Source of the DNA: Undibacterium hunanense
Lineage (GTDB): Bacteria; Pseudomonadota; Gammaproteobacteria; Burkholderiales; Burkholderiaceae_D
Assembly (NCBI RefSeq): GCF_014284335.1
Contig: NZ_JACOGF010000008.1
Span: 186,001-250,000 of the forward strand
Direction: 5' to 3'
Length of the DNA: 64,000 nucleotides
The position numbers and the translations under genes are program-made. A model generated the notes under the pieces. It was given only the letters and a program-made list of their open reading frames with translations, had not been told where the DNA came from and made no database searches. Positions 1 to 64,000 of the stretch are shown here, piece after piece (the first letter of the stretch is position 1; each line of letters opens with the position of its first letter).

Positions 1-2
1 TG

Positions 3-980
3 GCCACCACCCTGCCAGCACCGCGCTGGGCAGGCATCAATAGCATGGACAATGTCGGTGACGAAGCGCATTGCGTCGATGTCGATTTTTTTGCCCGTTA
101 CCCTTTGCGCGAAGTTCTTCCTCTGCCAGTGCCTGTCAACTCGACAGCAAGCACCGCCCGCGCTGGCACCATGACTGGTAAATTCCGCCTGCAATTTGCC
201 AATGGCAATACGCTGGACATCAACAGCAATGGCAGCCTTAGCCTGCAACGCTTGCCCGGTATGGCACCGCAAATCACCGGGCGTTTCAGCGTCAATGACT
301 ATGTTGCCCGCGTGGTAGACCGTGAAGGCGACGCCGCCAATGTACAGGCTGCCCGCAGCCTGGCAATTGCCGCCCGTAGTTACCTGGTACAGAATGCCGC
401 CCTTGACCATGGCTGCTGGCGCATTGCCGACGCCACCAGCCGCCAGCGCGTCAGCGCCAACCCGCCGACCGAAGCCGCCATGGATGTCGCCTGGTTCACC
501 GATGACCTGATACTCCAAGGGGCAAACGTGCGCTACCACAATGACAGCGCCGGCACCAACCGCATGTCCTTGAAGGATGCTGCAAAGCAGGCCAGCCAGG
601 GCTGGAATTTTGAACGCATCCTGGCTGCCAGTTATCCACAAGCCAGCATCGCCAGCTTTAACGGCAAATCAGATTGCCAGCCACTGGCCGCTGCACAAAC
701 CTGGCTGATCAATAACAGCAGCAAATGGCAAGCCATATTGCGTCGTGAGCCCGGTTTTGAAAACCCCGACATGCCGCCCGCCGTGTGCGCCCTGGCCACC
801 GGCAACCCGTATTCAGACCAGAAACGCATGCGTATTTATGCACGCGGCTGGCGCAGCCTGGACGAGCGCATCACCCTCGCCCATGAATACCTGCACCTGG
901 CTTTACGATTTCATCCGAACGGCGCCAACGAAGACTATGTAGAAAAACTGGCACGCCGCCTCATAGAAGGAAGTACATGA
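3..980 (+). CDS. DUF2300 (YfaQ-like) protein, 5' end outside window
   Basis: The reading frame is open from the first bases of the window, so the gene begins upstream and only its C-terminal ~325 residues are seen. The first visible ATG (position 45) is probably internal, because the in-frame sequence before it is continuous. The region resembles the DUF2300 domain of E. coli YfaQ; a late His-Glu-Tyr-Leu-His stretch (IxLAHEYLHLAL) looks like a metallopeptidase-type helix. The stop overlaps the start of the next gene (ATGA), so the genes are translationally coupled. In enterobacteria and pseudomonads such genes lie in operons with a bacterial alpha-2-macroglobulin, DUF1175 and DUF2135 proteins (yfa/mag operon), thought to act in the periplasm in defence against host or rival proteases. 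The exact role of DUF2300 proteins is unknown. Family assignment is from recalled sequence character, not a search. Confidence 0.7.
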   Translation, partial: ATTLPAPRWAGINSMDNVGDEAHCVDVDFFARYPLREVLPLPVPVNSTASTARAGTMTGKFRLQFANGNTLDINSNGSLSLQRLPGMAPQITGRFSVNDYVARVVDREGDAANVQAARSLAIAARSYLVQNAALDHGCWRIADATSRQRVSANPPTEAAMDVAWFTDDLILQGANVRYHNDSAGTNRMSLKDAAKQASQGWNFERILAASYPQASIASFNGKSDCQPLAAAQTWLINNSSKWQAILRREPGFENPDMPPAVCALATGNPYSDQKRMRIYARGWRSLDERITLAHEYLHLALRFHPNGANEDYVEKLARRLIEGST

Positions 981-1762
981 TCAAGCTTAAATTCTCACGC
1001 CTGGCCTTCGTCGCCGCTGGTACCGCCATTGGCCTGCTAGCGGCAACCAGCGCCTGCGCAGCCGATGTCAATGTCGAAGCCCCGCGTGGTGGCTGGCGGC
1101 ATAGCGGCGCTGAAGCGTCACAATTTACCCAGCCCGTGCATTACCCAGCATCGTCCGTCAATACCGAAGGCCAGAATGAAATGGCCCTGATCAAGGGCCG
1201 CATCAACGGCAACATCAAAAAAGGCCCGGGCAAACTGATCGTCAATGGTGTCGGCATGCCGCTGTCCGTGGGCGCTGGTGGTGAATTTGCCCGTCCTTAC
1301 TCTTTCAGTTCAGGTTCCAACAATGTCGAGGTGCGCAGCCCTGACGGCAGCGATGTCAAGCGTGTGCAGTTTTTTGACACCAACACCAGCCGCCCGCTGA
1401 CACGTCTGCGCGTGGTTTTGTCGTGGGATAGCGATGGCACCGATCTCGACCTGCACGTTATTTCACCCGATGGCCAGCACGTGTTTTACGGCAATCGCGT
1501 AGTGCCCAATGGCGGCGCGCTGGATGTCGACGTCACCACCGGCTACGGGCCAGAAATCTATGCCAACACTGCCCCCATCAAAGGCACCTACCATGTGTAC
1601 GTCAACTATTATGGCAGCGGCGGTAATGACAAGGACCTGACCATCGCCAAGGTTGCCATCATCAGCCAGGAAGGCACGCTCTCAGAAAAACAGCAAAGCT
1701 TTCAGGTACCCATGCGCAAACCCGGTGAGCTGACCCTGATCAAATCCTTCACCTATCCTTGA
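977..1762 (+). CDS. DUF2135 (YfaP-like) secreted protein, copy 1
   Basis: A 261-residue protein with a Sec signal peptide (about residues 1-29, ending ACA-AD). The mature part carries the DUF2135 hallmark: a beta-rich segment WDSDGTDLDLHVISPDGQ at about 150-170, then a GPEIYANTAP..GTYHVYVNYYG segment at about 190-215. In E. coli YfaP and Pseudomonas MagB-like proteins this family accompanies the bacterial alpha-2-macroglobulin in one operon and is periplasmic. The start overlaps the upstream DUF2300 stop by four bases, and the next gene begins 10 bases after the stop, so the three form an operon. The PRGGW motif just after the signal peptide is shared with the next gene. Biochemical function is unknown. 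Confidence 0.8.
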   Translation: MIKLKFSRLAFVAAGTAIGLLAATSACAADVNVEAPRGGWRHSGAEASQFTQPVHYPASSVNTEGQNEMALIKGRINGNIKKGPGKLIVNGVGMPLSVGAGGEFARPYSFSSGSNNVEVRSPDGSDVKRVQFFDTNTSRPLTRLRVVLSWDSDGTDLDLHVISPDGQHVFYGNRVVPNGGALDVDVTTGYGPEIYANTAPIKGTYHVYVNYYGSGGNDKDLTIAKVAIISQEGTLSEKQQSFQVPMRKPGELTLIKSFTYP

Positions 1763-1772
1763 GATCCACGTC

Positions 1773-2606
1773 ATGAAGATCACACATTTTTTGCTGGGCT
1801 GTACCGCAGTGGCAGGCACAATTGCCAGCATCTGCACCACCAGCATGGCCTTCGCCGATGAAAAGCCCGTCACCAGTGAACAACCCACCATCAACAGCCC
1901 GCGTGGCGGCTGGAATTATGGCGGCCTGACCGACAAATCCCGCGAAGGACGTGCCTCTTACCCGCTGCCACCAATAGACCGTGGCACACAAAAAAACCGC
2001 ACCCTGATCGAAGGCCACATCCGTGATGCAGGCAAGCAAAGAAAGCACACCCTCATCGTCAACGGCAACCCCATGGTACTCAACTATGGCACTGATGGCC
2101 GCTATGAACGCCACTATGCCTTTGGCAGCGGTTCCAACAATATAGAAATCCAGGGGCCAGACGGCAAGAGCCTGCAACGCGTACAGTATTACGAAGCCAA
2201 TACCCAGCAACTGTCGCCTCAGCTACGCATCATCTGTTCATGGGATGCGCCCGAAGCCGAAGTAGACCTGCACATCATCACCCCCGACGGCCAGCACGCC
2301 TTTTTTGGTGTGCCCACCTTGAATGGCGGTGGTGGCCTCGATGTGGATAGCGTCGACGGCCCCGGCCCCGAAATGTTCACCACCATCGCCCCCCTGCACG
2401 GCGCTTACCATGTGTTCGTCAACTATTGGGGCAACTATGGCCCGGGCGGTTACAACTTCGACGAAGGCCAACGCAAACAGCCCATCATCACTGCCCGCGT
2501 GACCCTGGTGTTTTATGAAAACACTGCCAGAGAAAAACGCGAAAGCTTCGTCATCCCGCTACGCAAGATCGGCGATTTGAATCTGGTGAAGTCGTTCATG
2601 TTTTGA
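1773..2606 (+). CDS. DUF2135 (YfaP-like) secreted protein, copy 2
   Basis: A 277-residue paralogue of the preceding gene, with an N-terminal signal peptide (cleavage near residue 29, AFA-DE). It shares the PRGGW motif, the DLHIITPDGQHAFFG core, the GPEMFTTIAPLHGAYHVFVNYWG segment and the C-terminal pattern in which a basic residue precedes (D/E)LxLxKSF. A small insertion of about 12 residues (NYGPGGYNFDEGQ) follows the YHVFVNY motif. It follows copy 1 by 10 bases. Tandem duplication of this gene in the operon is seen directly; that the pair might interact as a heterodimer or work on different partners is only a guess. Confidence 0.8.
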   Translation: MKITHFLLGCTAVAGTIASICTTSMAFADEKPVTSEQPTINSPRGGWNYGGLTDKSREGRASYPLPPIDRGTQKNRTLIEGHIRDAGKQRKHTLIVNGNPMVLNYGTDGRYERHYAFGSGSNNIEIQGPDGKSLQRVQYYEANTQQLSPQLRIICSWDAPEAEVDLHIITPDGQHAFFGVPTLNGGGGLDVDSVDGPGPEMFTTIAPLHGAYHVFVNYWGNYGPGGYNFDEGQRKQPIITARVTLVFYENTAREKRESFVIPLRKIGDLNLVKSFMF

Positions 2607-2656
2607 GGGGCTGATTTTACTGTTATCCCTGTTATCCTTGTTTTCCGGAGAACCGA

Positions 2657-3868
2657 ATGACGTGGTACAAACCCCTCAGCACCGTTCTGGTTCTCCTGTC
2701 GCTGACTTGCACAAGTATTCCGGCACTGGCACAGCCTGCCATGATCAAGCGCCTGGATGGTTCCAGCATTTCCTCAACCGAGATAGAAAGCAAGGTCACG
2801 CGCATGATGGCATCATCCTGCGTCACCGGCCTTGGCATTGCCATCCTCAATGACAATAAAATTGTCTACACCAAAAGCTTTGGCCTGCGCGACAAAGACA
2901 GGCAATTGCCATTGACCGAAGACACCGTCATGTACGGTGCATCCTTCACCAAGGCCGTATTTGCCACGCTGGTGGCGCAACTGGTGACCGAAGGTGTGCT
3001 TGACCTGGATTTACCAATACAGAAATACCTGCCCAAACCCTTGCCAGACTACGACAACTACCGCGACCTGGCCGACGACCCGCGCTACCTGACAATCACC
3101 CTGCGCATGTTATTGAATCATACCGCCGGCTTCGCCAACTTCCGCTGGCTGAACGCCAGCAAGAAACTGGAAATCAAATTCACACCCGGCAGCAGATATG
3201 CCTATTCAGGCGAAGGCATCAACCTGGCGCAATTCGTAATTGAGACCACCACGGACAAACGCATCGGCGATTTGATACAACAACGTATTTTCAACCCGCT
3301 TGGCATGCGCAACACCAGCATGCAATGGCAAAACCACTTCTGCGACAACCTGGCTGTCGGCCATGACGAAAAAGGCAAAACACTGGGTCACACAAAAAGA
3401 AAAAAGGTCAACGCCGCCGGTTCCATGGACACCACCCTGAATGACTACGCCCATTTCATCCAGAGCGTCATGCAGGCAAGCATCATCAGCAAAGACGCCA
3501 AAGCCATCATGCTGGCGCCACAGATTGCCATCACCACACCCACCCAGTTCCCCACCCTGTCCACCGCATCAAGCGACGACAACAAGCACATACAACTATC
3601 CTACGGCCTGGGCTGGGGCATATTCCAGACACCCCACGGCAAAGCCTACTTCAAGGAAGGCCACGACGATGGCTGGGAAAACCATTCCGTCGTCTTCGAC
3701 GACCAAAAAACCGCCGTCGTCATCATGAGCAACAGCGCCAACGGCGACCACATCTTCAAAGACCTGCTGAAATTGTTGATACAGGACGTGTACACGCCGT
3801 GGAAGTGGGAGGGGTATGTGCCTTTGGAGTGTAGTAATATAATCGTAGGTTCAGCATTGGAACGGTAA
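2657..3868 (+). CDS. serine hydrolase, class C beta-lactamase/esterase family
   Basis: A 403-residue secreted serine hydrolase. A signal peptide covers about residues 1-26 (ending ALA-QP). The catalytic SxxK motif is S96-F-T-K99 (YGASFTKAVF), and the Tyr motif is the later YAYSGEG. A third conserved region (KEGHDDGWENHSV) near the C terminus stands where KTG/HxG occurs in the family. Members include AmpC beta-lactamases, DD-peptidases and esterases, so the substrate cannot be read from sequence. GGAG lies six bases before the ATG. The gene starts 50 bases after the DUF2135 pair on the same strand and may be its last operon member. It is one of four such hydrolases in the window. Confidence 0.85.
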   Translation: MTWYKPLSTVLVLLSLTCTSIPALAQPAMIKRLDGSSISSTEIESKVTRMMASSCVTGLGIAILNDNKIVYTKSFGLRDKDRQLPLTEDTVMYGASFTKAVFATLVAQLVTEGVLDLDLPIQKYLPKPLPDYDNYRDLADDPRYLTITLRMLLNHTAGFANFRWLNASKKLEIKFTPGSRYAYSGEGINLAQFVIETTTDKRIGDLIQQRIFNPLGMRNTSMQWQNHFCDNLAVGHDEKGKTLGHTKRKKVNAAGSMDTTLNDYAHFIQSVMQASIISKDAKAIMLAPQIAITTPTQFPTLSTASSDDNKHIQLSYGLGWGIFQTPHGKAYFKEGHDDGWENHSVVFDDQKTAVVIMSNSANGDHIFKDLLKLLIQDVYTPWKWEGYVPLECSNIIVGSALER

Positions 3869-3889
3869 ATTTTATAATTTAAAACCGTT

Positions 3890-6115
3890 TCACATTATTG
3901 TGTTTACAGGAAACCACTCCTGGAAGTTCAATTCGTCATAATATCGCGCATATAAATCACTAGTTCTGCGCTCTACCGCAGTTTGAAATGCCAGTGCACG
4001 CTCTTTAGTCCAAACGTCCTTACTATCTGTTCCTGAGCAGGAACTCCAATACTCCGAGTGGGAAATATGGATAACACTGTCCTTGAGACGATCAGCGCCA
4101 GAATCAGTTTCGTTGTTAACGAGGTTCAACTTAACTTGAGCCGGGCTATCACCATCACCACGGTTATCACTTGCATACCAGACACGCACATTACCGATGG
4201 AATTTCCAACATGGACATGCCCGCGATTTCCATCCTTGGCCAGGAAGTCCAGCAAGCGATTATTTGATCTAACACCTGTCCAGTCCTTCCAATGATTAGC
4301 GGGACAAATGTGGTCGTAGTCGTAAGGTACTTCATCATCCGACCTGATTTCATCCGGATTTTTTTCTATTCTATTTACGTAACTTCGCTGAAGCCAAAGT
4401 AGCAAGGCATGTTGATAACGATCTCCACTTCCCCACCAGCGGTGAAAAATTCTCATGATCAAGGGAGTAGATTCATTTCTTGGTTGAAATCGCTCCCAGC
4501 CTAGCATCGGTCTTGCCACATCATAGTTTTTAGTTATTGCCAGTTCATTGAATTCCCTCTTTGAAGGAAGAGGTAGCGCCATTTCCCTGTTTTCGGATTC
4601 GCTTCTGCGTAAAAGATATTCAATCAACTGTTTACCAGGGAATGAAGGATTTTTATGCGATTCAGTTTCTTTGAGCCAGGTAAAAGCCCATACGCTTGCT
4701 TTTTTGCAGTCTGGAATAGCAAGATACGCATAAAGGACAAAGCGAAGAATTTCTTCACGCGACTGCTCAAAAACCGTTCTGGCGTCATGTAATTCGGAAA
4801 CAGAAAGCAGCCAACGAAGCACAATTTGCAGTGCTGGTCTGGACACAAGAATAAAACCATGCATTGGCAATCCTGGATCGTCTTCCCGATTATCTGGATT
4901 GTATTTCAAAGACTCCGTCAGTAAATCGAATGCACCACTCAACTTACCAGACTTTACCATGTCCAAAAATCTTTCAAGAAAATCCGGATTCTTGCGTAAG
5001 CTATCAAAATTAGCTTTACCCGGGCTTTCAAAATCAGTCAAGCCAAGATCTGCAGCAACAAGCCGGACCGCCGTCATGACAATGTCCGTTGGCCCTAGCA
5101 GTTGGGCAAACCCCTTTATCGAAGCGATGGACTCGACAAGCTGAAAAGTCTCTGGCAGATGATGTTTGATAACTGAATACACATAATCCGCGTCACTTAA
5201 TGGTGTTCCTCCGGTACCTAAGCGCTTGAATAAAATAGCCAGCGCCGGATCCTCGTTTTCATCTGTTTGGGGCTCTGCAAAGCATTTATCAGGAACAGCA
5301 ATGAGAGATATCTTAATGTTAAAAAGTGCTTGTAAACATGACGCAAAGCGGTGTATGACTGGCACGGCAGCAGGCTCATCTTCTTCCCAGCTTCTGCCAC
5401 GATGACTCCCTCTTTTCCTTAACGTTGAGATAACCCACTGAGACCAGAGATCGGCATCCTGATTGACAGCTACATATTCCCGGATGAGTTCGGTTAGCAT
5501 TATTGGAAAGTGACTTTCCCAAGGGAACTGGATTCCAGCAGAGTTCGCCAATTTTGCTGCCCGTCTTTCTCTCAATGAAAGCCGGGCGTTCGGGTCTGCC
5601 CTGGCAAAACCATGTGGATGGGCGGTCGTAGTAACGTGTAGACGAAAAAGATGCTCAGACAAAGGCTTGTCGGCAAAATCTATCCACAACGTACGGTTCT
5701 GGATTTGATTTTCATTAAAATAAGGCCAGCCCAATAGCATCGTCAGGGTACGTTGTTGTCCATCGATGAGGGCAGCCCCGCCACCTTCAGGTACCGACTG
5801 AAGGTCCTTGCTACCGACACGACGGACCAAGACGTCTTCACCACTTCTGTTCTTGGCAATGAGGCGGCTCAGCATTAAACTGCCAATCGGCATTCCACGA
5901 AGTAGAGAATCCCACAACGTAATAATCTGCCTCGGCTTCCACACCGAGCCACGCTGGAGTACCGGCAACGCGACGAAGTGATTGTGATCTTTACCCGATA
6001 CCCAATCCAGCCATTCTGTCAGTTTTGGACGAATAAATTCGTCACTAAACAACTTATTGAATTCATTTTTTATTTCTGCGTTAATGGCGATCTGCTCTTC
6101 CATTGCTTCTTTCAC
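3890..6115 (-). CDS. DUF262 + DUF1524-like (GmrSD-type) protein, putative restriction/defence nuclease
   Basis: A 741-residue protein in a visibly AT-rich block. Near the N terminus it has the two DUF262 signatures: LQRGSVWKPRQIITLWDSLL (about 54-73) and the nucleotide-binding motif IDGQQRTLTM (about 116-125). Near residue 600 a DHICP motif, followed about 35 residues later by GNSIGNVRVW, matches the HxxP...GN pattern of DUF1524 HNH nucleases. DUF262 plus DUF1524 is the arrangement of GmrS/GmrD, a nucleotide-dependent type IV restriction enzyme that cuts DNA with modified cytosines. The ~450 residues between are helical-looking and unassigned. The gene is divergent from a PLD-family gene 180 bases away, which suggests a two-gene defence locus. 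Family call is good; target and partnership are inferred. Confidence 0.75.
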   Translation of the reverse strand: MKEAMEEQIAINAEIKNEFNKLFSDEFIRPKLTEWLDWVSGKDHNHFVALPVLQRGSVWKPRQIITLWDSLLRGMPIGSLMLSRLIAKNRSGEDVLVRRVGSKDLQSVPEGGGAALIDGQQRTLTMLLGWPYFNENQIQNRTLWIDFADKPLSEHLFRLHVTTTAHPHGFARADPNARLSLRERRAAKLANSAGIQFPWESHFPIMLTELIREYVAVNQDADLWSQWVISTLRKRGSHRGRSWEEDEPAAVPVIHRFASCLQALFNIKISLIAVPDKCFAEPQTDENEDPALAILFKRLGTGGTPLSDADYVYSVIKHHLPETFQLVESIASIKGFAQLLGPTDIVMTAVRLVAADLGLTDFESPGKANFDSLRKNPDFLERFLDMVKSGKLSGAFDLLTESLKYNPDNREDDPGLPMHGFILVSRPALQIVLRWLLSVSELHDARTVFEQSREEILRFVLYAYLAIPDCKKASVWAFTWLKETESHKNPSFPGKQLIEYLLRRSESENREMALPLPSKREFNELAITKNYDVARPMLGWERFQPRNESTPLIMRIFHRWWGSGDRYQHALLLWLQRSYVNRIEKNPDEIRSDDEVPYDYDHICPANHWKDWTGVRSNNRLLDFLAKDGNRGHVHVGNSIGNVRVWYASDNRGDGDSPAQVKLNLVNNETDSGADRLKDSVIHISHSEYWSSCSGTDSKDVWTKERALAFQTAVERRTSDLYARYYDELNFQEWFPVNTIM

Positions 6116-6295
6116 TGTCGATTACTTGCAATTTATCTTCCAGACACGGACCGTAGCCTTCTAGTCCCATATGCGGACGGAAGCATCTATCTATAATAGT
6201 AGTTAATTTATCATTAAACCGACTTTTACTATAACGCCATCTATGTTATAAAAGATTCAATTCTGACTCAACCCTTAAATTGAACAGGTGACAAT
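6116..6295. promoter_or_regulatory. divergent promoter region of the DUF262 / PLD pair
   Basis: This 180-base AT-rich gap separates the divergent starts, so both promoters must lie here. A TATAAT hexamer occurs at 6192-6197 on the plus strand, without an obvious -35. No strong palindrome was seen. Confidence 0.35.
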
Positions 6296-7282
6296 GTGAA
6301 TTTGATCTATGGCGATAAAATAAAATCAGCCCTTCGCGAAGTTTCACCAACCCAAATTGCCGTTGCCTACGTAGGCAAGCACTGGAGTAATTATATAAAT
6401 CCCGACATCCTTAAGGAGATCATCCTTTCACCGACATTGGGAACGAATCCCAATGCAGTGGCCGAATTGGCGATAAAACTCGGTTGGAAAAATGTACACT
6501 TCCTCGATAATCTCCACACAAAAATGTACTTAGGCGATGGAAAAGCTGCATTGGGAAGTTTCAATTTAAGTGAGAACGGCTTGAGTGCTTCTGGTTTGGA
6601 AGAGGCCGGGTTTATCATCGATGACAAGCAAATAAACGTTGAATTGAAGACGCTATTCGATAAATACAGATCGAGCGCAATATCAAAATATTCGACCGAA
6701 CAAGCGAAAATAGGCAAACTGGCTGAACTTCGCGCCGCTTGGGATCGTGCCGTTTTAACCAAGGATATTAAAATTTTTGAGCCCAATCAGGTATACCTGC
6801 ATCTATCTGACTACCAAGTGACGAATCCAAGCGAAATTTACGTCTGTTGGATTGACGGCAATTTTGAGTATAACGAAGATATAGCGGATATCTCCACTAT
6901 CAATGATTCAGTCAATTTTCTAGAAGATGATGACATAAAACCAGGTCGATGGATTTTATGTTGGCATGCGAAGGCAGATGATTCTCCAGATGAATCAAGT
7001 GAGCCTTACTGGATATATATAGATGAAGTCATGAACAATGGAGTATCTGACGAAAAATATACGCAATTGGCTATACAACGAAATGACAGAACCCCACCGC
7101 CAGTACCGTTCGAGCTGACCAAGGACGCAATTGAAGCAATTTATTCTGTGCTGCGCTCAAAGAAATTCCCTGCCTTCCTTCCTGGCATGGATCCTTGGTC
7201 AATAAACCCTACAATCCCTAAACTTGCAGACTTCATCAAAGCTGCTCAATCTGAACTTGCACTCAAAGCTTCAACGAGTTGA
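6296..7282 (+). CDS. phospholipase D-like (HKD) domain protein, putative nuclease
   Basis: A 328-residue protein starting at GTG; an ATG two bases upstream is in another frame and runs at once into TGA, while AGGTGA sits a few bases before the GTG. The HKD motif is complete: H74-T-K76, D81, then G87-S88-F-N90, as in bacterial PLD-type nucleases (Nuc, BfiI, NgoFVII families). Only one HKD motif is present; such enzymes usually dimerise to build one active site. Residues ~150-328 are acidic and not recognised; they could be a recognition domain. The AT-rich composition matches the divergent DUF262-HNH gene and differs from the flanks, pointing to a transferred defence module. A role in DNA cleavage is inferred; lipid hydrolysis cannot be excluded. 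Confidence 0.7.
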   Translation: MNLIYGDKIKSALREVSPTQIAVAYVGKHWSNYINPDILKEIILSPTLGTNPNAVAELAIKLGWKNVHFLDNLHTKMYLGDGKAALGSFNLSENGLSASGLEEAGFIIDDKQINVELKTLFDKYRSSAISKYSTEQAKIGKLAELRAAWDRAVLTKDIKIFEPNQVYLHLSDYQVTNPSEIYVCWIDGNFEYNEDIADISTINDSVNFLEDDDIKPGRWILCWHAKADDSPDESSEPYWIYIDEVMNNGVSDEKYTQLAIQRNDRTPPPVPFELTKDAIEAIYSVLRSKKFPAFLPGMDPWSINPTIPKLADFIKAAQSELALKASTS

Positions 7283-7515
7283 TCAATTAAAAACGGCAAT
7301 TTGCGACTGTTATTTGCATGCCGGATTCGCGAGGTAACGGATATTTCAGTAAAGGGAAAATATGTCGTAATTGTATGATGATGAACTTGCAAATACATCG
7401 GCAGGTCCAACTAAAGTGATGCCTAAGGGATTGACTGAGCGATCAGATAAGAGTAGCAACGATAACGCTCAGTTTTTTATTATTTTATGTATTTCGTCAC
7501 ACCAACCCATTCACG
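7283..7515. other. gene-free gap
   Basis: About 230 AT-rich bases between the PLD gene and a convergent small membrane gene. No open frame, repeat or convincing terminator was recognised. Confidence 0.4.
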
Positions 7516-7914
7516 TTAAAACGCTATGGGACTAAGTATCCGGATATATGTCTCACTGACTGTTGGAACACGCTCACAGCAACAACAATACGCATACTTT
7601 GTAACCAGTGCAGACTCAACGACCACGGATCGAATAAAAATATAGGCAAATATGAAAATGAAAGTCACTGCAAGAACGTAGCGCAATGGACCTGTCATTT
7701 TTTTAAAATTCACTATTCGGGCAATCAGCCATGATCCGATTGCTCCACCAACGAAATACAGAGTCATTGTTACATAGCCGATATAGTCAGGCTCAATCTC
7801 TGGGTTGAAGGCAATGAGCCGGAACAAACCAATTGTGTAGGCAGCAGCAATCCCGCCCCAAATCAGCGGGGATAACCAAATCAATAAACAGGATAGCAGT
7901 GTGCGGTTAAGCAT
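7516..7914 (-). CDS. small membrane protein of unknown function
   Basis: A 132-residue protein with about four hydrophobic segments (near residues 5-33, 43-66, 78-95 and a weaker one), so an inner-membrane protein. The C terminus has an odd run of cysteines (YAYCCCCERV) after the last helix. No family recognised. It is the last of three minus-strand genes (8992 to 7516) just outside the putative defence pair and shares their AT-leaning composition. Confidence 0.5.
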   Translation of the reverse strand: MLNRTLLSCLLIWLSPLIWGGIAAAYTIGLFRLIAFNPEIEPDYIGYVTMTLYFVGGAIGSWLIARIVNFKKMTGPLRYVLAVTFIFIFAYIFIRSVVVESALVTKYAYCCCCERVPTVSETYIRILSPIAF

Positions 7915-7998
7915 AGTGTTTGGTTTTTGAATTTGCTGTCTAAATAGCGTGCCCCATCAATGTAAGCGAGTTTTTTCATCTTATTCTGCAATAAAAAA

Positions 7999-8448
7999 CT
8001 ATCTCAAATCGCCCTGCAACTCGTATCTCGCCTGCATTTCCTTATATTCCACAGATAGTCTGAACAGAGAATCATGGAGTTCTGCCATGCATTTTTTTGT
8101 CCCGATGTGCACTTCGACGCTGTCGATAGTGACGACTACTCCGGCTGATTTGTCTTCATCGCCCCAATCACCGTCAAACCTGACAGTGGTAATTTCCTGC
8201 CCCAAATGTCCAGAGTAAGGGATGAAGTAACATGTGCGCACAAATTCTGCCGAATCAGGCCTTACGATGATTTTGCATCTCATTCCCAAAGCCAGGACAA
8301 TAAATAAACCAACGCCCATCAAAAAAGCCTGAATGCTCATGAAAGGCAGGCCGGGGACTACGCCTCCTGGAATAAATATGAAAAAGAAAGAAAAGAATAC
8401 GGCTACGCCATCGCGTCCTGAATATTCATAGAGTACATCTGGTTTCAC
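7999..8448 (-). CDS. membrane protein with C-terminal soluble domain, unknown
   Basis: A 149-residue protein with two hydrophobic segments (about 14-30 and 37-57) followed by a soluble, beta-rich region. The layout of two helices plus a small cytoplasmic domain with KIIVRPDSAEFVR resembles bacterial PH-like membrane proteins, but similarity is too weak to name it. It lies between two other unknown minus-strand genes and may be co-transcribed with the gene upstream, 70 bases away. Confidence 0.55.
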   Translation of the reverse strand: MKPDVLYEYSGRDGVAVFFSFFFIFIPGGVVPGLPFMSIQAFLMGVGLFIVLALGMRCKIIVRPDSAEFVRTCYFIPYSGHLGQEITTVRFDGDWGDEDKSAGVVVTIDSVEVHIGTKKCMAELHDSLFRLSVEYKEMQARYELQGDLR

Positions 8449-8518
8449 AGGTGTCTTATAGGTTGTGTGCGAGATGCCAACAGTCTAATTGAAAATTTTT
8501 CCAGGACCCAGATTTGAA

Positions 8519-8992
8519 TTATTCCTCTGAATGTATAACGCGCAGGCCTTGCCTGATCGCTTCCTCGGCGACCAAGCAGCTAATATCGTCATTTATCATC
8601 AAATCGCGCTTAGAGATCTGGTTGACCAGCCTGTACAAAACAAGCTGTCCGCCATTGGAATCCACTTGCAGTCCATGTGCCACGCATAGCTGAATTAATT
8701 TTCTGGCATAAGAAGATTCATGCTCGCCTAACGGAAACCGCTTTGCCTTTCTGAGCAACGCTAATATCTCGCCTGGCGGCTTGTCTGCAAACCCGGGTAC
8801 TACGACGCGTAGCGCTTTTATATCAGTCAGCGTCGGTCCTGTATCTGTGAATACGATCTCAAGACACTGCAAATTCCTGATGTGACAATGGACTACCCAG
8901 CCTGGCTCGGTGCCATTCCATACTGGGAAAACTGATGTACTGACTGCATAAGTTTTATTTGCGTAAACGATCTCAAATCCTAACATACTCAC
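8519..8992 (-). CDS. hypothetical soluble protein
   Basis: A 157-residue soluble protein with no signal peptide or membrane segment and no recognised family. The first ~60 residues are beta-rich with several Cys and Trp; the rest looks helical and charged. It is first in a three-gene minus-strand run and is divergent from the macAB-type operon, with about 270 bases of shared upstream DNA. Confidence 0.55.
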   Translation of the reverse strand: MSMLGFEIVYANKTYAVSTSVFPVWNGTEPGWVVHCHIRNLQCLEIVFTDTGPTLTDIKALRVVVPGFADKPPGEILALLRKAKRFPLGEHESSYARKLIQLCVAHGLQVDSNGGQLVLYRLVNQISKRDLMINDDISCLVAEEAIRQGLRVIHSEE

Positions 8993-9055
8993 ATATCATT
9001 CAGCAGCACTCAACGCTGTTAAAGCAATGCAAGAATACACCGTCAATTCCCAAAA

Positions 9056-9147
9056 AATCTTTACAAATCCCCCTCCAATCTTTACAAGTCGCAGCATTCC
9101 TTAACAGGTGTAAATTACACCCAGTTATCTGCCTGCGCCCTTATAAT
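9056..9147 (+). promoter_or_regulatory. candidate regulated promoter of the MacAB efflux operon
   Basis: Upstream of the efflux operon the element aatctttacaa occurs twice (9056-9066, 9077-9087), 21 bases apart or two helical turns, as expected for tandem response-regulator sites. It is followed by a perfect 15-base palindrome GGTGTAAATTACACC (9107-9121) and a TATAAT hexamer at 9142-9147. No good -35 hexamer is present where the palindrome sits, which suits an activator-dependent promoter. The regulator is unknown. Confidence 0.45.
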
Positions 9148-9262
9148 TTCCCATTAGCAAACCCTGGTGTGAAGGCCAATTCCGTCTGGCATGACATGCC
9201 TTGCACCTGGGTTGATTGCACATTTAAGGTGGATACCATGCCGCCATACAGGATCGTAGACT

Positions 9263-10675
9263 TTGCGCATGATTTGTCAAAACTCCCCTGGCCGGCGTTT
9301 GCTGCTGGCCACTGCAGTGCTGTCGCTGGCTGCTTGTGCCAATCTGGCACCTAAATACCAGCGGCCGCCTGCTGCCACTCCGCTCACTACTATTTCGCTA
9401 GCCACTGCGGTATATGATGGCACCCAAAAAGCTGACGCTACCGGCCAGGATATGGCGGCGCTGCCAGACTGGCAGCAATTCTTTACTGATGCGCGTTTGA
9501 AGCGATTGATCGTGCTGGCGTTGGTGAATAACCGTGATGTGCGTGTAGCTGCGCTGAAGGTGGAGCAGGCACGTACCCAGCTCAGTATTCAGGATGCGGC
9601 GCAGTTGCCGACGTTGAATGCCAGTGCCAATGCCAGCCGTTCGGACCATGGCGGGCGCAGCGTTTCAGCGCAGATAGGGCTGACGGCGTTTGAGCTGGAT
9701 TTGTTTGGTCGCCTGCGTAATGCCAGTGAATCGGCCTTGCAAAGCGCTCTGTCTTCTGCCGAATCGCATCGCAGTGTGCAATTAAGTCTGATGGCAGAGG
9801 TGGCCAGTGCCTGGCTGACACTGGCCGCAGACCTGCAACGCCAGCAACTGGCGGAACAGACCTTGAGCAGTCGCCAGCGCAGCCATCAGTTGAATGTGCA
9901 GCGACATCAACTGGGTGCCATCAACGGTCTGGCACTGGCGCAGTCGCTGAGTGCACAGGACCAGGCGCGGCTGGACGTGGCGAATGCAGCACTGCAAGTG
10001 ACGCAAGACCGCCATGCGCTGGATTTGCTGGTGGGTGCAGCCACACCGCCTGAGCTGGAACCACCAACCCAACAACCCCAGCAGCCCGAAGCTAGCATCA
10101 TGCTGAGCTTGCCAGCCAGCCTGCCGTCACAGATATTGCAAGACCGGCCCGATGTGCGTGCGGCAGAACATCAATTGCAGGGCAGCCATGCCGATATAGG
10201 CACGGCGCGCGCAGAGCGTTTCCCGCGTATCACGCTGACGGGTTCGGCGGGCAGCAGCAGCCGTGATCTGGCAGACCTGTTCAAGTCGGGTAGCTGGAGC
10301 TTTGGACCGTCGGTCAGTCTGCCCATCTTTGATGGCGGTGCCGGGCGTGCCAAAGTGCAGGCGGCAGAGCTAAGCCGCGATATCGCCCTGGCGCAATATG
10401 ACAAAACGGTGCAGACCGCTTTCCGCGAGGTGGCTGATGCATTGAGCGTGCGTAGCTCGCTGGCTGACCGGCTGGCCATGCAACTGGCGCTGACCGAATC
10501 GTCTGCCTTGCAATTGCGTCTGGCCGAACAAAACTGGCGCGCTGGCAGCAGCAGCCAGCTGGATCTGCTGGATGCGCAGCGCAGCTTTTATGCGGCACAA
10601 CAATCCCTGATCAGCATGCGGCTGGCAGAACAAAGCAACCGCATCACGCTGTACAAGGTGCTGGGCGGTACTTGA
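9263..10675 (+). CDS. outer membrane efflux lipoprotein (NodT/TolC family)
   Basis: A 470-residue TolC-like channel subunit. It begins with a lipoprotein signal peptide with lipobox LAAC (Cys at about residue 25), as in the NodT/OprM branch. Two repeats of the outer-membrane efflux domain follow, each rich in long helices (QARTQLSIQDAAQLP, RAAEHQLQGSHADIGTARAE; the FGPSVSLPIFDGG segment is typical). The frame opens at TTG 9263 with AGGA nine bases upstream; ATG 9269 is the alternative. It is first in an operon with a MacA-type adaptor (11 bases on) and a MacB-type ATPase/permease, forming a complete tripartite exporter. MacAB-TolC pumps export macrolides, lipopeptides, siderophores or heme-related molecules; the substrate here is unknown. 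Confidence 0.9.
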   Translation: MRMICQNSPGRRLLLATAVLSLAACANLAPKYQRPPAATPLTTISLATAVYDGTQKADATGQDMAALPDWQQFFTDARLKRLIVLALVNNRDVRVAALKVEQARTQLSIQDAAQLPTLNASANASRSDHGGRSVSAQIGLTAFELDLFGRLRNASESALQSALSSAESHRSVQLSLMAEVASAWLTLAADLQRQQLAEQTLSSRQRSHQLNVQRHQLGAINGLALAQSLSAQDQARLDVANAALQVTQDRHALDLLVGAATPPELEPPTQQPQQPEASIMLSLPASLPSQILQDRPDVRAAEHQLQGSHADIGTARAERFPRITLTGSAGSSSRDLADLFKSGSWSFGPSVSLPIFDGGAGRAKVQAAELSRDIALAQYDKTVQTAFREVADALSVRSSLADRLAMQLALTESSALQLRLAEQNWRAGSSSQLDLLDAQRSFYAAQQSLISMRLAEQSNRITLYKVLGGT

Positions 10676-10686
10676 CCTGAAACGAA

Positions 10687-11919
10687 TTGAATAAAATGAA
10701 AACACTCCCTACTTCCGGTATTCGCTCCTGGTTTTCTCCGTGGCGCTTGCTGTTGATTGCCATCGTCGTGGTTGCGCTTGCCTTGCTGGCCAAGCGCATA
10801 TGGTTCACCCCACCGCCACCACCGCAGGTGGCAACAGCCCCTGTCACCAAAGCTGATGTCGAAGATACAGTACTAGCCACCGGCACCATTGGTGCGGCCA
10901 AATTGGTCAGCGTTGGTGCACAGGTGACAGGTAAGGTAGAGCGCCTGCACGTGGCGTTGGGCGATACCGTCAAGCAGGGACAGTTGATCGCCGAGATCGA
11001 CGCACTGACGCAGCAAAACAATCTGCGCAATGCCCAGGCCGCATTGAAGAGTGCCGAAGCGCAGTTGCGTTCACGCCAGGCGGCACTGAAGCAGGCTGAA
11101 CTGACTGCCGCCCGGCTGCGTCAGTTGGTGGCGATTGATGCAGGCTCGCGTTCTGATCTGGAAGCAGCAGAAGCCACGCTCAGCACCAGCCGCGCCGATG
11201 TCGCCGTGCAAGAGGCGCAGATTGCCCAGGCCAAGGTGGCGGAAGATACCAGCAAGGTCAACCTGGGTTACACCCGCGTTACCGCACCGATGGATGGCGT
11301 GGTCGTGGCCATCGTTACCGAACAGGGCCAGACGGTGAATGCCAATCAGTCGGCACCGACGCTGATCAAACTGGCCAGGCTCGATACCATGACCATCAAG
11401 GCGCAGATATCAGAAGCCGATGTACCACGTGTAAAACCTGGCATGCCGGTGTATTTCAGCCTGCTGGGTGATCCGGACAAACGTTATGAAACCAAGCTGC
11501 GTGCCGTTGAACCTGGTCCCACCACACTGGCTACCGATACCAGCACTACCACGACCAGTACCACAGCGACCGCCATTTATTACAACGGTATTTTCGATGT
11601 CGCAAACCCCGACGGCAAGCTGCGCATCAACATGACGGCGCAGACCAGCATTGTGCTGGCACAGGTGAAGGATGCACTGACGATACCCAGCGGTGCACTG
11701 GGTGCACGTGATACCCATGCGGGAGAGGGACGTTACAAGGTGCGGGTCATGGCCGGTGGCCGCATCATGGAAAAAAGCGTGCGCATAGGGCTGAACAACC
11801 GGGTGCGGGCTGAAGTGCTGGAAGGATTGGCGCAGGATGAGCAGGTTGTCACCACCGAAGCCAAGGTTGGCGCGGTATCGGCTAACAACCAGCGTGGCGG
11901 CCCGCCACCTATGTTCTGA
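10687..11919 (+). CDS. macA: MacA-type periplasmic adaptor (HlyD/RND-MFP family)
   Basis: A 410-residue membrane-fusion protein with one N-terminal transmembrane helix (about 17-38). It then has the biotinyl-lipoyl-like fold ([22 protein letters not shown]), a long coiled-coil hairpin rich in Ala/Gln/Glu (about 110-185), the second lipoyl half ([13 protein letters not shown]) and a beta-barrel/membrane-proximal domain. It bridges the ATPase/permease and the outer-membrane channel. The frame opens at TTG 10687; ATG 10696 is equally possible. A Thr/Ser-rich stretch (about 281-294) interrupts the beta-barrel region. It sits between the channel gene and macB with very short gaps. Confidence 0.9.
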
Positions 11920-11921
11920 TC

Positions 11922-13874
11922 ATGACAGCCTTGCTTGAGGTACGCGGCCTGACCCGCGAGTTCCCTGCCGGTGAAGGCATGGTGGCGGTGTTGCGCGATG
12001 TGGATCTGGTGATTGAAGCTGGCGAGATGGTGGCCATCATGGGGCCATCGGGTTCTGGTAAATCAACGCTGATGAATATCCTGGGTTGTCTTGATCGCCC
12101 TACCCGTGGCAGCTATCAGGTGGCAGGCCAGGAAACTGGTGCCATGCTACCCGATGAACTGGCCCGGCTGCGGCGCGAGCATTTTGGTTTTATCTTCCAG
12201 AAATATCAATTGATGGGTGACCTCAGTGCGATCGGCAATGTTGAGATACCGGCCATCTATGCCGGTATGCCAACCGCCGAACGCCGTGAACGCGCCATGC
12301 TGTTGCTGAAACGGCTGGGTCTGGGTGAAAGACTGTGGCACCGCCCCGGCCAGTTGTCAGGCGGTCAGCAACAGCGTGTGTCTATTGCGCGGGCACTGAT
12401 GAATGGCGGCGATGTGATACTGGCCGATGAACCCACCGGCGCACTGGACCGTGCCAGCGGCCTGGAAGTGATGAAGATTCTCAATGAATTGCATGCCGAT
12501 GGCCATACCATCATCCTGGTGACGCATGATGCGCAAGTGGCTGCCCATGCCCAGCGTGTGATTGAAATCAGCGATGGCTGCATCGTGGCAGACCGGCGTC
12601 AACCTGATGCCCCGGCGCTGGTCACCAAGGCGGCAGGTGCGCCAGTACGTGCCGGCACGCCGCTGCGTGATTTGCTGGGTCGTCTTGGCGAAGCTGCACA
12701 GATGGCGCTGCGGGCCATGGCTGGCCACCGCCTGCGCACGCTGCTGACCATGCTGGGCATTATCATCGGTATTGCTTCTGTGGTGTCAGTCGTGGCGCTG
12801 GGTGAAGGGTCCAGCCAGCGCATTCTGTCCAACATCAGCGCCATGGGTACCAACACCATCAATATCTCGCCCGGCACCGGCTTTGGTGACCGCCGCGCCA
12901 ATGCCATACGCACCTTGCGCGTGGGTGATGCCAAGGCACTGGCGCAACTGGATTATGTAGACAGTGTCACGCCAACAGTCAGTGCCAGTGTCACTCTGCG
13001 TTACCGCAATATCGAAGCCAGCAGCGCCAACGTTACTGGCGTCGGCGAACAATTCTTTCGCGTGCGCGGCTATACCTTTGCTGCCGGTCAGAGCTTTAAT
13101 GAAGAGGCAGAAAAACAGCAATCACAGGTCGCCGTGATTGATGACAATGCCCGCAAGACCCTGTTTCCCAATGGTGAAAACGCATTGGGTGAAGTGATCT
13201 TGCTGGGCAATGTACCGGCCCGCATCATCGGTGTCACCGCCAAGAAAAGCAGCAGCTTTGGCAATGATGACAGCGTGAATATCTGGCTGCCCTACACCAC
13301 TGCGATGTCACGCCTGACCGGGCAGGATTATCTGCGCAGCCTGACCGTGCGCGTCACCGATGCCGTACCCAGCACAGTGGCCGAACAGGGCATCATACAG
13401 TTGCTGACCCAGCGCCACGGCAAAACCGATTTCTTTACCCAAAACACCGACAGCATACGCCAGACTATAGAACAGACCACCCGCACCATCACCCTGCTGA
13501 TCTCATCCATCGCCCTGATCTCGCTGCTGGTGGGTGGCATCGGTGTGATGAACATCATGCTGGTATCCGTCACCGAACGCACGCAGGAAATCGGCGTGCG
13601 CATGGCCGTGGGCGCGCGTCAGGGCGATATCCTGCGCCAGTTTTTGATTGAAGCAGTGCTGGTCTGCGTGCTGGGTGGTGCCATTGGCGTTAGCCTGGCA
13701 TTGGGGCTGGGCGCACTGTTTGCGCAATTTTCGGATGATTTCCAGATGGTGTTTTCCAGCACGGCCATCATCGGTGCGTTTGGCGTATCAACACTGATAG
13801 GCATGAGCTTCGGCTTTTTGCCCGCCCGCAGCGCCGCCAGGCTTGACCCGGTAGAGGCACTGGCCAGGGCTTGA
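11922..13874 (+). CDS. macB: MacB-type ABC exporter, fused ATPase and permease
   Basis: A 650-residue protein. The N-terminal ABC ATPase has Walker [10 protein letters not shown] (41-49), signature LSGGQQQR and Walker [14 protein letters not shown] linker leads to the first transmembrane helix (about 270-295, [21 protein letters not shown]), a large periplasmic MacB domain, and three C-terminal helices of the FtsX permease ([23 protein letters not shown] signature region). It works as a dimer and drives periplasmic substrate out through the adaptor and TolC-like channel by mechanotransmission. Full length for the family. The start is two bases after the macA stop, so expression is tightly coupled. 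Confidence 0.95.
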
Positions 13875-13893
13875 GCACTAAGTGAAGTGCAAG

Positions 13894-13916
13894 CCCGGAT
13901 GCCGCTGGTATCCGGG
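13894..13916 (+). terminator. possible terminator after macB
   Basis: CCCGGAT and ATCCGGG form a 7-base stem with a 9-base loop 20 bases after the macB stop. The following tract is only TTTGGG, so this is a weak intrinsic terminator candidate. Confidence 0.35.
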
Positions 13917-14010
13917 TTTGGGTGGTGCTATGCCGGGCAATGGTTTTTTTGCAACCGACAGGACATGATTCAATTTATACTTGCATCATCTCCACCGACA
14001 AAAAAACACC

Positions 14011-14889
14011 ATGCGCTCATTTTTGACCAAGGCAGCTCTCATCACCTTCTTGCTTCCTGTTGCATCGACGCCGCTTTTGGCAGGCACCATCTATTCCTGG
14101 GGATCGAAAGGTATTCCAGAAAAGAATGTTCCGCCCACCAATCCGCTTGAGAAATTTTTCGCCACATTCAAATCGAGGAATCTGGTGGACAAGACCGAGT
14201 TATGTCACGGCATGAAAGTCAACTCCGGCATTTTCTCTGATGACAGATACGATATGTATGTGATCCGCACCAAGGTTTACGAGAAAGCCCGTGACGGTGA
14301 AACCTACCTGTACGATATCTATGCGCAGTTCAATGATGACGTGGTCAGCTACACCTTCATGTGGAACACCGAAGTCGCCTCAGATCTTTCGACAGACGAC
14401 ATCCTCGTCAAAGCGATGTACAAGGATATTTGCAATCAAAGCGCCGTGGTCTTGCGGACCAAAGAAGAGCAACTGGCGATCAGCAGCAAAAATCCTTCCT
14501 TTACACCTGTCGCAGCCAAACCCTGTGAACCAGAAAAAAAAGCACTGACCGCCGTTGAAGCCAGGCTTGCCCAGGCAGAACTGGATGCCGAATTTGATCC
14601 GGCCAAACGCGAAATTTCCAGCAGTTCATCACCAGCCTACCGGATTCAGGCAGCAACTGAAAATGCCACCATCCAAAGCAAGCACAATGTCACCATTCAA
14701 TCCATCATGTCAGAAAAAGTGATGGCTGAAAAAACACTGATGGAATGTAAAAACCCAAGCAAAAAGCCAGCAGCCGCAGCACCAGCCCTTGATCCGCTCG
14801 ACCAGATTCGAAAACTGAAAGGCCTGCTCGACGACAAAATTATCACGCAGGAAGAGTTTGACAAGAAAAAGGCGGATCTGTTGAAGTAA
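14011..14889 (+). CDS. secreted SHOCT-domain protein, unknown function
   Basis: A 292-residue protein. The start at ATG 14011 places a signal peptide (MRSFLTKAALITFLLPVAS, then PLLA-G) at the N terminus; a TTG ten codons earlier would spoil it. The middle is unassigned, with several Cys residues (CHGMK, DICNQ, KPCEP) that could form disulfides. The last ~35 residues (DQIRKLKGLLDDKIITQEEF) are a classic SHOCT domain, a short helical oligomerisation motif often found at protein ends. It follows the efflux operon by ~135 bases with its own leader, so it is probably a separate unit. Confidence 0.65.
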   Translation: MRSFLTKAALITFLLPVASTPLLAGTIYSWGSKGIPEKNVPPTNPLEKFFATFKSRNLVDKTELCHGMKVNSGIFSDDRYDMYVIRTKVYEKARDGETYLYDIYAQFNDDVVSYTFMWNTEVASDLSTDDILVKAMYKDICNQSAVVLRTKEEQLAISSKNPSFTPVAAKPCEPEKKALTAVEARLAQAELDAEFDPAKREISSSSSPAYRIQAATENATIQSKHNVTIQSIMSEKVMAEKTLMECKNPSKKPAAAAPALDPLDQIRKLKGLLDDKIITQEEFDKKKADLLK

Positions 14890-14936
14890 ATGGTGGCTGC
14901 TTCGGGATGTAACCAAGAAAGGCATTGCTGTGCACA

Positions 14937-14970
14937 GTGGGCGATTACGCGCTGCTAATCGCCCCTACAC
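14937..14970. repeat. REP-like hairpin
   Basis: GGGCGATTA and TAATCGCCC form a perfect 9-base stem around CGCGCTGC, bordered by gtg and ctac. The layout (gtaGG-GCGATTA-loop-TAATCGC-CCtac) matches hairpins near 29.1 and 47.5 kb, suggesting one REP-like family. It lies between convergent genes. Confidence 0.6.
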
Positions 14971-15018
14971 AGACTGCCAAATCCTCCTTGACAAAGGTGC
15001 TTGGCAAGTGCACTGAAT

Positions 15019-16404
15019 TTATTGTTGTAAGATCCAACCAGCCATAACGTCTAAGGCTACAGGCGACAAAGTTTCCTCGATTTTTCCGTATTCAGCCGGT
15101 GAACCGTTGGTCGCGGTTTGGAACAGATGATTGAGTTTAGGCAGTTCTTTGATGACGACGTTTTTGTTCGCTTTCATATTCGCCCGTATCCCATCGAGAT
15201 TCATTTTAGCGGGCACTTGCAGATCCAGTTCGCCATTCAAAACCAGTGTTGCTTGCTTCACTTTCGCCAGGGTCGGTGCAGGATCGTATTTGATAAATGC
15301 TCTGAACCAGGGTCTTTCCAGGCGGCTTAATTGTCCTGCTCCTGCCCCCTTGGTCAGATCACCGTTTATTTCCGCTTGGTCGAGATGTGCTTTCAGTCGC
15401 TCGCTGATCGTCTTGTCGTCTGCGCCCGAATTCATAATGGCATAGGCTTCACGACTTACTTTCTGCGCTTTCTCGACTTCGGCTTGACTCTCACCATTGG
15501 CAAGCCCAGTTAGCCGACTCTGTTCCAGTAGTACAGCATCGGAGCGTACGCCAGGACCTGCCATCAACACGATAAATTTCAGTTTGGGATCATTTGCTGC
15601 CACCATGGGCGCGATCAGGCCTCCCTCGGAATGGCCTATCATTCCCAATTTGTCCTGGTTGATTTCAGAGCGGGTGCGCAGATAATCCACCGCTGCTTGC
15701 GCATCGTCGGCAAAGTCAAAGGTCGTAGCATTCTTGTAATCGCCTTTCGATGCTGCGATGCCGCGTTTATCGTAGCGCAGCACCGCTACCCCCTGTTTGC
15801 TTAAATGATCTGCCAATACCAGGAAAATTTTATGATCGAAAATGGTTTCATCTCTATCATTGGGACCTGATCCATGCACCAAAACAACTGCGGGAAATGG
15901 GCCCTTGCCTTGCGGTAGCGTCAATGTGCCAGCCAAACTTATCCTGGCTTTTGCATTTTGAAAACTTACATCTGTACTTGAGTAGTTGTGCGGGCTTTTT
16001 GCTATTGCTTCTTCCTGTGGGCGCTTTTTCACTTGTGCCGCCAAGGCTTTGGCGTCTAAACGCGTAAGCTTAAGTTTGGCTTGCTGTCCCTGTGTCCAGG
16101 TTCCTAACCATGCTTTCTGTGTCTCGTCCCATTTTGCTTCATAGTTGCAATTGAGTTTCGCAATGCTAAAACGCATGAAATTTTCACCAGCTTCTACTTT
16201 GTCGGCTTTGATGGTGAAGTTGCCCTGGTCAGGGCTGATGACCTTGACTTCGTGTTGCCCAGCTTGTGTTTTAGTGACGAAAATATTCAGACGAATCGCA
16301 CCTTCTATTAAACCTGTCCAATCGCCCACGGGGTCTTCCGCGAAAGCAGGCACACTGGCTGACATGAGAAGCAGCGCGCTGCAAGTGACGAGAAACTTTT
16401 TCAT
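15019..16404 (-). CDS. secreted alpha/beta hydrolase
   Basis: A 461-residue exported hydrolase. A signal peptide covers residues 1-22 (ending AFA-ED). The next ~120 residues form a beta-rich domain, and the rest is an alpha/beta-hydrolase fold: oxyanion region VVLVHGSGPNDRDE, nucleophile elbow GHSEGG (about 265-270), a late Asp in LNGELDLQVP and the catalytic His in LNHLFQ. This two-part layout is common in bacterial acyl-peptidase/esterase-like proteins that are often annotated as serine aminopeptidase S33. Substrate unknown. The gene is monocistronic by spacing. Confidence 0.8.
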   Translation of the reverse strand: MKKFLVTCSALLLMSASVPAFAEDPVGDWTGLIEGAIRLNIFVTKTQAGQHEVKVISPDQGNFTIKADKVEAGENFMRFSIAKLNCNYEAKWDETQKAWLGTWTQGQQAKLKLTRLDAKALAAQVKKRPQEEAIAKSPHNYSSTDVSFQNAKARISLAGTLTLPQGKGPFPAVVLVHGSGPNDRDETIFDHKIFLVLADHLSKQGVAVLRYDKRGIAASKGDYKNATTFDFADDAQAAVDYLRTRSEINQDKLGMIGHSEGGLIAPMVAANDPKLKFIVLMAGPGVRSDAVLLEQSRLTGLANGESQAEVEKAQKVSREAYAIMNSGADDKTISERLKAHLDQAEINGDLTKGAGAGQLSRLERPWFRAFIKYDPAPTLAKVKQATLVLNGELDLQVPAKMNLDGIRANMKANKNVVIKELPKLNHLFQTATNGSPAEYGKIEETLSPVALDVMAGWILQQ

Positions 16405-16459
16405 TTGGTATTCTTTCTAAAGCTATTTTTATATTGCCCTGCCCTCGTCCATGCAGACT

Positions 16460-16479
16460 ACAGATCGTGAACAGGTTCT
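16460..16479. repeat. remnant of the 'cctgtttacgatct' repeat
   Basis: acagatcgtgaacaggttct is, in reverse complement, nearly the same as the outer arms of the repeat at 54.1-54.5 kb (acctgt-tacgatct). It touches the stop end of the YCII gene. Only this end is recognisable here. Confidence 0.4.
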
Positions 16480-16820
16480 CACGACTCTGGATCAAAGCCA
16501 AATACTCTAAGTTCCTGATCACAGCGACAGGCTTTTGCGATACGTGCGGCCCAGGTGATGGCGTCCTCTCTTGAAGGAAGCTCAAGTACAGTGAAACCAC
16601 CATTGAGTGGCGGCGCCCACGAGTAGCCTCCCTCGGCGACTGCGCCATTGGCCGACACCAGAACGGGTGCAACTGTTTCATCAATGCCACCGCCGAATAC
16701 GTAGACGCCTGCCTTCTTCGTCTCGCGTATCACTTCACGAGCATCCCGCCCCACCGTTTCCATCTCACTGTCAGGTACATTCATTGCAACGCTGGGAAAT
16801 GAAATAAGGTACTTTGCCAT
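16479..16820 (-). CDS. YCII-related domain protein
   Basis: A 113-residue small soluble protein of the YCII/DGPF-like ferredoxin-fold family. Typical features are the MAKYLISFP start, the central GVYVFGGGIDE segment and the late GGFTVLELPSREDAITWAARIA, which matches the GPF(A/T)E..E.L.GY-W/A-A core. Such proteins are small dimeric enzymes or accessory proteins of unclear function, often beside sigma factors. Here no sigma factor is adjacent. A possible small membrane gene lies 21 bases upstream. Confidence 0.7.
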   Translation of the reverse strand: MAKYLISFPSVAMNVPDSEMETVGRDAREVIRETKKAGVYVFGGGIDETVAPVLVSANGAVAEGGYSWAPPLNGGFTVLELPSREDAITWAARIAKACRCDQELRVFGFDPES

Positions 16821-16841
16821 GATCTTCTGCCTCCGGGAATT

Positions 16842-17063
16842 TTACGACCAGTGATAAAGGCCGTGCTTAAGACAATATAGGACAATGCCCAGAGCAACTG
16901 AGGTGCTCTGAACATTAGGCTCCATAATGAACCCCATGCCAAAGGTACGCAATATGAATTTGCGTCTGTAAAAAGCAATATTAAAGATGATATGAAAGAC
17001 GATACTGAGAACGAACAGTATCAGCAAAGTGTAGACAAACATCATGGCAGTAGCTACCGCCAC
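16842..17063 (-). CDS. possible small membrane protein
   Basis: A 73-residue frame with a strongly hydrophobic N-terminal helix (MFVYTLLILFVLSIVFHIIF) and a second weaker hydrophobic stretch. It ends 21 bases before the YCII gene and starts 13 bases after the stop of the upstream pectate lyase, so it fits an operon by position. A frame-shifted alternative overlaps it. No family recognised. Confidence 0.4.
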   Translation of the reverse strand: MAVATAMMFVYTLLILFVLSIVFHIIFNIAFYRRKFILRTFGMGFIMEPNVQSTSVALGIVLYCLKHGLYHWS

Positions 17064-17075
17064 TGCCCTGCCCCA

Positions 17076-18389
17076 TCAGTCATCAAACGCCCCCATATCT
17101 GGCGTAGCGCCCTTGTAAGACAGGTTGACGTTGGTGCCCTTGTTTTTCAGCGCGCTGCCTGGTGCCAGGTGGAAGTTCTTCAGCACTGGCAGGCTGCCGT
17201 CGGCTTGTCTGGGTGCATCCCAACCTGCGTTGGATATGTTCTGAAAGTCGGCTGCGGTGAGCTTTAGCGGCAAGTTCCAGGAATTGAACTGGTTGTCAGT
17301 TCCATCCATATTCGATACCAGGGTACCGCCGAATGCGATGTTATTACGCAAGTTACCCAGATTGACAGGCTTGCCGCTGGCATCTATACCCAGCATATTG
17401 AAATCAACACCATTATCAAAGCTGGTATTGTTGAAGAAATCATTCGCAACAGGATGGTGATTGGCGTAAAAGCCAGACACTTTATTATTGAATGCGACAG
17501 AAAAACGTATGCTGTGCTTGACGCCGTTTGGCACATACTTGCCACCATAGCCACCCAGCTTGAAGCCATTGCCGTTACCGGCTGGCAGTGAAATACTGGT
17601 GCCCGGCAGATAACCTTGCGACCAGGTCCAGGAATTTTCTATCAACACGGGCGAAAAGGCATTGATGAGGTCAAAGCCATCATCCGAATTGGCCCATGCG
17701 CGGCAACCACGGAATACATTGCCGGGGTTATCGGCCTTGACGTGGGCACCAAAGCCATCGGCACTCTGCCCGGCACCGTTCGAGGTATAGGGGTCGTAGT
17801 TGTGGTGGGAATCGCTATTGAGGACCAGGTTATAGCCACCGTTTTTGATGAAGACGCCCGGCCCCATATTGTGGTGGGTATTGAGTTGTTCAAAAATATT
17901 ATGGCTGCCGTTGATCCATACACCCCACGATTCATGATTGAGGCGATTCTCTGGCTGCTGCGGCACGCCGGTAATTTCCAGCCCTTTCAAATGCACCCAG
18001 TCGGCAACAACATTGAAGCCTTTGACGCGGCAATCATCCTTCATTTGCGAAAAATCAAAGACCGGTGTTTCACCAGGATACGCCCAGTAACGAATCGGAT
18101 TGCCAGCGCTACCGCTTTTGTCCAGCGTAACGGCATTGACCGTATCGGTGCGGGTGGCGCAGGTATTGACGCCCGCCGTGTAGATGTAGTTGCCGCCCCT
18201 GAAGTAAATCGTATCACCAGCGACAGCGCTTGTCTGGGCGCGTGCGATGGTTTTCCATGGTGCGTCTTTGCTGCCTGTTGCCTTGTCATCGCCTGTGGGT
18301 GCCACGTAATAGGTGGCGGCATTGCTGGCGGCTGACAGAGCTAACATGACGCTTAACGTCAGGCTTGCAACCATGTATTTCTTGTTCAT
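17076..18389 (-). CDS. pectate lyase, polysaccharide lyase family 9-like (copy 1)
   Basis: A 437-residue secreted right-handed beta-helix protein. The signal peptide ends near residue 24 (SNA-ATYYVAPTG). The active-site set of family 9 enzymes is visible: Asp211 (SADGFG), Asp236/Asp237/Asp240 (SDDGFD) for calcium and Lys277 (GNGFKLGG) as base. In Erwinia Pel9A the equivalents are Asp209, Asp233, Asp234, Asp237 and Lys273, so spacing agrees. Family 9 enzymes cut polygalacturonate by beta-elimination outside the cell. The upstream tandem paralogue is about four residues shorter, in the signal peptide. A strong hairpin lies between the two. Substrate could also be a related uronate polymer. Confidence 0.8.
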   Translation of the reverse strand: MNKKYMVASLTLSVMLALSAASNAATYYVAPTGDDKATGSKDAPWKTIARAQTSAVAGDTIYFRGGNYIYTAGVNTCATRTDTVNAVTLDKSGSAGNPIRYWAYPGETPVFDFSQMKDDCRVKGFNVVADWVHLKGLEITGVPQQPENRLNHESWGVWINGSHNIFEQLNTHHNMGPGVFIKNGGYNLVLNSDSHHNYDPYTSNGAGQSADGFGAHVKADNPGNVFRGCRAWANSDDGFDLINAFSPVLIENSWTWSQGYLPGTSISLPAGNGNGFKLGGYGGKYVPNGVKHSIRFSVAFNNKVSGFYANHHPVANDFFNNTSFDNGVDFNMLGIDASGKPVNLGNLRNNIAFGGTLVSNMDGTDNQFNSWNLPLKLTAADFQNISNAGWDAPRQADGSLPVLKNFHLAPGSALKNKGTNVNLSYKGATPDMGAFDD

Positions 18390-18424
18390 CTTGCGATTTA
18401 CCTCGTGGACATTTCAATAAAGCA

Positions 18425-18462
18425 GAGGAACAAGATACACAGAGCACGTGTACCTTGTTCCT
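18425..18462 (-). terminator. hairpin between the two lyase genes
   Basis: GAGGAACAAG at 18425-18434 pairs with CTTGTTCCTC, and the stem continues through TACAC/GTGTA. Read on the minus strand it is followed by TGCTTTATT. It could terminate the upstream lyase transcript or act as a leader structure for the downstream lyase. On the plus strand a T-rich tract also follows, so it may be bidirectional. Confidence 0.55.
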
Positions 18463-18519
18463 CTTATTTCTCTTATTTCTCGTACTTATCGTATTTCTAT
18501 TGCATCAGTCAAAGAAAAA

Positions 18520-19821
18520 TCAGTTTTCAAACGCACCCAGGTCTGGTGCCGAGCCATTGAAAGGCAGGCCGACATTGGTACCTTTGTTGATCAGGTCGCT
18601 ACCTGTCACCAGGCGGAACTTGTTCAACACCGGCAAACTGCCATCGGCCTGGCGTGGTGCATCCCAGCCGGTGGTGGATATGCTTTGGAAGTCGGCAGAT
18701 GAAACCGTGACTGCCAGGTTCCATGAATTGAACTGATCGTTTACACCTGTCATATTGGACAGCAGTGTACCGCCAAACGCGATGTTGTTGCGCAGGTTAC
18801 CCAGGTTCACTGCATTGCCGTTTGAATCAATGCCCAGCATGTTGAAATCGGTATTGTTACCGTAGCTGGTATTGTTGTAGAAGTCATTCGCGATCGGGTG
18901 GTGATTGGCATAGAAACCCGATGCCTTGTTATTAAAGGCGACCGAGAAACGTATGGTGTGCTTGGCAGCATTCGATACATACACGCCACCATAGCCACCC
19001 AGCTTGAAGCCATTGCCATTACCTGCTGTCACAGGTGTAGTGGTGCCGGGCAGATAGCCTTGCGACCAGGTCCAGGAATTTTCTATCAATACCGGTGAAT
19101 AGGCATTGATGAGATCAAAGCCATCATCCGAATTGGCCCATGCGCGGCAGCCACGGAAAACATTGCCTGGGTTGCCTGCCTTGATGTGGGCACCAAAGCC
19201 GTCAGCACTCTGGCCTGCACCATTTGAAGTGTAAGGGTCGTAGTTATGGTGGGAATCACTATTGAGAACGAGATTGTTGCCGCCATTCTGGATGAATATG
19301 CCCGGCCCCATGTTGTGGTGGGTATTCAACTGTTCAAACGTATTATTGCTGCCATTGATCCATACGGCCCATGATTCATGATTGAGGCGGTTGCCGGGTT
19401 GTTGCGGTGCGCCTGTGACTTCCAGCCCTTTCAAATGCACCCAGTTGGCGACCACATTGAAGGCTTTGACGCGGCAATCATCCGTCATTTGTGAAAAATC
19501 AAAGACTGGTGTTTCACCAGGATAAGCCCAGTAACGAATCGGGCTGCCAGAGGTACCGCTCTTGTCCAGCGTAATGGCGTTGACGATGTCGGTACGGGTG
19601 GCGCAGGTGTTAATGCCTGCGGTGTAGTTATAGTTGCCACCTCTGAAGTAGACGGTGTCGCCTGCTGCTGCGGCTGTCTGGGCGCGGGCGATGGATTTCC
19701 ATGGTGCTGCCTTGGTGCCTGCGGCAGCGTCATTGCCGGTAGGCGCAACATAATACGTGGCGGCATTGCTTGCTGCAGACAAGCCCAACATCAGGCTTGC
19801 CAGTATGAGTTTTTTATTCAT
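18520..19821 (-). CDS. pectate lyase, polysaccharide lyase family 9-like (copy 2)
   Basis: A 433-residue close paralogue of the neighbouring lyase, collinear through the whole length. Signal peptide about residues 1-20. The calcium and catalytic residues are kept: Asp207, Asp232, Asp233, Asp236 and Lys273 (NGFKLGG). Differences cluster in surface loops (for example GTTTPVTAGN against GTSISLPAGN) and in the C-terminal third. It is the upstream gene of the tandem; the ~260 bases before it probably hold the promoter. Two near-identical lyases may differ in preferred chain length or pH, but this is not visible in the sequence. Confidence 0.8.
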   Translation of the reverse strand: MNKKLILASLMLGLSAASNAATYYVAPTGNDAAAGTKAAPWKSIARAQTAAAAGDTVYFRGGNYNYTAGINTCATRTDIVNAITLDKSGTSGSPIRYWAYPGETPVFDFSQMTDDCRVKAFNVVANWVHLKGLEVTGAPQQPGNRLNHESWAVWINGSNNTFEQLNTHHNMGPGIFIQNGGNNLVLNSDSHHNYDPYTSNGAGQSADGFGAHIKAGNPGNVFRGCRAWANSDDGFDLINAYSPVLIENSWTWSQGYLPGTTTPVTAGNGNGFKLGGYGGVYVSNAAKHTIRFSVAFNNKASGFYANHHPIANDFYNNTSYGNNTDFNMLGIDSNGNAVNLGNLRNNIAFGGTLLSNMTGVNDQFNSWNLAVTVSSADFQSISTTGWDAPRQADGSLPVLNKFRLVTGSDLINKGTNVGLPFNGSAPDLGAFEN

Positions 19822-20080
19822 CTTGCGTGTCTCCTATTGGTACGTCATTGATATGCATTCACCAGCTAAGGATGGTGGATGCGTCAGGGATTCTTACTGA
19901 TCCTTGAACGCATTATCGAACGTATATCGCCGAAATTGTACGAAGTTAACTCGCTTTTCCAATCATCTTGTTGATTCTTTTATCGTATATAACCAAGCTG
20001 CAAGTTGCGTATTCAATCCCTATATATCGGGTACCAGGCCAGTGTCTGGTAAGTATCTGGCCAGCAAAAACCGCTATGCA

Positions 20081-20410
20081 TTACTTCATGCAGGCCAGAA
20101 AACTCTCTTTGTTCAGTGTGTATTTGCGACTAAATTTGCCGCTCTTGTGCGACTCGGAATACAGTTCCAGGCAAATATCCAGTTTGGTGCTGACTGCCGC
20201 CAGACAGGCCGCATCACCGGCACAGGCGGTCTCGGCCAGGCTGCGTGATTCAGCAACAAACCTGGCTTTTTGATCGCTTTGAAGGCCAGCGATAAACTGG
20301 GCAACCACGATCAGAATAATGATGGCCACCACCCAGCCAATGATCTTTGACAACCAGGATTTTTTGGGTGCATCTTCAGCATCGGTAATTCGGGCATGGT
20401 TTTCAGACAT
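20081..20410 (-). CDS. hypothetical single-pass membrane protein
   Basis: A 109-residue protein with a charged cytoplasmic N terminus (about 1-20), one transmembrane helix (IIGWVVAIIILIVVAQFIAG, about 23-42) and a periplasmic-looking tail with three or four Cys (CAGDAAC, ICLELY, ACMK). No family recognised. A protein near 35.1-35.5 kb has the same plan (Lys-rich N terminus, one helix, short Cys-containing tail) but little sequence identity. Confidence 0.6.
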   Translation of the reverse strand: MSENHARITDAEDAPKKSWLSKIIGWVVAIIILIVVAQFIAGLQSDQKARFVAESRSLAETACAGDAACLAAVSTKLDICLELYSESHKSGKFSRKYTLNKESFLACMK

Positions 20411-20469
20411 GGGTACACTCTTTCACGGTGAATGAATTTCATTGAAATTGAATACAGCGAGAAAGGAAG

Positions 20470-20513
20470 CACACAAGCAGCACACAAGCAGCACACAAGC
20501 AGCACACAAGCAG
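20470..20513. repeat. 11-base tandem repeat, four units
   Basis: cacacaagcag is repeated four times without change, followed by a degenerate fifth (cgcacaa). It lies 60 bases upstream of a small membrane gene transcribed away from it. Perfect units suggest recent slippage. Confidence 0.85.
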
Positions 20514-20691
20514 CGCACAATTCAACACACACACATCAGCGGATATGGCATGTGCTTTCCCGACAGGCTTGAGGGCATTCTAATCAGCCGTGGGTCGGGC
20601 AACAATGATGACTATGTCAGGTGCGGACGACGGCGCTTGACACCGTGTCAAGAGGAGGTGCAGAGGACAACTTGTAGCGTGAAACAAGTAC

Positions 20692-21525
20692 TTATTTAAC
20701 CGCCAGACCCAGCCTGTCCCAGCGAACGGAAGATATCCCATAAGAAAACCAGACCAGCTCCACACGGGCATAAATCTTCTCTGCCGGTACCGGGCCAAAA
20801 TGGCGGCTATCAAGACTATCGTTGCGGTTGTCACCCAATACAAAATAACTGTCAGGCGGCACGGTAAATTGCTGATTCATTGTCTGATCCGGCTTGCTGA
20901 GATCATGGAAGGCATGTTCATCCGCAATCGCCTTGCCATTGATCAGCACGCTGCCATCACGCATGGACACCTGCTCGTCCGGCAAACCCATAATGCGTTT
21001 GACGTATTTGACATTGGCCTGCGCCGGGTTCTGCAACACCACCACATCACCGCGTTGTGGTGTATGCCCGGCATCCGCATATGCCAGGGTATTGGCAATG
21101 AACTTGTCGCCGGACAGCAGCGTGGTTTCCATAGACATCCCTGGCACATTGAAGATGTCATAGCCAAACAGGGTGCCACGTATCGACATGCAATACTGCA
21201 CCACAGCGTAACCGACCATGCCGACAGCAAGCAGCACATACCAGCGTTGCAGCCACCCACGTGCGGCCATCGACTGCCGCCGCGCCAACCGGAACACCAC
21301 AATGGATGACGCCAGCCAGAAACAGGTCAACACCAGGGTCACCAGCAAAAAACCCGGAGCCGAAAAAACCAGCCCAGCACGACCAGCAATCAACAGCACC
21401 AGTGGAAAGAACAGAATATTGGCCGCCGCCAGCGCCAGCCGGTTCAGGTATACAAAACCCAGTCCGGGCACAAAGACATTCAGCAAGACTGCCAGCCAGG
21501 GGCGAGGTTTATATTCTGTGTTCAT
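20692..21525 (-). CDS. lepB: signal peptidase I
   Basis: A 277-residue S26 leader peptidase. Unusually, about 115 N-terminal residues carry three or four hydrophobic segments before the catalytic domain. The catalytic Ser131 lies in GMSMETTL (the usual motif is PSMxPTL), and the Lys general base is K176 in NVKYVKRIMG. Box E is GDNRNDSLDSRHFGPV. It cleaves signal peptides from exported proteins at the outer face of the inner membrane. It is not next to lepA, so it may be an additional type I peptidase rather than the essential housekeeping copy. The gene upstream is murJ, 53 bases away and on the same strand. Confidence 0.85.
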   Translation of the reverse strand: MNTEYKPRPWLAVLLNVFVPGLGFVYLNRLALAAANILFFPLVLLIAGRAGLVFSAPGFLLVTLVLTCFWLASSIVVFRLARRQSMAARGWLQRWYVLLAVGMVGYAVVQYCMSIRGTLFGYDIFNVPGMSMETTLLSGDKFIANTLAYADAGHTPQRGDVVVLQNPAQANVKYVKRIMGLPDEQVSMRDGSVLINGKAIADEHAFHDLSKPDQTMNQQFTVPPDSYFVLGDNRNDSLDSRHFGPVPAEKIYARVELVWFSYGISSVRWDRLGLAVK

Positions 21526-21578
21526 TGCACGCTGCTTTTATCTTTGATGTGTCTTCGGCCAGGACATGGTGTTGACCA

Positions 21579-23132
21579 TCACACCCTGGTCACCTTCTTG
21601 AAATCCCTGGGCCGGAAACCCATGGCAGCCAGTGCCGCAAAATACGTAGCGGCAGCCGCCACCAGCACCAGTGCCAGCGCGCCAGCCCGCAATATAGGGG
21701 TGCCACGCATGGCCAGCCAGTGGAATTGCTGCGATGTCCATAAGGCCACGCCCGCCATCAGGAACAGGGCGGCGCACAACTTGATGAGGAATATCAGCCA
21801 GCCTTTTTGGGGTTGATAAATGCCGCGCTTGCGCAAGCCTGTGTAGAGCAGGATGGCATTCACGCAGGCACCCAGGCCGACAGACAATGCCAGGCCAGCA
21901 TGGGCAAAATAAGGCACGAACACCAGGTTCAGCAACTGCGTGACGATCATCACACCCACAGCGATTTTGACGGGGGTGCGGATATTTTGCTTGGCATAAA
22001 AGCCGGGGGCCAGAATCTTGACGACGATCAGGCCCAGCAAACCCAGGCCATAGGCAGTCAGGGCATGGGATGTCATCTGCACCGCATGGGCATTGTATTT
22101 GTCATGGTGGTACAGGGTAGCCGTCAATGCTTCGGGGATGGAAGCCAGGCCGACAGCGGCGGGCATGGCCAGCAGGAAAGTCAGGCGCAAGCCCCAGTCC
22201 AGCAGCGATGAATATTCTGCCGTATCACCATCGGTATTGGCTTTCGACAGGCCAGGCAGCAGAATGGTACCCAGCGCCACACCCAGCAAGGCCGTGGGGA
22301 ATTCCATCAACCTGTCCGCATTGGCCAGCCAGGTCACGCTGCCATCCGGCAGTGACGATGCAATGCTGGTATTGATGGCGATGCTGATCTGGGTGGCGGA
22401 TACCGCCAGGATGGCGGGCACCATATTGCGCACAATGCGGCGCACGCCTTCATCCTGCCAGGCAGTGCCGACGCGCCAGCTGACGCTGGGCAGCATGCCA
22501 ACGCGTATCAGCGCGGGCACCTGGGCCACCAGTTGCAGCACACCGCCAACAAAGACGGCAATCGCCAGAGCATAAATCGGTTGGTCCAGAAACGGTGCCA
22601 GGAACAGCGACCCGGCAATCGACGACAGATTATATAAAACCGGCGTAAAGGCAGGCACCTTGAATTCGCGCCAGGTATTCAATATGCCGCCCGCCAGTGC
22701 CACCATGGACATAAACCCGATATACGGGAACATGATGCGCGTCATGACGATGGCAGCATTAAACACATCCGGCTGGCCAGCTTTGCCCCTGGCCATGAAG
22801 TACAGCAGTATGGGCGCACCGGCTATGCCCAGTATGCAGGTCAGCACCAGGGTCCAGGTCATGATGGTGGCGACATGGTCTACCAGGGTCTTGGTGGCGG
22901 CATCGCCCTGCTTGTCCTTGTATTCAGCCAGGATGGGCACAAAGGCTTGCGAAAACGCCCCTTCGGCAAACATGCGCCGCAGCAGGTTGGGAATGCGAAA
23001 GGCGATGTTAAAGACATCCGTATAGGCATCGGCGCCAAAACGGGTGGTAATCAGCACGTCGCGCACCAGACCGGTGAGCCGTGACAGCATGGTCATGCCA
23101 CTGATGGCGGCAAGGGTTCGTAATAAATTCAT
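21579..23132 (-). CDS. murJ: lipid II flippase MurJ (MviN)
   Basis: A 517-residue polytopic membrane protein with the usual ~14 helices. The start MNLLRTLAAISGMTMLSRLTG followed by RDVLITTRFGADAYTDVFNIAFRIPN is the strongly conserved MviN opening, and GAFSQAFVPILAEY follows. It flips the peptidoglycan precursor lipid II across the inner membrane and is essential in most Gram-negative bacteria. In beta-proteobacteria murJ often sits near rpsT, which is usually divergent; rpsT was not seen in the upstream ~137 bases. Length is normal. Confidence 0.95.
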   Translation of the reverse strand: MNLLRTLAAISGMTMLSRLTGLVRDVLITTRFGADAYTDVFNIAFRIPNLLRRMFAEGAFSQAFVPILAEYKDKQGDAATKTLVDHVATIMTWTLVLTCILGIAGAPILLYFMARGKAGQPDVFNAAIVMTRIMFPYIGFMSMVALAGGILNTWREFKVPAFTPVLYNLSSIAGSLFLAPFLDQPIYALAIAVFVGGVLQLVAQVPALIRVGMLPSVSWRVGTAWQDEGVRRIVRNMVPAILAVSATQISIAINTSIASSLPDGSVTWLANADRLMEFPTALLGVALGTILLPGLSKANTDGDTAEYSSLLDWGLRLTFLLAMPAAVGLASIPEALTATLYHHDKYNAHAVQMTSHALTAYGLGLLGLIVVKILAPGFYAKQNIRTPVKIAVGVMIVTQLLNLVFVPYFAHAGLALSVGLGACVNAILLYTGLRKRGIYQPQKGWLIFLIKLCAALFLMAGVALWTSQQFHWLAMRGTPILRAGALALVLVAAAATYFAALAAMGFRPRDFKKVTRV

Positions 23133-23269
23133 GGTGCGGCATTATACTTTGTCATGCCGGTGGGGATGGAAAATGACGCTGGATAGTGCCGGTGATAGTG
23201 CAGATACAGGGCCGGTATTGGATCGGTATTGGGCCTGTATTAGGCAATTTTTAATGCAAAATAAACAAT

Positions 23270-24709
23270 TCATGTCTTGCCAGAACCTGCCACCAGCAAA
23301 GCCAGTTGCGCGCAGACTTGCTGTATCACCCCGGCCCAGTCACCCACCGTGCCTTGCCTGAACAGGCGCACCACGCCCGGATACCAGGGGCTGTCGTCAC
23401 GCTGCGTCAGCCAGCGCCAGTCTGGCTGCCAGGCGGGCAGCATGACCCAGCAGGGCTTGCCCAGTGCCCCTGCCAGATGGGCCACGGCGGTATCCACCGT
23501 CAGTACCAGGTCCAGTTGCATGATGATGGCGGCGGTATCTGCAAAATCGTGGATGCGTGGTGCCAGATTGCTAAGTTTCAGCGGCATGGTGACGGTTGGA
23601 CCATCTCCCGCGCGCAATTCCCCTGCCCCCTTTTGCAGACTGAAAAAATGCACGCCAGCGATCGCCGTCAGAGGCTGCAGGACCTGCAAATCATGGATGG
23701 ACCGGTCAGCATCGTTTTCAAATTGCAGATTACCGTGCCACACCAGGCCCACGCGCACATCGCATCCTGCCATGCTGATGATGTCGGCATGCTGATCCAG
23801 ATCTTCCTGATGGGCGTGCAAATACGGCAGGTCAGCGGGTATATGGTCCACACGCGTGCCAAACAGGCCCGGCAGACTCAGTGGCGCGACCCAGCAATCC
23901 CAATCATTGATGGCAATGTCCTGGTCAAAGGCCCATACGTCGTCCAGACCGTCCAGTAAAGTGAACAGCCTTTTCAAGGCCGGGTGGCACAGGCAACTGA
24001 CACGCGCAGCTCCACGCCGCTTTAACAGGCTGGCATAGCGGGCAAACTGCATCATGTCGCCATGGCCAGATTCAAACAGGATGATAATCGACTTGCCACC
24101 CAGGTCTTGCCCCAGCCAGCGCTGCACGGATGGCACAGCAGGCAAATGATCTTGCAACAGATTTTGCAGCATCTCCAGACCGTCACGCGCTTCCAGCATG
24201 TGCCAGCCTTCGTCATAACGACCCTGGCGCAGCAACAGGTAAGCCAGGTTGAATGCCGCCTTGCGATAATCCGGCGCCAACACCAGCGCCTGCCTGTAAC
24301 AGGCTTCGGCCTCATCGTCACGCTGCATACTGGCCAGCAAGACGCCCAGATTCGACAAGGCGGGCACATGGTCTGCATCCTGCGCCAATATCTGGCGATA
24401 TTGCTGTTCTGCCTCGGCTAAACGTTTCTGCGCTGCCAGCATGACGGCAAAGTTCAGGGCAATGTGCAGATTGTCAGGGGCCAGGTGCAAGGCTTGCTGA
24501 TAGGCCGGCTCTGCCTGCACATATCGCCCTTGCTGCGCCAGCAACCAGGCCAGATTGGCATGCGCTTCCGCCAGATCGGGCTCCAGTAACAAGGCTTGCC
24601 GGAAAGCGGCTTCGGCAGCATCCGCCTGGCCTTGCGCCATCAGATCATTGGCCTGATAGAACAGGGCTTCGGCAGGGGTGATGGTGTCAGTATCAGTGTC
24701 GGGGTTCAT
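23270..24709 (-). CDS. TPR protein with glycosyltransferase-9-like domain
   Basis: A 479-residue cytosolic protein. Residues ~10-180 hold about five tetratricopeptide repeats (AEAHANLAWLLAQQGRYVQA, ALSNLGVLLASMQRDDEAEA, KAAFNLAYLLLRQGRYDEGW). The C-terminal ~280 residues resemble the ADP-heptose/GT9-like fold seen in many TPR proteins: a GHGDMMQFARYASLLKRRGA segment and, near the end, LVLTVDTAVAHLAGALGKP, the usual nucleotide-sugar-binding signature. Such fusions are common in beta-proteobacteria, often in surface polysaccharide or flagellar glycosylation, but no such genes are nearby. Substrate unknown. Confidence 0.75.
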   Translation of the reverse strand: MNPDTDTDTITPAEALFYQANDLMAQGQADAAEAAFRQALLLEPDLAEAHANLAWLLAQQGRYVQAEPAYQQALHLAPDNLHIALNFAVMLAAQKRLAEAEQQYRQILAQDADHVPALSNLGVLLASMQRDDEAEACYRQALVLAPDYRKAAFNLAYLLLRQGRYDEGWHMLEARDGLEMLQNLLQDHLPAVPSVQRWLGQDLGGKSIIILFESGHGDMMQFARYASLLKRRGAARVSCLCHPALKRLFTLLDGLDDVWAFDQDIAINDWDCWVAPLSLPGLFGTRVDHIPADLPYLHAHQEDLDQHADIISMAGCDVRVGLVWHGNLQFENDADRSIHDLQVLQPLTAIAGVHFFSLQKGAGELRAGDGPTVTMPLKLSNLAPRIHDFADTAAIIMQLDLVLTVDTAVAHLAGALGKPCWVMLPAWQPDWRWLTQRDDSPWYPGVVRLFRQGTVGDWAGVIQQVCAQLALLVAGSGKT

Positions 24710-24925
24710 GCATGTTTATGCAGGTCAATTGTGCAGATCAAATATGCAGGTCAACTTCGGGCCAAATGCAAAAGTAGTCAACATTATAGCCTGCCAGTTT
24801 GTCATCGCTGCGATGACAGTTCGGGGTGATCTGGTGCCAGGTCACTGATCAGTTGCACCAGTGTGCGCTGGTAAGCGCACGTCGTACGCAGGCGTGCAGC
24901 ATGCTGCACGAAACCCCTGCTCTAC

Positions 24926-24984
24926 CCTTGCCAGCCCTCGTTATGAGGCAAACGCATCTCACCCCTATTTATGAAATGAGTTCT
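24926..24984. repeat. partial copy of the MITE-like element (end fragment)
   Basis: This stretch (ccttgccagccctcgttatg ... gaaatgagttct) repeats the last ~58 bases of the element at 54171-54438 with few changes. The inner half is missing, so it is a truncated copy. It lies in a 425-base gene-free gap between the TPR gene and the flavin reductase-like gene. Confidence 0.75.
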
Positions 24985-25041
24985 AATACACTGTCCAGAG
25001 CAAAACAGTAAAATGGCTTGCTATTTGCACTTGCTACAGAA

Positions 25042-25069
25042 TCGGGCTGATGTTGTATCATCAGCCCGA
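25042..25069. promoter_or_regulatory. perfect 11-base-pair hairpin upstream of a flavin reductase-like gene
   Basis: TCGGGCTGATG and CATCAGCCCGA form a perfect stem around TTGTAT, ending 65 bases before the GTG start. No T-tract follows, so it is unlikely to be a terminator; an operator or 5' leader structure is possible. Confidence 0.45.
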
Positions 25070-25134
25070 AAGCCGTGCGTCAAGGTGCATGCAAAAGTAG
25101 CGTTATAAAGTAGCGACATATTTGAGGAAATCCA

Positions 25135-25722
25135 GTGAACAGCCATATTGAACCCGTCGAACTGCAGAAAGCCTATCGATTGATTAACCATGGTCCCACC
25201 GTCCTGGTGTCGGCTCGTCATGGCGGCATAGATAACGTCATGGCCGCAGCATGGTGCTGTGGGCTGGATTTCGCGCCACCAAAGCTGACGGTAGTACTCG
25301 ATAAAACTGCCCAGACGCGTGAGCTTGTCGAAAAAAGCGGCTCTTTCGTGATTCAGGTGCCAACCGTAGCGCAATTGCAGTTGACGCATGAAGTCGGTAC
25401 CCGTAGCCGCTTCACAGAACCGGATAAATTGGTGAACGCGGGTGTGGAACTGTTCAATATCGAAGGCCATGACCTGCCTTTCGTCGCGGGTTGTTCCGCC
25501 TGGCTTGCCTGCCGCTTGATGGTAGAACCAGGCAATCAAGAAAAATATGACCTTTTTATTGGCGAAGTCGTGGGTGCATGGGCAGATACTCGCGTTTTCA
25601 ACAACGGGCATTGGAACTTCGAAGAAGCCGACCCGGCCTGGCGTAGCCTTCACTACATTGCAGGCGGACATTTTTATGCAATAGGAGACGCCTTGTCTGC
25701 CGATGAAGGAAGTAAATCGTAG
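25135..25722 (+). CDS. flavin reductase-like (FMN-binding split barrel) protein
   Basis: A 195-residue cytosolic protein of the flavin-reductase-like/DIM6-NTAB family: split beta-barrel with PTVLVSARHGGIDNVMAAAWCCGLDFAPP at the N terminus, where the family binds FMN, and FVIQVPTVAQLQLTHEVG in the middle. Starts at GTG with GAGGA about six bases upstream. The family includes NAD(P)H:FMN reductases and flavoproteins of unknown activity; nothing nearby (no monooxygenase) tells which. Possibly a stand-alone unit with the upstream hairpin in its leader. Confidence 0.75.
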   Translation: MNSHIEPVELQKAYRLINHGPTVLVSARHGGIDNVMAAAWCCGLDFAPPKLTVVLDKTAQTRELVEKSGSFVIQVPTVAQLQLTHEVGTRSRFTEPDKLVNAGVELFNIEGHDLPFVAGCSAWLACRLMVEPGNQEKYDLFIGEVVGAWADTRVFNNGHWNFEEADPAWRSLHYIAGGHFYAIGDALSADEGSKS

Positions 25723-25951
25723 TAAATCCCAGGTCAACCATAGTGGCAAATACGACAGCCCTATCAGGATATAACTGTTGCAAAAATCCCCCTGGTTTTG
25801 TCAAACAATGACAAGACCATGGTTTAACTTATATTTATCAGATAGTGCATTTCCCCATATCCCACTGAACACATGCTTTTGTTACACTGTGCGCACAGGC
25901 AAAAAAACCATAGCGGTCTTGCCAAATATTGTTTCTTGCACGGAGCATTTC

Positions 25952-27028
25952 ATGTCAGCCATTCGTACCACACTTGTCACCATCGCCCTGCTTGCCGCCC
26001 AGTTCACCACCGCCCACAGCATTGCCGCACCCGCTGGCAACATCCCCAGCCTGGAAGTGGCAGTCAAAAACCTCAAGAACAGCGGTTTCCAGGGCATTGT
26101 CTTTGCTGCACGCGGCGATAAAATCTTGCTGGAAAAAAGTCTGGGTGCCGTCAAGGACAGCAAGCAGACCTTCCGCTTTGCATCCATCACCAAGCAAATG
26201 ACTGCCATACTCGTCATGCAGGAAGTGGAAGCCGGCAAGCTGCAACTGGATCAGCCGCTGGGCACCTACTGGCCCGACTACCCCAACCCACAGGCACGTG
26301 CCGCCACCTTGCGGCAACTGCTGACCCATTATTCGGGCCTGTACAATGACATGAGCAACCCGGCTTTTCACATGCTCAACGCCAACAGCGGTGATGACAT
26401 CCAGAAATTTGCCACCGGTATATGCGCCAGCCCCGGCAATGCCGCCCCCGGCACCAAGTTTGATTACAATAATTGCGACTATATCGTGTTGGGCGCCCTG
26501 CTGGAAAAAATCAACCAGCAAAGCTTTATCAAGCTGCTGCAACAGCGCATCTTCACGCAAGCGGGCATGGATAGCGCCAGCTACTACACCGCCGCCCTGC
26601 CCGACGCCAAACAACATATCCACGGCAGCCTGGGTGGCAAACCCGAACCCGAAGTCAATTTCGCCAGCTACGGCCCGGCCGGTTCCAGCTTTGGCACACT
26701 GAAAGATCTGCACGCCTTTGACCTGGCTTTCATCAACAACAAACTGCTATCGCAAAAAAGCCGTGACGTAATGGTCAAACCAAATGCCGTCGGCGGCGCC
26801 ATCGGCGTCTGGTCCTACCCCTTCAAAGGCGCTGACGAACGCAACCCCACCATCATCGTCGAGCGCCAGGGCTGGATAGCCGGCGTGCGCATCCTCAACC
26901 TGGTGGATTTGCAAACCCAGAACATCCTCATCCTGGTCAGCACCAACGGCGACCTCGACCTGAGCCAGACCTGGGCCAACCAGGGGCCAGCGGCGGAAGT
27001 GTTGAAGGCGTTGATTTTGACTAAGTAG
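25952..27028 (+). CDS. serine hydrolase, beta-lactamase-related
   Basis: A 358-residue exported hydrolase. The chosen ATG at 25952 has CGGAG seven bases upstream and gives a proper signal peptide (about residues 1-26, ending SIA-AP); the frame is open further upstream but without a good start. The active-site SxxK is S78-I-T-K81 (FRFASITKQM), and the YxN motif is YNN (FDYNNCDYIVLG). A typical class C/esterase layout with a lid-like region rich in Pro/Gly. Substrate unknown. Related to the hydrolases at 2.7, 47.6 and 48.8 kb but not a close copy. Confidence 0.85.
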   Translation: MSAIRTTLVTIALLAAQFTTAHSIAAPAGNIPSLEVAVKNLKNSGFQGIVFAARGDKILLEKSLGAVKDSKQTFRFASITKQMTAILVMQEVEAGKLQLDQPLGTYWPDYPNPQARAATLRQLLTHYSGLYNDMSNPAFHMLNANSGDDIQKFATGICASPGNAAPGTKFDYNNCDYIVLGALLEKINQQSFIKLLQQRIFTQAGMDSASYYTAALPDAKQHIHGSLGGKPEPEVNFASYGPAGSSFGTLKDLHAFDLAFINNKLLSQKSRDVMVKPNAVGGAIGVWSYPFKGADERNPTIIVERQGWIAGVRILNLVDLQTQNILILVSTNGDLDLSQTWANQGPAAEVLKALILTK

Positions 27029-27103
27029 GGGGAATGCGAATCAACTCTGCTGGGTAGCGGATCAGATCTTTTCATTCATATATTTTCAAACAAGTGGGCG
27101 ATT

Positions 27104-27514
27104 ATGGCACTTAGAGATTATTCCGATGACGACGATTATTACGATCAAGATTTTAGGAAAAAAGGTGTGGTGTCAGTTTGGGTAGGCCTTCGAAGTGACG
27201 AAGGGGATGCTGACGCAGATGTTTTGCAAGATTTTTGTGGCGTTGGATATTACGATTTAGATGCGCAGGAGAGCAACAGTTTTAATTTTGAGTTGGTCAA
27301 CCTGGAAAAATTATTTAACGGAATATCTTATTCTTCGTCGTTCAAAAACAATGTTTTATCAACTGCATATCGCAAAGGCATACATCTGGCCCGATGGATA
27401 GTCGTGCAATATGAGTTCGGATATGATCCAGCTAAGGTTTCCAGGCCGATCGCAGATGATCCAATTTTTATTGGATACTTTGATTATTCAATTGCAAACC
27501 CGGTTAAGGGTTGA
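27104..27514 (+). CDS. small acidic protein, resembles immunity protein (Imm22-like)
   Basis: A 136-residue acidic soluble protein with an Asp/Tyr-rich start (DYSDDDDYYDQDF), then VVSVWVGLRSDEGDADADVL and CGVGYYDLDAQE. The VSVWVG opening and the YYDLD motif recall immunity-22-type proteins of polymorphic toxin systems; this is recalled similarity, not a search. The gene is more AT-rich than its neighbours and no toxin lies beside it, so it would be an orphan immunity gene. Start ATG is preceded by only weak ribosome-binding sequence. Confidence 0.5.
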   Translation: MALRDYSDDDDYYDQDFRKKGVVSVWVGLRSDEGDADADVLQDFCGVGYYDLDAQESNSFNFELVNLEKLFNGISYSSSFKNNVLSTAYRKGIHLARWIVVQYEFGYDPAKVSRPIADDPIFIGYFDYSIANPVKG

Positions 27515-27775
27515 GCCGCACCAATTTTGATATCGCTATTTTAGCTAATATGACTTTTATGAATTGTAAACTTAGTGCTGTTTTAAGGACACATCCAAAT
27601 GCATTTCAGAAAGAAGCTGAAAATGGCAGTAAGCAACTCATCTTTAAAAAAAGACCCACTATCTATTGGAAAGACCTTGCAAAGAATGGCATCCGGTAGC
27701 GACGTAATTTGCCGACGTTAGAAATGTCGTGTACTTTGGAAAAACTCCATATTTTTTGCGATTCGATAGAAGATC

Positions 27776-28108
27776 ATGGAAACCTCGATTAAACTAGGCG
27801 TCGCTATTGTTGTAATCTGTACAGTGCTTTTTGCTGGTTTTGGAATTATTGACGCAGGGAATACTTCATGGCCGCAGCATGCGGCTGCATTTGCATGTTT
27901 TGGATTTATGATTGGTGCCATTATCGCGTTTGACAGTGGACCTGGCGACAGGCAAAAAAACCGGCCATTTCTTAGGATACTTTTGTCCTCTGCTGCTGGT
28001 CTAGGATTTGGTTGGGTTCTTGATTTTCCAATTGAAGGAATTTTACTATCTGGCCTCGTAACATCTATTCTTGGCTACGCGGGTCTATCATGGGCAAAGT
28101 ATTTTTGA
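27776..28108 (+). CDS. small membrane protein, unknown
   Basis: A 110-residue protein with four hydrophobic segments (about 5-25, 33-51, 64-82, 87-106). The first loop has GIIDAGNTSWPQHAAAF. No family recognised. AT-rich like the preceding immunity-like gene, and probably part of the same acquired patch. Between them, at 27515-27775, no convincing gene is seen. Confidence 0.55.
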   Translation: METSIKLGVAIVVICTVLFAGFGIIDAGNTSWPQHAAAFACFGFMIGAIIAFDSGPGDRQKNRPFLRILLSSAAGLGFGWVLDFPIEGILLSGLVTSILGYAGLSWAKYF

Positions 28109-28265
28109 TTACCTCTAGAAAAGCCGTGGTCCGCGAAGCCAGAAGCATAAGGTCAAAAAAGCTGGGATTGCTGCTGCTTTCATAACGATCTCTTTACCGG
28201 TTTTTATCTAGCTCCGGCAAAAGAAAATCGTCAATTCTTTCATCAGGGATTTCGCCGCTCAAAAA

Positions 28266-28299
28266 CCGGGGTCAAGTCTTACATTACGACATTTCTACC
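28266..28299. repeat. REP-like sequence (gggtcaagtcttacattacg)
   Basis: ccggggtcaagtcttacatt is close to the ggggtcaggtcttacatt sequences that are spread by REP-associated (RAYT) transposases in many proteobacteria. Only a single arm is evident here. A related hairpin lies at 33557-33580. Confidence 0.4.
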
Positions 28300-28351
28300 T
28301 GGTCGCCGTGGCAGGAATATCGTTTTGAAGTTGAAAAAAAAGGAAGCTTAA

Positions 28352-29065
28352 TTACTTCGAATCCAAAATTTCGATCTTAAATTTTTTTCCATTTGATGCC
28401 ACTGCCCATCCAGTTTTGCTTGCATCTGAGATATCTCTCAGTGGTGTCCGATGCTGCTTAAAAATGGTCGCTTCAAATGTACCCGCTGGCAATGGTAGTT
28501 TAATGATCGGCATAAACTCAAGATAATCGCCTTGAATCCGACTAACAAGATCGAAAGCTCTCTGTGGCGTATGTATTATCATGTCAAAAGTTGTTTTTCC
28601 AAGCGCTGGTGGAACGTATTTTACTGGCACTCTAATTGGCTCATGCGGTCTATAACTTGCTGGATATTCAAGAATACCCAGTTTTGGTAAATCGAAACTG
28701 TGCGCCATTGTTCGACTTGGATTACGAACTAGCTTGAACGTCAATTCGCCTTCAGTTACAGGAATATTTCCAACATAAGAAAACATTCCCTTGGAATCTA
28801 GCTCACCTTTCAGCTCAATGCCATTGACAGTGATTGAACCGGTCGATGATAATTTGACGGACTTCTTGGCCTCCCAAAACCAAAAAGCTGCACGGACAAA
28901 GGTAAAATCCCGACCATCTGTGTGAGTCATCGTGTAGATAGGTGTAATCTCTGATTCCCCGTCATCCATCACCCATGCCTCAGCATTTGAATTTTTCATT
29001 ACCCCCAAAGAGCCAGTCAACGCTGTTCCAATATAAAGACAAATATCTCGTCGTTTCATTTTCAA
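28352..29065 (-). CDS. hypothetical exported protein
   Basis: A 237-residue protein with a putative Tat- or Sec-type signal (MKMKRRDICLYIGTALTGSL, then possibly cleavage near SNA-EA). The mature part looks beta-rich, with VNGIELKGELDSKGMFSYVG and a regular strand pattern. The start is followed by a charged RR pair, typical but not proof of Tat export. No family recognised. It is AT-rich and lies before a large inverted-repeat element. Confidence 0.55.
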   Translation of the reverse strand: MKMKRRDICLYIGTALTGSLGVMKNSNAEAWVMDDGESEITPIYTMTHTDGRDFTFVRAAFWFWEAKKSVKLSSTGSITVNGIELKGELDSKGMFSYVGNIPVTEGELTFKLVRNPSRTMAHSFDLPKLGILEYPASYRPHEPIRVPVKYVPPALGKTTFDMIIHTPQRAFDLVSRIQGDYLEFMPIIKLPLPAGTFEATIFKQHRTPLRDISDASKTGWAVASNGKKFKIEILDSK

Positions 29066-29130
29066 TTTACTTCCTTGATGGGTTTGACTGTGCTGGCATA
29101 ACGCTGGAAATCGAAATAAAGTTTAAATCC

Positions 29131-29345
29131 GCGTAGGTGCGAATAGCCATGCGTATTCGCACACATGTTACAGGACAGGTTACGCGTTGCGAATCGCCCG
29201 ACGAGCTGCATTCATACATTCCCAGTTTCGCGGGTAAACACATCTGACTGAAAAAAATGGTCCTCAGCATTCCAGCTATTTAAGTTTGGTAACGCTGTCA
29301 GAACAGCACATGCGTGCGAATACGCAGAGCTATTCGCACCTACGC
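29131..29345. repeat. inverted pair of REP-like hairpins (215-base element)
   Basis: The left arm (29131-29172, gcgtaggtgcgaatagccat...) and right arm (29304-29345) are reverse complements over ~42 bases with about four mismatches. Each arm is itself a hairpin (GCGAATA / TATTCGC). The inner 130 bases show no open frame. The arrangement resembles a BIME, two REP units in inverted orientation. It occupies most of the 400-base gap between a hypothetical gene and the LysR gene. Confidence 0.75.
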
Positions 29346-29468
29346 GACCTATTATCTATGCAAAACTTGCGTAGCACAATCATATCTGGCATGCCCTAAT
29401 TCAACTTCATGCGGAACGAATGTGCCCTTTGACAGTCTTAGATAAAGCCTGTCAAGTTTACTTTTACC

Positions 29469-30401
29469 CTATTTAACAACCCGGCTATTTTTAATCATGT
29501 CATACAAAATCTGTGCCGCCGGTGACAGGCGGGCGGCCTTGCGGGCGACCAGGACCAGGGTTCTGGAAATGACAGGGCCTTGCAATTTGATCACACGCAG
29601 GCGCGGATAAGTACCTTTTTGCATGGCAAGATTGGGCACGATGGCGGCAGCGATGCCGGCTTCCACCAGGCCCAGGGCGGTGGAGTTGCGCTGTACTTCG
29701 TAATGTATTTGCAGGCTCAGGCCAGCTTGTCCGCCCTGGTCGCCTTGGCCACCATGCAGGCTTTCGCTACCCAGATAACCATCGAGCAAGGCACGGTTAC
29801 CGCTTGCCTGGCCAGCAAAGATCAGCGGGTGTGACTGCAACTGTGCCCAGGTGACGCTCTTGCGTCTGGCAAGCGCATGGTCGTCGCGGCAGACCAGCAC
29901 AAACTGATCTTGCAGCAAAGGCGTGGCGGTCAGTTCAGGATGATTGGGGCCAGCCAGGTTGATGCCAAACTCGGCTTCACGTCGCAATACAGCTTCGGCA
30001 ACACCGACCGATGCGTGGTCGAGTATCTTGATACGGTTATCAGGGAATAATGCCGAATAGTCGCGGATGACCTGCGGCAGGTAACGTACACCCGCCGTCG
30101 GTATGCAGGCTATTGACACATCACCGCGCTGGGCTTTGCCGGTTTCGTGTATCTCGGTCAATGCTGCTGATAGTTCTTGCAGCAGGCGCCGGGCTTGCGG
30201 CAAAAAATCCTGCCCCGTCCTGGTCAGGGCGATGGAACGCGTGGTTCTTTCCAGCAGCGTCACCCCCAGAAAAATCTCCAGATTGCGCAATCGCTGCGTC
30301 ACCGCCGTTTGCGTGACATGCAACACATCAGCCGCTTTGTTGAAACTGCCATGGTCTGCAATGGCCACAAAAGCCTGTACGCCGAGAATATCGATTTTCA
30401 T
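29469..30401 (-). CDS. LysR-family transcriptional regulator
   Basis: A 310-residue LysR regulator. The N-terminal winged helix-turn-helix is clear (FVAIADHGSFNKAADVLHVT followed by QTAVTQRLRNLE, about 10-45), and the C-terminal ~220 residues form the two-lobed effector domain (VSIACIPTAGVRYLP). It is divergent from a two-gene chromate transporter with 101 bases between starts, the standard layout for a LysR protein and its target. Whether it responds to chromate or sulfate cannot be seen. Confidence 0.9.
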   Translation of the reverse strand: MKIDILGVQAFVAIADHGSFNKAADVLHVTQTAVTQRLRNLEIFLGVTLLERTTRSIALTRTGQDFLPQARRLLQELSAALTEIHETGKAQRGDVSIACIPTAGVRYLPQVIRDYSALFPDNRIKILDHASVGVAEAVLRREAEFGINLAGPNHPELTATPLLQDQFVLVCRDDHALARRKSVTWAQLQSHPLIFAGQASGNRALLDGYLGSESLHGGQGDQGGQAGLSLQIHYEVQRNSTALGLVEAGIAAAIVPNLAMQKGTYPRLRVIKLQGPVISRTLVLVARKAARLSPAAQILYDMIKNSRVVK

Positions 30402-30502
30402 AAGAAAAATGAATCAATCGTCTAAATAAATTCATTGTACTTTTAATTGCCCAGGCGTGAAGATGATCTCACAAAAAAATTCATCGCTTCCATGAGTGTC
30501 TT
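30402..30502. promoter_or_regulatory. divergent LysR / chromate-transporter control region
   Basis: This 101-base AT-rich gap must hold both promoters and the LysR site. An imperfect ATT-N-AAT-type arrangement (attcattgtacttttaatt) is present but no clear T-N11-A box was singled out. Confidence 0.35.
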
Positions 30503-31180
30503 ATGTTGAATCCTCCATTGCCCGCAGTTACCCTTGCTGAACCTGCCAGCTTGTCACCGGCGCGCCTGTTTATTGCCTTTTCAAAAATTGCTCTGACTGG
30601 TTTTGGTGGTGTCATGCCCTTTGCCTACCGCGCCCTGGTCGAGCAATACCGCTGGCTAAGTGCAGACGAATTCGCCCGCTATCTGGCCCTTAGCCAGGTC
30701 TTGCCCGGCCCGACCATCTGCAATATTGCATTGATGATAGGCAAGCGTTACGCTGGCATAGCAGGTGCCCTGGCCGCCATGGCTGGCCTGATCATTGCAC
30801 CTTTTCTGCTGGTGATAGCACTTGGCGTTGCCTATCAGCATTTTGGCACGCTGGCCATAGTGCAAGACGCGCTGACCGGCATGACAGCCGTTGCAGCGGG
30901 CCTGGTACTGGCAACTGCCATCAAGATGGCGATGCTACTGTTTGGTAAAGCGGATAACACGGGCAAGATGGCCAAGACAGATAAGACTGGCGATACGGGT
31001 GAAATTGGCAGTCCAGGAAAAATCAAATTGCTCAGCCGTCATGCCACTTTGCAGGCGGTGTTGATGGCACTGGCTTTTGCGGGCCTGGCATTGCTCAAAT
31101 GGCGCCTGATTGTCGTGTTTGTCTTGCTGGCTCTACCCGGCAGCATCGTCGCTTATTTTCTGAAAGATAAAAATGGATGA
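30503..31180 (+). CDS. chromate transporter, N-terminal-half subunit (CHR family)
   Basis: A 225-residue inner-membrane protein with one CHR domain: the conserved FSKIALTGFGGVMPFAYRAL and ALSQVLPGPTICNIALMIGKRYAG motifs are both present. About five or six helices. A hydrophilic loop (about 150-180) contains a run of Asp/Lys/Thr-Gly repeats (NTGKMAKTDKTGDTGE). Short CHR proteins work as pairs encoded by adjacent genes, as here: the next gene overlaps by eight bases. They export chromate, or may carry sulfate. Confidence 0.85.
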   Translation: MLNPPLPAVTLAEPASLSPARLFIAFSKIALTGFGGVMPFAYRALVEQYRWLSADEFARYLALSQVLPGPTICNIALMIGKRYAGIAGALAAMAGLIIAPFLLVIALGVAYQHFGTLAIVQDALTGMTAVAAGLVLATAIKMAMLLFGKADNTGKMAKTDKTGDTGEIGSPGKIKLLSRHATLQAVLMALAFAGLALLKWRLIVVFVLLALPGSIVAYFLKDKNG

Positions 31181-31706
31181 TCAATCCCCCATGCTGGACC
31201 TGTGCCTGCATTTATCCCTGTTGTCGATGATGGCAGTCGGTGGTGGCCTGGTGATGATGGCACCTGACATCAGCCATTTTGTCGTCACTGAAAAACACTG
31301 GGTGACGAGCGCGCAATTCGCCTCTGCCTATGCCATCGCACAGGCGGCACCCGGTCCCAATTTATTGTTCATATCCCTGGTGGGCTGGCTGATTGCCGGC
31401 TGGACTGGTGCCATAGTGACGACCCTGGCAGTCATCATCCCATCTACCCTGCTGACCCTGTCCGTCATCAGCCTGAAGACATCCAACCTTAACACCCGGC
31501 TGACAGCCGCAGTACGCGATACCTTTGCGCCGATTTCCATCGGCTTCTTGCTGGCCACGGCCTGCCTGTTCACCCAACTGGACAATGCCAGTTGGCGCAC
31601 TGACGTGATCACACTGTTGGCCGCTGTCATCGTCTTGCGCAGCAAGCTCAACCCCGTCATCCTGATTGCCGCCGGTGCCATCGCGGGGATGCTGCACATC
31701 TTATAA
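31173..31706 (+). CDS. chromate transporter, second subunit (CHR family)
   Basis: A 177-residue inner-membrane protein, the partner of the preceding short CHR protein. It carries the CHR signature SAQFASAYAIAQAAPGPNLL and four to five helices. Its start lies inside the end of the upstream gene (8-base overlap), so the two are translationally coupled and presumably form a heterodimer. A two-gene split of the chromate transporter with a divergent LysR gene is a known arrangement. Confidence 0.85.
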   Translation: MDDQSPMLDLCLHLSLLSMMAVGGGLVMMAPDISHFVVTEKHWVTSAQFASAYAIAQAAPGPNLLFISLVGWLIAGWTGAIVTTLAVIIPSTLLTLSVISLKTSNLNTRLTAAVRDTFAPISIGFLLATACLFTQLDNASWRTDVITLLAAVIVLRSKLNPVILIAAGAIAGMLHIL

Positions 31707-31744
31707 GCGCATCCAGGCTCAACTCAGTTCAGGGGGAATACATC

Positions 31745-31981
31745 ATGCCCGACACCCACACCAGCCTGACGCTGCAAATGCTGGAATGGATACAGCAGCA
31801 ACCGCGCAGCTATACAGAGGTTCTGGACGCCTGGCACAGCACCTGCCCGCGCCTGTGCATCTGGGAAGATGCCTGTGCCGACGGCTTGATCAGTTGTGAT
31901 GGAGGTAGAGATGGTCTGGTGACCGTGACGGAAAAAGGCAGGGGTATAAAATTTGGTGAGCGTATCAACGCTCACCAATAG
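31745..31981 (+). CDS. small conserved hypothetical protein, winged-helix-like
   Basis: A 78-residue soluble protein with LQMLEWIQQQPRSYTEVLDAWHSTCPRLCIWEDACADGLI and a basic C terminus (VTEKGRGIKFG). The helix-helix then beta-wing pattern and final VTxxGR are typical of small winged-helix proteins found widely in beta-proteobacteria without known role. A strong GGGGGA precedes the ATG by about nine bases. It may be the last gene of the chromate operon (38 bases downstream). Confidence 0.6.
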   Translation: MPDTHTSLTLQMLEWIQQQPRSYTEVLDAWHSTCPRLCIWEDACADGLISCDGGRDGLVTVTEKGRGIKFGERINAHQ

Positions 31982-32024
31982 TTCCGGGGGAACTTACATC
32001 GATATTTTTACAGGTTCAACCGAC

Positions 32025-32495
32025 TTATTTTTTACTTGGCCTTATTCCAATAAGCCAAAACGAAAAGCTTGCAATCGTGCTACACCCTATGGCCAACAAA
32101 GACAATCCAATTGTGTTCTTAAAAACCAAAAATGGGTATTGCACCTTAGATAAAATAAAAGCTATCACAAGCACATAGCTTGTTCCCCCAATCAGTGCAC
32201 CGAAAGTCAAATAGGCTTTTAAACTAAAAAACTTATAGCGATGCAAAATAAAATACACAGGCGCACCGATAAAGAAAGTAAAAAAATAAGCGAATATTCC
32301 TAAACTTTCGGCCATGGAATCAGCCTCGTACTGCAACTTTAGCGACACCATTACTACATAAATAAAGATAATAGGTACAGCAGGTGCGATTAGAAAAGCA
32401 ATAGGCAATCTAAAAAGCGAGGTTTCAATTTTATTTTTTACATTCACATTTTTCTTTCGCTTTATCAATCGAGTTATGCCATTTATATTGAACAT
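32025..32495 (-). CDS. four-helix membrane protein, unknown (tandem paralogue A)
   Basis: A 156-residue protein with a Lys-rich N terminus, about four transmembrane helices and the C-terminal ending FWLIGIRPSKK. The same plan and ending (FWIIARPDKK), and a shared PxVP motif in the first helix (LIAPAVP against LVAPIVP), occur in the next gene upstream, so the two are tandem paralogues. AT-rich. No family name recognised; the class resembles small orphan membrane proteins seen near immunity genes. Confidence 0.6.
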   Translation of the reverse strand: MFNINGITRLIKRKKNVNVKNKIETSLFRLPIAFLIAPAVPIIFIYVVMVSLKLQYEADSMAESLGIFAYFFTFFIGAPVYFILHRYKFFSLKAYLTFGALIGGTSYVLVIAFILSKVQYPFLVFKNTIGLSLLAIGCSTIASFSFWLIGIRPSKK

Positions 32496-32540
32496 GATAC
32501 CTACACCAAAGAGTTTCTCTTTTGCCTTTCAACGAATAAG

Positions 32541-32951
32541 TCACTTTTTGTCTGGACGCGCTATTATCCAAAAGCATCCAGTCACCATCATTCCACACAG
32601 GCTGCTTACTAGCATAAATCCCATAGATGATCTGAATCCCATTTGAACTTTTTCAAAATCCGCACCAATCAGACCAATGAAAAAAAACAAAAAGTAAACC
32701 AAGGCTCCTAGTATCATTCCCAGCCATAGGAAAAGAGGCAATGTCAGGGCTCGATTACGGGATAGCCACCAATACGAAGGCAGTACCAATAGCAATGTAG
32801 CTGGATATCCCAACAATGCTGAAAAAGTAAAATACCACGCCCCTCCGACAGGGCTGGTGTTAAATAAATCGTGAATTGCAAATATCAAACCTGGCACAAT
32901 TGGCGCGACCAAAATGGCAAGAAGAATGCGAAACAATTTAAAGTAATTCAT
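32541..32951 (-). CDS. four-helix membrane protein, unknown (tandem paralogue B)
   Basis: A 136-residue protein with four transmembrane helices, paralogous to the gene just downstream (shared PxVP first-helix motif, shared F-W-(L/I)-I...R-P-x-K-K ending). It lacks the ~20-residue Lys-rich leader of paralogue A. The gap between the genes is 45 bases. Function unknown. Confidence 0.6.
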   Translation of the reverse strand: MNYFKLFRILLAILVAPIVPGLIFAIHDLFNTSPVGGAWYFTFSALLGYPATLLLVLPSYWWLSRNRALTLPLFLWLGMILGALVYFLFFFIGLIGADFEKVQMGFRSSMGFMLVSSLCGMMVTGCFWIIARPDKK

Positions 32952-33011
32952 AATAAAAATTTAGCTTTTATAGCCACGATTTTTAGCGGTCTTATCGAAA
33001 ACCTACTCATA

Positions 33012-33050
33012 AAAAACCACTCGCATCCAAAGAGAAAGCGAGTGGTTTTT
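33012..33050 (-). terminator. intrinsic terminator hairpin
   Basis: AAAAACCACTCGC (33012-33024) pairs perfectly with GCGAGTGGTTTTT (33038-33050), with an A-rich 13-base loop. The 13-base stem ends in T-tracts on both strands, so it is probably bidirectional. It would end transcription from the small gene at 33187-33432. Confidence 0.8.
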
Positions 33051-33186
33051 GTTGGGCTATCGGATTTTCTATACTTTGAACATGACTCAAAATTGTTGTC
33101 TCATAATCGTAGGTTAAATCGGGGAGAGCCGTAGTCCAAAAAGAGCTTACTCAGACATAGTTACAGGCTCTCATCTGTTTATACAC

Positions 33187-33432
33187 CTATTGACTCTTAT
33201 CAGAATCATGTTTTTTATAATTCTTATTCATATCATAAAAATAAAGTAAAAATCCAAAAATTCCAATAAAAAAAACGAGTAAGAACATATATTTTTCTTC
33301 TCGACTAATAGGCTCGTTGTAATCGATAAATAAGAGCAAAAAAATTACACAAGGCAGACTAATAATAAAACCGCGCCATTGTTTTATTCGAATACTATTT
33401 TTTTGGTGTACAGACATTAGGCTCCTTACCAA
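33187..33432 (-). CDS. small two-helix membrane protein, unknown
   Basis: An 81-residue protein, basic at both ends, with two hydrophobic helices (about 22-39 and 48-67). The start may be Met7 (MSVHQKNS). Strongly AT-rich. It is followed by the strong terminator at 33012-33050, which supports it being transcribed. No family recognised. Confidence 0.5.
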   Translation of the reverse strand: MVRSLMSVHQKNSIRIKQWRGFIISLPCVIFLLLFIDYNEPISREEKYMFLLVFFIGIFGFLLYFYDMNKNYKKHDSDKSQ

Positions 33433-33556
33433 GATCGTTCGAACAGTGCGTCACAGAATGACAGATGTCTACCCCTACATCTGTTCTAATACCTGGACCA
33501 AGCCATACCCTTTGAGCCTCCAACGAAGCTTGGTCAGGCAATCCATAAAAAAGGGG

Positions 33557-33580
33557 CAGGTCTTATGGATGTAAGACCTG
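33557..33580. repeat. REP-like hairpin (caggtctta / taagacctg)
   Basis: CAGGTCTTA and TAAGACCTG form a perfect 9-base stem with loop TGGATG, followed by acct. The sequence resembles the palindromes mobilised by RAYT transposases in proteobacteria; the 28.27 kb repeat carries a related half. Confidence 0.5.
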
Positions 33581-33656
33581 ACCTAAGCTTCCACATACAT
33601 TAAAAGATACAGCGATTTGGTCAGGAATGTCGCAATTTCAAACTTCCCCTTAATTT

Positions 33657-33896
33657 TTAAGGCGCAAAGCCTTTAGCTTTCCACACAAAAATCACCAAAA
33701 ACCACACGATTAGCCACCACTGCCCAACTAAGAAAACCAATGCGATGGGTACGAGAGTTCGCCAAGTACAATTAGACTTATAGACAATCCACAATGCAAT
33801 AAATAAATTTGCAACTGATGCAACAGTCATCATTACAAGGTATGAATGGGACGCAGAAAAATAAAAGTAAATAATCCATGTTGCCAATGAAGACAA
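33657..33896 (-). CDS. small membrane protein, unknown
   Basis: A 79-residue frame that is almost entirely hydrophobic, with three candidate helices and a Trp/Val-rich third one (LVPIALVFLVGQWWLIVWFL). No ribosome-binding site stands out. It is AT-rich, in the same run of minus-strand small membrane genes. It could be a remnant of a larger protein. Confidence 0.4.
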   Translation of the reverse strand: MSSLATWIIYFYFSASHSYLVMMTVASVANLFIALWIVYKSNCTWRTLVPIALVFLVGQWWLIVWFLVIFVWKAKGFAP

Positions 33897-34123
33897 GACG
33901 AAACAAGTCCATAGGAATATGAATAATTTTTTTTCATTAATACTGTCGCTATTGCTGGTGACAGTCAGCTACCCTGCACTATTAAGCGCAGTGCAGGTGC
34001 TGCCGTTGTTGACAATGACCTTGGTAATCCATGAAGGTAGTGTACCTGGCGATACAGCAAGCTAATCGTCATCAGGTGCTTGCACATCCTAACGACATCA
34101 GCCATGTGCGTCGCCAACTGAAT
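33897..34123. other. gene-free gap
   Basis: No open frame of note. The short inverted pair cagc-ctaccctgcac / gtgcaggt was noticed near 33970-33995 but is not convincing. Confidence 0.3.
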
Positions 34124-34657
34124 TCATCTACTAATGTGATTGAATGAAGATAGAAAATTCGAAGTCAACCACCTATACAACCCATTCTTAAAATACACCA
34201 CATTACCATCTACAACGCCAAGTGAAACACCCTTATATGATCCACCTGAAAAATACAAAGTCACAATAGTATGGTCATCATTTTGTGCAAAGAACTTCAC
34301 TCTCCATCGAACGTCTTCTTCCCATTTTTTGTCATAGTGCACTATTGCGGTATTTTTTATCGCCTGAATTAACTCTCTCGTCAATTTGCTCCGAATCGGC
34401 AGTTTTTCTATTTTCAGTTTAAGGTCATAAGATACATCAAGCGATTCGGGAGACAACGGAATTGACATCACAGCGGTTGGATCCATCCACACTATTTCCA
34501 CGCTTGCGACTTCGCCGCTTGAAAGCTGTTTGGACAATGCTTCCAACTTGGTCGAAACCACGGAAACTGTCAAATCCTTACCTTCGGCAATCTGCATGAA
34601 TTGACAAGCCATCACAACAATAAGTGATGCATTAAACAATAATCGCTTGGTATTCAT
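34124..34657 (-). CDS. hypothetical exported protein
   Basis: A 177-residue protein with a signal peptide (about residues 1-26, MNTKRLLFNASLIVVMACQF). The mature domain is mixed alpha/beta with charged helices (LEALSKQLSSG) and regular strands (WRVKFFAQNDDHTIVTLYF). No family recognised. AT-rich, like its neighbours. Confidence 0.55.
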   Translation of the reverse strand: MNTKRLLFNASLIVVMACQFMQIAEGKDLTVSVVSTKLEALSKQLSSGEVASVEIVWMDPTAVMSIPLSPESLDVSYDLKLKIEKLPIRSKLTRELIQAIKNTAIVHYDKKWEEDVRWRVKFFAQNDDHTIVTLYFSGGSYKGVSLGVVDGNVVYFKNGLYRWLTSNFLSSFNHISR

Positions 34658-34737
34658 TTAAACTCAACTTTCGTTTGTATCTCATCATTCAACTCAATAA
34701 ACCGAAAAGTCTGAAAATTCAAAATTACAAATCATTC

Positions 34738-34935
34738 TTGCCAATCAAATTATCACTACTTTTTTTCTCATTGTCAGGATGCGTTTCTTTTGGTGAAGAA
34801 AATAAAAATACTGAAATCCCTACAGCGATAACAGACAAGTCCACCCAAAATGGTGCCCAAGGAAACAATATTTTGCATCCTCAAACGAGACTTATGCCAA
34901 GACACAAAAAATGGTTTTTAAATTTGAATGCATAG
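34738..34935 (+). CDS. possible small lipoprotein
   Basis: From TTG 34738 the frame gives a 65-residue protein that opens with a lipoprotein signal (LPIKLSLLFFSLSGC, lipobox LSGC) and continues as a polar Asn/Thr-rich tail. The frame is open upstream to 34675. There is no ATG and no good ribosome-binding site, so it may be a decayed gene. It lies alone on the plus strand among minus-strand genes. Confidence 0.3.
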   Translation: MPIKLSLLFFSLSGCVSFGEENKNTEIPTAITDKSTQNGAQGNNILHPQTRLMPRHKKWFLNLNA

Positions 34936-35064
34936 TTTTTACACCATAGTCAATGCAATTATAAACACCAAGACAACAATCATATTTACGCGTTTTAATG
35001 ATTTGAATTTTTTCTCATATTTGCATTTGAAAAGATGTAAAAAAAGATCAAGTCAGTCAGGCAC

Positions 35065-35451
35065 TCAGTCGTACAACATTTCCGAAACCTTGGACAACAC
35101 CTTACCCTCCCGGTCTGACTGAACAGTACATTGAGCTTTGTCAAACATAAAACCGGAGAATAAGAAACGGTGTCCTCTTCCGTCATTAAATTCATAATGT
35201 AATGTTTCTTTTTCTCCGATCTTTGTCTCAAATTTTATAATTGCCAGGGAAATATTCGAACCTGTATCAACCGCATCGCAAAATGCCTTAGCTTCATTTT
35301 CCGCAGACCAGTTGGCGTATAAGACGGCGGCAGGGAAAATCATCAAGATTAAAATTACAGACAAAACAATCTTCGTAACTTTGCGGAGGATTTTTTTGAT
35401 TTTTTTTGGTGGGTCGCTCATGAGATTTAACTGTCGAAAAAACTCTTCCAT
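35065..35451 (-). CDS. hypothetical single-pass membrane protein
   Basis: A 128-residue protein with a Lys-rich cytoplasmic N terminus, one helix (VLSVILILMIFPAAVLYANW, about 29-48) and a ~75-residue extracytoplasmic domain beginning AKAFCDAVDTGSN, with a second Cys in KAQCTVQ, so one disulfide is possible. No family recognised. GAGG lies nine bases before the ATG. Confidence 0.55.
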   Translation of the reverse strand: MEEFFRQLNLMSDPPKKIKKILRKVTKIVLSVILILMIFPAAVLYANWSAENEAKAFCDAVDTGSNISLAIIKFETKIGEKETLHYEFNDGRGHRFLFSGFMFDKAQCTVQSDREGKVLSKVSEMLYD

Positions 35452-35480
35452 TTAGTGAAGCCTCATATCCATTTTCGCAT

Positions 35481-35810
35481 TTACACTAACGAATACCAGT
35501 TCGAATGCGACTTTCTATGCAAATCGCAAGCCAAGGCAAACAAGGGAGATGTAGCCTGTGTAGCAAACAATTGACGAAGTACGATGCAGTTATTTATCGT
35601 CGTACTGAGATTTATCATCGTGCTTGAATGTAGAAATTTGACCTGATGCTTTGTCTCCTTCAACAACGTCATTTTTAGCAATAAAACATGCCGAATTGAT
35701 AAAATCATGGTTGAGACGATTAAGAGAAATATAAACGGGAGAATAAACCTCCTGATATCGACTCCGAATAGTTCGATCATTGAAACGAGTATAAAAACTA
35801 AAAAAAACAT
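35481..35810 (-). CDS. doubtful membrane protein or remnant
   Basis: A 109-residue frame: the first half has two strong hydrophobic segments, the second half reads poorly (HSSTMINLSTTINNCIVLRQ) and looks like out-of-frame sequence. It may be a truncated or frameshifted gene. Confidence 0.25.
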   Translation of the reverse strand: MFFLVFILVSMIELFGVDIRRFILPFIFLLIVSTMILSIRHVLLLKMTLLKETKHQVKFLHSSTMINLSTTINNCIVLRQLFATQATSPLFALACDLHRKSHSNWYSLV

Positions 35811-35930
35811 CAGGAAAAAAGTATTGAAATAAGCTTCATTTTTTACTTTCGGTTTGTAATTTTTTTACTCACAAAGTTGCATCTATTCTATGTTAACCGC
35901 AACAAACTATCTCACTTGGATGAATATTAT

Positions 35931-36479
35931 TCACAGCATCACCTGATCCAAAGCCATATAAAACGAAGCAATGTGCAGTGATTGAGAAAACTCGCCACTC
36001 GCGATCATTGCTTTCACCTCGGATGGATGGGCGAAAGATTCAATGATGTCTTCGCTGACATCCAGTGTTTTTTCAGCCTGCCGTTGAAGACCGCGTGCAA
36101 TGAATAAATGAATGCTGTTTGTCTGGCGTGCCGGATTGGCGTAATACTTTCCAGCCAGGGTCCAGCTTGACGCCGTGTAGCCTGTTTCTTCCAGCAATTC
36201 GCGCTGTGCTGCTTTCAGTACCGACTCCCATGAATTCACGACACCACCGGGCAATTCTGTGCAGACCACGTTCGCTGCATAGCGGTATTGCCTGACCACG
36301 AGTATCTTTCCATCCGCATCCTGGGCAAACACATGTACCCATTCAGGCTCTTCAAGGACGTAGTAACGTGAAATGGTCTTGCCATTGGGCAATTCGCAGG
36401 TATCAGCTCGCAGGGTGATCCAGCGATCATCGACAATAGATTTGCTGGCCAACTTACGCCATGGTTTCATATTGATCAC
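35931..36479 (-). CDS. Nudix hydrolase (ADP-ribose pyrophosphatase-like)
   Basis: A 182-residue Nudix protein. The Nudix box is a perfect match to Gx5Ex7REUxEExGU: G-VVNSW-E-SVLKAAQ-RELLEETGY (about 80-102). Upstream are the WVHVFAQDADGKILVVRQYRYA strands usual in ADP-ribose/sugar-nucleotide pyrophosphatases. The enzyme hydrolyses a nucleoside diphosphate linked to another moiety; ADP-ribose is a likely substrate but this is only an inference from the family. The gene is single, with no obvious operon partner. Confidence 0.85.
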   Translation of the reverse strand: MINMKPWRKLASKSIVDDRWITLRADTCELPNGKTISRYYVLEEPEWVHVFAQDADGKILVVRQYRYAANVVCTELPGGVVNSWESVLKAAQRELLEETGYTASSWTLAGKYYANPARQTNSIHLFIARGLQRQAEKTLDVSEDIIESFAHPSEVKAMIASGEFSQSLHIASFYMALDQVML

Positions 36480-36579
36480 TTTCTATCTAAAGATATAGCA
36501 GATTGTAAAACACTTGTTATAGACAGGTATCCATAAAATACAGTTTGCAATCTAATGCGGCTTAATTTTTGCAAATTGC

Positions 36580-37716
36580 TTAGTGTTGCCTGGTACCCAG
36601 TGTCAATATCGCAGTCAACAGCTGCATCAATTCAGCTTGTCGGGTCGTGCCTGTTTTACGGAAGACGGACCGCAGTTGGCTGCGCACGGTTGCCACGGAC
36701 ACGCAGGCCTGTAGCGCAGCCTTTGCAGGACTGGCGCCATGCAATATCAGCAGGGCGATACGGGCCTCGGAATTGGTCAGGCCATATATTTGTCTTAACA
36801 GCTCAGTCCCGCTTGAAAACGGCAGTTCCGGGTCATGCACCAGTACCAGCGCCATTGGTCGCGCAGGTGTCGATGACAGCGAATGCTGAACCGGCACAGG
36901 CGTGACCAGGATTTGCAGTTGCAGCTTGTCGGTCATCTTGCTGGCTTGCACCCCGCCTGCTATGCAAGGGCCATCGCTACCACAGGCGGAACGAATCAAG
37001 TTCACTAGCCGCAGTTTGTTAGTGCCGCATAGGCCAAGGCGGCCAGACGCTACATGCAAGATGGTTTGCCGGCGGAACAAGGCTTCGGCAGCCTGATTGG
37101 CAAAAACAAGCTGCCCGGCAGCATCAACAATGCACATGGGAGATCGCAATTGCGCCAGCATGGCAAAGGCCAGATCGGCTTTTTGGGTCATTCCTTCACA
37201 ATGCTGACGCAGACGCAAGGCCCGTTGCAAATGCAGTGTAATGGGTGCCATGTTTGCTGTTGCATACTGGCGATGGAAAGGCTGCCCTATTCCATGCTGT
37301 ATCACCAGAAAACTATTGTTCGGCCCATCACGCAATACAGGTGACACATTGATGGATCCCAGGCCAAATTTGCGCATGAAATCCTGATAAAAAACGCTGT
37401 GCTGCATAGCCTGAACACCAATATGCTGATGATCGATGTACCAGCCGCCAAGCGCTATCTTGTCTACCCAGCCAAGTGCGGGATCATAGGCAAAATAGTG
37501 GTCATTGAATTCGTCGCGACAGGCATCAGTCAGGCCTATGCTTTCATTGACTGTCACAGTATTGGTCTGCCGGTTCAGGGTGGTCAGGGCAACATGTTCG
37601 CTGCCTATCATCTGACACAAAAGACGCAGACCGTTATTCCAGGATGACGGAGTCAATATCCCCTCATAAAACTGGGTAATGATCTGATTCGATAAGGTGT
37701 CGTAGCACTGAGCCAC
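36580..37716 (-). CDS. LuxR-type transcriptional regulator (solo)
   Basis: A 378-residue regulator. The last ~65 residues form a LuxR/GerE helix-turn-helix (YGLTNSEARIALLILHGASP then VSVATVRSQLRSVFRKTG). The N-terminal ~300 residues are not the autoinducer-binding domain of quorum regulators; they look GAF/PAS-like, with a PAS-like part (PMCIVDAAGQLVFANQAAEALF) at about 190-215. No luxI synthase nearby. It is divergent from an outer-membrane-like gene, with two palindromes in the gap, which suggests it controls that gene. Confidence 0.8.
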   Translation of the reverse strand: MAQCYDTLSNQIITQFYEGILTPSSWNNGLRLLCQMIGSEHVALTTLNRQTNTVTVNESIGLTDACRDEFNDHYFAYDPALGWVDKIALGGWYIDHQHIGVQAMQHSVFYQDFMRKFGLGSINVSPVLRDGPNNSFLVIQHGIGQPFHRQYATANMAPITLHLQRALRLRQHCEGMTQKADLAFAMLAQLRSPMCIVDAAGQLVFANQAAEALFRRQTILHVASGRLGLCGTNKLRLVNLIRSACGSDGPCIAGGVQASKMTDKLQLQILVTPVPVQHSLSSTPARPMALVLVHDPELPFSSGTELLRQIYGLTNSEARIALLILHGASPAKAALQACVSVATVRSQLRSVFRKTGTTRQAELMQLLTAILTLGTRQH

Positions 37717-37821
37717 AGTTTCCCCTTGGTGCTACATGCCAATTTTCCGTATGAAAATTTCCACTCGGGAAATATCATCGGGAAAGCCATTTTTTCTAAA
37801 AATATAAAAAATACAGTCATC

Positions 37822-37877
37822 TCATCCATTTGGATGATGCAATTTATGTTGACAAATTTTATGCTTAATTTGTCAAC
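37822..37877. promoter_or_regulatory. candidate operators between luxR-type gene and outer-membrane gene
   Basis: Two palindromes occur in the 364-base divergent gap: TCATCCA-TT-TGGATGA (37822-37837), and GTTGACAAATT (37848-37858) paired perfectly with AATTTGTCAAC (37867-37877) around an 8-base spacer. The second includes a TTGACA hexamer. The layout suits dimeric regulator sites; the LuxR-type gene is the obvious candidate. Confidence 0.55.
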
Positions 37878-38080
37878 AAATTATGACTTCTTTCTGGCTG
37901 AGCGCAATTCCGGCGCAAATATTGACTGGAAATGTGCATGCGTTGATTTGGGGAAACCATTAAGGCTTCTGATCAATAACAGACAGATGTTGGGTGGGAA
38001 GATGCACTCTATCAGTGGCCGGCTGGCAACATGTGCTTTCAAGAAAAACTATCGTTTACAAAATAAAAAGGGAGGATATT

Positions 38081-39235
38081 GTGTCGATCAATTATGTCAA
38101 AAACCAGTTTGCCTCACGCGAAAAATATGACCCGTTTACAGTCATTAAAAAGAGCCTGATTTTTCTTGCCTTAGCCGTATCGGCACAAAACTGCCTTGCC
38201 GTGACTTGCATGGAAAAATGGCTGCCCATGTTTTTGAAAGAAAAATACTCGCCAGAAGATATTGATAAACTGTTGGCTGTTGCATGCAAGACGCCGCCTG
38301 CTTTAACGCAAAAAACTTCTCCTGCACCAACCGATAACACCACTGTAGTTCCTAGAGTTGCCGCTGACACTAAAGCTACAGTTGACACTAAAGTTACAGT
38401 TGATACCAAGGTTGCTACTGATACTAAAACTGCCGCTGATACTAAAACCGCCGCTGATACTAAAACTACGGTTGATACAAAAGTTACAGTTGATACTAAA
38501 GCTGAGACAACGCCGAACGATGCACAGACGAAGGTTGGTTTCGTTTTAGCAGATAACGATGACGTCAACTATCAGAGTGATCAAATTAAATTTCGGTATG
38601 GAAGATCGGCATATAGGGTCGATCTGACGAAAGAAATGATAACGCCGATCTTGGCTTGCCTACCAAAAGCTACAAAACTCCGGGGCATTGGTAAGTTAAA
38701 AGTAAAAATCAATAACAGTAGCGATATTCAACATGCTTTTGTTGTTACCGATATCAGTAAAGAAAAAGAAGACTCAACAATGTGCGTCGGTGCAAATAAT
38801 ACTGCCAAAGAAGGGGATGTACTCGTTTTTTTACAAGCCGAGATTGTAGCCGCTCCACCTGATCGAATCGGTTTGACGTATGGAACAATGATGGTCCCAT
38901 ACAAATATCATCTAACCGGATCGAAAAATTTGACGGGTAGCACTTCAGTAGGAGGATACTTGGGATACAGAAATGAAAACGCTTACTGGGGTCTTGGCCT
39001 ACAGTTAGTTGGTTTTATGGGTGCTGGTCAAATACCAGTAACCCAGAACATCAATGGACAGGATAAAACACAAAACTTGACAGCCTTCAGCTACGGTATA
39101 GGACTGCTAGAAACTGTAAAAGGTAAGTTTCACATGGGCTTTGTTGTGGGTGCAGACCGCGTTAACCCGGATACCGGATATAAAGACAATGGCAAACCCT
39201 GGATAGCGATTGAACTGGGTTATGCTTTTTTCTAA
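38081..39235 (+). CDS. outer-membrane-like protein with hexapeptide repeat region
   Basis: A ~384-residue exported protein. The start is GTG 38081, with GGGAGGA six bases upstream; the frame is open earlier but without a good start. A signal peptide follows an N-terminal polar stretch (IKKSLIFLALAVSAQNCLA). Next come Pro/Thr-rich sequence and eight tandem hexapeptides of the form (A/V/T)DTK(A/V/T)(T/A/E), about residues 95-142. The C-terminal half has alternating strands (YLGYRNENAYWGLGLQLVGF) and ends in Phe (ELGYAFF), as outer-membrane barrels do. The repeats could be a flexible spacer across the periplasm. DUF5675 gene follows at 28 bases. Function unknown. Confidence 0.65.
   Translation: MSINYVKNQFASREKYDPFTVIKKSLIFLALAVSAQNCLAVTCMEKWLPMFLKEKYSPEDIDKLLAVACKTPPALTQKTSPAPTDNTTVVPRVAADTKATVDTKVTVDTKVATDTKTAADTKTAADTKTTVDTKVTVDTKAETTPNDAQTKVGFVLADNDDVNYQSDQIKFRYGRSAYRVDLTKEMITPILACLPKATKLRGIGKLKVKINNSSDIQHAFVVTDISKEKEDSTMCVGANNTAKEGDVLVFLQAEIVAAPPDRIGLTYGTMMVPYKYHLTGSKNLTGSTSVGGYLGYRNENAYWGLGLQLVGFMGAGQIPVTQNINGQDKTQNLTAFSYGIGLLETVKGKFHMGFVVGADRVNPDTGYKDNGKPWIAIELGYAFF
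38363..38506 (+). repeat. 18-base minisatellite coding hexapeptides
   Basis: Eight 18-base units (gctgacactaaagctaca-like) lie in frame inside the outer-membrane-like gene, encoding (A/V/T)DTK plus two residues. Units differ by a few bases, so the array is old enough to have diverged but may still vary in length by slippage. Confidence 0.85.
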
Positions 39236-39263
39236 CTGATTTACAATCATTGAGGAGATTTAC

Positions 39264-39713
39264 ATGAAAATAGTAGTCGACCGTTTCATCTCTGACGATG
39301 AAACCACCATCAGCCATATCACCGTGGATGGACGTTTTGTCTGTTTTGGCCTGGAAGATGAATACCGCGTCACGAAACTGGTGAACGAAACCCGTATCCC
39401 TGCCGGTACTTACAAGGTGAAGTTGCGCACGGAAGGCAAGCACAATGAGCAGTACAAAGTACTGTTCCCGGATATCCATCGCGGCATGCTGCATATCCAG
39501 GACGTGCCTGGCTTTGAATATATCCTGATCCACTGTGGTAACACACAGGCCGATACGTCTGGCTGCCTGCTGGTGGGCACCAGTGCTGTCACGGACAAAC
39601 ACAATATGTCCATCGGTGCCAGCCGCCCTGCCTACAAGCGCCTGTATCCCATTGTCGTAGACGCCGCCGCCAAGGGGACACTGGAAATTCAGTTGATTGA
39701 TAATGATCACTAA
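39264..39713 (+). CDS. DUF5675 family protein
   Basis: A 149-residue soluble protein with the family layout: ISHITVDGRFVCFGLEDEYR, TRIPAGTYKVKLRTEG, MLHIQDVPGFEYILIHCGNT and DTSGCLLVG. The His-Cys and Asp-Thr-Ser-Gly-Cys residues recall the catalytic HxG/C of L,D-transpeptidase-like folds, and some family members are linked to phage or secreted effectors; the role is not established. GAGGAG precedes the ATG. It lies 28 bases after the outer-membrane-like gene, in an apparent two-gene operon ended by a strong terminator. Confidence 0.75.
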   Translation: MKIVVDRFISDDETTISHITVDGRFVCFGLEDEYRVTKLVNETRIPAGTYKVKLRTEGKHNEQYKVLFPDIHRGMLHIQDVPGFEYILIHCGNTQADTSGCLLVGTSAVTDKHNMSIGASRPAYKRLYPIVVDAAAKGTLEIQLIDNDH

Positions 39714-39764
39714 GCAAGTCTGCGGTCTTAGTACTGGTTGCAGTTAAGGTACCGTTACACCACA

Positions 39765-39795
39765 GGTCTGCATGAATCCATGCAGACCGTTTTTA
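39765..39795 (+). terminator. intrinsic terminator after the DUF5675 gene
   Basis: GGTCTGCATG (39765-39774) pairs with CATGCAGACC (39779-39788) around AATC and is followed by GTTTTTA. A textbook rho-independent terminator, 52 bases after the stop codon. Confidence 0.9.
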
Positions 39796-39969
39796 TTCAC
39801 CCGCCCTGCTATACCCACCCACCTGTAACGTTTAATTACACAATCACCAACGATGATTGAATAATTAACATGCCCTTACAATTATAATATCCCCTCGTAA
39901 TGCAAGTGCTGGGCCAGTCTTGTGTCGGTTACTGCCCTTTTTTTGAACCAAACGCGAGGTCTATACAAG

Positions 39970-40533
39970 ATGTTGTCTTTACTAAAGCTGAATTTTGTCA
40001 GGAACGTGTTGATCGGTTGCTTTTTGATTTACCTGATAGAAAAAACCATCAGCTTCCAGTACATTAAAAATATATTGGCGTTGCCGGTGCTGTTGTGGAT
40101 AGCAGGTAATGTCATTTATGGTCTGGGGCACAACCGGCGCGAGCGCAAGAAGTTTGAGAAAAGAGTGCATGCCTTTTGCAAGTTCACAGACGACAATTGC
40201 CTTGACATTGATGAAGGCAATGCCATGGCGCTTGATTACGACAGCAAAACCATTTACCTGATCAATAAAACAGGGCAAATCGCCCTGCAACCAGAACAGA
40301 TTTTGCGCTGGGAAATCGGCATGGCCCGTGACCGAATCACAACCACGCTGACCTCTGCCACGGCCTATACCCCAAGCAGCGCGAGTGTCACCATGACACC
40401 GGGTGGCGTATCGTATGTCACTTTCTGGATTAATGGCGGCGCTTACCATGTGTTTACCGTGGCCGTGTCTTCCGAAAAGATCGTCAACAGACTCAAGCAT
40501 TTTTCGCTGGTCAACAATATTGCCATCGTCTGA
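39970..40533 (+). CDS. two-helix membrane protein, unknown
   Basis: A 187-residue protein from ATG 39970; an earlier in-frame start would precede the first helix with unlikely sequence. Two hydrophobic helices (about 10-27 and 33-52) are followed by a basic segment (HNRRERKKFEKR) and a soluble domain with a beta-strand-rich middle (MALDYDSKTIYLINKTGQIA). No family recognised. The next gene follows by 23 bases on the same strand. Confidence 0.55.
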   Translation: MLSLLKLNFVRNVLIGCFLIYLIEKTISFQYIKNILALPVLLWIAGNVIYGLGHNRRERKKFEKRVHAFCKFTDDNCLDIDEGNAMALDYDSKTIYLINKTGQIALQPEQILRWEIGMARDRITTTLTSATAYTPSSASVTMTPGGVSYVTFWINGGAYHVFTVAVSSEKIVNRLKHFSLVNNIAIV

Positions 40534-40556
40534 TTTTCTTTTACCCTGATAACCCT

Positions 40557-41330
40557 ATGAAGACTTTACGCCTTGCCTTGTGCGCGACGCTGGCCAGCAT
40601 CGGCTTTGCCAGCGTGACCATGACCTGCCACGCGCAGACCTGGACGGACATGCCAGCCATGGACACCAAATCCAACGTCGTCACCCAGCGTGCAGATAGC
40701 CCCATCTATAGCCGTATGGCCACGGACAAAAAATTCCGTGAATTTGCCTACAATGCCATCAACGTCAGGGGTGAAAAACTGAATTATGAGCTGGTGCTGG
40801 AATCGCGCGCGGCCTTGTATGCCAAGCCTTCGCTGCGCAAGGTATATGAAACCCGTGCAGGTAAATACTATGTCAGCTATTGGGTGCAAGAAAGCCGCGC
40901 CTACCGCTCGATGCCTTTTCGCCGCAATGCAAACCTGGCCCTGATCGTGGTCGACACCATACCCGCAGACCAGAACAACCCGCAGTTCAAGGCCGTTGCC
41001 GACAAGTTGCCGTATGCGGTGTACCAGATCAAGTGGGATCAACCCAAAAGCAATGACCGTGGCACCATACGGGTAGATGACAGCGGTTCTGCCGTCAAAT
41101 GGAACTGCAAGACCAAGGATGGCCGCAACATGCCGACCATGCTACAAACAATGATCATCCACAAACCAAATTTCGAAAAAGAAACCGAGTATTACCACAC
41201 CGCGTATTACATCACCGATGACGGCCTGCTGAAAGACAACGGCTGGGGCAAATCCAACATCTGCACAAACCGCAGCGTGGGGCCGGATGATGAGGTGTCG
41301 AAGTGGGTGAGGTTTTGGGGTGGGGAGTGA
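40557..41330 (+). CDS. hypothetical exported protein
   Basis: A 257-residue protein with a signal peptide (about residues 1-26, ending CHA-QT). The mature domain has many Tyr and charged residues and regular strands (YYVSYWVQESRAYRSMPFRRN, cut here); a CKTKDGRNMPTM segment and a second Cys near the end could form a disulfide. No family recognised. Probably co-transcribed with the membrane protein gene upstream. Confidence 0.6.
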   Translation: MKTLRLALCATLASIGFASVTMTCHAQTWTDMPAMDTKSNVVTQRADSPIYSRMATDKKFREFAYNAINVRGEKLNYELVLESRAALYAKPSLRKVYETRAGKYYVSYWVQESRAYRSMPFRRNANLALIVVDTIPADQNNPQFKAVADKLPYAVYQIKWDQPKSNDRGTIRVDDSGSAVKWNCKTKDGRNMPTMLQTMIIHKPNFEKETEYYHTAYYITDDGLLKDNGWGKSNICTNRSVGPDDEVSKWVRFWGGE

Positions 41331-41387
41331 GGCTAGTTGAATAATTACCGTAGTTAAGAGAGCAGATTCAAAATTTTGAAGCAATAA

Positions 41388-41425
41388 TTGACAGCTAAAT
41401 GTAATATGGTGAATATTATAATATT
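41388..41425 (+). promoter_or_regulatory. AT-rich promoter with palindrome before the ATPase-methyltransferase gene
   Basis: TTGACA stands at 41388-41393, and a perfect 14-base palindrome AATATTATAATATT at 41412-41425 contains TATAAT (41417-41422). The spacing to TTGACA is long (23), so the -35 is uncertain. With this -10 the transcript would start only a few bases before ATG 41437, and no ribosome-binding site is visible, so a leaderless mRNA is possible. The palindrome could be an autoregulatory site. Confidence 0.5.
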
Positions 41426-41436
41426 TACACTTAATT

Positions 41437-43314
41437 ATGCTGATCAGTGAATTTCATATTCCCGAGATTGAGGCGAGCGAACTTGGTTTAGCTGACATTC
41501 ACATGTCTCGCCTGGGAAAGTATGTGGCAATTGCTGGGAAGAACGGCTCGGGCAAGACAAGGCTACTAAAGAAATTGGAAGAATTGATTGCATATCGTGA
41601 CCAAAATTTATTTCAATCTATTGCTTTCTCAAATTCAATTAAAGAAATAGAAAAAATTATTGAAGAAGATAAGCAAAAACCAAATGACGAAAAGTGGAAA
41701 AATGAGCTTGTTTTAGCTACACGCGCCTACGAAAGACTTCATAACACAATCACTCTCAAAAATAGCTCACCTATCAAGTCATTAAAATTTGTTCCAAAGA
41801 AGCTACTTCTTTTAGATCCACTTTACATGAGCCTTGGGGAGCTTATTGAAAAGTATTCGTCAGCACAAAGTTTAGGAATTGAAGATCTCTCAACGATATG
41901 TAGTGCATATATTCAGCAAGTTCAAAACCTTTGGTGGAATGCTACGCACCCTGAATTCGTCGAAATCGAAGGCCATCCAAGTAAACATGAATTGACTGAA
42001 TCCTATAGCCGATTAAAAAATTTAATTTTGGCTTTAATGGAAGAGGAAATTCAACGTTCGCCTGCCGGTGAAGTAATGATTTTTAATAAATCATTCCTAA
42101 ATGCAGGGCTTTCAGATGGTCAGATAATTCTCTTGCAGTTAGCCGTCGCAATACACGCAAGGAATGGCGTATTGAACGACACAGTTTTCGTTCTGGACGA
42201 ACTTGAAAACCATCTCCATCCATCTGTAGCTATCGATATCATCGAAAAAATAAGTTCAGCAGCACCAAACGCTCAGTTTTGGATTGCCACACATTCTATC
42301 CCTTTACTCGCCTATATTTACAGTAAAGATCCGTCGGCTCTATGGTTTATGGAGAATGGTCGGATTTGTCACGCTGGCAGGCATCCTGAAAGAGTTTTAA
42401 ATGGTCTTCTTGGTGATGATGAACGCATAGGTCAACTAAACACATTTACCGGTTTACCTGCAGAACTTGCTGCGACAACTTATGCAGTCGAAAGCTTAAT
42501 GCCTCCCACAGTTGCTCCCCTACAGAAAAATGATCCTCAAATCAATCAGATTGCTACATTCATAAATGCGAAGCAATCCGAAGGCTCAGTTTCGATTCTT
42601 GATTTTGGAGCGGGAAAGGGAAGACTGCTTGAGGGTTTAACCGCACAATTTACAGCAGATGAACAATCGCAAATCTCTGGCAAAATATCCTATTTTGCTT
42701 TTGATGAATTTCCAGCCGATAAAGAGACCTGCCAAGCCTTAATCAAGGAATATTATCCAGATTATGAGAAAAGGTATTTCGAGTCAGAAGCAAGGTTTTT
42801 CGAAATCAAAGACAATGCATCCATTGATATTGTTGTGATGTGCAATGTCCTTCACGAAATACCGCCGAAAGACTGGCTAGATTTGTTTTCATCTTCATCT
42901 TCAAATACAGCCCCATCAATTATCAATCGCGCACTTCGTGAAAACGGATATTTACTGCTAGTTGAAGACCAACGAATTCCTGTTGGAGAAAAAGCGCATG
43001 AACATGGATTTTTGGTGTTAGACACTGCTGAGTTGAGAACTTTGTTTAAAGTGAGCGAAGTAGATATCAATAATGAAAAATTTATTGTCAATAGTCAGAG
43101 AGATGGTCGCCTAAAAGCACACTTGATTTCAAAAGAACTGCTAGCTCGAATTGATGCGACTAGCAGAAACAATGCAATAGCCGAATTGCAGAGTTACGCA
43201 AAACGTCAAATAAAAAATATTCGTAAAGAGCCAGCAACATATGCGAATGGACAATTGCACGGATTTTGGACTCAGCAATTCACAAACGCTTTCTTGTATC
43301 TTCAAGAAAATTAA
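41437..43314 (+). CDS. fusion of ABC/OLD-type ATPase with SAM-dependent methyltransferase
   Basis: A 625-residue two-domain protein. Residues ~1-330 form an ABC/SMC-like ATPase: Walker A GKNGSGKT (34-41), an ABC-like signature LSDGQ (225-229), Walker B VFVLDELENHLHP (250-262, D254/E255) and an H-loop ATHS (284-287). This is the AAA_15/AAA_21 or OLD-related class common in phage defence (no TOPRIM domain here). Residues ~385-560 form a class I methyltransferase: motif I DFGAGKGR (389-396), the acidic strand end FDEFP (422-426), and CNVLHEIP (469-476). The last ~65 residues are unassigned. The gene is AT-rich and stands alone between higher-GC genes, as if inserted. Function, including defence, is inferred; the fusion itself is seen directly. 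Confidence 0.7.
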   Translation: MLISEFHIPEIEASELGLADIHMSRLGKYVAIAGKNGSGKTRLLKKLEELIAYRDQNLFQSIAFSNSIKEIEKIIEEDKQKPNDEKWKNELVLATRAYERLHNTITLKNSSPIKSLKFVPKKLLLLDPLYMSLGELIEKYSSAQSLGIEDLSTICSAYIQQVQNLWWNATHPEFVEIEGHPSKHELTESYSRLKNLILALMEEEIQRSPAGEVMIFNKSFLNAGLSDGQIILLQLAVAIHARNGVLNDTVFVLDELENHLHPSVAIDIIEKISSAAPNAQFWIATHSIPLLAYIYSKDPSALWFMENGRICHAGRHPERVLNGLLGDDERIGQLNTFTGLPAELAATTYAVESLMPPTVAPLQKNDPQINQIATFINAKQSEGSVSILDFGAGKGRLLEGLTAQFTADEQSQISGKISYFAFDEFPADKETCQALIKEYYPDYEKRYFESEARFFEIKDNASIDIVVMCNVLHEIPPKDWLDLFSSSSSNTAPSIINRALRENGYLLLVEDQRIPVGEKAHEHGFLVLDTAELRTLFKVSEVDINNEKFIVNSQRDGRLKAHLISKELLARIDATSRNNAIAELQSYAKRQIKNIRKEPATYANGQLHGFWTQQFTNAFLYLQEN

Positions 43315-43352
43315 CCACTCAAGACGTTCGCAATAATCTGACTATTTTGTTC

Positions 43353-43844
43353 ATGAAATTTTTCAAAATTCTTTTTTCTATAGTACTATTTTTTCTTGGT
43401 AATTCCGCTTTCGCGGACGACAAAGCAAATCAGAGCTTCAGCGCAGATCCCAACATCCAGAAAATAGCCGAAGCCTATTCTCTGGATGCGGTCGATTATG
43501 CGAAGAATCAATTTGGTGTGCGTCTTGACTGGACTGATGCCAGCATAGAAGAAGTTGAGAAGACGTTGGCTCGCATGCATTCTTCATACATGGAGACGAC
43601 ACCCAAGCCAACTGAAGCACAAGTCATGCAGTTTGCAAAGGCTTTTGGCAGCTATTTGGGTGAGGTTAGCCGCCGGAATCACGGTGCGGAATGGGGAATA
43701 GTCAACCTCTTCGGGCAAAAGTTTCCTGGTCTAAAAACTAGTTCTGGGATGCTGTTCTGGCCTTGGATGAAGGTATCTAAACGCATTACGCTTGGTAGCG
43801 AAGAAGACGTTTTTTTCTACTATCAGGCGTTCCTAAACAAATAA
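43353..43844 (+). CDS. hypothetical exported protein (DUF3806-like)
   Basis: A 163-residue protein from ATG 43353 with a signal peptide (about residues 1-20, ending AFA-DD). The mature part has a YAKNQFGVRLDWTDASIEEVE segment and FGSYLGEVSRRNHGAEWGIV. This combination recalls DUF3806-type proteins, which have unknown function. The start is 39 bases after the ATPase-methyltransferase gene, but base composition is less AT-rich, so the two may not belong together. Confidence 0.55.
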   Translation: MKFFKILFSIVLFFLGNSAFADDKANQSFSADPNIQKIAEAYSLDAVDYAKNQFGVRLDWTDASIEEVEKTLARMHSSYMETTPKPTEAQVMQFAKAFGSYLGEVSRRNHGAEWGIVNLFGQKFPGLKTSSGMLFWPWMKVSKRITLGSEEDVFFYYQAFLNK

Positions 43845-43893
43845 ACTGTGTTCTCGGAAAATTACACTTCAGGAACACCAGCACTATTTACCC

Positions 43894-44418
43894 TTACCCA
43901 ACCTGGGGATAACTAGCCCCTTCCAACATAGACGGCACCGAGCAGTTCACGCCTGGCAGATTGTTCCAGTTGGGATCGCCCCGTTTGGTTTCCAGCATAT
44001 TGGCCCAGTGTAGGGTTTCTTCGCCGCCGCCGGAGGTGGCCATTTGCATCTGGAATACCCATTGCTGGTCGAGCTTGCTCATGTGGCCAAAGCCGGTGAC
44101 GATGGATTCGCGCAGGCCGCCGCCACGGATAAAGCTGATCTGCACCTGACCATTGGCGGTGACTGTACCCACCATGCTGCGTTGCTGGGGGGATGCACGT
44201 GGACCACTGCTGCTTTCGCCAGCGTCAACAATGATGGCCGATGACACGCCCCAGAAATAGCCGTTTTTGTAGCCGGAGATATGCCAGACGGTTTGATCGA
44301 CTTTCCAGTTCAGCAGATTGTCGCTTGCTGAAAATTGCAGGGCGGGCAGATCTGGATAGGTCACGTACCAATAGGTATCGGCCAAAAAATCCCAGCTTGT
44401 GCGATTGATGTCCGACAT
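43894..44418 (-). CDS. hypothetical soluble protein
   Basis: A 174-residue protein; start chosen at ATG 44418, which has GGAGA a proper distance upstream, rather than the in-frame ATG six codons earlier. Trp/Tyr-rich N terminus (TSWDFLADTYWYVTYPDLPA) and a beta-rich body (VDQTVWHISGYKNGYFWGVS). No signal peptide. No family recognised, though the layout suggests a lipocalin-like small barrel. Confidence 0.55.
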   Translation of the reverse strand: MSDINRTSWDFLADTYWYVTYPDLPALQFSASDNLLNWKVDQTVWHISGYKNGYFWGVSSAIIVDAGESSSGPRASPQQRSMVGTVTANGQVQISFIRGGGLRESIVTGFGHMSKLDQQWVFQMQMATSGGGEETLHWANMLETKRGDPNWNNLPGVNCSVPSMLEGASYPQVG

Positions 44419-44436
44419 GTGTGTCTCCATTTCCAA

Positions 44437-44725
44437 AAAAATACCGTGCCGTTAGAAAAATGTTACGAGCCATTATAGTATTAAAATGAAAATTACATGT
44501 AAATTTGATATTTTTATCGTAAAGCTCTCATCCCACGCCCATGCCTGCATTGATGTCTGCAAATAGCGCATTTTCATAGGTAAAACTATTCCTTCTTAGA
44601 AAAGAAAGCTTGAATTAAGCTGTTTCAAAGGACGGCCATTTTCTGCTTTCGACATGCCTGTATTCGCTGACCGGCAATACAGAAGCTGCTGTCATCTACA
44701 GTGGGACGCTAAAAACAGAGGAGAC
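44437..44725. other. gene-free gap
   Basis: About 290 bases. AT-rich near 44460-44520, no gene or hairpin recognised. Confidence 0.3.
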
Positions 44726-44923
44726 ATGATGACCATCAAGTTCGAACCACAGTTTCACAAGAAGATGTCACAGTCGGGCGACCACGCGGTATGGGTTGCA
44801 CTGCCTCATCCCAGAACGATCATTCCGGTAAAGGCCCATTATTACCGCCAGTGGCAATTTGAAGAACAGTTAAAAATTCAGGGTGCGGGTGATGTGGTGC
44901 TGGCGTTTCCGGTTAGTCAGTAA
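44726..44923 (+). CDS. small basic protein, unknown
   Basis: A 65-residue protein starting at one of two adjacent ATGs (44726 or 44729), with GAGGAGA about eight bases before. Basic and soluble (MMTIKFEPQFHKKMSQSG, HPRTIIPVKAHYYRQW). No family recognised. Good ribosome-binding site argues for a real gene. Confidence 0.5.
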   Translation: MMTIKFEPQFHKKMSQSGDHAVWVALPHPRTIIPVKAHYYRQWQFEEQLKIQGAGDVVLAFPVSQ

Positions 44924-44994
44924 CAGCTATGTACTGGGACGATATGTGCGGTGCATCAAGTCGATTATCCAGCCCATGCCGGATGAGATAAGCA

Positions 44995-45432
44995 CTACTG
45001 TTTTTTAATTTTGGCAGCCTGCAAGCGACGCTGCAACAACATACCCACCAACATGGCTGGCAAGAATACCCATGTCTCCCAATTGGGGTTGGCCAAAGAG
45101 GCGATGGCAGGGCCGGGGCAATACCCGCTGATTCCCCAGCCGATACCAAAGATAATGGACCCGGCGACCAAATTGCGATCAATCGCCGTTAGTGTTGGAA
45201 GATTGAAATGATCTGAAAACAGTGGTTTTTTCCGGCTCAGTATCCACCTGAATGCAATGACAGTCACGGTGACGGCAGCGCCCAATACGAATAGCAAATC
45301 CGGATTCCAGTTGCCCGCCAGATCAAGAAAATCAAGGACCTGCCCGGGATTGGTCATACCGGATATCGCCAGCCCCAAGCCGAACAAGAGACCCGCCACC
45401 AGGCTGCTTAGGTTGAACACTAAGGATGTCAT
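44995..45432 (-). CDS. YeeE/YedE family sulfur transporter subunit 2 (DUF6691)
   Basis: A 145-residue inner-membrane protein with four helices, starting at ATG 45432 in a TGATG overlap with the upstream partner. It carries the second-half signature GIGWGISGYCPGPAIASL with a Cys facing the pore. The YeeE/YedE (TsuA-like) family transports thiosulfate or related sulfur compounds; here, as often in proteobacteria, the transporter is split into two small subunits. A FadL-type porin gene lies upstream on the same strand, suggesting one operon for uptake of sulfur or hydrophobic compounds. Confidence 0.85.
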   Translation of the reverse strand: MTSLVFNLSSLVAGLLFGLGLAISGMTNPGQVLDFLDLAGNWNPDLLFVLGAAVTVTVIAFRWILSRKKPLFSDHFNLPTLTAIDRNLVAGSIIFGIGWGISGYCPGPAIASLANPNWETWVFLPAMLVGMLLQRRLQAAKIKKQ

Positions 45433-45860
45433 CAAAATACCTTGAAAAGATGGCGAACGACCAGCGCGGTAACGATGCCTGTCGATAAAAACAGGAGTGT
45501 GGCTACGAATGAGCGTGTCGACAAGCGCCCTATCCCGCACACGCCATGGCCGCTGGTACAGCCATTCGCCAGCGAGGTACCAAAGCCAACCAGCAAGCCA
45601 GCAACGGCCAGTAACCAGGGTGGAAAATGTTCCCGTGCAGCTGGTGCATGGCCAGCGACGACATAATAAATGCCCGCGCCGCCTATCAGGCCCAGTAAAA
45701 ACAGCGCGCGCCACCAGCGTTCACCAGAACTGGCGGCAAACAAATTGCCCGCTATATTGCTGATGCCTGCAATGCGGCCCGTGGCCCACAGCAACAAAGC
45801 GGCAGAGATGCCTATCAATGCGCCGCCCGCCAAAGAAGTATAAATAGCCAGGTTAGTCAT
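45432..45860 (-). CDS. YeeE/YedE family sulfur transporter subunit 1
   Basis: A 142-residue inner-membrane protein with about four helices and the first-half signature NGCTSGHGVCGIGRLSTRS, including two Cys that in the homologous YeeE relay thiosulfate. It is followed with one-base overlap (TGATG) by subunit 2. The usual neighbours of this pair in sulfide/persulfide-responsive operons (an ArsR/BigR regulator and a persulfide dioxygenase) are not visible here. Confidence 0.85.
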   Translation of the reverse strand: MTNLAIYTSLAGGALIGISAALLLWATGRIAGISNIAGNLFAASSGERWWRALFLLGLIGGAGIYYVVAGHAPAAREHFPPWLLAVAGLLVGFGTSLANGCTSGHGVCGIGRLSTRSFVATLLFLSTGIVTALVVRHLFKVF

Positions 45861-45959
45861 TCTTTTATATCTTGTATTTACAGGCCCAACAACTCGGTTG
45901 CTTATTCTAATTGCCCATTCTGCTTACTTGTTTTGACAGCTTCGTTTTTCAATTATTTT

Positions 45960-47219
45960 TTACAGTTTCCAGGCGAATGCAATGCCGACAATATTTTCAC
46001 TCAGACTGACATTCGCGTTGCCACCACCAAACGGAGCGGGGATAGAATTCACGCCATTGATGGTTTTCTTGAAGCCATGCGAGTAAGAAAAACTGATTTC
46101 AGTATTCGGCGTATTTTTAAACGTAGCACCAAAAGTCAGATGGTCTTGCACGACACCTGGCGCAAGAATATTGAAAAAAGTCTGATCGCTTTGTACTGCC
46201 TGCCCGCCATGATTGTAACCAGCGCGCAAGTCCAGTGCTTTATTGTACTCGTAAATCGCACCGACTTTTACCACCGTAATATCACGCCAGCCAAAACCTG
46301 GTCCATTTGCTGACCCCAACGGGTTGCCCGCAAATAAATTGGCCAGAGGGTTGGCAATGGATTTGACACCGGCAAATTTAATCCTTTGCACATCTGCCGC
46401 CAGTGTCAGGCCTGGTGCTGGCTTGAAGGCGATTCCCAGTCCATAGTTTTCTGGTATGTCAAAGCCACCTTGGTCGGCAAATAAGCCACGGTATTTTTCA
46501 AAATTGCCGGTCTTTACTTTGGAAGCCCATGTGGCACCAAGACTGAGTTCTGGCGTGATCTGGCCATTCCAGCCCAGGTGAAAGCCCCATCCGTTTGACG
46601 CATCCGTTCCGCGATCAGTCAGGTTAGCCGCATCGATAGAATTGCTTGAAAATACGCTCAGTCCATTAGCAGAAAAACGCTGGTAAGCGAAATTTGCGCT
46701 GATGCCTATCGCATTCTGGTCATTGAGCTTGTAGGCAAACGATGGTGAAACAAACAGTTGTTCAAGGTTAATGCCAGCCCGCCCCTTGCTGCCAAACGCG
46801 CCAAATGGATTCTTGCTGTAGTCGGTGTTCATACCACCGTTGCCATAGACGGCGATGCCAACTGCTGCCGCAGCGGACAATTGCCTTGTATAGGCAATCT
46901 CGGGAATAAAAAAATTACCTGTGTCATTACCGTCATAACTGCCATTGGCACCTGGCGCGCCATTGCCGGTAATGTCTGCACCACGCCTGGGGGCAAACCA
47001 GCTTACACCTGCGTCAACCCTGTCCCCCACCAATACCGTCCCCGCTGGATTGGTGGCCGCCGCCAGGCTGTCCTGCGGTAGAGCGATGCCGATACCACCT
47101 GTCGCTTGTGACTTGACGCCGAAGCCATGCGAAAAATAACCGTCAGTAGCAAATGCTCCGGTAGATATGGTCATTGATAGCAGTAGTATTTTCTTTATGC
47201 GGTGGGATGTCAGTTTCAT
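45960..47219 (-). CDS. outer membrane transporter, OmpP1/FadL/TodX family
   Basis: A 419-residue outer-membrane barrel with a signal peptide (about residues 1-24). The typical FadL opening is present: DGYFSHGFGVKSQATGGIGIAL then AATNPAGTV, which is the N-terminal hatch. The C terminus ends GIAFAWKL. The family moves hydrophobic molecules (fatty acids, aromatic hydrocarbons) into the cell. It is 99 bases upstream of the YeeE/YedE pair, in the same direction, an arrangement seen with sulfur-metabolism operons in some beta-proteobacteria; whether it passes a sulfur compound is inference. Confidence 0.85.
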   Translation of the reverse strand: MKLTSHRIKKILLLSMTISTGAFATDGYFSHGFGVKSQATGGIGIALPQDSLAAATNPAGTVLVGDRVDAGVSWFAPRRGADITGNGAPGANGSYDGNDTGNFFIPEIAYTRQLSAAAAVGIAVYGNGGMNTDYSKNPFGAFGSKGRAGINLEQLFVSPSFAYKLNDQNAIGISANFAYQRFSANGLSVFSSNSIDAANLTDRGTDASNGWGFHLGWNGQITPELSLGATWASKVKTGNFEKYRGLFADQGGFDIPENYGLGIAFKPAPGLTLAADVQRIKFAGVKSIANPLANLFAGNPLGSANGPGFGWRDITVVKVGAIYEYNKALDLRAGYNHGGQAVQSDQTFFNILAPGVVQDHLTFGATFKNTPNTEISFSYSHGFKKTINGVNSIPAPFGGGNANVSLSENIVGIAFAWKL

Positions 47220-47449
47220 TGCTAGCCCTTTACCTTTTTGATTGCGGTGCTAGTTTCTAAACTAACTCCAGTGTATTTTGTCTCTTGTCCTGCTGATGAT
47301 CAGCGATACACTGCAGATTTAAGCGCATATTTTTTATTCGAAAAACGAATTATTACGAGCTTGAATATCTGTTTTTTAAATTTGACCTGCGCGGACGAGG
47401 TGGATACATCCGTTCTGATTGCGTTTCGGATGCATGGGAGCTTCAGTGT

Positions 47450-47579
47450 GTAGGTACGATTAGCGAAGCGTAATCGTACGTATGTTGTGCCTTGCAATGG
47501 CGAAGACATTCAATCAGCGGTTGAATATAGCAAGCCGTGATAAACATGCGTACGATTACGCTTCGCTAATCGTACTTAC
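47450..47579. repeat. inverted pair of REP-like hairpins
   Basis: gtaggtacgattagcgaagc (47450 onward) and the reverse complement at 47548-47579 are identical over ~30 bases. Each is a palindrome around GTACGATTA / TAATCGTAC. Same plan as the hairpins at 14937 and 29131-29345 but with a different base sequence in the stem. It fills the gap between the FadL-type gene and a serine hydrolase. Confidence 0.75.
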
Positions 47580-47601
47580 CTTCTGCGTTCGAATCTATTT
47601 G

Positions 47602-48729
47602 CTACACCGCTGGCAACTGACTTGCGCCCAGCAAACTATAGGCAAATTCATCCATCGTTTTTTGTGACATGTCGGTGTTGTTGAGGATGATGACGGTGTC
47701 TTCTCCATCGAGCCTGTGCCCGAGTACGGAGCGGTAGCCTGTGGTGCGGCCTGTTTCCCAGCCGAAGCGGTGGGTCTGGCCAGCGATTTGCAGATTCTTG
47801 ACGCGGCCACCCAGAGCATAGTTTTCGCTGTCGACTTCGATATGGGTCAGTTGCGCCAGCGATGCAGGCGTGATGAAGCCCTGGTTGAAGATGGCTTGTG
47901 CTGCCTTCATCAAATCGTCTGCGGTGCTGTAATAGCCACCGGCGGCAGCCATATAGGGCTGCCGCACATCGGTTTTGCGGGCTGGCGGGTTGATGGTGGC
48001 ATAGGGCACGGCAGTGGCGGCATCGTCGGCATAGGCCTGATCTGCACGGGTGGCAGACAGTTTCAAGGGGTCAAGCGTGATATTGCGCATGGCTTGCTGG
48101 AACGGCTGGCCGGTGACTGCTTCGACTATGCCCACCACGATGATCCAATTGGTGAGGGCATAATCGAACTTACTACCAGGCGGGAAGATGGATTCGCCCT
48201 GGCAAAACTGCTGCATGGCCTGCGTGGTAGTCATGCTGGCGGTGAACAGGCTGCGATCGGCCTTGATCATGCTGATAAACTGGTTGGGAATGCCACTGGC
48301 GTTGGACAGCAAATGCCGCAGCGTGACCTTGCTGCCGGTATCGGCACGGTGTGCTGGCAGGTAGCGTTTGATAGGCGCATCCAGATCAAGCTTGCCCATT
48401 TCGACCAGCCGCAGCACGGTGACCGATGTCAGCCATTTGGAAATAGAGGCGATGGCAAACGGGGTGTCTGCCCGCAGCGGCTTTTGTTCTTCGATATTGG
48501 CCATGCCTATCGCACGCACATAGGTGGGCTTGCCACGCTTGCCCAGCATGACGACACCATAGAATGGCTGGGCTTTGACGAAGGCGTCGACGACGGGGTT
48601 GTCGGCACCGATGACGTCGCTGCTGCCAATGCCAATGCTATTACCACTGCCACTGCCGGCAAAAGCATGTTTGCCCAATAGCGCAGCGGCGCTGCCTATC
48701 ATGAAGTGGCGTCTGGTCCAGTGTGTCAT
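47602..48729 (-). CDS. serine hydrolase, beta-lactamase-related, with Tat signal
   Basis: A 375-residue exported hydrolase. The N terminus has a Tat motif (TRRHFMIGSAAALLG), so it is exported folded. SxxK is S95-I-S-K98 (FAIASISKWL), and the Tyr motif is in FDYALTNWII. The repeated Gly/Ser stretch after the signal (SGSGNSIGIGSS) is a linker. It may be coupled with the next serine hydrolase (48795-49868), which is upstream on the same strand, 65 bases away, though not closely similar. Confidence 0.85.
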   Translation of the reverse strand: MTHWTRRHFMIGSAAALLGKHAFAGSGSGNSIGIGSSDVIGADNPVVDAFVKAQPFYGVVMLGKRGKPTYVRAIGMANIEEQKPLRADTPFAIASISKWLTSVTVLRLVEMGKLDLDAPIKRYLPAHRADTGSKVTLRHLLSNASGIPNQFISMIKADRSLFTASMTTTQAMQQFCQGESIFPPGSKFDYALTNWIIVVGIVEAVTGQPFQQAMRNITLDPLKLSATRADQAYADDAATAVPYATINPPARKTDVRQPYMAAAGGYYSTADDLMKAAQAIFNQGFITPASLAQLTHIEVDSENYALGGRVKNLQIAGQTHRFGWETGRTTGYRSVLGHRLDGEDTVIILNNTDMSQKTMDEFAYSLLGASQLPAV

Positions 48730-48794
48730 GGCTTACCCTATGGTGAAATCAATCGGCGATGTGAGAGTGACTGCCATACTGACCACCATCCGCA

Positions 48795-49868
48795 TCATTG
48801 GTTCATTTTTTCTGCCAGGATAGCCTTCAGGATGTTTTCTGAGCGGCGCTGTCCATAACCTTTTCCATAGGCGCTGGAGGTGACAACGACGACGGCATGC
48901 AAAGAGGGGATGACATAAATTTTATTGCCGCCGTTGCCGGATGCAAAAAAGACGGGGATGGGTTGCTCCTTGGTCGTCGGCACTTTAATTGTGTGCACTT
49001 TGGCATACCAGAAATAGCCATAGCTATCGGCATAATTATCTACAGCAGCAATGCTTACCTGCGGTGTCAGCATGGCGTCTATCCAGGCGGCGCTGATGAC
49101 ACGCTGGCCCTGAAACATGCCTTTATCCAGCACCAGTTGACCGATTTTGGCAAGGTCACGGGCAGTCAACGACAGGTTGCCCTGGCCTTTGGGATGCCCA
49201 GCTACATCACGCCCCCACTGCCAGTGGCTGATACCCAGTGGCTGGAACAAGGCTGTGCGGGCGAATACTTCCAGGTCCTGCCCAGTCGCTTTTTCGACGA
49301 CGATGCCCGCCAGATAGGCGGTGACGGAGTTGTAGCGGTAGTTTGCGCAAGCGCTGGTGTCCCTCGGTAGTGACAGCACAAAGGCCAGCGGATCGGGGGC
49401 TACATCGAGTTTGTCTTCATTGCCAGGCGAGGCAACATCTTCATCAAAGGCAGCCAGGCCAGAGCGCATGCTTAACACCTGGGCCAGGGTGGCCTCGCCA
49501 GCGGCGCTGCCTTTGCTGGCAGGCCAGTAGTGCCACACCGGGTCACTGGCGCTGTGTATGCTGCCACGGTTCAGCGCGGCACCCAATAACAGAGAGGTAA
49601 TGCTTTTGCCGACCGAGCGGGCATCATGCAAGCCATCTGCCGTTGCACCGTTGTAGTAACGTTCAGCGATGATTTTGCCGTGTTGCTGCACTAGCACGCT
49701 GCGTAAATCTTTATGCTCGTCCTGATCCCATTGCGTCAGTATGGTGTTGAGTTTGTTATCGGGCCGGGGTGTTTGTGCCTGTGTTTGTGCCTGTGCTTGC
49801 AGTGGACAAAGCATGGCACTGGCAACTGCGAGCAGGTATATCGCTCGTGTACAGAGGTGGAATCGCAT
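48795..49868 (-). CDS. serine hydrolase, beta-lactamase-related
   Basis: A 357-residue exported hydrolase with a signal peptide ending in a Gln/Ala repeat (QAQAQTQAQT), encoded by short tandem tgtgtttgtgcc-like DNA. SxxK is S85-V-G-K88 (DARSVGKSIT), and the Tyr motif is NYRYNSVTAYL. A closing HAVVVVTSSAYG segment is usual. Start ATG follows GGAGACC about six bases upstream. It and the next gene form a minus-strand pair; the AraC gene is just upstream and might control them. Confidence 0.85.
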   Translation of the reverse strand: MRFHLCTRAIYLLAVASAMLCPLQAQAQTQAQTPRPDNKLNTILTQWDQDEHKDLRSVLVQQHGKIIAERYYNGATADGLHDARSVGKSITSLLLGAALNRGSIHSASDPVWHYWPASKGSAAGEATLAQVLSMRSGLAAFDEDVASPGNEDKLDVAPDPLAFVLSLPRDTSACANYRYNSVTAYLAGIVVEKATGQDLEVFARTALFQPLGISHWQWGRDVAGHPKGQGNLSLTARDLAKIGQLVLDKGMFQGQRVISAAWIDAMLTPQVSIAAVDNYADSYGYFWYAKVHTIKVPTTKEQPIPVFFASGNGGNKIYVIPSLHAVVVVTSSAYGKGYGQRRSENILKAILAEKMNQ

Positions 49869-49916
49869 GGAAGGTCTCCAGACAATAAAATGGCAAACCC
49901 TGATTATGGAAGCTAT

Positions 49917-50762
49917 TTATCTAACTGGCTTGTATCGGCGCAACATCCTGCCCTGCTCGTCCGGACGCCCCTGCACCCTTGCACGCCAGGCACCTGGGGT
50001 AAGACCAAAGGTCTGGCGGAAGCTGCGGGTCAGGTGGGCCTGGTCGACAAAGCCAGTCGCGAAGGCGGCATCGGCCAGGGATGCAGTGGCAGTACCGATG
50101 ACGGCAGCCGCTCTTTCCAGGCGCCTGCCACGCAAATAATCGCCCGGCGAACAATGCAGATAACGGCGAAACACTCGCGCCAGATGAACCGGATGCACAC
50201 CGGCAAAGGCGGCGACATCGGCAACGCTCAGACCGGGGTCGTCGCTGGTGAAGATCATTTCAAATGCCTGTTTGAGCCAGACTGGTGGCTGCGATGCGTG
50301 ACGGCTTTCATCCGATGTCAACGGGCTGCAGGCGGCCAGCAGTTGTTGCGCGCCACCTTCCAGTTGCAACTGGCTGAGATTTTTTCTTTGAAAATCGGCG
50401 GCGATGCGTGTGGCCACCTGCAAGGCATACAGATCACGCAGAGATGTGGCAAAACCAAAACCTGCGGCATCACCACCGGATATGGCCAGGAAGCGGCCAC
50501 GTCCACCCAAAAACCGGTCGCGGTGCGTGGTGCCAGCAGGATTGAAGATCAGCAGCGGCGTATTGGACATGGCGGGTGCATGTCTGGCCGACGACATATA
50601 TGCACCAGACAGTACCAGCACAAAATGCGCCTCTTCATGCATATGAGTCTGCACTTCATCTTCAGGCGGATTGGCTGCCAGCAGGTGAAAGCTGAAGCCT
50701 GGTGTTTCTCGCCCCTGCGGACCAGCGCCCCAGAATTCGGTACGGGTACGGCGAATGACCAT
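49917..50762 (-). CDS. AraC-family transcriptional regulator
   Basis: A 281-residue regulator. The N-terminal half is a cupin-like sensor (MHEEAHFVLVLSGAYMSSAR); the C-terminal ~100 residues hold two helix-turn-helix motifs (LSVADVAAFAGVHPVHLARV and SLADAAFATGFVDQAHLTRS then FGLTPGAWRA). It is upstream of and in line with the two serine hydrolase genes, separated by 48 bases from the first, so it may belong to their unit. Effector unknown. Confidence 0.9.
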   Translation of the reverse strand: MVIRRTRTEFWGAGPQGRETPGFSFHLLAANPPEDEVQTHMHEEAHFVLVLSGAYMSSARHAPAMSNTPLLIFNPAGTTHRDRFLGGRGRFLAISGGDAAGFGFATSLRDLYALQVATRIAADFQRKNLSQLQLEGGAQQLLAACSPLTSDESRHASQPPVWLKQAFEMIFTSDDPGLSVADVAAFAGVHPVHLARVFRRYLHCSPGDYLRGRRLERAAAVIGTATASLADAAFATGFVDQAHLTRSFRQTFGLTPGAWRARVQGRPDEQGRMLRRYKPVR

Positions 50763-50831
50763 CGTGGCTGCTTGCTCCGGTTGAATTAAAGCGAATGTAC
50801 ATCGTATCTATGCAGTGCACGCAATGCCGCG

Positions 50832-51049
50832 CAGGGTGCGCTGAGCGCACCGGATACCGCACCCTTTTGCGTGGACGGTGCGCGCGGCGCACCCTACCAG
50901 GGATCTACATATCTGAAGAATATCAGCGATATTTGATCGCGGCAAAAAAACGCTTACTATCCGCACCGGATAACGTCACGTAGGGTGCGCCGCGCGCACC
51001 GGCTGCCAAACCCTTTATTGTATGGATGGTGCGCGTGCCCACCCCTACG
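50832..51049. repeat. two REP-like long hairpins (agggtgcgc ... gcgcaccct)
   Basis: Unit 1 (50832-50896) and unit 2 (50980-51049) are similar ~66-base cruciforms. Their ends (tagggtgcgccgcgcgcacc and reverse) are GC-rich dyads with a T/A-richer loop (aaaccctttattg type). Same orientation, 84 bases apart. This tgcgc family occurs widely in related genomes as intergenic repeats. The 310-base gap between the AraC and deacetylase genes contains nothing else. Confidence 0.75.
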
Positions 51050-51072
51050 CCACACCGTATTATAAGCAGCAC

Positions 51073-51837
51073 TCAGGATTTGTCGCGCTTTGTTTTTTGA
51101 TCCGGCATTTTTTGCATTTCTACCTGATCCAGGCGTACGAAAACAAAACCTTGTTTCAGGGCGTCGTTCAATCCGGATGACAATCCCTGGGCGGAATCGG
51201 ATTGGGGTTTGTTCATGTGGGCGATGATGACATCGCCTGGCTGCAGGCGTTTGAATTTGTCGACGATGGCTTTTTTTCGCAAGGTGGCACCGTGGTCGGC
51301 ATTGAACGAGAAACCGGCGATCTTGTAGCCAAGGCGATTAATTTCTGTAATCGCTTCTGCATCATATTTGGCGCTGGCACCGCGATACCATTGTGGGGCA
51401 ATGCCTATGGTGCTGGTGATGGCTTTGGCGCCTTCGGTGACTTCGCGTTGAAGGTGGGCGATATCGGGTTCGCCAGCCAGACCGTACACGGTTCTGCCGC
51501 TGCCGATGATGGCGGGAATATGTTTTTCGCCATGGTCTTCGACAGCAAACAAATCGAGGTTGGATTTGATGACAGTAACGCCACGGGGATTTTTATCCAG
51601 CCATTTTTTAGTGACAAAGATGGTGGCGGGTATGCGCTTGCGTATCAGGAAGGCGAGCAAGTCTTCATCAAAACGGCCAGAGCAGGCATCCAGGGTCAGG
51701 GCCACTTTGTTTTCTGCCCTTGCTTGTGGTGCCAGCCGCGCATGCACTTCCATCGGTTTGGCATGGGTGGTGGCATGGCAGAAAAGCAGGCTGGTGCAGG
51801 CAAAAAGAGAAAGCTGGCGCGTGGAGAAAATCATCAA
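51073..51837 (-). CDS. polysaccharide deacetylase family protein
   Basis: A 254-residue exported protein with a signal peptide (about residues 1-26, ending THA-KP). The NodB-like core has VALTLDACSGRFDEDLLAFL (the usual TFDDG is replaced by TLDAC), EDHGEKHIPAI with the candidate metal-binding His, and later QWYRGASAKYDAE and VIIAHMN. The Asp/His/His metal set seems present. Related proteins remove acetyl groups from chitin-like or peptidoglycan polymers. Substrate unknown; TLDAC variant is notable. Confidence 0.75.
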   Translation of the reverse strand: MMIFSTRQLSLFACTSLLFCHATTHAKPMEVHARLAPQARAENKVALTLDACSGRFDEDLLAFLIRKRIPATIFVTKKWLDKNPRGVTVIKSNLDLFAVEDHGEKHIPAIIGSGRTVYGLAGEPDIAHLQREVTEGAKAITSTIGIAPQWYRGASAKYDAEAITEINRLGYKIAGFSFNADHGATLRKKAIVDKFKRLQPGDVIIAHMNKPQSDSAQGLSSGLNDALKQGFVFVRLDQVEMQKMPDQKTKRDKS

Positions 51838-51977
51838 TGGCTTTATGGTTCCAGAATTGTGTTCCAGTATACATTTTGCATGCCGAATAAATAGCGTAAT
51901 TACATTTGGTAAAAATTGGATGATGGCTGCACGGCGTTGCGATCAACAGCGCAGTGCAGCTTATTCTGGAAATGACA

Positions 51978-53045
51978 CTATCCGCGCTTTTGTTTGTCCC
52001 TTTCCTTGACGGATCGCATCAGCACTTTCCACTTTGACCGGGCGGCGATTTTATCCAGTGGCGTTTGTTGATTGCGGCGCGCTTCGCGCAGTAGTTTTTG
52101 ATAGTTATGCAGGCGGTCTTCATCCACCGCTGCCCGCACGGCACAGCCGGGTTCGGCCTGATGGCTGCAATCGCGGAACTGGCATTGCGTTGCCAGCACA
52201 TCAATGTCTTCAAAACTGGCGCTGAGCGCGATTTCATCCAGATCCAGTTGCAGGCTGCGCAAACCCGGGGTGTCGATGATACAGGCACCATGCTGGCACA
52301 AGTGCAATGAGCGTGCCGTGGTAGTGTGGTGACCACGACTGTCACCAGCACGTACTTCGCCCGTGTCTTGCGTGCTGGCGGCCAGGGTATTGGTCAGGGT
52401 GGATTTGCCAGCGCCGGATGAACCCAACAAGATCAGGGTCTGCCCTGCCGCCATCCAGGGTGCAAGCAGCTCTGCCGTTGCTGCGCTTTGCCCATTGACG
52501 GCAAACACCGGCACGTTGCCGGACAGGCGCTGATTCACTTCAGCCAGGTGCGCTTCTGCTTGCGGGCTGACATCTGCCTTGGTGAGGATGATGACAGGGT
52601 CCACCTCTGCCGCATGGACGAGTGCCAGATAGCGTTCAAGACGGCGCAGATTGAAATCATGATCCAGCCCCATGACCAGCAATGCAGTATCCACATTGCT
52701 GGCAAGCGCCTGCCGCCGCCCGTCATTGCTGCGGCGTGCCAGGTGGGTCAGCGGTGGCATGCGGGCGATGATGCGTGGCGGTTCATGCTGGTCCATCAAT
52801 ACCCAGTCGCCTACGGCCAGACTGGCGTCGTTGTCATCAAGTGCCTGCAACAGACTGGGTTGACAACGCGCATGCAATGGGGTCACGCCCTGGTGAACGG
52901 TGAACCAGTCGCGGTGTACTTCGGTAATGCGGCCTGCCTGCAACGCACTGGCGTCAGGCAGGGTTAGTGAGAGTGTATAAAGCTGGTTGGCGATGACTTG
53001 TGTCAGGCCGATACGGCGCAGTGCTGCAAAATCGAAATCGATCAT
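51978..53045 (-). CDS. rsgA: ribosome biogenesis GTPase RsgA
   Basis: A 355-residue circularly permuted GTPase. The motif order is G4 (ILTKADV), then G1 (LLGSSGAGKSTL), G3 (DTPG), and the C-terminal zinc-binding CQFRDCSHQAEPGC. An N-terminal OB-like domain precedes. RsgA is a late-stage 30S ribosomal subunit assembly factor that checks the decoding site. The frame also allows a start five codons earlier. Length typical. It stands alone, without orn or other usual partners in view. Confidence 0.9.
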   Translation of the reverse strand: MIDFDFAALRRIGLTQVIANQLYTLSLTLPDASALQAGRITEVHRDWFTVHQGVTPLHARCQPSLLQALDDNDASLAVGDWVLMDQHEPPRIIARMPPLTHLARRSNDGRRQALASNVDTALLVMGLDHDFNLRRLERYLALVHAAEVDPVIILTKADVSPQAEAHLAEVNQRLSGNVPVFAVNGQSAATAELLAPWMAAGQTLILLGSSGAGKSTLTNTLAASTQDTGEVRAGDSRGHHTTTARSLHLCQHGACIIDTPGLRSLQLDLDEIALSASFEDIDVLATQCQFRDCSHQAEPGCAVRAAVDEDRLHNYQKLLREARRNQQTPLDKIAARSKWKVLMRSVKERDKQKRG

Positions 53046-53060
53046 GATGTAAATATCCAA

Positions 53061-53486
53061 ATCCGGTGATCGTGCAATGCCTGGGCACGCACGATAGCTT
53101 CCCGCACGCTAAACGTGCAGGGACTTAAAAAGAAAATGGAGGTCGGCGCGGGATCAACCGCAGCTCAGCACATCAGTATCGACAAATACGGAGATACAGA
53201 AAATGGAGGGTGTAGCGGGATCAGGCAGCCGACAGGGTGGCAATATCATTTGTACGCATGGTGTTGTCTCCTGTGGGTGGTTGATGGTTGGGTGCTTGAC
53301 GACGTGCAATCACGTGTCATCGTCGCAAGGCAGAGTGTGCCAGCAGACGCTTGGCACGTCAATCCCGGCGATGGTTGTGTTGCAGATTTTGGGGAAAGCG
53401 ATTCAGGAAGAATAAAAAATTAGGGGGGAGCCTGGCTCCCCCGTACTACACATAATCACACAGAATCGAACAGATCAGTTTAGAAA
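53061..53486. other. gene-poor gap with a short, well-initiated reading frame
   Basis: No convincing gene. On the minus strand a 12-codon frame (53221-53259, MRTNDIATLSAA) starts after an excellent AGGAG eight bases upstream. This could be a leader peptide or the torn-off start of a lost gene. The plus strand has a 102-codon GTG-started frame without good signals. Confidence 0.3.
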
Positions 53487-53999
53487 TTAGGGATTACGCT
53501 TGGCCACTTCATTACCAACATAACCGCCACCGACTGCACCGGCGATAGTGGCCAGGGTACGGCCGTTGCCGTTACCGACCTGGCTACCCAGCAAGCCACC
53601 GACAACAGCACCGATACCGATGCCGACCGGGCTGTTCTGGCTGGCGCGGGCTACAGGTTGTACAGGCGCCTGGGCAGGATAGCTATTGCCATTGGAATAG
53701 GTTCTTGGCTGGCTGCTGTGGCTGCTCTGTGCCACTTTAGGGTGGCTGACTGGTGCTGCATATTGTGGCGCAGGTTGCATGGTATTCATGCCAGATGTAC
53801 CGTTGCCATTGCTGGCCAGGCTGCTGCCATTGAAATTGTCAGCACCAGCAACCGTAGCGGCTGCTGGTGCTGTCGTACTGTGCGAGCTGGGCAAAATACC
53901 GGTGATGGCGGCTGCACCCAGTAAGCTGACCAGTATGACCGAGCAGGCTGCGCCAGCGACCAGAGGATGAATTTGCTTGCCTGTTTGTGCTTGTTCCAT
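53487..53999 (-). CDS. glycine-zipper 2TM protein
   Basis: A 170-residue membrane-anchored protein. The chosen ATG (53999) has AGGAGA upstream; a longer reading with an earlier start is not supported. One N-terminal transmembrane helix (VAGAACSVILVSLLGAAAIT, about 14-33), a long Ser/Asn/Ala/Pro linker with Gln-rich parts, and a C-terminal glycine zipper (GIGIGAVVGGLLGSQVGNGN then AGAVGGGYVGNE). Glycine-zipper 2TM proteins are outer- or inner-membrane, often lipoproteins of the SlyB/OsmB kind; here the helix is not a lipobox. Function unknown. Confidence 0.75.
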   Translation of the reverse strand: MEQAQTGKQIHPLVAGAACSVILVSLLGAAAITGILPSSHSTTAPAAATVAGADNFNGSSLASNGNGTSGMNTMQPAPQYAAPVSHPKVAQSSHSSQPRTYSNGNSYPAQAPVQPVARASQNSPVGIGIGAVVGGLLGSQVGNGNGRTLATIAGAVGGGYVGNEVAKRNP

Positions 54000-54100
54000 A
54001 TTGATCTCCTGATGATGGAAAAAAGTAGTGCTTGCCCCATTAACGCATGGACCAGCAAAAAAGGAGACCGGACAGGGTGTTACAGAAGTAAGCATTTGTA

Positions 54101-54509
54101 AAAACCTGTCTACGATCTTACTGCGCGAACGTGATCGGGGCTCATGTGCTGCTCAAAATACTCATTTACAAGAACTCATTTCATCAATAGGGATGAGTGC
54201 GAGCAAGGCGATTCGGGATGCAGTGCAAGGCGCGTCGCGTAGCCAAGGCTGGTGCCTTGGCAAGCGGCGCAACGCTGCAATGCGCCCGAATCGTCAGCTC
54301 CCGAAGGGTTTGCCTCATAACGCGTGCTGGACTGCGTTGGACTCGTTGTCAATAGACCCGCTATTGACTGCCTCGTCCGCCTTGCCAGCCCGCGTTATGA
54401 GGCAAACGCATCTCACCCCTATTGGTGAAATGAGTTCTAAAGTACATTCCGTTTTTTGCGCTGCTCTTCGGCCCCGCTGACGCTCGCTACAGATCGTAAA
54501 CAGGTTTTA
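54101..54509. mobile_element. MITE-like element copy A inside outer inverted repeats
   Basis: The core (54171-54438, 268 bases) has near-perfect terminal inverted repeats beginning AGAACTCATTTCAT and ending ATGAAATGAGTTCT-like. Its right half holds a 17-base perfect stem (54308-54324 with 54391-54407, GTTTGCCTCATAACGCG) and an inner hairpin GTCAATAG / CTATTGAC (54348-54368). It is flanked by arms that are reverse complements of each other (aacctgtctacgatctta at ~54103 and agatcgtaaacaggttt at ~54490). No transposase. Copy B at 56.9 kb is inverted. Confidence 0.8.
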
Positions 54510-54560
54510 AGCATCAATCACTAAGCGCATCCATCAATAAGGATCGGTTGCATGAATTTA

Positions 54561-55238
54561 TCAGCAGCCGGTAGATTTACGCTGTGCAACCAGCTTCAAC
54601 AATTCGCCTTTGGCAGCGCCGCCGGACAAATACAGGCGCAATTCGGTGACGTTGTACTGGCTGGACGCATCGAAGATGAAATCGAGTTTGCCATCATGAT
54701 CAAGATCTCCCACCCAGATGATCTTGGCATTGTTGTCTTCTTTGTTTTCTGTGTAATCAAACAGGTATTGGGCCACGCCGTTCAATTCCAGATAGATGCG
54801 GCCTTCGCGGTTTTGCAGGTGGTATTCATTGCCCTGCAAATGCATGAGCCTTTCTTGCCCCAAGGGTGGCAAGGTGGATAATTCAAATTCTTCGTCGATG
54901 GAACCATTGACGACCTTGGCTTCATCCGACAAGACGACCGCACCCGGTTTTAGCCCGGGGGCAGACAGGATCATGCGGGCATTGCTGATATTGGCCGATA
55001 CGCGTATGCCGGATTTGGTGATGGGGTCAGGGATTTTTTTGAAATGCGGCTTGACCGTTACCAGCCGCCAGCCATGATCGGCCTGTTGCAAACCCAGCCA
55101 GGGGCCCTTGCTATCGGTTTTTGCTTCCGAAGCATGATAGTCCTGCAGTTCCAGAATGTCGGCCGCGATCGCTGATCCGCAGCAGGCAGCACACAGGGTG
55201 CCGCAAAGCGTAAGGATGGATAATCTGGATAAAGACAT
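54561..55238 (-). CDS. exported protein with calcium-binding-type repeat, unknown
   Basis: A 225-residue exported protein; the start at ATG 55238 gives a proper signal peptide (about residues 1-26, ending AIA-AD) and GGGGAA upstream; an in-frame ATG further up is not preferred. The sequence VGDLDHDGKLDFIFD matches a D-x-D-x-D-G/FG-GAP-type calcium loop, seen near the C terminus. No family recognised. Regular spacing of strands suggests a beta-sandwich or propeller fragment. Confidence 0.65.
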   Translation of the reverse strand: MSLSRLSILTLCGTLCAACCGSAIAADILELQDYHASEAKTDSKGPWLGLQQADHGWRLVTVKPHFKKIPDPITKSGIRVSANISNARMILSAPGLKPGAVVLSDEAKVVNGSIDEEFELSTLPPLGQERLMHLQGNEYHLQNREGRIYLELNGVAQYLFDYTENKEDNNAKIIWVGDLDHDGKLDFIFDASSQYNVTELRLYLSGGAAKGELLKLVAQRKSTGC

Positions 55239-55486
55239 GGTGGGTTCCCCGGCGATTTGCTGTACTGATGCTTGATCAGGTCTTGCACTGATAGTCATCA
55301 ACGAATAGGCGACAACAAATAAATAATCACAAACAAAAGCAAGATCGAAAAATATCTTTCAGGCATCATTTTACTAGCTTGTAGCCCTGCATCAAGTCTT
55401 CTTTGTGCGAAACCGTGATTATTCGTCTTTTTTACGAGACCTTGTCCACAAAAGACATTGCTTGCACAAAATTGTTTCATGGCACA

Positions 55487-56494
55487 ATGTCATCTATGAC
55501 TAGCACCCCTCATTTACCGATGCCGATAGGCATGCGTGCCGATATGTTGCAGCAGATGGCCGCTCTCAGCAAAGCCGGTATAGCGCCTGCTCAGGCAATG
55601 CCCATGATCAGGCTGCCGGGCAGGTATCAGGCCAGAATGGATGGCACACGGCGCGCCATGCAGAATGGGCAGAATATTGCCCAGGCCGGATTGCGCCATG
55701 GCTTGTGGACGCCACTGGAAGCCGGTCTGCTGGGCGCAGCACTGGCCGCCGGTGACCCGACACCGATGTACCGCCGCATGGCTGACTATTACACAGAGAA
55801 GGCCCGGCAGCTATCCGGCATACGTTCACGTCTGATGATGCCGGCATTTACGTTTGTGATGTTTTTATTTGTGACACCCCTGCCCCAACTGGTGGCCGGG
55901 ACGCTGACGATGGGTGCCTATCTGTGGCAGGCACTGCGGGCGCTGGGCCTGGTGGCAGCGGTGGTCATGGCTGGGCAGTACGGCTTGCGACGCTTTCAGA
56001 TGCGGCCTTTGGATGCATCTGCATCCTGGTCAGACCATCTGATGCTGCGCCTGCCGGTACTTGGCGCCATGCACAGGCGGCGTAACCTGGCTGATTTCTG
56101 GCAAAGCATGGCCTTGTTGCTGGAAGCCGGCCTGCCTATGTTTGATGCCCTGCCGCTGGCGATGCAGGCGGCAGACAATGTATTGATACGGCAGGAACTG
56201 GCGCGCATACTGCCGCTGGTGCAACAGGGTATGACGCTGAGCGACGCCTTGCGTACTATGCCAGCAATCATTGACCATACGCTGATGGGCATGGTGCATA
56301 CCGGCGAAGCCAGCGGTAGCTTGCCCGAGATGCTGACACGCTATGCAAAAACAGAAAGTATCCAACTGGAACAGCAACAAAGGCTGGTGGCAGAATGGAT
56401 ACCGCGTGTTATCTACAGCATGATCGCAGCGATGATTGCTTATAGCATTTTCAAAAGCGGGGCTTTCATGCCGCATGCACCTTTGAATCCTTAG
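55487..56494 (+). CDS. type II secretion F-family (GspF/PilC-like) membrane protein
   Basis: A 335-residue inner-membrane protein, starting at ATG 55487 or the ATG three codons later. It has two T2SSF domains: ADMLQQMAALSKAGIAPAQAM (about 17-37) and the second at LADFWQSMALLLEAGLPMFD (about 205-224), each followed by the helical bundle. Membrane helices lie at ~120-140, ~155-175 and at the end (IPRVIYSMIAAMIAYSIF). GspF/PilC proteins anchor the assembly ATPase of type II secretion or type IV pili. No GspE/PilB ATPase or pilin gene is seen nearby, so this is a stand-alone copy. Confidence 0.8.
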   Translation: MSSMTSTPHLPMPIGMRADMLQQMAALSKAGIAPAQAMPMIRLPGRYQARMDGTRRAMQNGQNIAQAGLRHGLWTPLEAGLLGAALAAGDPTPMYRRMADYYTEKARQLSGIRSRLMMPAFTFVMFLFVTPLPQLVAGTLTMGAYLWQALRALGLVAAVVMAGQYGLRRFQMRPLDASASWSDHLMLRLPVLGAMHRRRNLADFWQSMALLLEAGLPMFDALPLAMQAADNVLIRQELARILPLVQQGMTLSDALRTMPAIIDHTLMGMVHTGEASGSLPEMLTRYAKTESIQLEQQQRLVAEWIPRVIYSMIAAMIAYSIFKSGAFMPHAPLNP

Positions 56495-57107
56495 AACCTG
56501 CTTACGATCTTAAGCGCGAGCGCAATTGGATTCCACGCGGGGCTCATGTGTTGCTAAAAATGTTCATGCACCAGATTTGAATCCACAAAAAAGGACTTAC
56601 GCAAAATTGTCCCAGCAAGGCTGTGTCGCTTTTAGGAAACCTCCCCTGCAAGGGAGGTTCGTTACGTTGGCAGGCAAGATGTTACCTGAAACCCCAACTC
56701 CACCGCAGAGACGTAGACAGTACTTTAGAACTCATTTCATAAATAGGGGTGAGATGCGTTTGCCTCATAACGTGGGCTGGCAATGGTAAAACTCTGGACG
56801 AGGCAGTCAATAGCGGGTCTATTGACAACGAGTCGAATTGTTCACACCTTGCAGTCCAGCACGCGTTATGAGGCAAACCCTTCGGGAGCTGGCCGCATTG
56901 ACACTTCGCGGGCGCATTGCAGCGCGAGGTGGTGACATTGCACTTGCTAAGGCACCAGCCTTAGCTGCAAGTGTCACCCTTGACGCCTTGCACTGCATCC
57001 CGAATCGCCTTGCTCGCACTCATCCCTATTTATGAAATGAGTTCTAGTACCGAACTTGCTACATGCGGGAGCTGCAACGCAGCTGGAGCTGTTTTGTGTA
57101 AGTCCTT
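56493..57107. mobile_element. nested inverted-repeat composite enclosing MITE copy B
   Basis: Three layers are visible. agaacctgcttacgatctta at 56493-56512 matches the outer arms of the 54.1 kb composite. Further in, aaggacttacgcaaaattgt (56591-56610) and its near reverse complement gttttgtgtaagtcctt (57091-57107) bracket ~500 bases; such ends resemble insertion-sequence ends. Inside sits copy B of the MITE-like core (56727-57045). No transposase frame is present. The outermost right end overlaps the stop region of the MBL-fold gene. Confidence 0.65.
56727..57045. mobile_element. MITE-like element copy B (inverted relative to copy A)
   Basis: A 319-base element with terminal inverted repeats AGAACTCATTTCATAAATAG at the left and its complement at the right, each extended outward by gtact-type bases (56720 and 57050). 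Read in reverse it matches copy A along its whole length, with ~50 extra bases. The subterminal 17-base stem and GTCAATAG hairpin of copy A are kept here. Inverted orientation relative to copy A. Confidence 0.85.
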
Positions 57108-58075
57108 CATTTACCACCAACGATAATGCGTTGCATATCATTCGCAAACAAGATAGTGCCTGCATAATTCTTGCGTATGGCAGCAGTGCTTTCCATCTCG
57201 TGACCCAGCGTACGCTTCATGCGGTGTGACAGGACCAGCTTGCCTGGCCTGGCTGCACCGGCGATGCGGCCGATTTCTGTTGGCATCATGTGCAGCAGGC
57301 GGGCGACCTCATCAGGATCATTTTCGCGGGCGGCATTGTGGGCAACCAGTACGTCAGTGCCCTGCGCCAGTTGATCCAGCGCCTGGTCGCTATTGCTGGT
57401 GTCGCCGCTGAAGGTGACACTGCAATCCTTGCTGTCTACCCGCCAAGCCAGTGACGGCACGGGGCCATGCAAGACCGCGACCGCGCTGACCCGCACATCG
57501 TCGCTGCTATTGCCATCACCGATGTGATAGCGCTTGATTTCCTTGTCCTTGGGGGCGACTTCTTCCAGTTCCATCTTGAACTGGCTGCTGACATCCGGGT
57601 CGGCATAGTCTGCCAGATAGGCATATGCACCGCTGTCGCGGTTGAACAGTGCATGGACAAACTCTTTGACGCCGGGAAAAACGCCGCGTTTGGCGGGACC
57701 AAAGACGCGCAACTCCTTGTTATAGCCTGTAAATGGCAAACCCTTGACCAGGGCAGGAAAGTCCGCCGTATGATCCACATGAAAATGCGAAAACAAGACC
57801 GCATCCAGATCTGCTGGATTGGCTCCGGATTTTTCATAATTCAGTGCTGCACCACTCCCAAAATCGATCAGTATCCTGGCCTTTTGATCGACCCAGACCA
57901 GGTAAGAAGTGGAAGCACGCTGGTCACTCAGTTCTGGCCCGCCCGAGCCCAATACCTGTACCACGAGTTTGCCTGGCTGGCAGACGGCTGCGACGGCAGA
58001 GCAACTGATAGCCAGCGCACCACAGGCAATGGCCAGGGCAATACCCACTTTTTGCAATCCATTTTTTAGACGCAT
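57107..58075 (-). CDS. metallo-beta-lactamase-fold hydrolase, exported
   Basis: A 322-residue exported MBL-fold protein. Signal peptide about residues 1-29. The metal-binding motif is HFHVDHTAD (HxHxDH) at about residue 97; later Asp (FSGDTSNSD) and His (HNAARENDPDE, SHRMKRTLGHEM) complete the set. The overall layout resembles ribonuclease Z/arylsulfatase-like MBL hydrolases. Substrate unknown. Its 3' end overlaps the outer arm of a repeat element. Confidence 0.85.
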   Translation of the reverse strand: MRLKNGLQKVGIALAIACGALAISCSAVAAVCQPGKLVVQVLGSGGPELSDQRASTSYLVWVDQKARILIDFGSGAALNYEKSGANPADLDAVLFSHFHVDHTADFPALVKGLPFTGYNKELRVFGPAKRGVFPGVKEFVHALFNRDSGAYAYLADYADPDVSSQFKMELEEVAPKDKEIKRYHIGDGNSSDDVRVSAVAVLHGPVPSLAWRVDSKDCSVTFSGDTSNSDQALDQLAQGTDVLVAHNAARENDPDEVARLLHMMPTEIGRIAGAARPGKLVLSHRMKRTLGHEMESTAAIRKNYAGTILFANDMQRIIVGGK

Positions 58076-58151
58076 TTTCTTATCCCTTGTCGCAGCAAAT
58101 GCTTGCCATCAGATTGCCATGGAGTCGCTCTTTGCCCGGTTTTATCAGGTC

Positions 58152-58916
58152 TTAATTTTGCTTGAGATAGTGCTGTATATCCGCCACCCTGATCTTGCGC
58201 CCCAACTTGTGTTTCTGCGCTTTCATTTCACGTACGATGACATTCAATTCGCTGACTTTGGGGCGCAAAGGCTTCAGTGAAATCGCCAATACAGGAACGA
58301 TCTGTTTTCGCACATAGCGGCTACCGGACGTCAGTATCTGCCAAAACACCAGCAGCAGGCTGATCACCATGGTTGCCAGCAGCGCCTTGTCGGCATATTG
58401 CGGAATGTACCTCTCTGCCAGATTGGGCACGGTCTTGAAGAGCACAATGCTGGCACCAACCGCAAGGCAGAATTCGAGATCAAGCGTGACCTTGGCAAGT
58501 CGCCGCTCCACCATGGGGGACAAAAGATAGAATGGGGTCTTGATCAGCGAAAACCGGACTTCATCCTTTAAGGATTCAGGCGATTTACGCACGATTTCCT
58601 CCAGCGCCAGTCGGTCCTTCAATACCTCGAACATGTGCGGATTCGAGGTTTTGACCAGTGCCGGCATGGGCTCATTCTTTTTGGGAACGCTTGCGTAATC
58701 CGACAGGTCAGCGTTAAGAATGGTCTTGCATTTCTGGCAGGTACGCTCATAACCGATCAAATCACCCTGGCTGACGGTGATGTAATACAGATGGCCAGCC
58801 AGACCTACACGCCTGACTTCAAACGCCCTGGGCTTGCGGCAGATGGGACAAAAATCGGCAACATAGCCAAGCTTGCTAAAAACATGTTTTTTCCCCCAGA
58901 CGATAATCATCGACAC
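58152..58916 (-). CDS. zinc-ribbon membrane protein, unknown
   Basis: A 254-residue protein. Near the N terminus it has paired CxxC motifs (CPIC about residue 18 and CQKC about residue 60), a split zinc ribbon. Further on lie two hydrophobic helices (LEFCLAVGASIVLFKTVPNL, about 145-164, and LATMVISLLLVFWQIL). Basic C terminus. No family name. Cytosolic zinc ribbon plus membrane anchor suggests a sensing or scaffolding role, but no partner is nearby. Confidence 0.6.
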   Translation of the reverse strand: MSMIIVWGKKHVFSKLGYVADFCPICRKPRAFEVRRVGLAGHLYYITVSQGDLIGYERTCQKCKTILNADLSDYASVPKKNEPMPALVKTSNPHMFEVLKDRLALEEIVRKSPESLKDEVRFSLIKTPFYLLSPMVERRLAKVTLDLEFCLAVGASIVLFKTVPNLAERYIPQYADKALLATMVISLLLVFWQILTSGSRYVRKQIVPVLAISLKPLRPKVSELNVIVREMKAQKHKLGRKIRVADIQHYLKQN

Positions 58917-58945
58917 TCCGCTTTTTACGATTTATTGAGAGGGTA

Positions 58946-59458
58946 TCATTCGATTTCATGCTGCACAATATGTTGTACAGGGAGTTGCTTATTGAGTTGC
59001 TTATTGAGTTGCGTATTGAGTTGCAGCCCGGTCAAGGCCTGGGCCAGAAAAGATGGACGTATATCCAGTTGATGTAAATCTGCCAGCCTGAACCAGTCAA
59101 AATGCAATTTCAACTTGCCTTCCGTGCCGGTGTACGGGCCAGCCGTGGTCAGCAAACGCGATTCTGGCTTCAGATGCGTGAGAAAGTACAAACCCAGTTC
59201 ATGATGTTTCTGTCCCCGGTAGGTGAAAAAATTTTCCACGGTCCACAGCAGTTTTTCACAGGTCACCACTTCTGCCAGTTCCTCCTGCATCTCTCGCACG
59301 ACGGTAGCGGCAGCAAGTTCACCGGCATCTACGCGGCCGCCCGGCACGAACCAGAAATCATCACCTTCTATCTGATGCAACAAAACACGGTCGCCATTGA
59401 GTATCAGGGCGGCAGCACGCAGGTTATAGCGGTAATTGTCAATGTCAAAAGAAATCAT
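58946..59458 (-). CDS. Nudix hydrolase with variable C-terminal repeat
   Basis: A 170-residue Nudix protein from ATG 59458. The Nudix box is present with one deviation: G-RVDAG-E-LAAATVV-REMQEEL-A-E (the final G of ExGU is A). The C terminus carries QLNTQLNKQLNKQL, encoded by three and a bit copies of the 12-base repeat ttattgagttgc (58982-59026). Substrate unknown. It ends 30 bases before the zinc-ribbon gene and starts 25 bases after the kynR stop, so it may be read through from kynR. Confidence 0.8.
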   Translation of the reverse strand: MISFDIDNYRYNLRAAALILNGDRVLLHQIEGDDFWFVPGGRVDAGELAAATVVREMQEELAEVVTCEKLLWTVENFFTYRGQKHHELGLYFLTHLKPESRLLTTAGPYTGTEGKLKLHFDWFRLADLHQLDIRPSFLAQALTGLQLNTQLNKQLNKQLPVQHIVQHEIE

Positions 59459-59483
59459 AAACTTGTTTGTGCGCTGACCAAGA

Positions 59484-59963
59484 TTACTCTGTAGCGACCA
59501 GCAAGCTGGTGGCGATCTGCTGCGTATCCTTGAGCGTCTGCAAGACGATGTTGGAACGAATGTCGAGTACGCCTGTGGTTTTGTACAGACGTTCCAGCAC
59601 AAAGGCAGAATAATGTTTGAGATTGCGTGCCCGCACACGCAAGAGGTAATTGGCGTCGCCGGTGATGATGTAAGAACCGACGACTTCCGGCCACTGTTGC
59701 AGGGCCTGCGAAAAATTCTCATGCCATTGTTCGACATCGCGCCGCATGGTGACCTGGACAAAGGCATCCACTTCCAGCCCAACGGCAGCGGCATCTATCA
59801 CGGCACAATAGTGATGGATGATACCGCCCTCTTCCAGCATACGCACGCGGCGCAGGCAAGACGAAGGCGACAGGAAAACCTTGTCAGCCAGATCCTGATT
59901 GCTGATGCGGCCATCAGCCTGCAATTGCTGGAGGATTTTCAAGTCGGTTGCATCGAGTTGCAT
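59484..59963 (-). CDS. kynR: Lrp/AsnC-family regulator of kynurenine genes
   Basis: A 159-residue Lrp/AsnC protein. Winged helix-turn-helix ISNQDLADKVFLSPSSCLRR (about 20-39), then the RAM ligand-binding domain (VVGSYIITGDANYLLRV). It is divergent from kynB, as in Pseudomonas, where KynR senses L-kynurenine and activates kynA, kynB and kynU. AGGAGA lies a few bases before the ATG. The name rests on this context. Here a 310-base repeat element lies in the shared intergenic region. Confidence 0.85.
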   Translation of the reverse strand: MQLDATDLKILQQLQADGRISNQDLADKVFLSPSSCLRRVRMLEEGGIIHHYCAVIDAAAVGLEVDAFVQVTMRRDVEQWHENFSQALQQWPEVVGSYIITGDANYLLRVRARNLKHYSAFVLERLYKTTGVLDIRSNIVLQTLKDTQQIATSLLVATE

Positions 59964-59996
59964 CAGTGTCTCCTGTTATTTCAGGGTTTAAGTGCT

Positions 59997-60307
59997 AGAC
60001 CTCTCAACACAGAGACACAGAGGTGGCACAGAGGGGCACAGAGAAAAACAAAGAGGGAGGGTGACTCCTTGCAAGCTGCCTTCGTCACGAAGGCATGCGG
60101 CATGCAATATGAATTCCCTACGATGCCACAGAGAAAAACAAGAGAACTCTTCAATGCGTGAAAACTAGTCCTCATCTCTCTACTTAGTTTTTCTCTTTGC
60201 CTTTCTCTGTGGTGTAGCAGGGAATTCATGCGGCATGCCGCATGCCTGCGAAACGAAGGCTGCTTGCAAGCAGCCCTTCCTTCCTCAGCGCCTCTGTGGT
60301 GAGAGGT
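59997..60307. repeat. 'cacagag' inverted-repeat element between kynR and kynB
   Basis: A ~311-base imperfect inverted repeat. It begins gacctctcaacacagagaca and ends ctctgtggtgagaggt. Inner arms also pair (ttgcaagctgccttcgtcac ... gcatgcggcatgc, left, with their complement at 60216-60285). Its ends are the same as the shorter element at 62441-62595. No open frame. Confidence 0.8.
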
Positions 60308-60309
60308 TT

Positions 60310-60533
60310 TTTTCTATTATTATGATTACTGGATATCAATCTACCCAATAATTGCAAAAACACAAACAACATGGTGCTTTTGCGCAATGCACAAAGCCAT
60401 TTCTGCATTATCCACCACTATTTCACTTATTTGGCGCAGTTTATTCTGAAAATATAGTTTTTAAACTGGCAATTTGCAAGAACTATTCAGGCAAAACGGC
60501 ATAAAATCTCTGCATGTTTTTACAGGAGTCAGC
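60310..60533 (+). promoter_or_regulatory. kynB promoter region
   Basis: The ~220 AT-rich bases between the repeat and kynB must hold its promoter. AGTTTTTAAACT (60456-60467) is a short palindrome that could be a KynR site, and ataaaat at 60501-60507 a -10. AGGAG precedes the ATG at a normal distance. None of these is proven. Confidence 0.4.
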
Positions 60534-61181
60534 ATGTCTCTACCCGCCCCACAGATCTGGGATATCACCCCGCCCATACAACCTGGCATACCAGTCTGGC
60601 CGGGTGACAGTGCCTATAGCGCCGAAACCACCTGGCAGATTGCCGATGGTTGCCCGGTCAAGGTCAGCAAGATCACCATGTCCACCCATACCGGCGCGCA
60701 TTGCGATGCCCCATCACATTACGATGCTGCTGGCAAATCCATCGATGAAGTGGCGATCAGCACCTATATCGGCCCTTGTCGCGTCATCCATTGCATCGGT
60801 GTGGCTCAGGTTTTGCCGGAACACGTGCAGCCATTTTTAGCGCAGTTGACGCCCTTACCTCAGCGGGTATTGTTCCGCACTTACACGCAGGCACCGCAGA
60901 TGGCATGGGATAGCGATTTCCCCAGCGTTGCAGCGGCCACCATCGATTTGCTTGCCCAGCATGACGTGCGCCTGATAGGCATAGACAGCCCCTCGCTGGA
61001 CCCGCAAGAATCCAAAACCCTGGATGCCCATCTGCGTGTGAAAGCACATGAAATGGCGATACTGGAAGGCATAGTCCTCGATGACATCGCCGCCGGGGAT
61101 TATGAATTGATTTGTCTACCATTAAAACTCGCCGGGCTGGATGCCAGCCCGGTACGCGCCATACTGAGGAGTCTGCCGTAA
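60534..61181 (+). CDS. kynB: kynurenine formamidase
   Basis: A 215-residue metal-dependent cyclase/formamidase. Start ATG 60534 has AGGAG upstream. The metal site is H52-T-G-A-H56-C-D58-A-P-S-H62 (HxGxHxDxPxH). It hydrolyses N-formylkynurenine to kynurenine and formate, the second step of tryptophan breakdown. The stop codon overlaps the kynU start (TAATG), so the two are coupled. Family and context make the name firm. Confidence 0.95.
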
Positions 61182-62434
61182 TGACACAAACCACCACAAC
61201 CCGTAGCGATTGCGAAAAACTGGATCAGCAAGACCCGCTGGCCGCCCTGCGTGAAGAATTTGATTTGCCCGCCGGGGTGATTTACCTGGACGGTAATTCG
61301 TTGGGTGCCCGCCCCAAAGCCGCGCTGCAAAGAGCGCAGGATGTCATCACCAAAGAATGGGGAACTGACCTCATCAAGAGCTGGAACACGGCTGGCTGGT
61401 TTGACTTGCCATCCACGCTGGGCAACCAGCTTGCACCCTTGATCGGTGCCGAAGCAAATGAAGTCGTGGTGACGGATACCACATCGGTCAACCTGTTCAA
61501 GGCCATTGCTGCCGCCTTGCAGATACAGGCGCCACAGACCCGGCGCAAGACCATCATCACCGAGCGCAGTAACTTCCCTACCGATATCTATATGGCGGAA
61601 GGTATTACCCGCTGGCTGGATCGCGGCTACCATATTCACCTGATCGATTCGCCAGATGAACTGCCGAACGTCATCAATGACAGCACGGCACTGGTGATGC
61701 TCACGCATGTGAATTACCGTACCGGCTATCTGCATGACATGGCTGCCGTCACCGCCCTCGCCCACCAGCATGGCGCATTGATGTTGTGGGATCTGGCACA
61801 TTCTGCCGGTGCCGTGCCTGTGCACCTGAATGTGGCAAATGCCGATTTTGCCGTCGGCTGTACCTACAAATACCTGAATGGCGGCCCCGGTTCACCCGCG
61901 TTTATCTGGGTACCGGCTCACCATCAGGAAGCATTTCACCATCCATTATCCGGCTGGTGGGGCCATGCCAGCCCCTTTGCCATGAACCCCGGATTTACTC
62001 CCACCCCAGGTATACGCCGCGCCCTGTGCGGCACTCAGCCGATTACTTCGCTGGCAATGGTGGGCTGCGGCCTGGATACCTTCGGCAAGACCGACATGCA
62101 AGCCATACGAAAAAAATCACTGGCACTGACTGACCTGTTCATCAGCCTGGTAGAAACCCGCTGCGCCACGCATCCGCTGGAACTGGTGACACCCCGCCCA
62201 CACCAGCAACGCGGCAGCCAGGCCAGCTTCAAGCATCCGCATGCCTATGCTGTGATACAGGCGCTGATACAACGCGGCATCATCGGCGATTACCGTGAGC
62301 CCGCCATCATGCGCTTTGGTTTTACGCCACTGTACACCCGCTACGTCGATGTCTGGGACGCAGCCGAAGGCCTGCGCGATATTCTCGATAGCAAGGATTA
62401 CGATACAACGGCGCAGCGGAATGCTGTGACTTGA
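61181..62434 (+). CDS. kynU: kynureninase
   Basis: A 417-residue PLP enzyme that cleaves kynurenine to anthranilate and alanine. The PLP lysine is K230 in [11 protein letters not shown], and WDLAHSAGA (D204 region) is the cofactor-binding Asp motif; LDGNSLGA near residue 37 is typical of the N terminus. Its ATG overlaps the kynB stop by one base. Length is normal for bacterial kynureninase. The gene is separated from kynA by a repeat element. Confidence 0.95.
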
Positions 62435-62440
62435 TTTATT

Positions 62441-62595
62441 AAGACCTCTCGATTAAGACCTCTCAACACAGAGGCACAGAGACACAGAGAAAGGCAAAGA
62501 GAAAACCCTAAAAAGAAAACAGAAGATGATTTTGTTTTTCTCTTGCTTTTCTCTGTGTCTCCGTGTCTCTGTGGTTAATGGTCCTAAAAGGTCTT
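62441..62595. repeat. 'cacagag' inverted-repeat element between kynU and kynA
   Basis: aagacctctc...cacagaggcacagagacaca at the left and tgtctccgtgtctctgtgg...aaggtctt at the right pair over most of ~150 bases. Same family as 59997-60307. It fills the kynU-kynA gap and would fold in the transcript, so it could act as an attenuator or processing site. Confidence 0.8.
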
Positions 62596-62620
62596 CAGTT
62601 TTAAATTTTAAGGAAACATC

Positions 62621-63472
62621 ATGAGTAATAACGAACAGTCTGGTAAATGTCCTATGTCCTGGCATGGGGCGCAACTGGATTTCAGCGAATCCATGAGCTA
62701 TGGTGATTATCTGGGTCTGGACCAGATTTTGACAGCCCAGCACCCGCGTTCGCCCAACCACAATGAAATGCTGTTCATCATCCAGCATCAGACCAGTGAA
62801 CTGTGGATCAAACTGATGCTGCATGAACTGCATGCCGTACGCCAGCACATCCGCAATAACGATTTGCCACCGGCATTCAAGATGCTGTCACGCGTCGCCC
62901 GCATCATGGATCAATTGGTGCATGCATGGGATGTCCTGTCCACCATGACACCGAGCGAATACACGGCCATCCGCCCTTACCTGGGGGCATCATCCGGTTT
63001 TCAGTCACATCAATACCGTGAACTGGAATACTTGCTCGGCAATAAACAAGCCACCCTGATGGCGGTACATGAAAGCAAACCCGACATCCACGCCACACTG
63101 GACGCCGCATTGCGCACACCATCCATCTATGATGAAGCCATCATGCTGATGGCACGCCAGGGCTTTACGATAGACGCAGAACGCCTGCAAGGCGACTGGT
63201 CACAAGGCGTGGTCGCCAATGAATCGGTCAAGGCTGCCTGGCTGAAGGTGTATCAAACACCAGAACAATATTGGTCATTGTATGAATTGGCAGAAAAGCT
63301 GGTGGACATGGAAACCGCCTTCCGCATCTGGCGCTTCCGCCACGTCACCACAGTAGAACGCATCATCGGCTTCAAAACCGGCACCGGCGGCACCGCCGGC
63401 GTCAGCTACCTGCGCAAGATGCTGGATGTAGTCCTGTTCCCGGAATTGTTTGCTTTGAGGACGGCGTTGTAA
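62621..63472 (+). CDS. kynA: tryptophan 2,3-dioxygenase
   Basis: A 283-residue heme enzyme that opens the indole ring of tryptophan to N-formylkynurenine, the first step of the pathway. Conserved segments: [20 protein letters not shown] (about 47-66), [15 protein letters not shown] and, near the end, [18 protein letters not shown] with the heme-ligand His241. Length and motifs match Xanthomonas/Cupriavidus enzymes. It is last in the kyn cluster; AAGGAA lies seven bases before the ATG. It could have its own promoter inside or after the preceding repeat. Confidence 0.95.
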
Positions 63473-63496
63473 TACGTTTGGTCGTCGTAATAAAGT

Positions 63497-63527
63497 CTGC
63501 ATACAGAACGATTTTTTCTGTATGCAG
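63497..63527. terminator. hairpin between convergent genes
   Basis: CTGCATACAGAA (63497-63508) pairs perfectly with TTCTGTATGCAG (63516-63527). The loop holds four Ts; on the minus strand the stem is followed by ACTTTATT. A bidirectional terminator for kynA and the ATP-grasp-like gene is likely. Confidence 0.7.
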
Positions 63528-63541
63528 CGCTCATCATTAAT

Positions 63542-64000
63542 TCAAATGGTAAACGCTTCTTCCAATGCCAACACCAGCTTTTGCACATCCCCTGCGTAAA
63601 AACCGGATGAATTGAGTGTATTGATCTCTACTATTTTCAGACCATTTTCGGTGTCGCACACATCAATGACGAAAGCGTCATGTGGCTGCCATTCCTTTAT
63701 GCGCTCTTCTACATAGGATGTTAAACGATCATCTACGTCGCTAGAGTAAACTACACGGTCACCACGTTTATAAATGGACTTGGTAATGATACTGCCCTTA
63801 ATCACCCAAAAACGCGCTTCGCAATAAATCACGATGGGCTTGACGACTTGTATCATGGTCTGCGGCGTCAAACTACTGCCGTCTTCGAGTTTCAAATCAC
63901 AGACCAGCCGCTGCCAAGTCTCAAATTCATCCCGCGAAAATACACGCCCAGCAAAATACTTGGAGTCGTTGGTTGGTCGCACAAACATCAACTCTTCAGT
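63542..64000 (-). CDS. ATP-grasp-like protein, 5' end outside window
   Basis: The C-terminal ~152 residues of a gene that begins beyond the window; the frame is open to the last base. Seen are FVRPTNDSKYFAGRVF, a central strand WVIKGSIITKSIYKRGDRVV and, near the end, DAFVIDVCDTENGLKIVEINTLNSSGFY, in which the EIN pattern is the usual metal-binding part of ATP-grasp enzymes (DUF4343-type). A ligase role is likely but the substrate is unknown. Confidence 0.65.
   Translation of the reverse strand, partial: TEELMFVRPTNDSKYFAGRVFSRDEFETWQRLVCDLKLEDGSSLTPQTMIQVVKPIVIYCEARFWVIKGSIITKSIYKRGDRVVYSSDVDDRLTSYVEERIKEWQPHDAFVIDVCDTENGLKIVEINTLNSSGFYAGDVQKLVLALEEAFTI

Follow-up and report, generated by a model that had tools for sequence, protein, structure and literature searches.

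Introduction

PtuA and OLD ATPases are known so far as controllers of nucleases. PtuA is found in Septu (PtuAB), which requires an adjacent HNH nuclease, PtuB, and in type I-A retrons (Ec83, Eco7/Ec78), where a reverse transcriptase and an msr/msd RNA lie beside the effectors. In the part of the published account drawn on here, PtuAB of retron-Eco7 depletes tRNA-Tyr, and growth stops only if both proteins are expressed (PMC11555353). An ABC-type ATPase is also joined to, or paired with, an enzyme in Gabija GajA and in PARIS AriA/AriB, and AriA is described, in the portion of the paper used here, as activating AriB (PMC12839542). Here we analyse a gene from a 64,000-nucleotide stretch of the Undibacterium hunanense genome, referred to below as the window, in which an ATPase half of the kind found in anti-phage PtuA is joined to a methyltransferase where a nuclease normally acts. 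For this reason the fusion is probably a defence system that consists of a single gene and has an unusual effector. No description of it was found in the literature searched, most subscription papers lying outside its reach, and a classification from 2020 that deals with the ABC ATPases of conflict systems may mention it.

Results

Architecture of the fusion protein

The gene lies at 41437–43314 on the + strand, as do all of the features within it, and from the ORF list and the family alignment it encodes 625 amino acids, plus the stop, from an ATG start. The N-terminal half (residues 1–330; 41437–42426) is a PtuA-like ABC-type ATPase with a helical insertion between the Walker A and signature motifs. 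The Walker A motif, GKNGSGKT (residues 34–41, including K40; 41536–41559), is kept in all 11 of the family members that reach it. The ABC signature LSDGQ (residues 225–229; 42109–42123) is LSxGQ in 12 of 12 members, which also share the DE of Walker B (VFVLDE, residues 250–255, with D254/E255; 42184–42201) and the ATHS of the H-loop (H286; 42292–42294). These four motifs are all present where the first-pass annotation had placed them and called them intact. A lone change is seen beside Walker B (42184–42210), where the window protein has DELEN and the 11 others have DEPE(N/K). Pfam matches AAA_21 to residues 220–291 (E 7e-14). In the fold search the ATPase half is closest to PtuA, and there are profile matches to AriA and GajA; against the NCBIfam PtuA equivalog it scores 44.3 bits, far below the 500-bit cut-off. 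The earlier label of an OLD/ABC-type ATPase can be sharpened by the fold to PtuA-like.

A linker of low model confidence (residues 333–362, pLDDT <50; 42433–42522) leads to the C-terminal half (about residues 366–567; 42532–43137). The structure model, the fold search and the motif count identify this as a class I SAM-dependent methyltransferase, with a Rossmann-like fold and the GxG of motif I. Motif I, DFGAGKGR (residues 389–396; 42601–42624), is intact as had been claimed, and its GxG is kept in 12 of 12 members. At the place of motif IV is NVLHE (residues 470–474; 42844–42858), which is NV(L/F)HE throughout the 12 members, and at strand 5 there is an invariant family signature, EDxx(I/L)PxGE (residues 510–518; 42964–42990), which a pattern count extends to EDxx(I/L)PxGExA in all 12. 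In the structure models two long helices (residues 574–596 and 602–624; 43156–43308) end the protein. The Pfam match to Methyltransf_23 (residues 382–510, E 3.9e-5) is below the gathering score, as are those to related models. No match spanning both halves was seen in Pfam or among the best 25 matches listed in NCBIfam or PADLOC, and the best listed matches in BFVD are, by name, single-domain ATPases or methyltransferases, with none convincing across the whole fusion.

Class and substrate of the methyltransferase

The fold matches include polyketide synthase (PKS)-type and other small-molecule class I methyltransferases (PsoF, CurJ, AprA MT2 and OxaG) and METTL6. Matches within 1 Z unit were counted as tied, and on account of such ties Hen1-like or METTL6-like RNA methylation is retained as a candidate. 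His473 of NVLHE aligns with the histidine of NVLHN in AprA MT2 and weakly also with that in Plu4895. PKS C-methyltransferases use a catalytic His–Glu dyad on acyl groups bound to a carrier, and the fusion resembles them in fold and in NVLH. AmxMT1 has a dyad, H304–E308, in the part of the source considered here (PMC9821293), whereas in the fusion family the histidine and glutamate are adjacent, in NV(L/F)HE, and are accompanied by EDxxIPxGE. Unlike the PKS-type enzymes, the fusion has beside it, among the neighbours scanned, no gene noticed to be biosynthetic or to encode a carrier protein.

NCBIfam gave weak and mixed matches for the C-terminal halves (CpaM in 4 of 11; MetW, MnmC2 and PRK06202 in one of 11 each; best 2.5e-4) and none for that of the window. 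In PADLOC two of four C-terminal halves weakly matched models of the DNA-methylase type, MTase_II (0.0065) and mad2 (0.0045). No DNA methylase is among the best 50 matches listed in either fold list, and the catalytic (D/N/S)PP(Y/F/W) and PC motifs of DNA methylases are absent from all 12 C-terminal halves. Despite the weak PADLOC matches, a DNA base methylase was set aside on these motifs. Of the earlier proposal of a nucleotide- or RNA-modifying enzyme, DNA base methylation is therefore less likely; RNA and small molecules are still candidates.

A family of fusions under purifying selection

The family comprises 12 members including that of the window, one of which (L002) is cut off at a contig end. 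Five loci came from one scan of the GTDB representative genomes with peptide patterns of the window protein alone, which brings only close relatives within reach. The copy in a congener (L007) was found with the window protein, those on four virus contigs (IMG/VR) with a family profile and a distant Bacteroidota member (L057), 27% identical to the window protein, with a C-terminal profile. The census is a lower bound. Weaker hits from the virus contigs, either short methyltransferase matches (L062–L065) or matches to the ATPase part only (L016–L027 and L069), were excluded, as were ATPase-only hits in relatives (L008–L011).

The pairing of two intact domains in one chain, which had been singled out as unusual, is thus borne out by 11 further proteins with the same domain order and the same motifs. 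The methyltransferase core (residues 381–540) is more alike than the ATPase half (residues 1–330, with its variable insertion) in all 11 comparisons with the window protein; L001 and L012 are about as alike in one half as in the other (69% and 70%), and between the partial L002 and L005 it is the ATPase half that is more alike (66% vs 61%). For three pairs pN was 0.16–0.26 and pS 0.76–0.87 in both halves, dS being saturated so that no ratio is given. Both halves are under purifying selection. The motifs kept in 12 of 12 members, together with pN far below pS, indicate that the methyltransferase is maintained and not decaying, no member found having lost its motifs. The motifs kept by 11 further proteins of like order, and the low pN in both halves of the three pairs, argue that the fusion is more than chance. 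In the tree two of eight forks are starred and the branches of L057, L007 and L015 are flagged as long, the copies of the window and the congener not being joined with support; given these forks and branches nothing else was drawn from it.

Base composition and upstream region

As the first-pass annotation had noted, the gene is AT-rich, with a G+C content of 39.1% against 50.5% for the window and a GC3 of 32% against 45–71% for eight neighbours. Member genes are lower in G+C than their surroundings in 10 of 10 cases measured (eight loci, the congener contig and the window, with L002 and L057 outside this set). The palindrome, mentioned without a position, and the apparently leaderless promoter that had also been proposed did not stand. 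Within 100 bases upstream the best palindrome score is matched by 49 of 200 single-base shuffles, and the promoter scan found 6 sites where 6.3 are expected from shuffles. TTGACA is present at 41388 with a weak −10, and leaderless transcription is a possibility only. Neither feature beating the shuffles, both were set aside. Upstream palindromes at L003 and L013, unlike that of the window in sequence, do better than shuffles (2 and 5 of 200 reach the score); none of the other eight loci examined has one.

Rarity and acquisition

The fusion is patchily spread. It was matched in 2 of 43 genomes of the genus, the window's own included, and in its own genome alone among 399 of the order (whole-protein profile, 3 candidates scored per genome) and 398 of the phylum. 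In the phylum of L004 it was matched in 2 of 395 genomes, counting that of L004, and two further draws gave the centre genome alone each time (1 of 350 and 1 of 216). These draws overlap and first-look candidates were scored in part. Under the same limits, no standalone copy of the methyltransferase was seen in 398 and 43 genomes at E 1e-15 or in 395, 350 and 216 genomes at E 1e-8; every hit in these scans fell within an open frame of fused length. Searches of 72,556 plasmid and 50,697 phage records (E 1e-5 and 1e-3) gave no match, and among virus contigs the C-terminal and whole-protein profiles both returned the same four alone at full length.

The gene stands at the left edge of a segment (41331–51072, no strand assigned) that differs from the congener G436, where ~2 kb, occupied by other genes, separates the homologues of the genes flanking 41.3–51.1 kb of the window. 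In G026 homologues of the left and right neighbours are 365 kb apart on one contig. The window protein is 37% identical to the congener copy, less than to those of a filamentous-phage contig (44%) and Thiobacillus (45%), which speaks for separate acquisition of the window and congener copies. The gene is rare and looks foreign.

Genomic neighbourhoods

Phage genes lie near the fusion on all four virus contigs: a regulator and RecE (L012), a regulator and a Zot-like filamentous-phage gene (L013), a baseplate gene (L014) and a tail gene (L015). As IMG/VR is a virus collection, viral genes around these copies are partly built in. In L014 the fusion, by eye, lies toward the contig end with host-like genes, so that the phage itself probably, though not certainly, carries it. 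Two acyltransferase-3 genes are found on the same contig as the L012 copy (L012:3692–7138). The stretch with the distant Bacteroidota copy (L057) carries genes for a Y-family polymerase, for an S24-type repressor and for a recombinase of the phage-integrase family, along with a long ORF that by eye resembles DNA polymerase III alpha (L058:1330–13589); it may be a mobile element that includes a mutagenesis cassette.

After the Thiobacillus fusion (L005:9942–12115) come two genes with PADLOC matches to PDC-S64 (2.3e-56) and SoFic (3.1e-42), which may form a small defence island; neighbours of L003 match PDC-S05 and, weakly, PD-T7-4. Six other neighbour proteins, from the window (2), L004 (1), L013 (1) and L058 (2), had no match; the scan thus covered six loci, with matches at two, and had no matched control. 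By eye, L001 lies among metabolic genes, L002 beside formate-dehydrogenase-like genes and L007 beside a glutaminyl-tRNA synthetase-like gene. An ORF close to one end of the congener contig (L007:108–563) resembles, by eye, part of an IS110-type transposase.

In the window the gene is isolated, as had been remarked, and the genes on either side of it have no Pfam match at E 0.01. Upstream a DUF5675 gene (3.6e-30, Pfam) lies in a run of unassigned genes (39264–41330), and the gene at 40557 has homologues in 5 of 41 other genomes of the genus. Further upstream is an ORF with a near-repeat run of the DTKxxxDTK kind (37994–39235, ORF list). Downstream, on the − strand, two overlapping side-by-side frames look by eye like YeeE/YedE-type sulfur transporters (44995–45860). 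No neighbour was seen to recur across all the loci, and for this reason the fusion probably works by itself, as one gene. The analysis turned up no conserved partner, no trigger and no substrate.

Discussion

We hold it about an even chance that the fusion is a single-gene, horizontally spread immune module of prophages and genomic islands in which the PtuA-type ATPase gates the fused methyltransferase. The N-terminal half would, by analogy with PtuA and AriA, assemble into an oligomer that restrains the effector. A cue from infection would change the nucleotide state of this half and so release the activity of the methyltransferase, which would replace the HNH or TOPRIM nuclease of other such ATPases and methylate some target of the host or the phage, not DNA bases but most likely RNA, a small metabolite or a nucleotide, whereupon phage growth would stop. 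That the switch is thrown upon infection and that the methylated RNA, nucleotide or metabolite halts the phage, giving immunity by methylation and not by cutting, we consider credible at somewhat less than even odds. The effector role is assigned to the methyltransferase by its position only, since no PtuA-type system with a methyltransferase effector came up in the searches. The phage genes near four copies, the defence-candidate neighbours at two of six loci and the patchy spread make the earlier suggestion of a defence function more likely, and in the partly scanned neighbourhoods no homologue was found to belong to a known non-defence pathway.

In a sub-case of this explanation tRNA or rRNA is methylated and translation is shut upon infection, which may be compared with the depletion of tRNA by PtuAB. 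This target is possible but doubtful, given that small-molecule enzymes match the fold equally well, tied within 1 Z unit, and that an RNA-binding domain is absent from the Pfam results. It seems unlikely that the gene serves instead in lysogenic conversion, with the methyltransferase altering a surface or metabolic molecule of the host in favour of the lysogen and the ATPase confined to regulating or delivering it. The phage genes near the four viral copies, the resemblance of the methyltransferase half to small-molecule enzymes and the acyltransferase-3 genes of L012, a type that often modifies surface sugars, would fit such a role, but the ATPase half is of the type of PtuA, a defence protein, and two chromosomal copies adjoin defence candidates. 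Phages often carry methyltransferases, and an ATPase-driven enzyme that marks prophage or host nucleic acid, so evading restriction or other defence, would accord with the weak MTase_II and mad2 matches seen for two C-terminal halves; with NPPY and PC motifs missing in 12 of 12 and no DNA methylase among the best 50 matches listed in either fold list, it is distinctly improbable. Least credible is a sensor by which the methyltransferase domain, having no effector role, would report to the ATPase the loss of SAM, which some phages destroy: all 12 members retain the SAM-binding motif I, but they also retain NV(L/F)HE and EDxx(I/L)PxGE, and neither a different effector domain nor a partner gene common to the loci was seen.

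If the gated-methyltransferase explanation is correct, the control unit of PtuA and OLD would be a general switch for unlike effectors, and methylation would join the bacterial means of aborting infection. Because a single 1.9-kb gene encodes the system and its active-site residues are clear, either half can be put to a direct test.

Compared with PtuA of Septu and the type I-A retrons, the fusion has a methyltransferase at the effector position. The window locus is without the HNH nuclease that Septu requires: Pfam (E up to 0.01) found neither HNH nor TOPRIM in the five window genes closest to the fusion, and the genome that holds the window has a single HNH match (PF01844), which lies on contig C43, whereas the window is on C97. 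It also lacks the reverse transcriptase and RNA of a retron, both RVT_1 (PF00078) matches in the genome being on C54 and C75, not C97, and Rfam giving no match at gathering scores across 36000–52000. Unlike Gabija GajA and PARIS, the fusion has no TOPRIM domain, none being among its 20 Pfam matches at E up to 1. The candidate locus PtuXYZ, with its PtuA-like PtuY, joins PtuA-like ATPases to other effectors (a DUF262 nuclease and a PIN-like/BECR fold), but it consists of three genes with effectors of the nuclease type, and no methyltransferase is described in the part of the paper considered here (PMC11980606). Other effectors of PtuA-like ATPases are therefore already known; what would be new, as far as the literature searched extends, is a methyltransferase fused to the ATPase as the putative effector.
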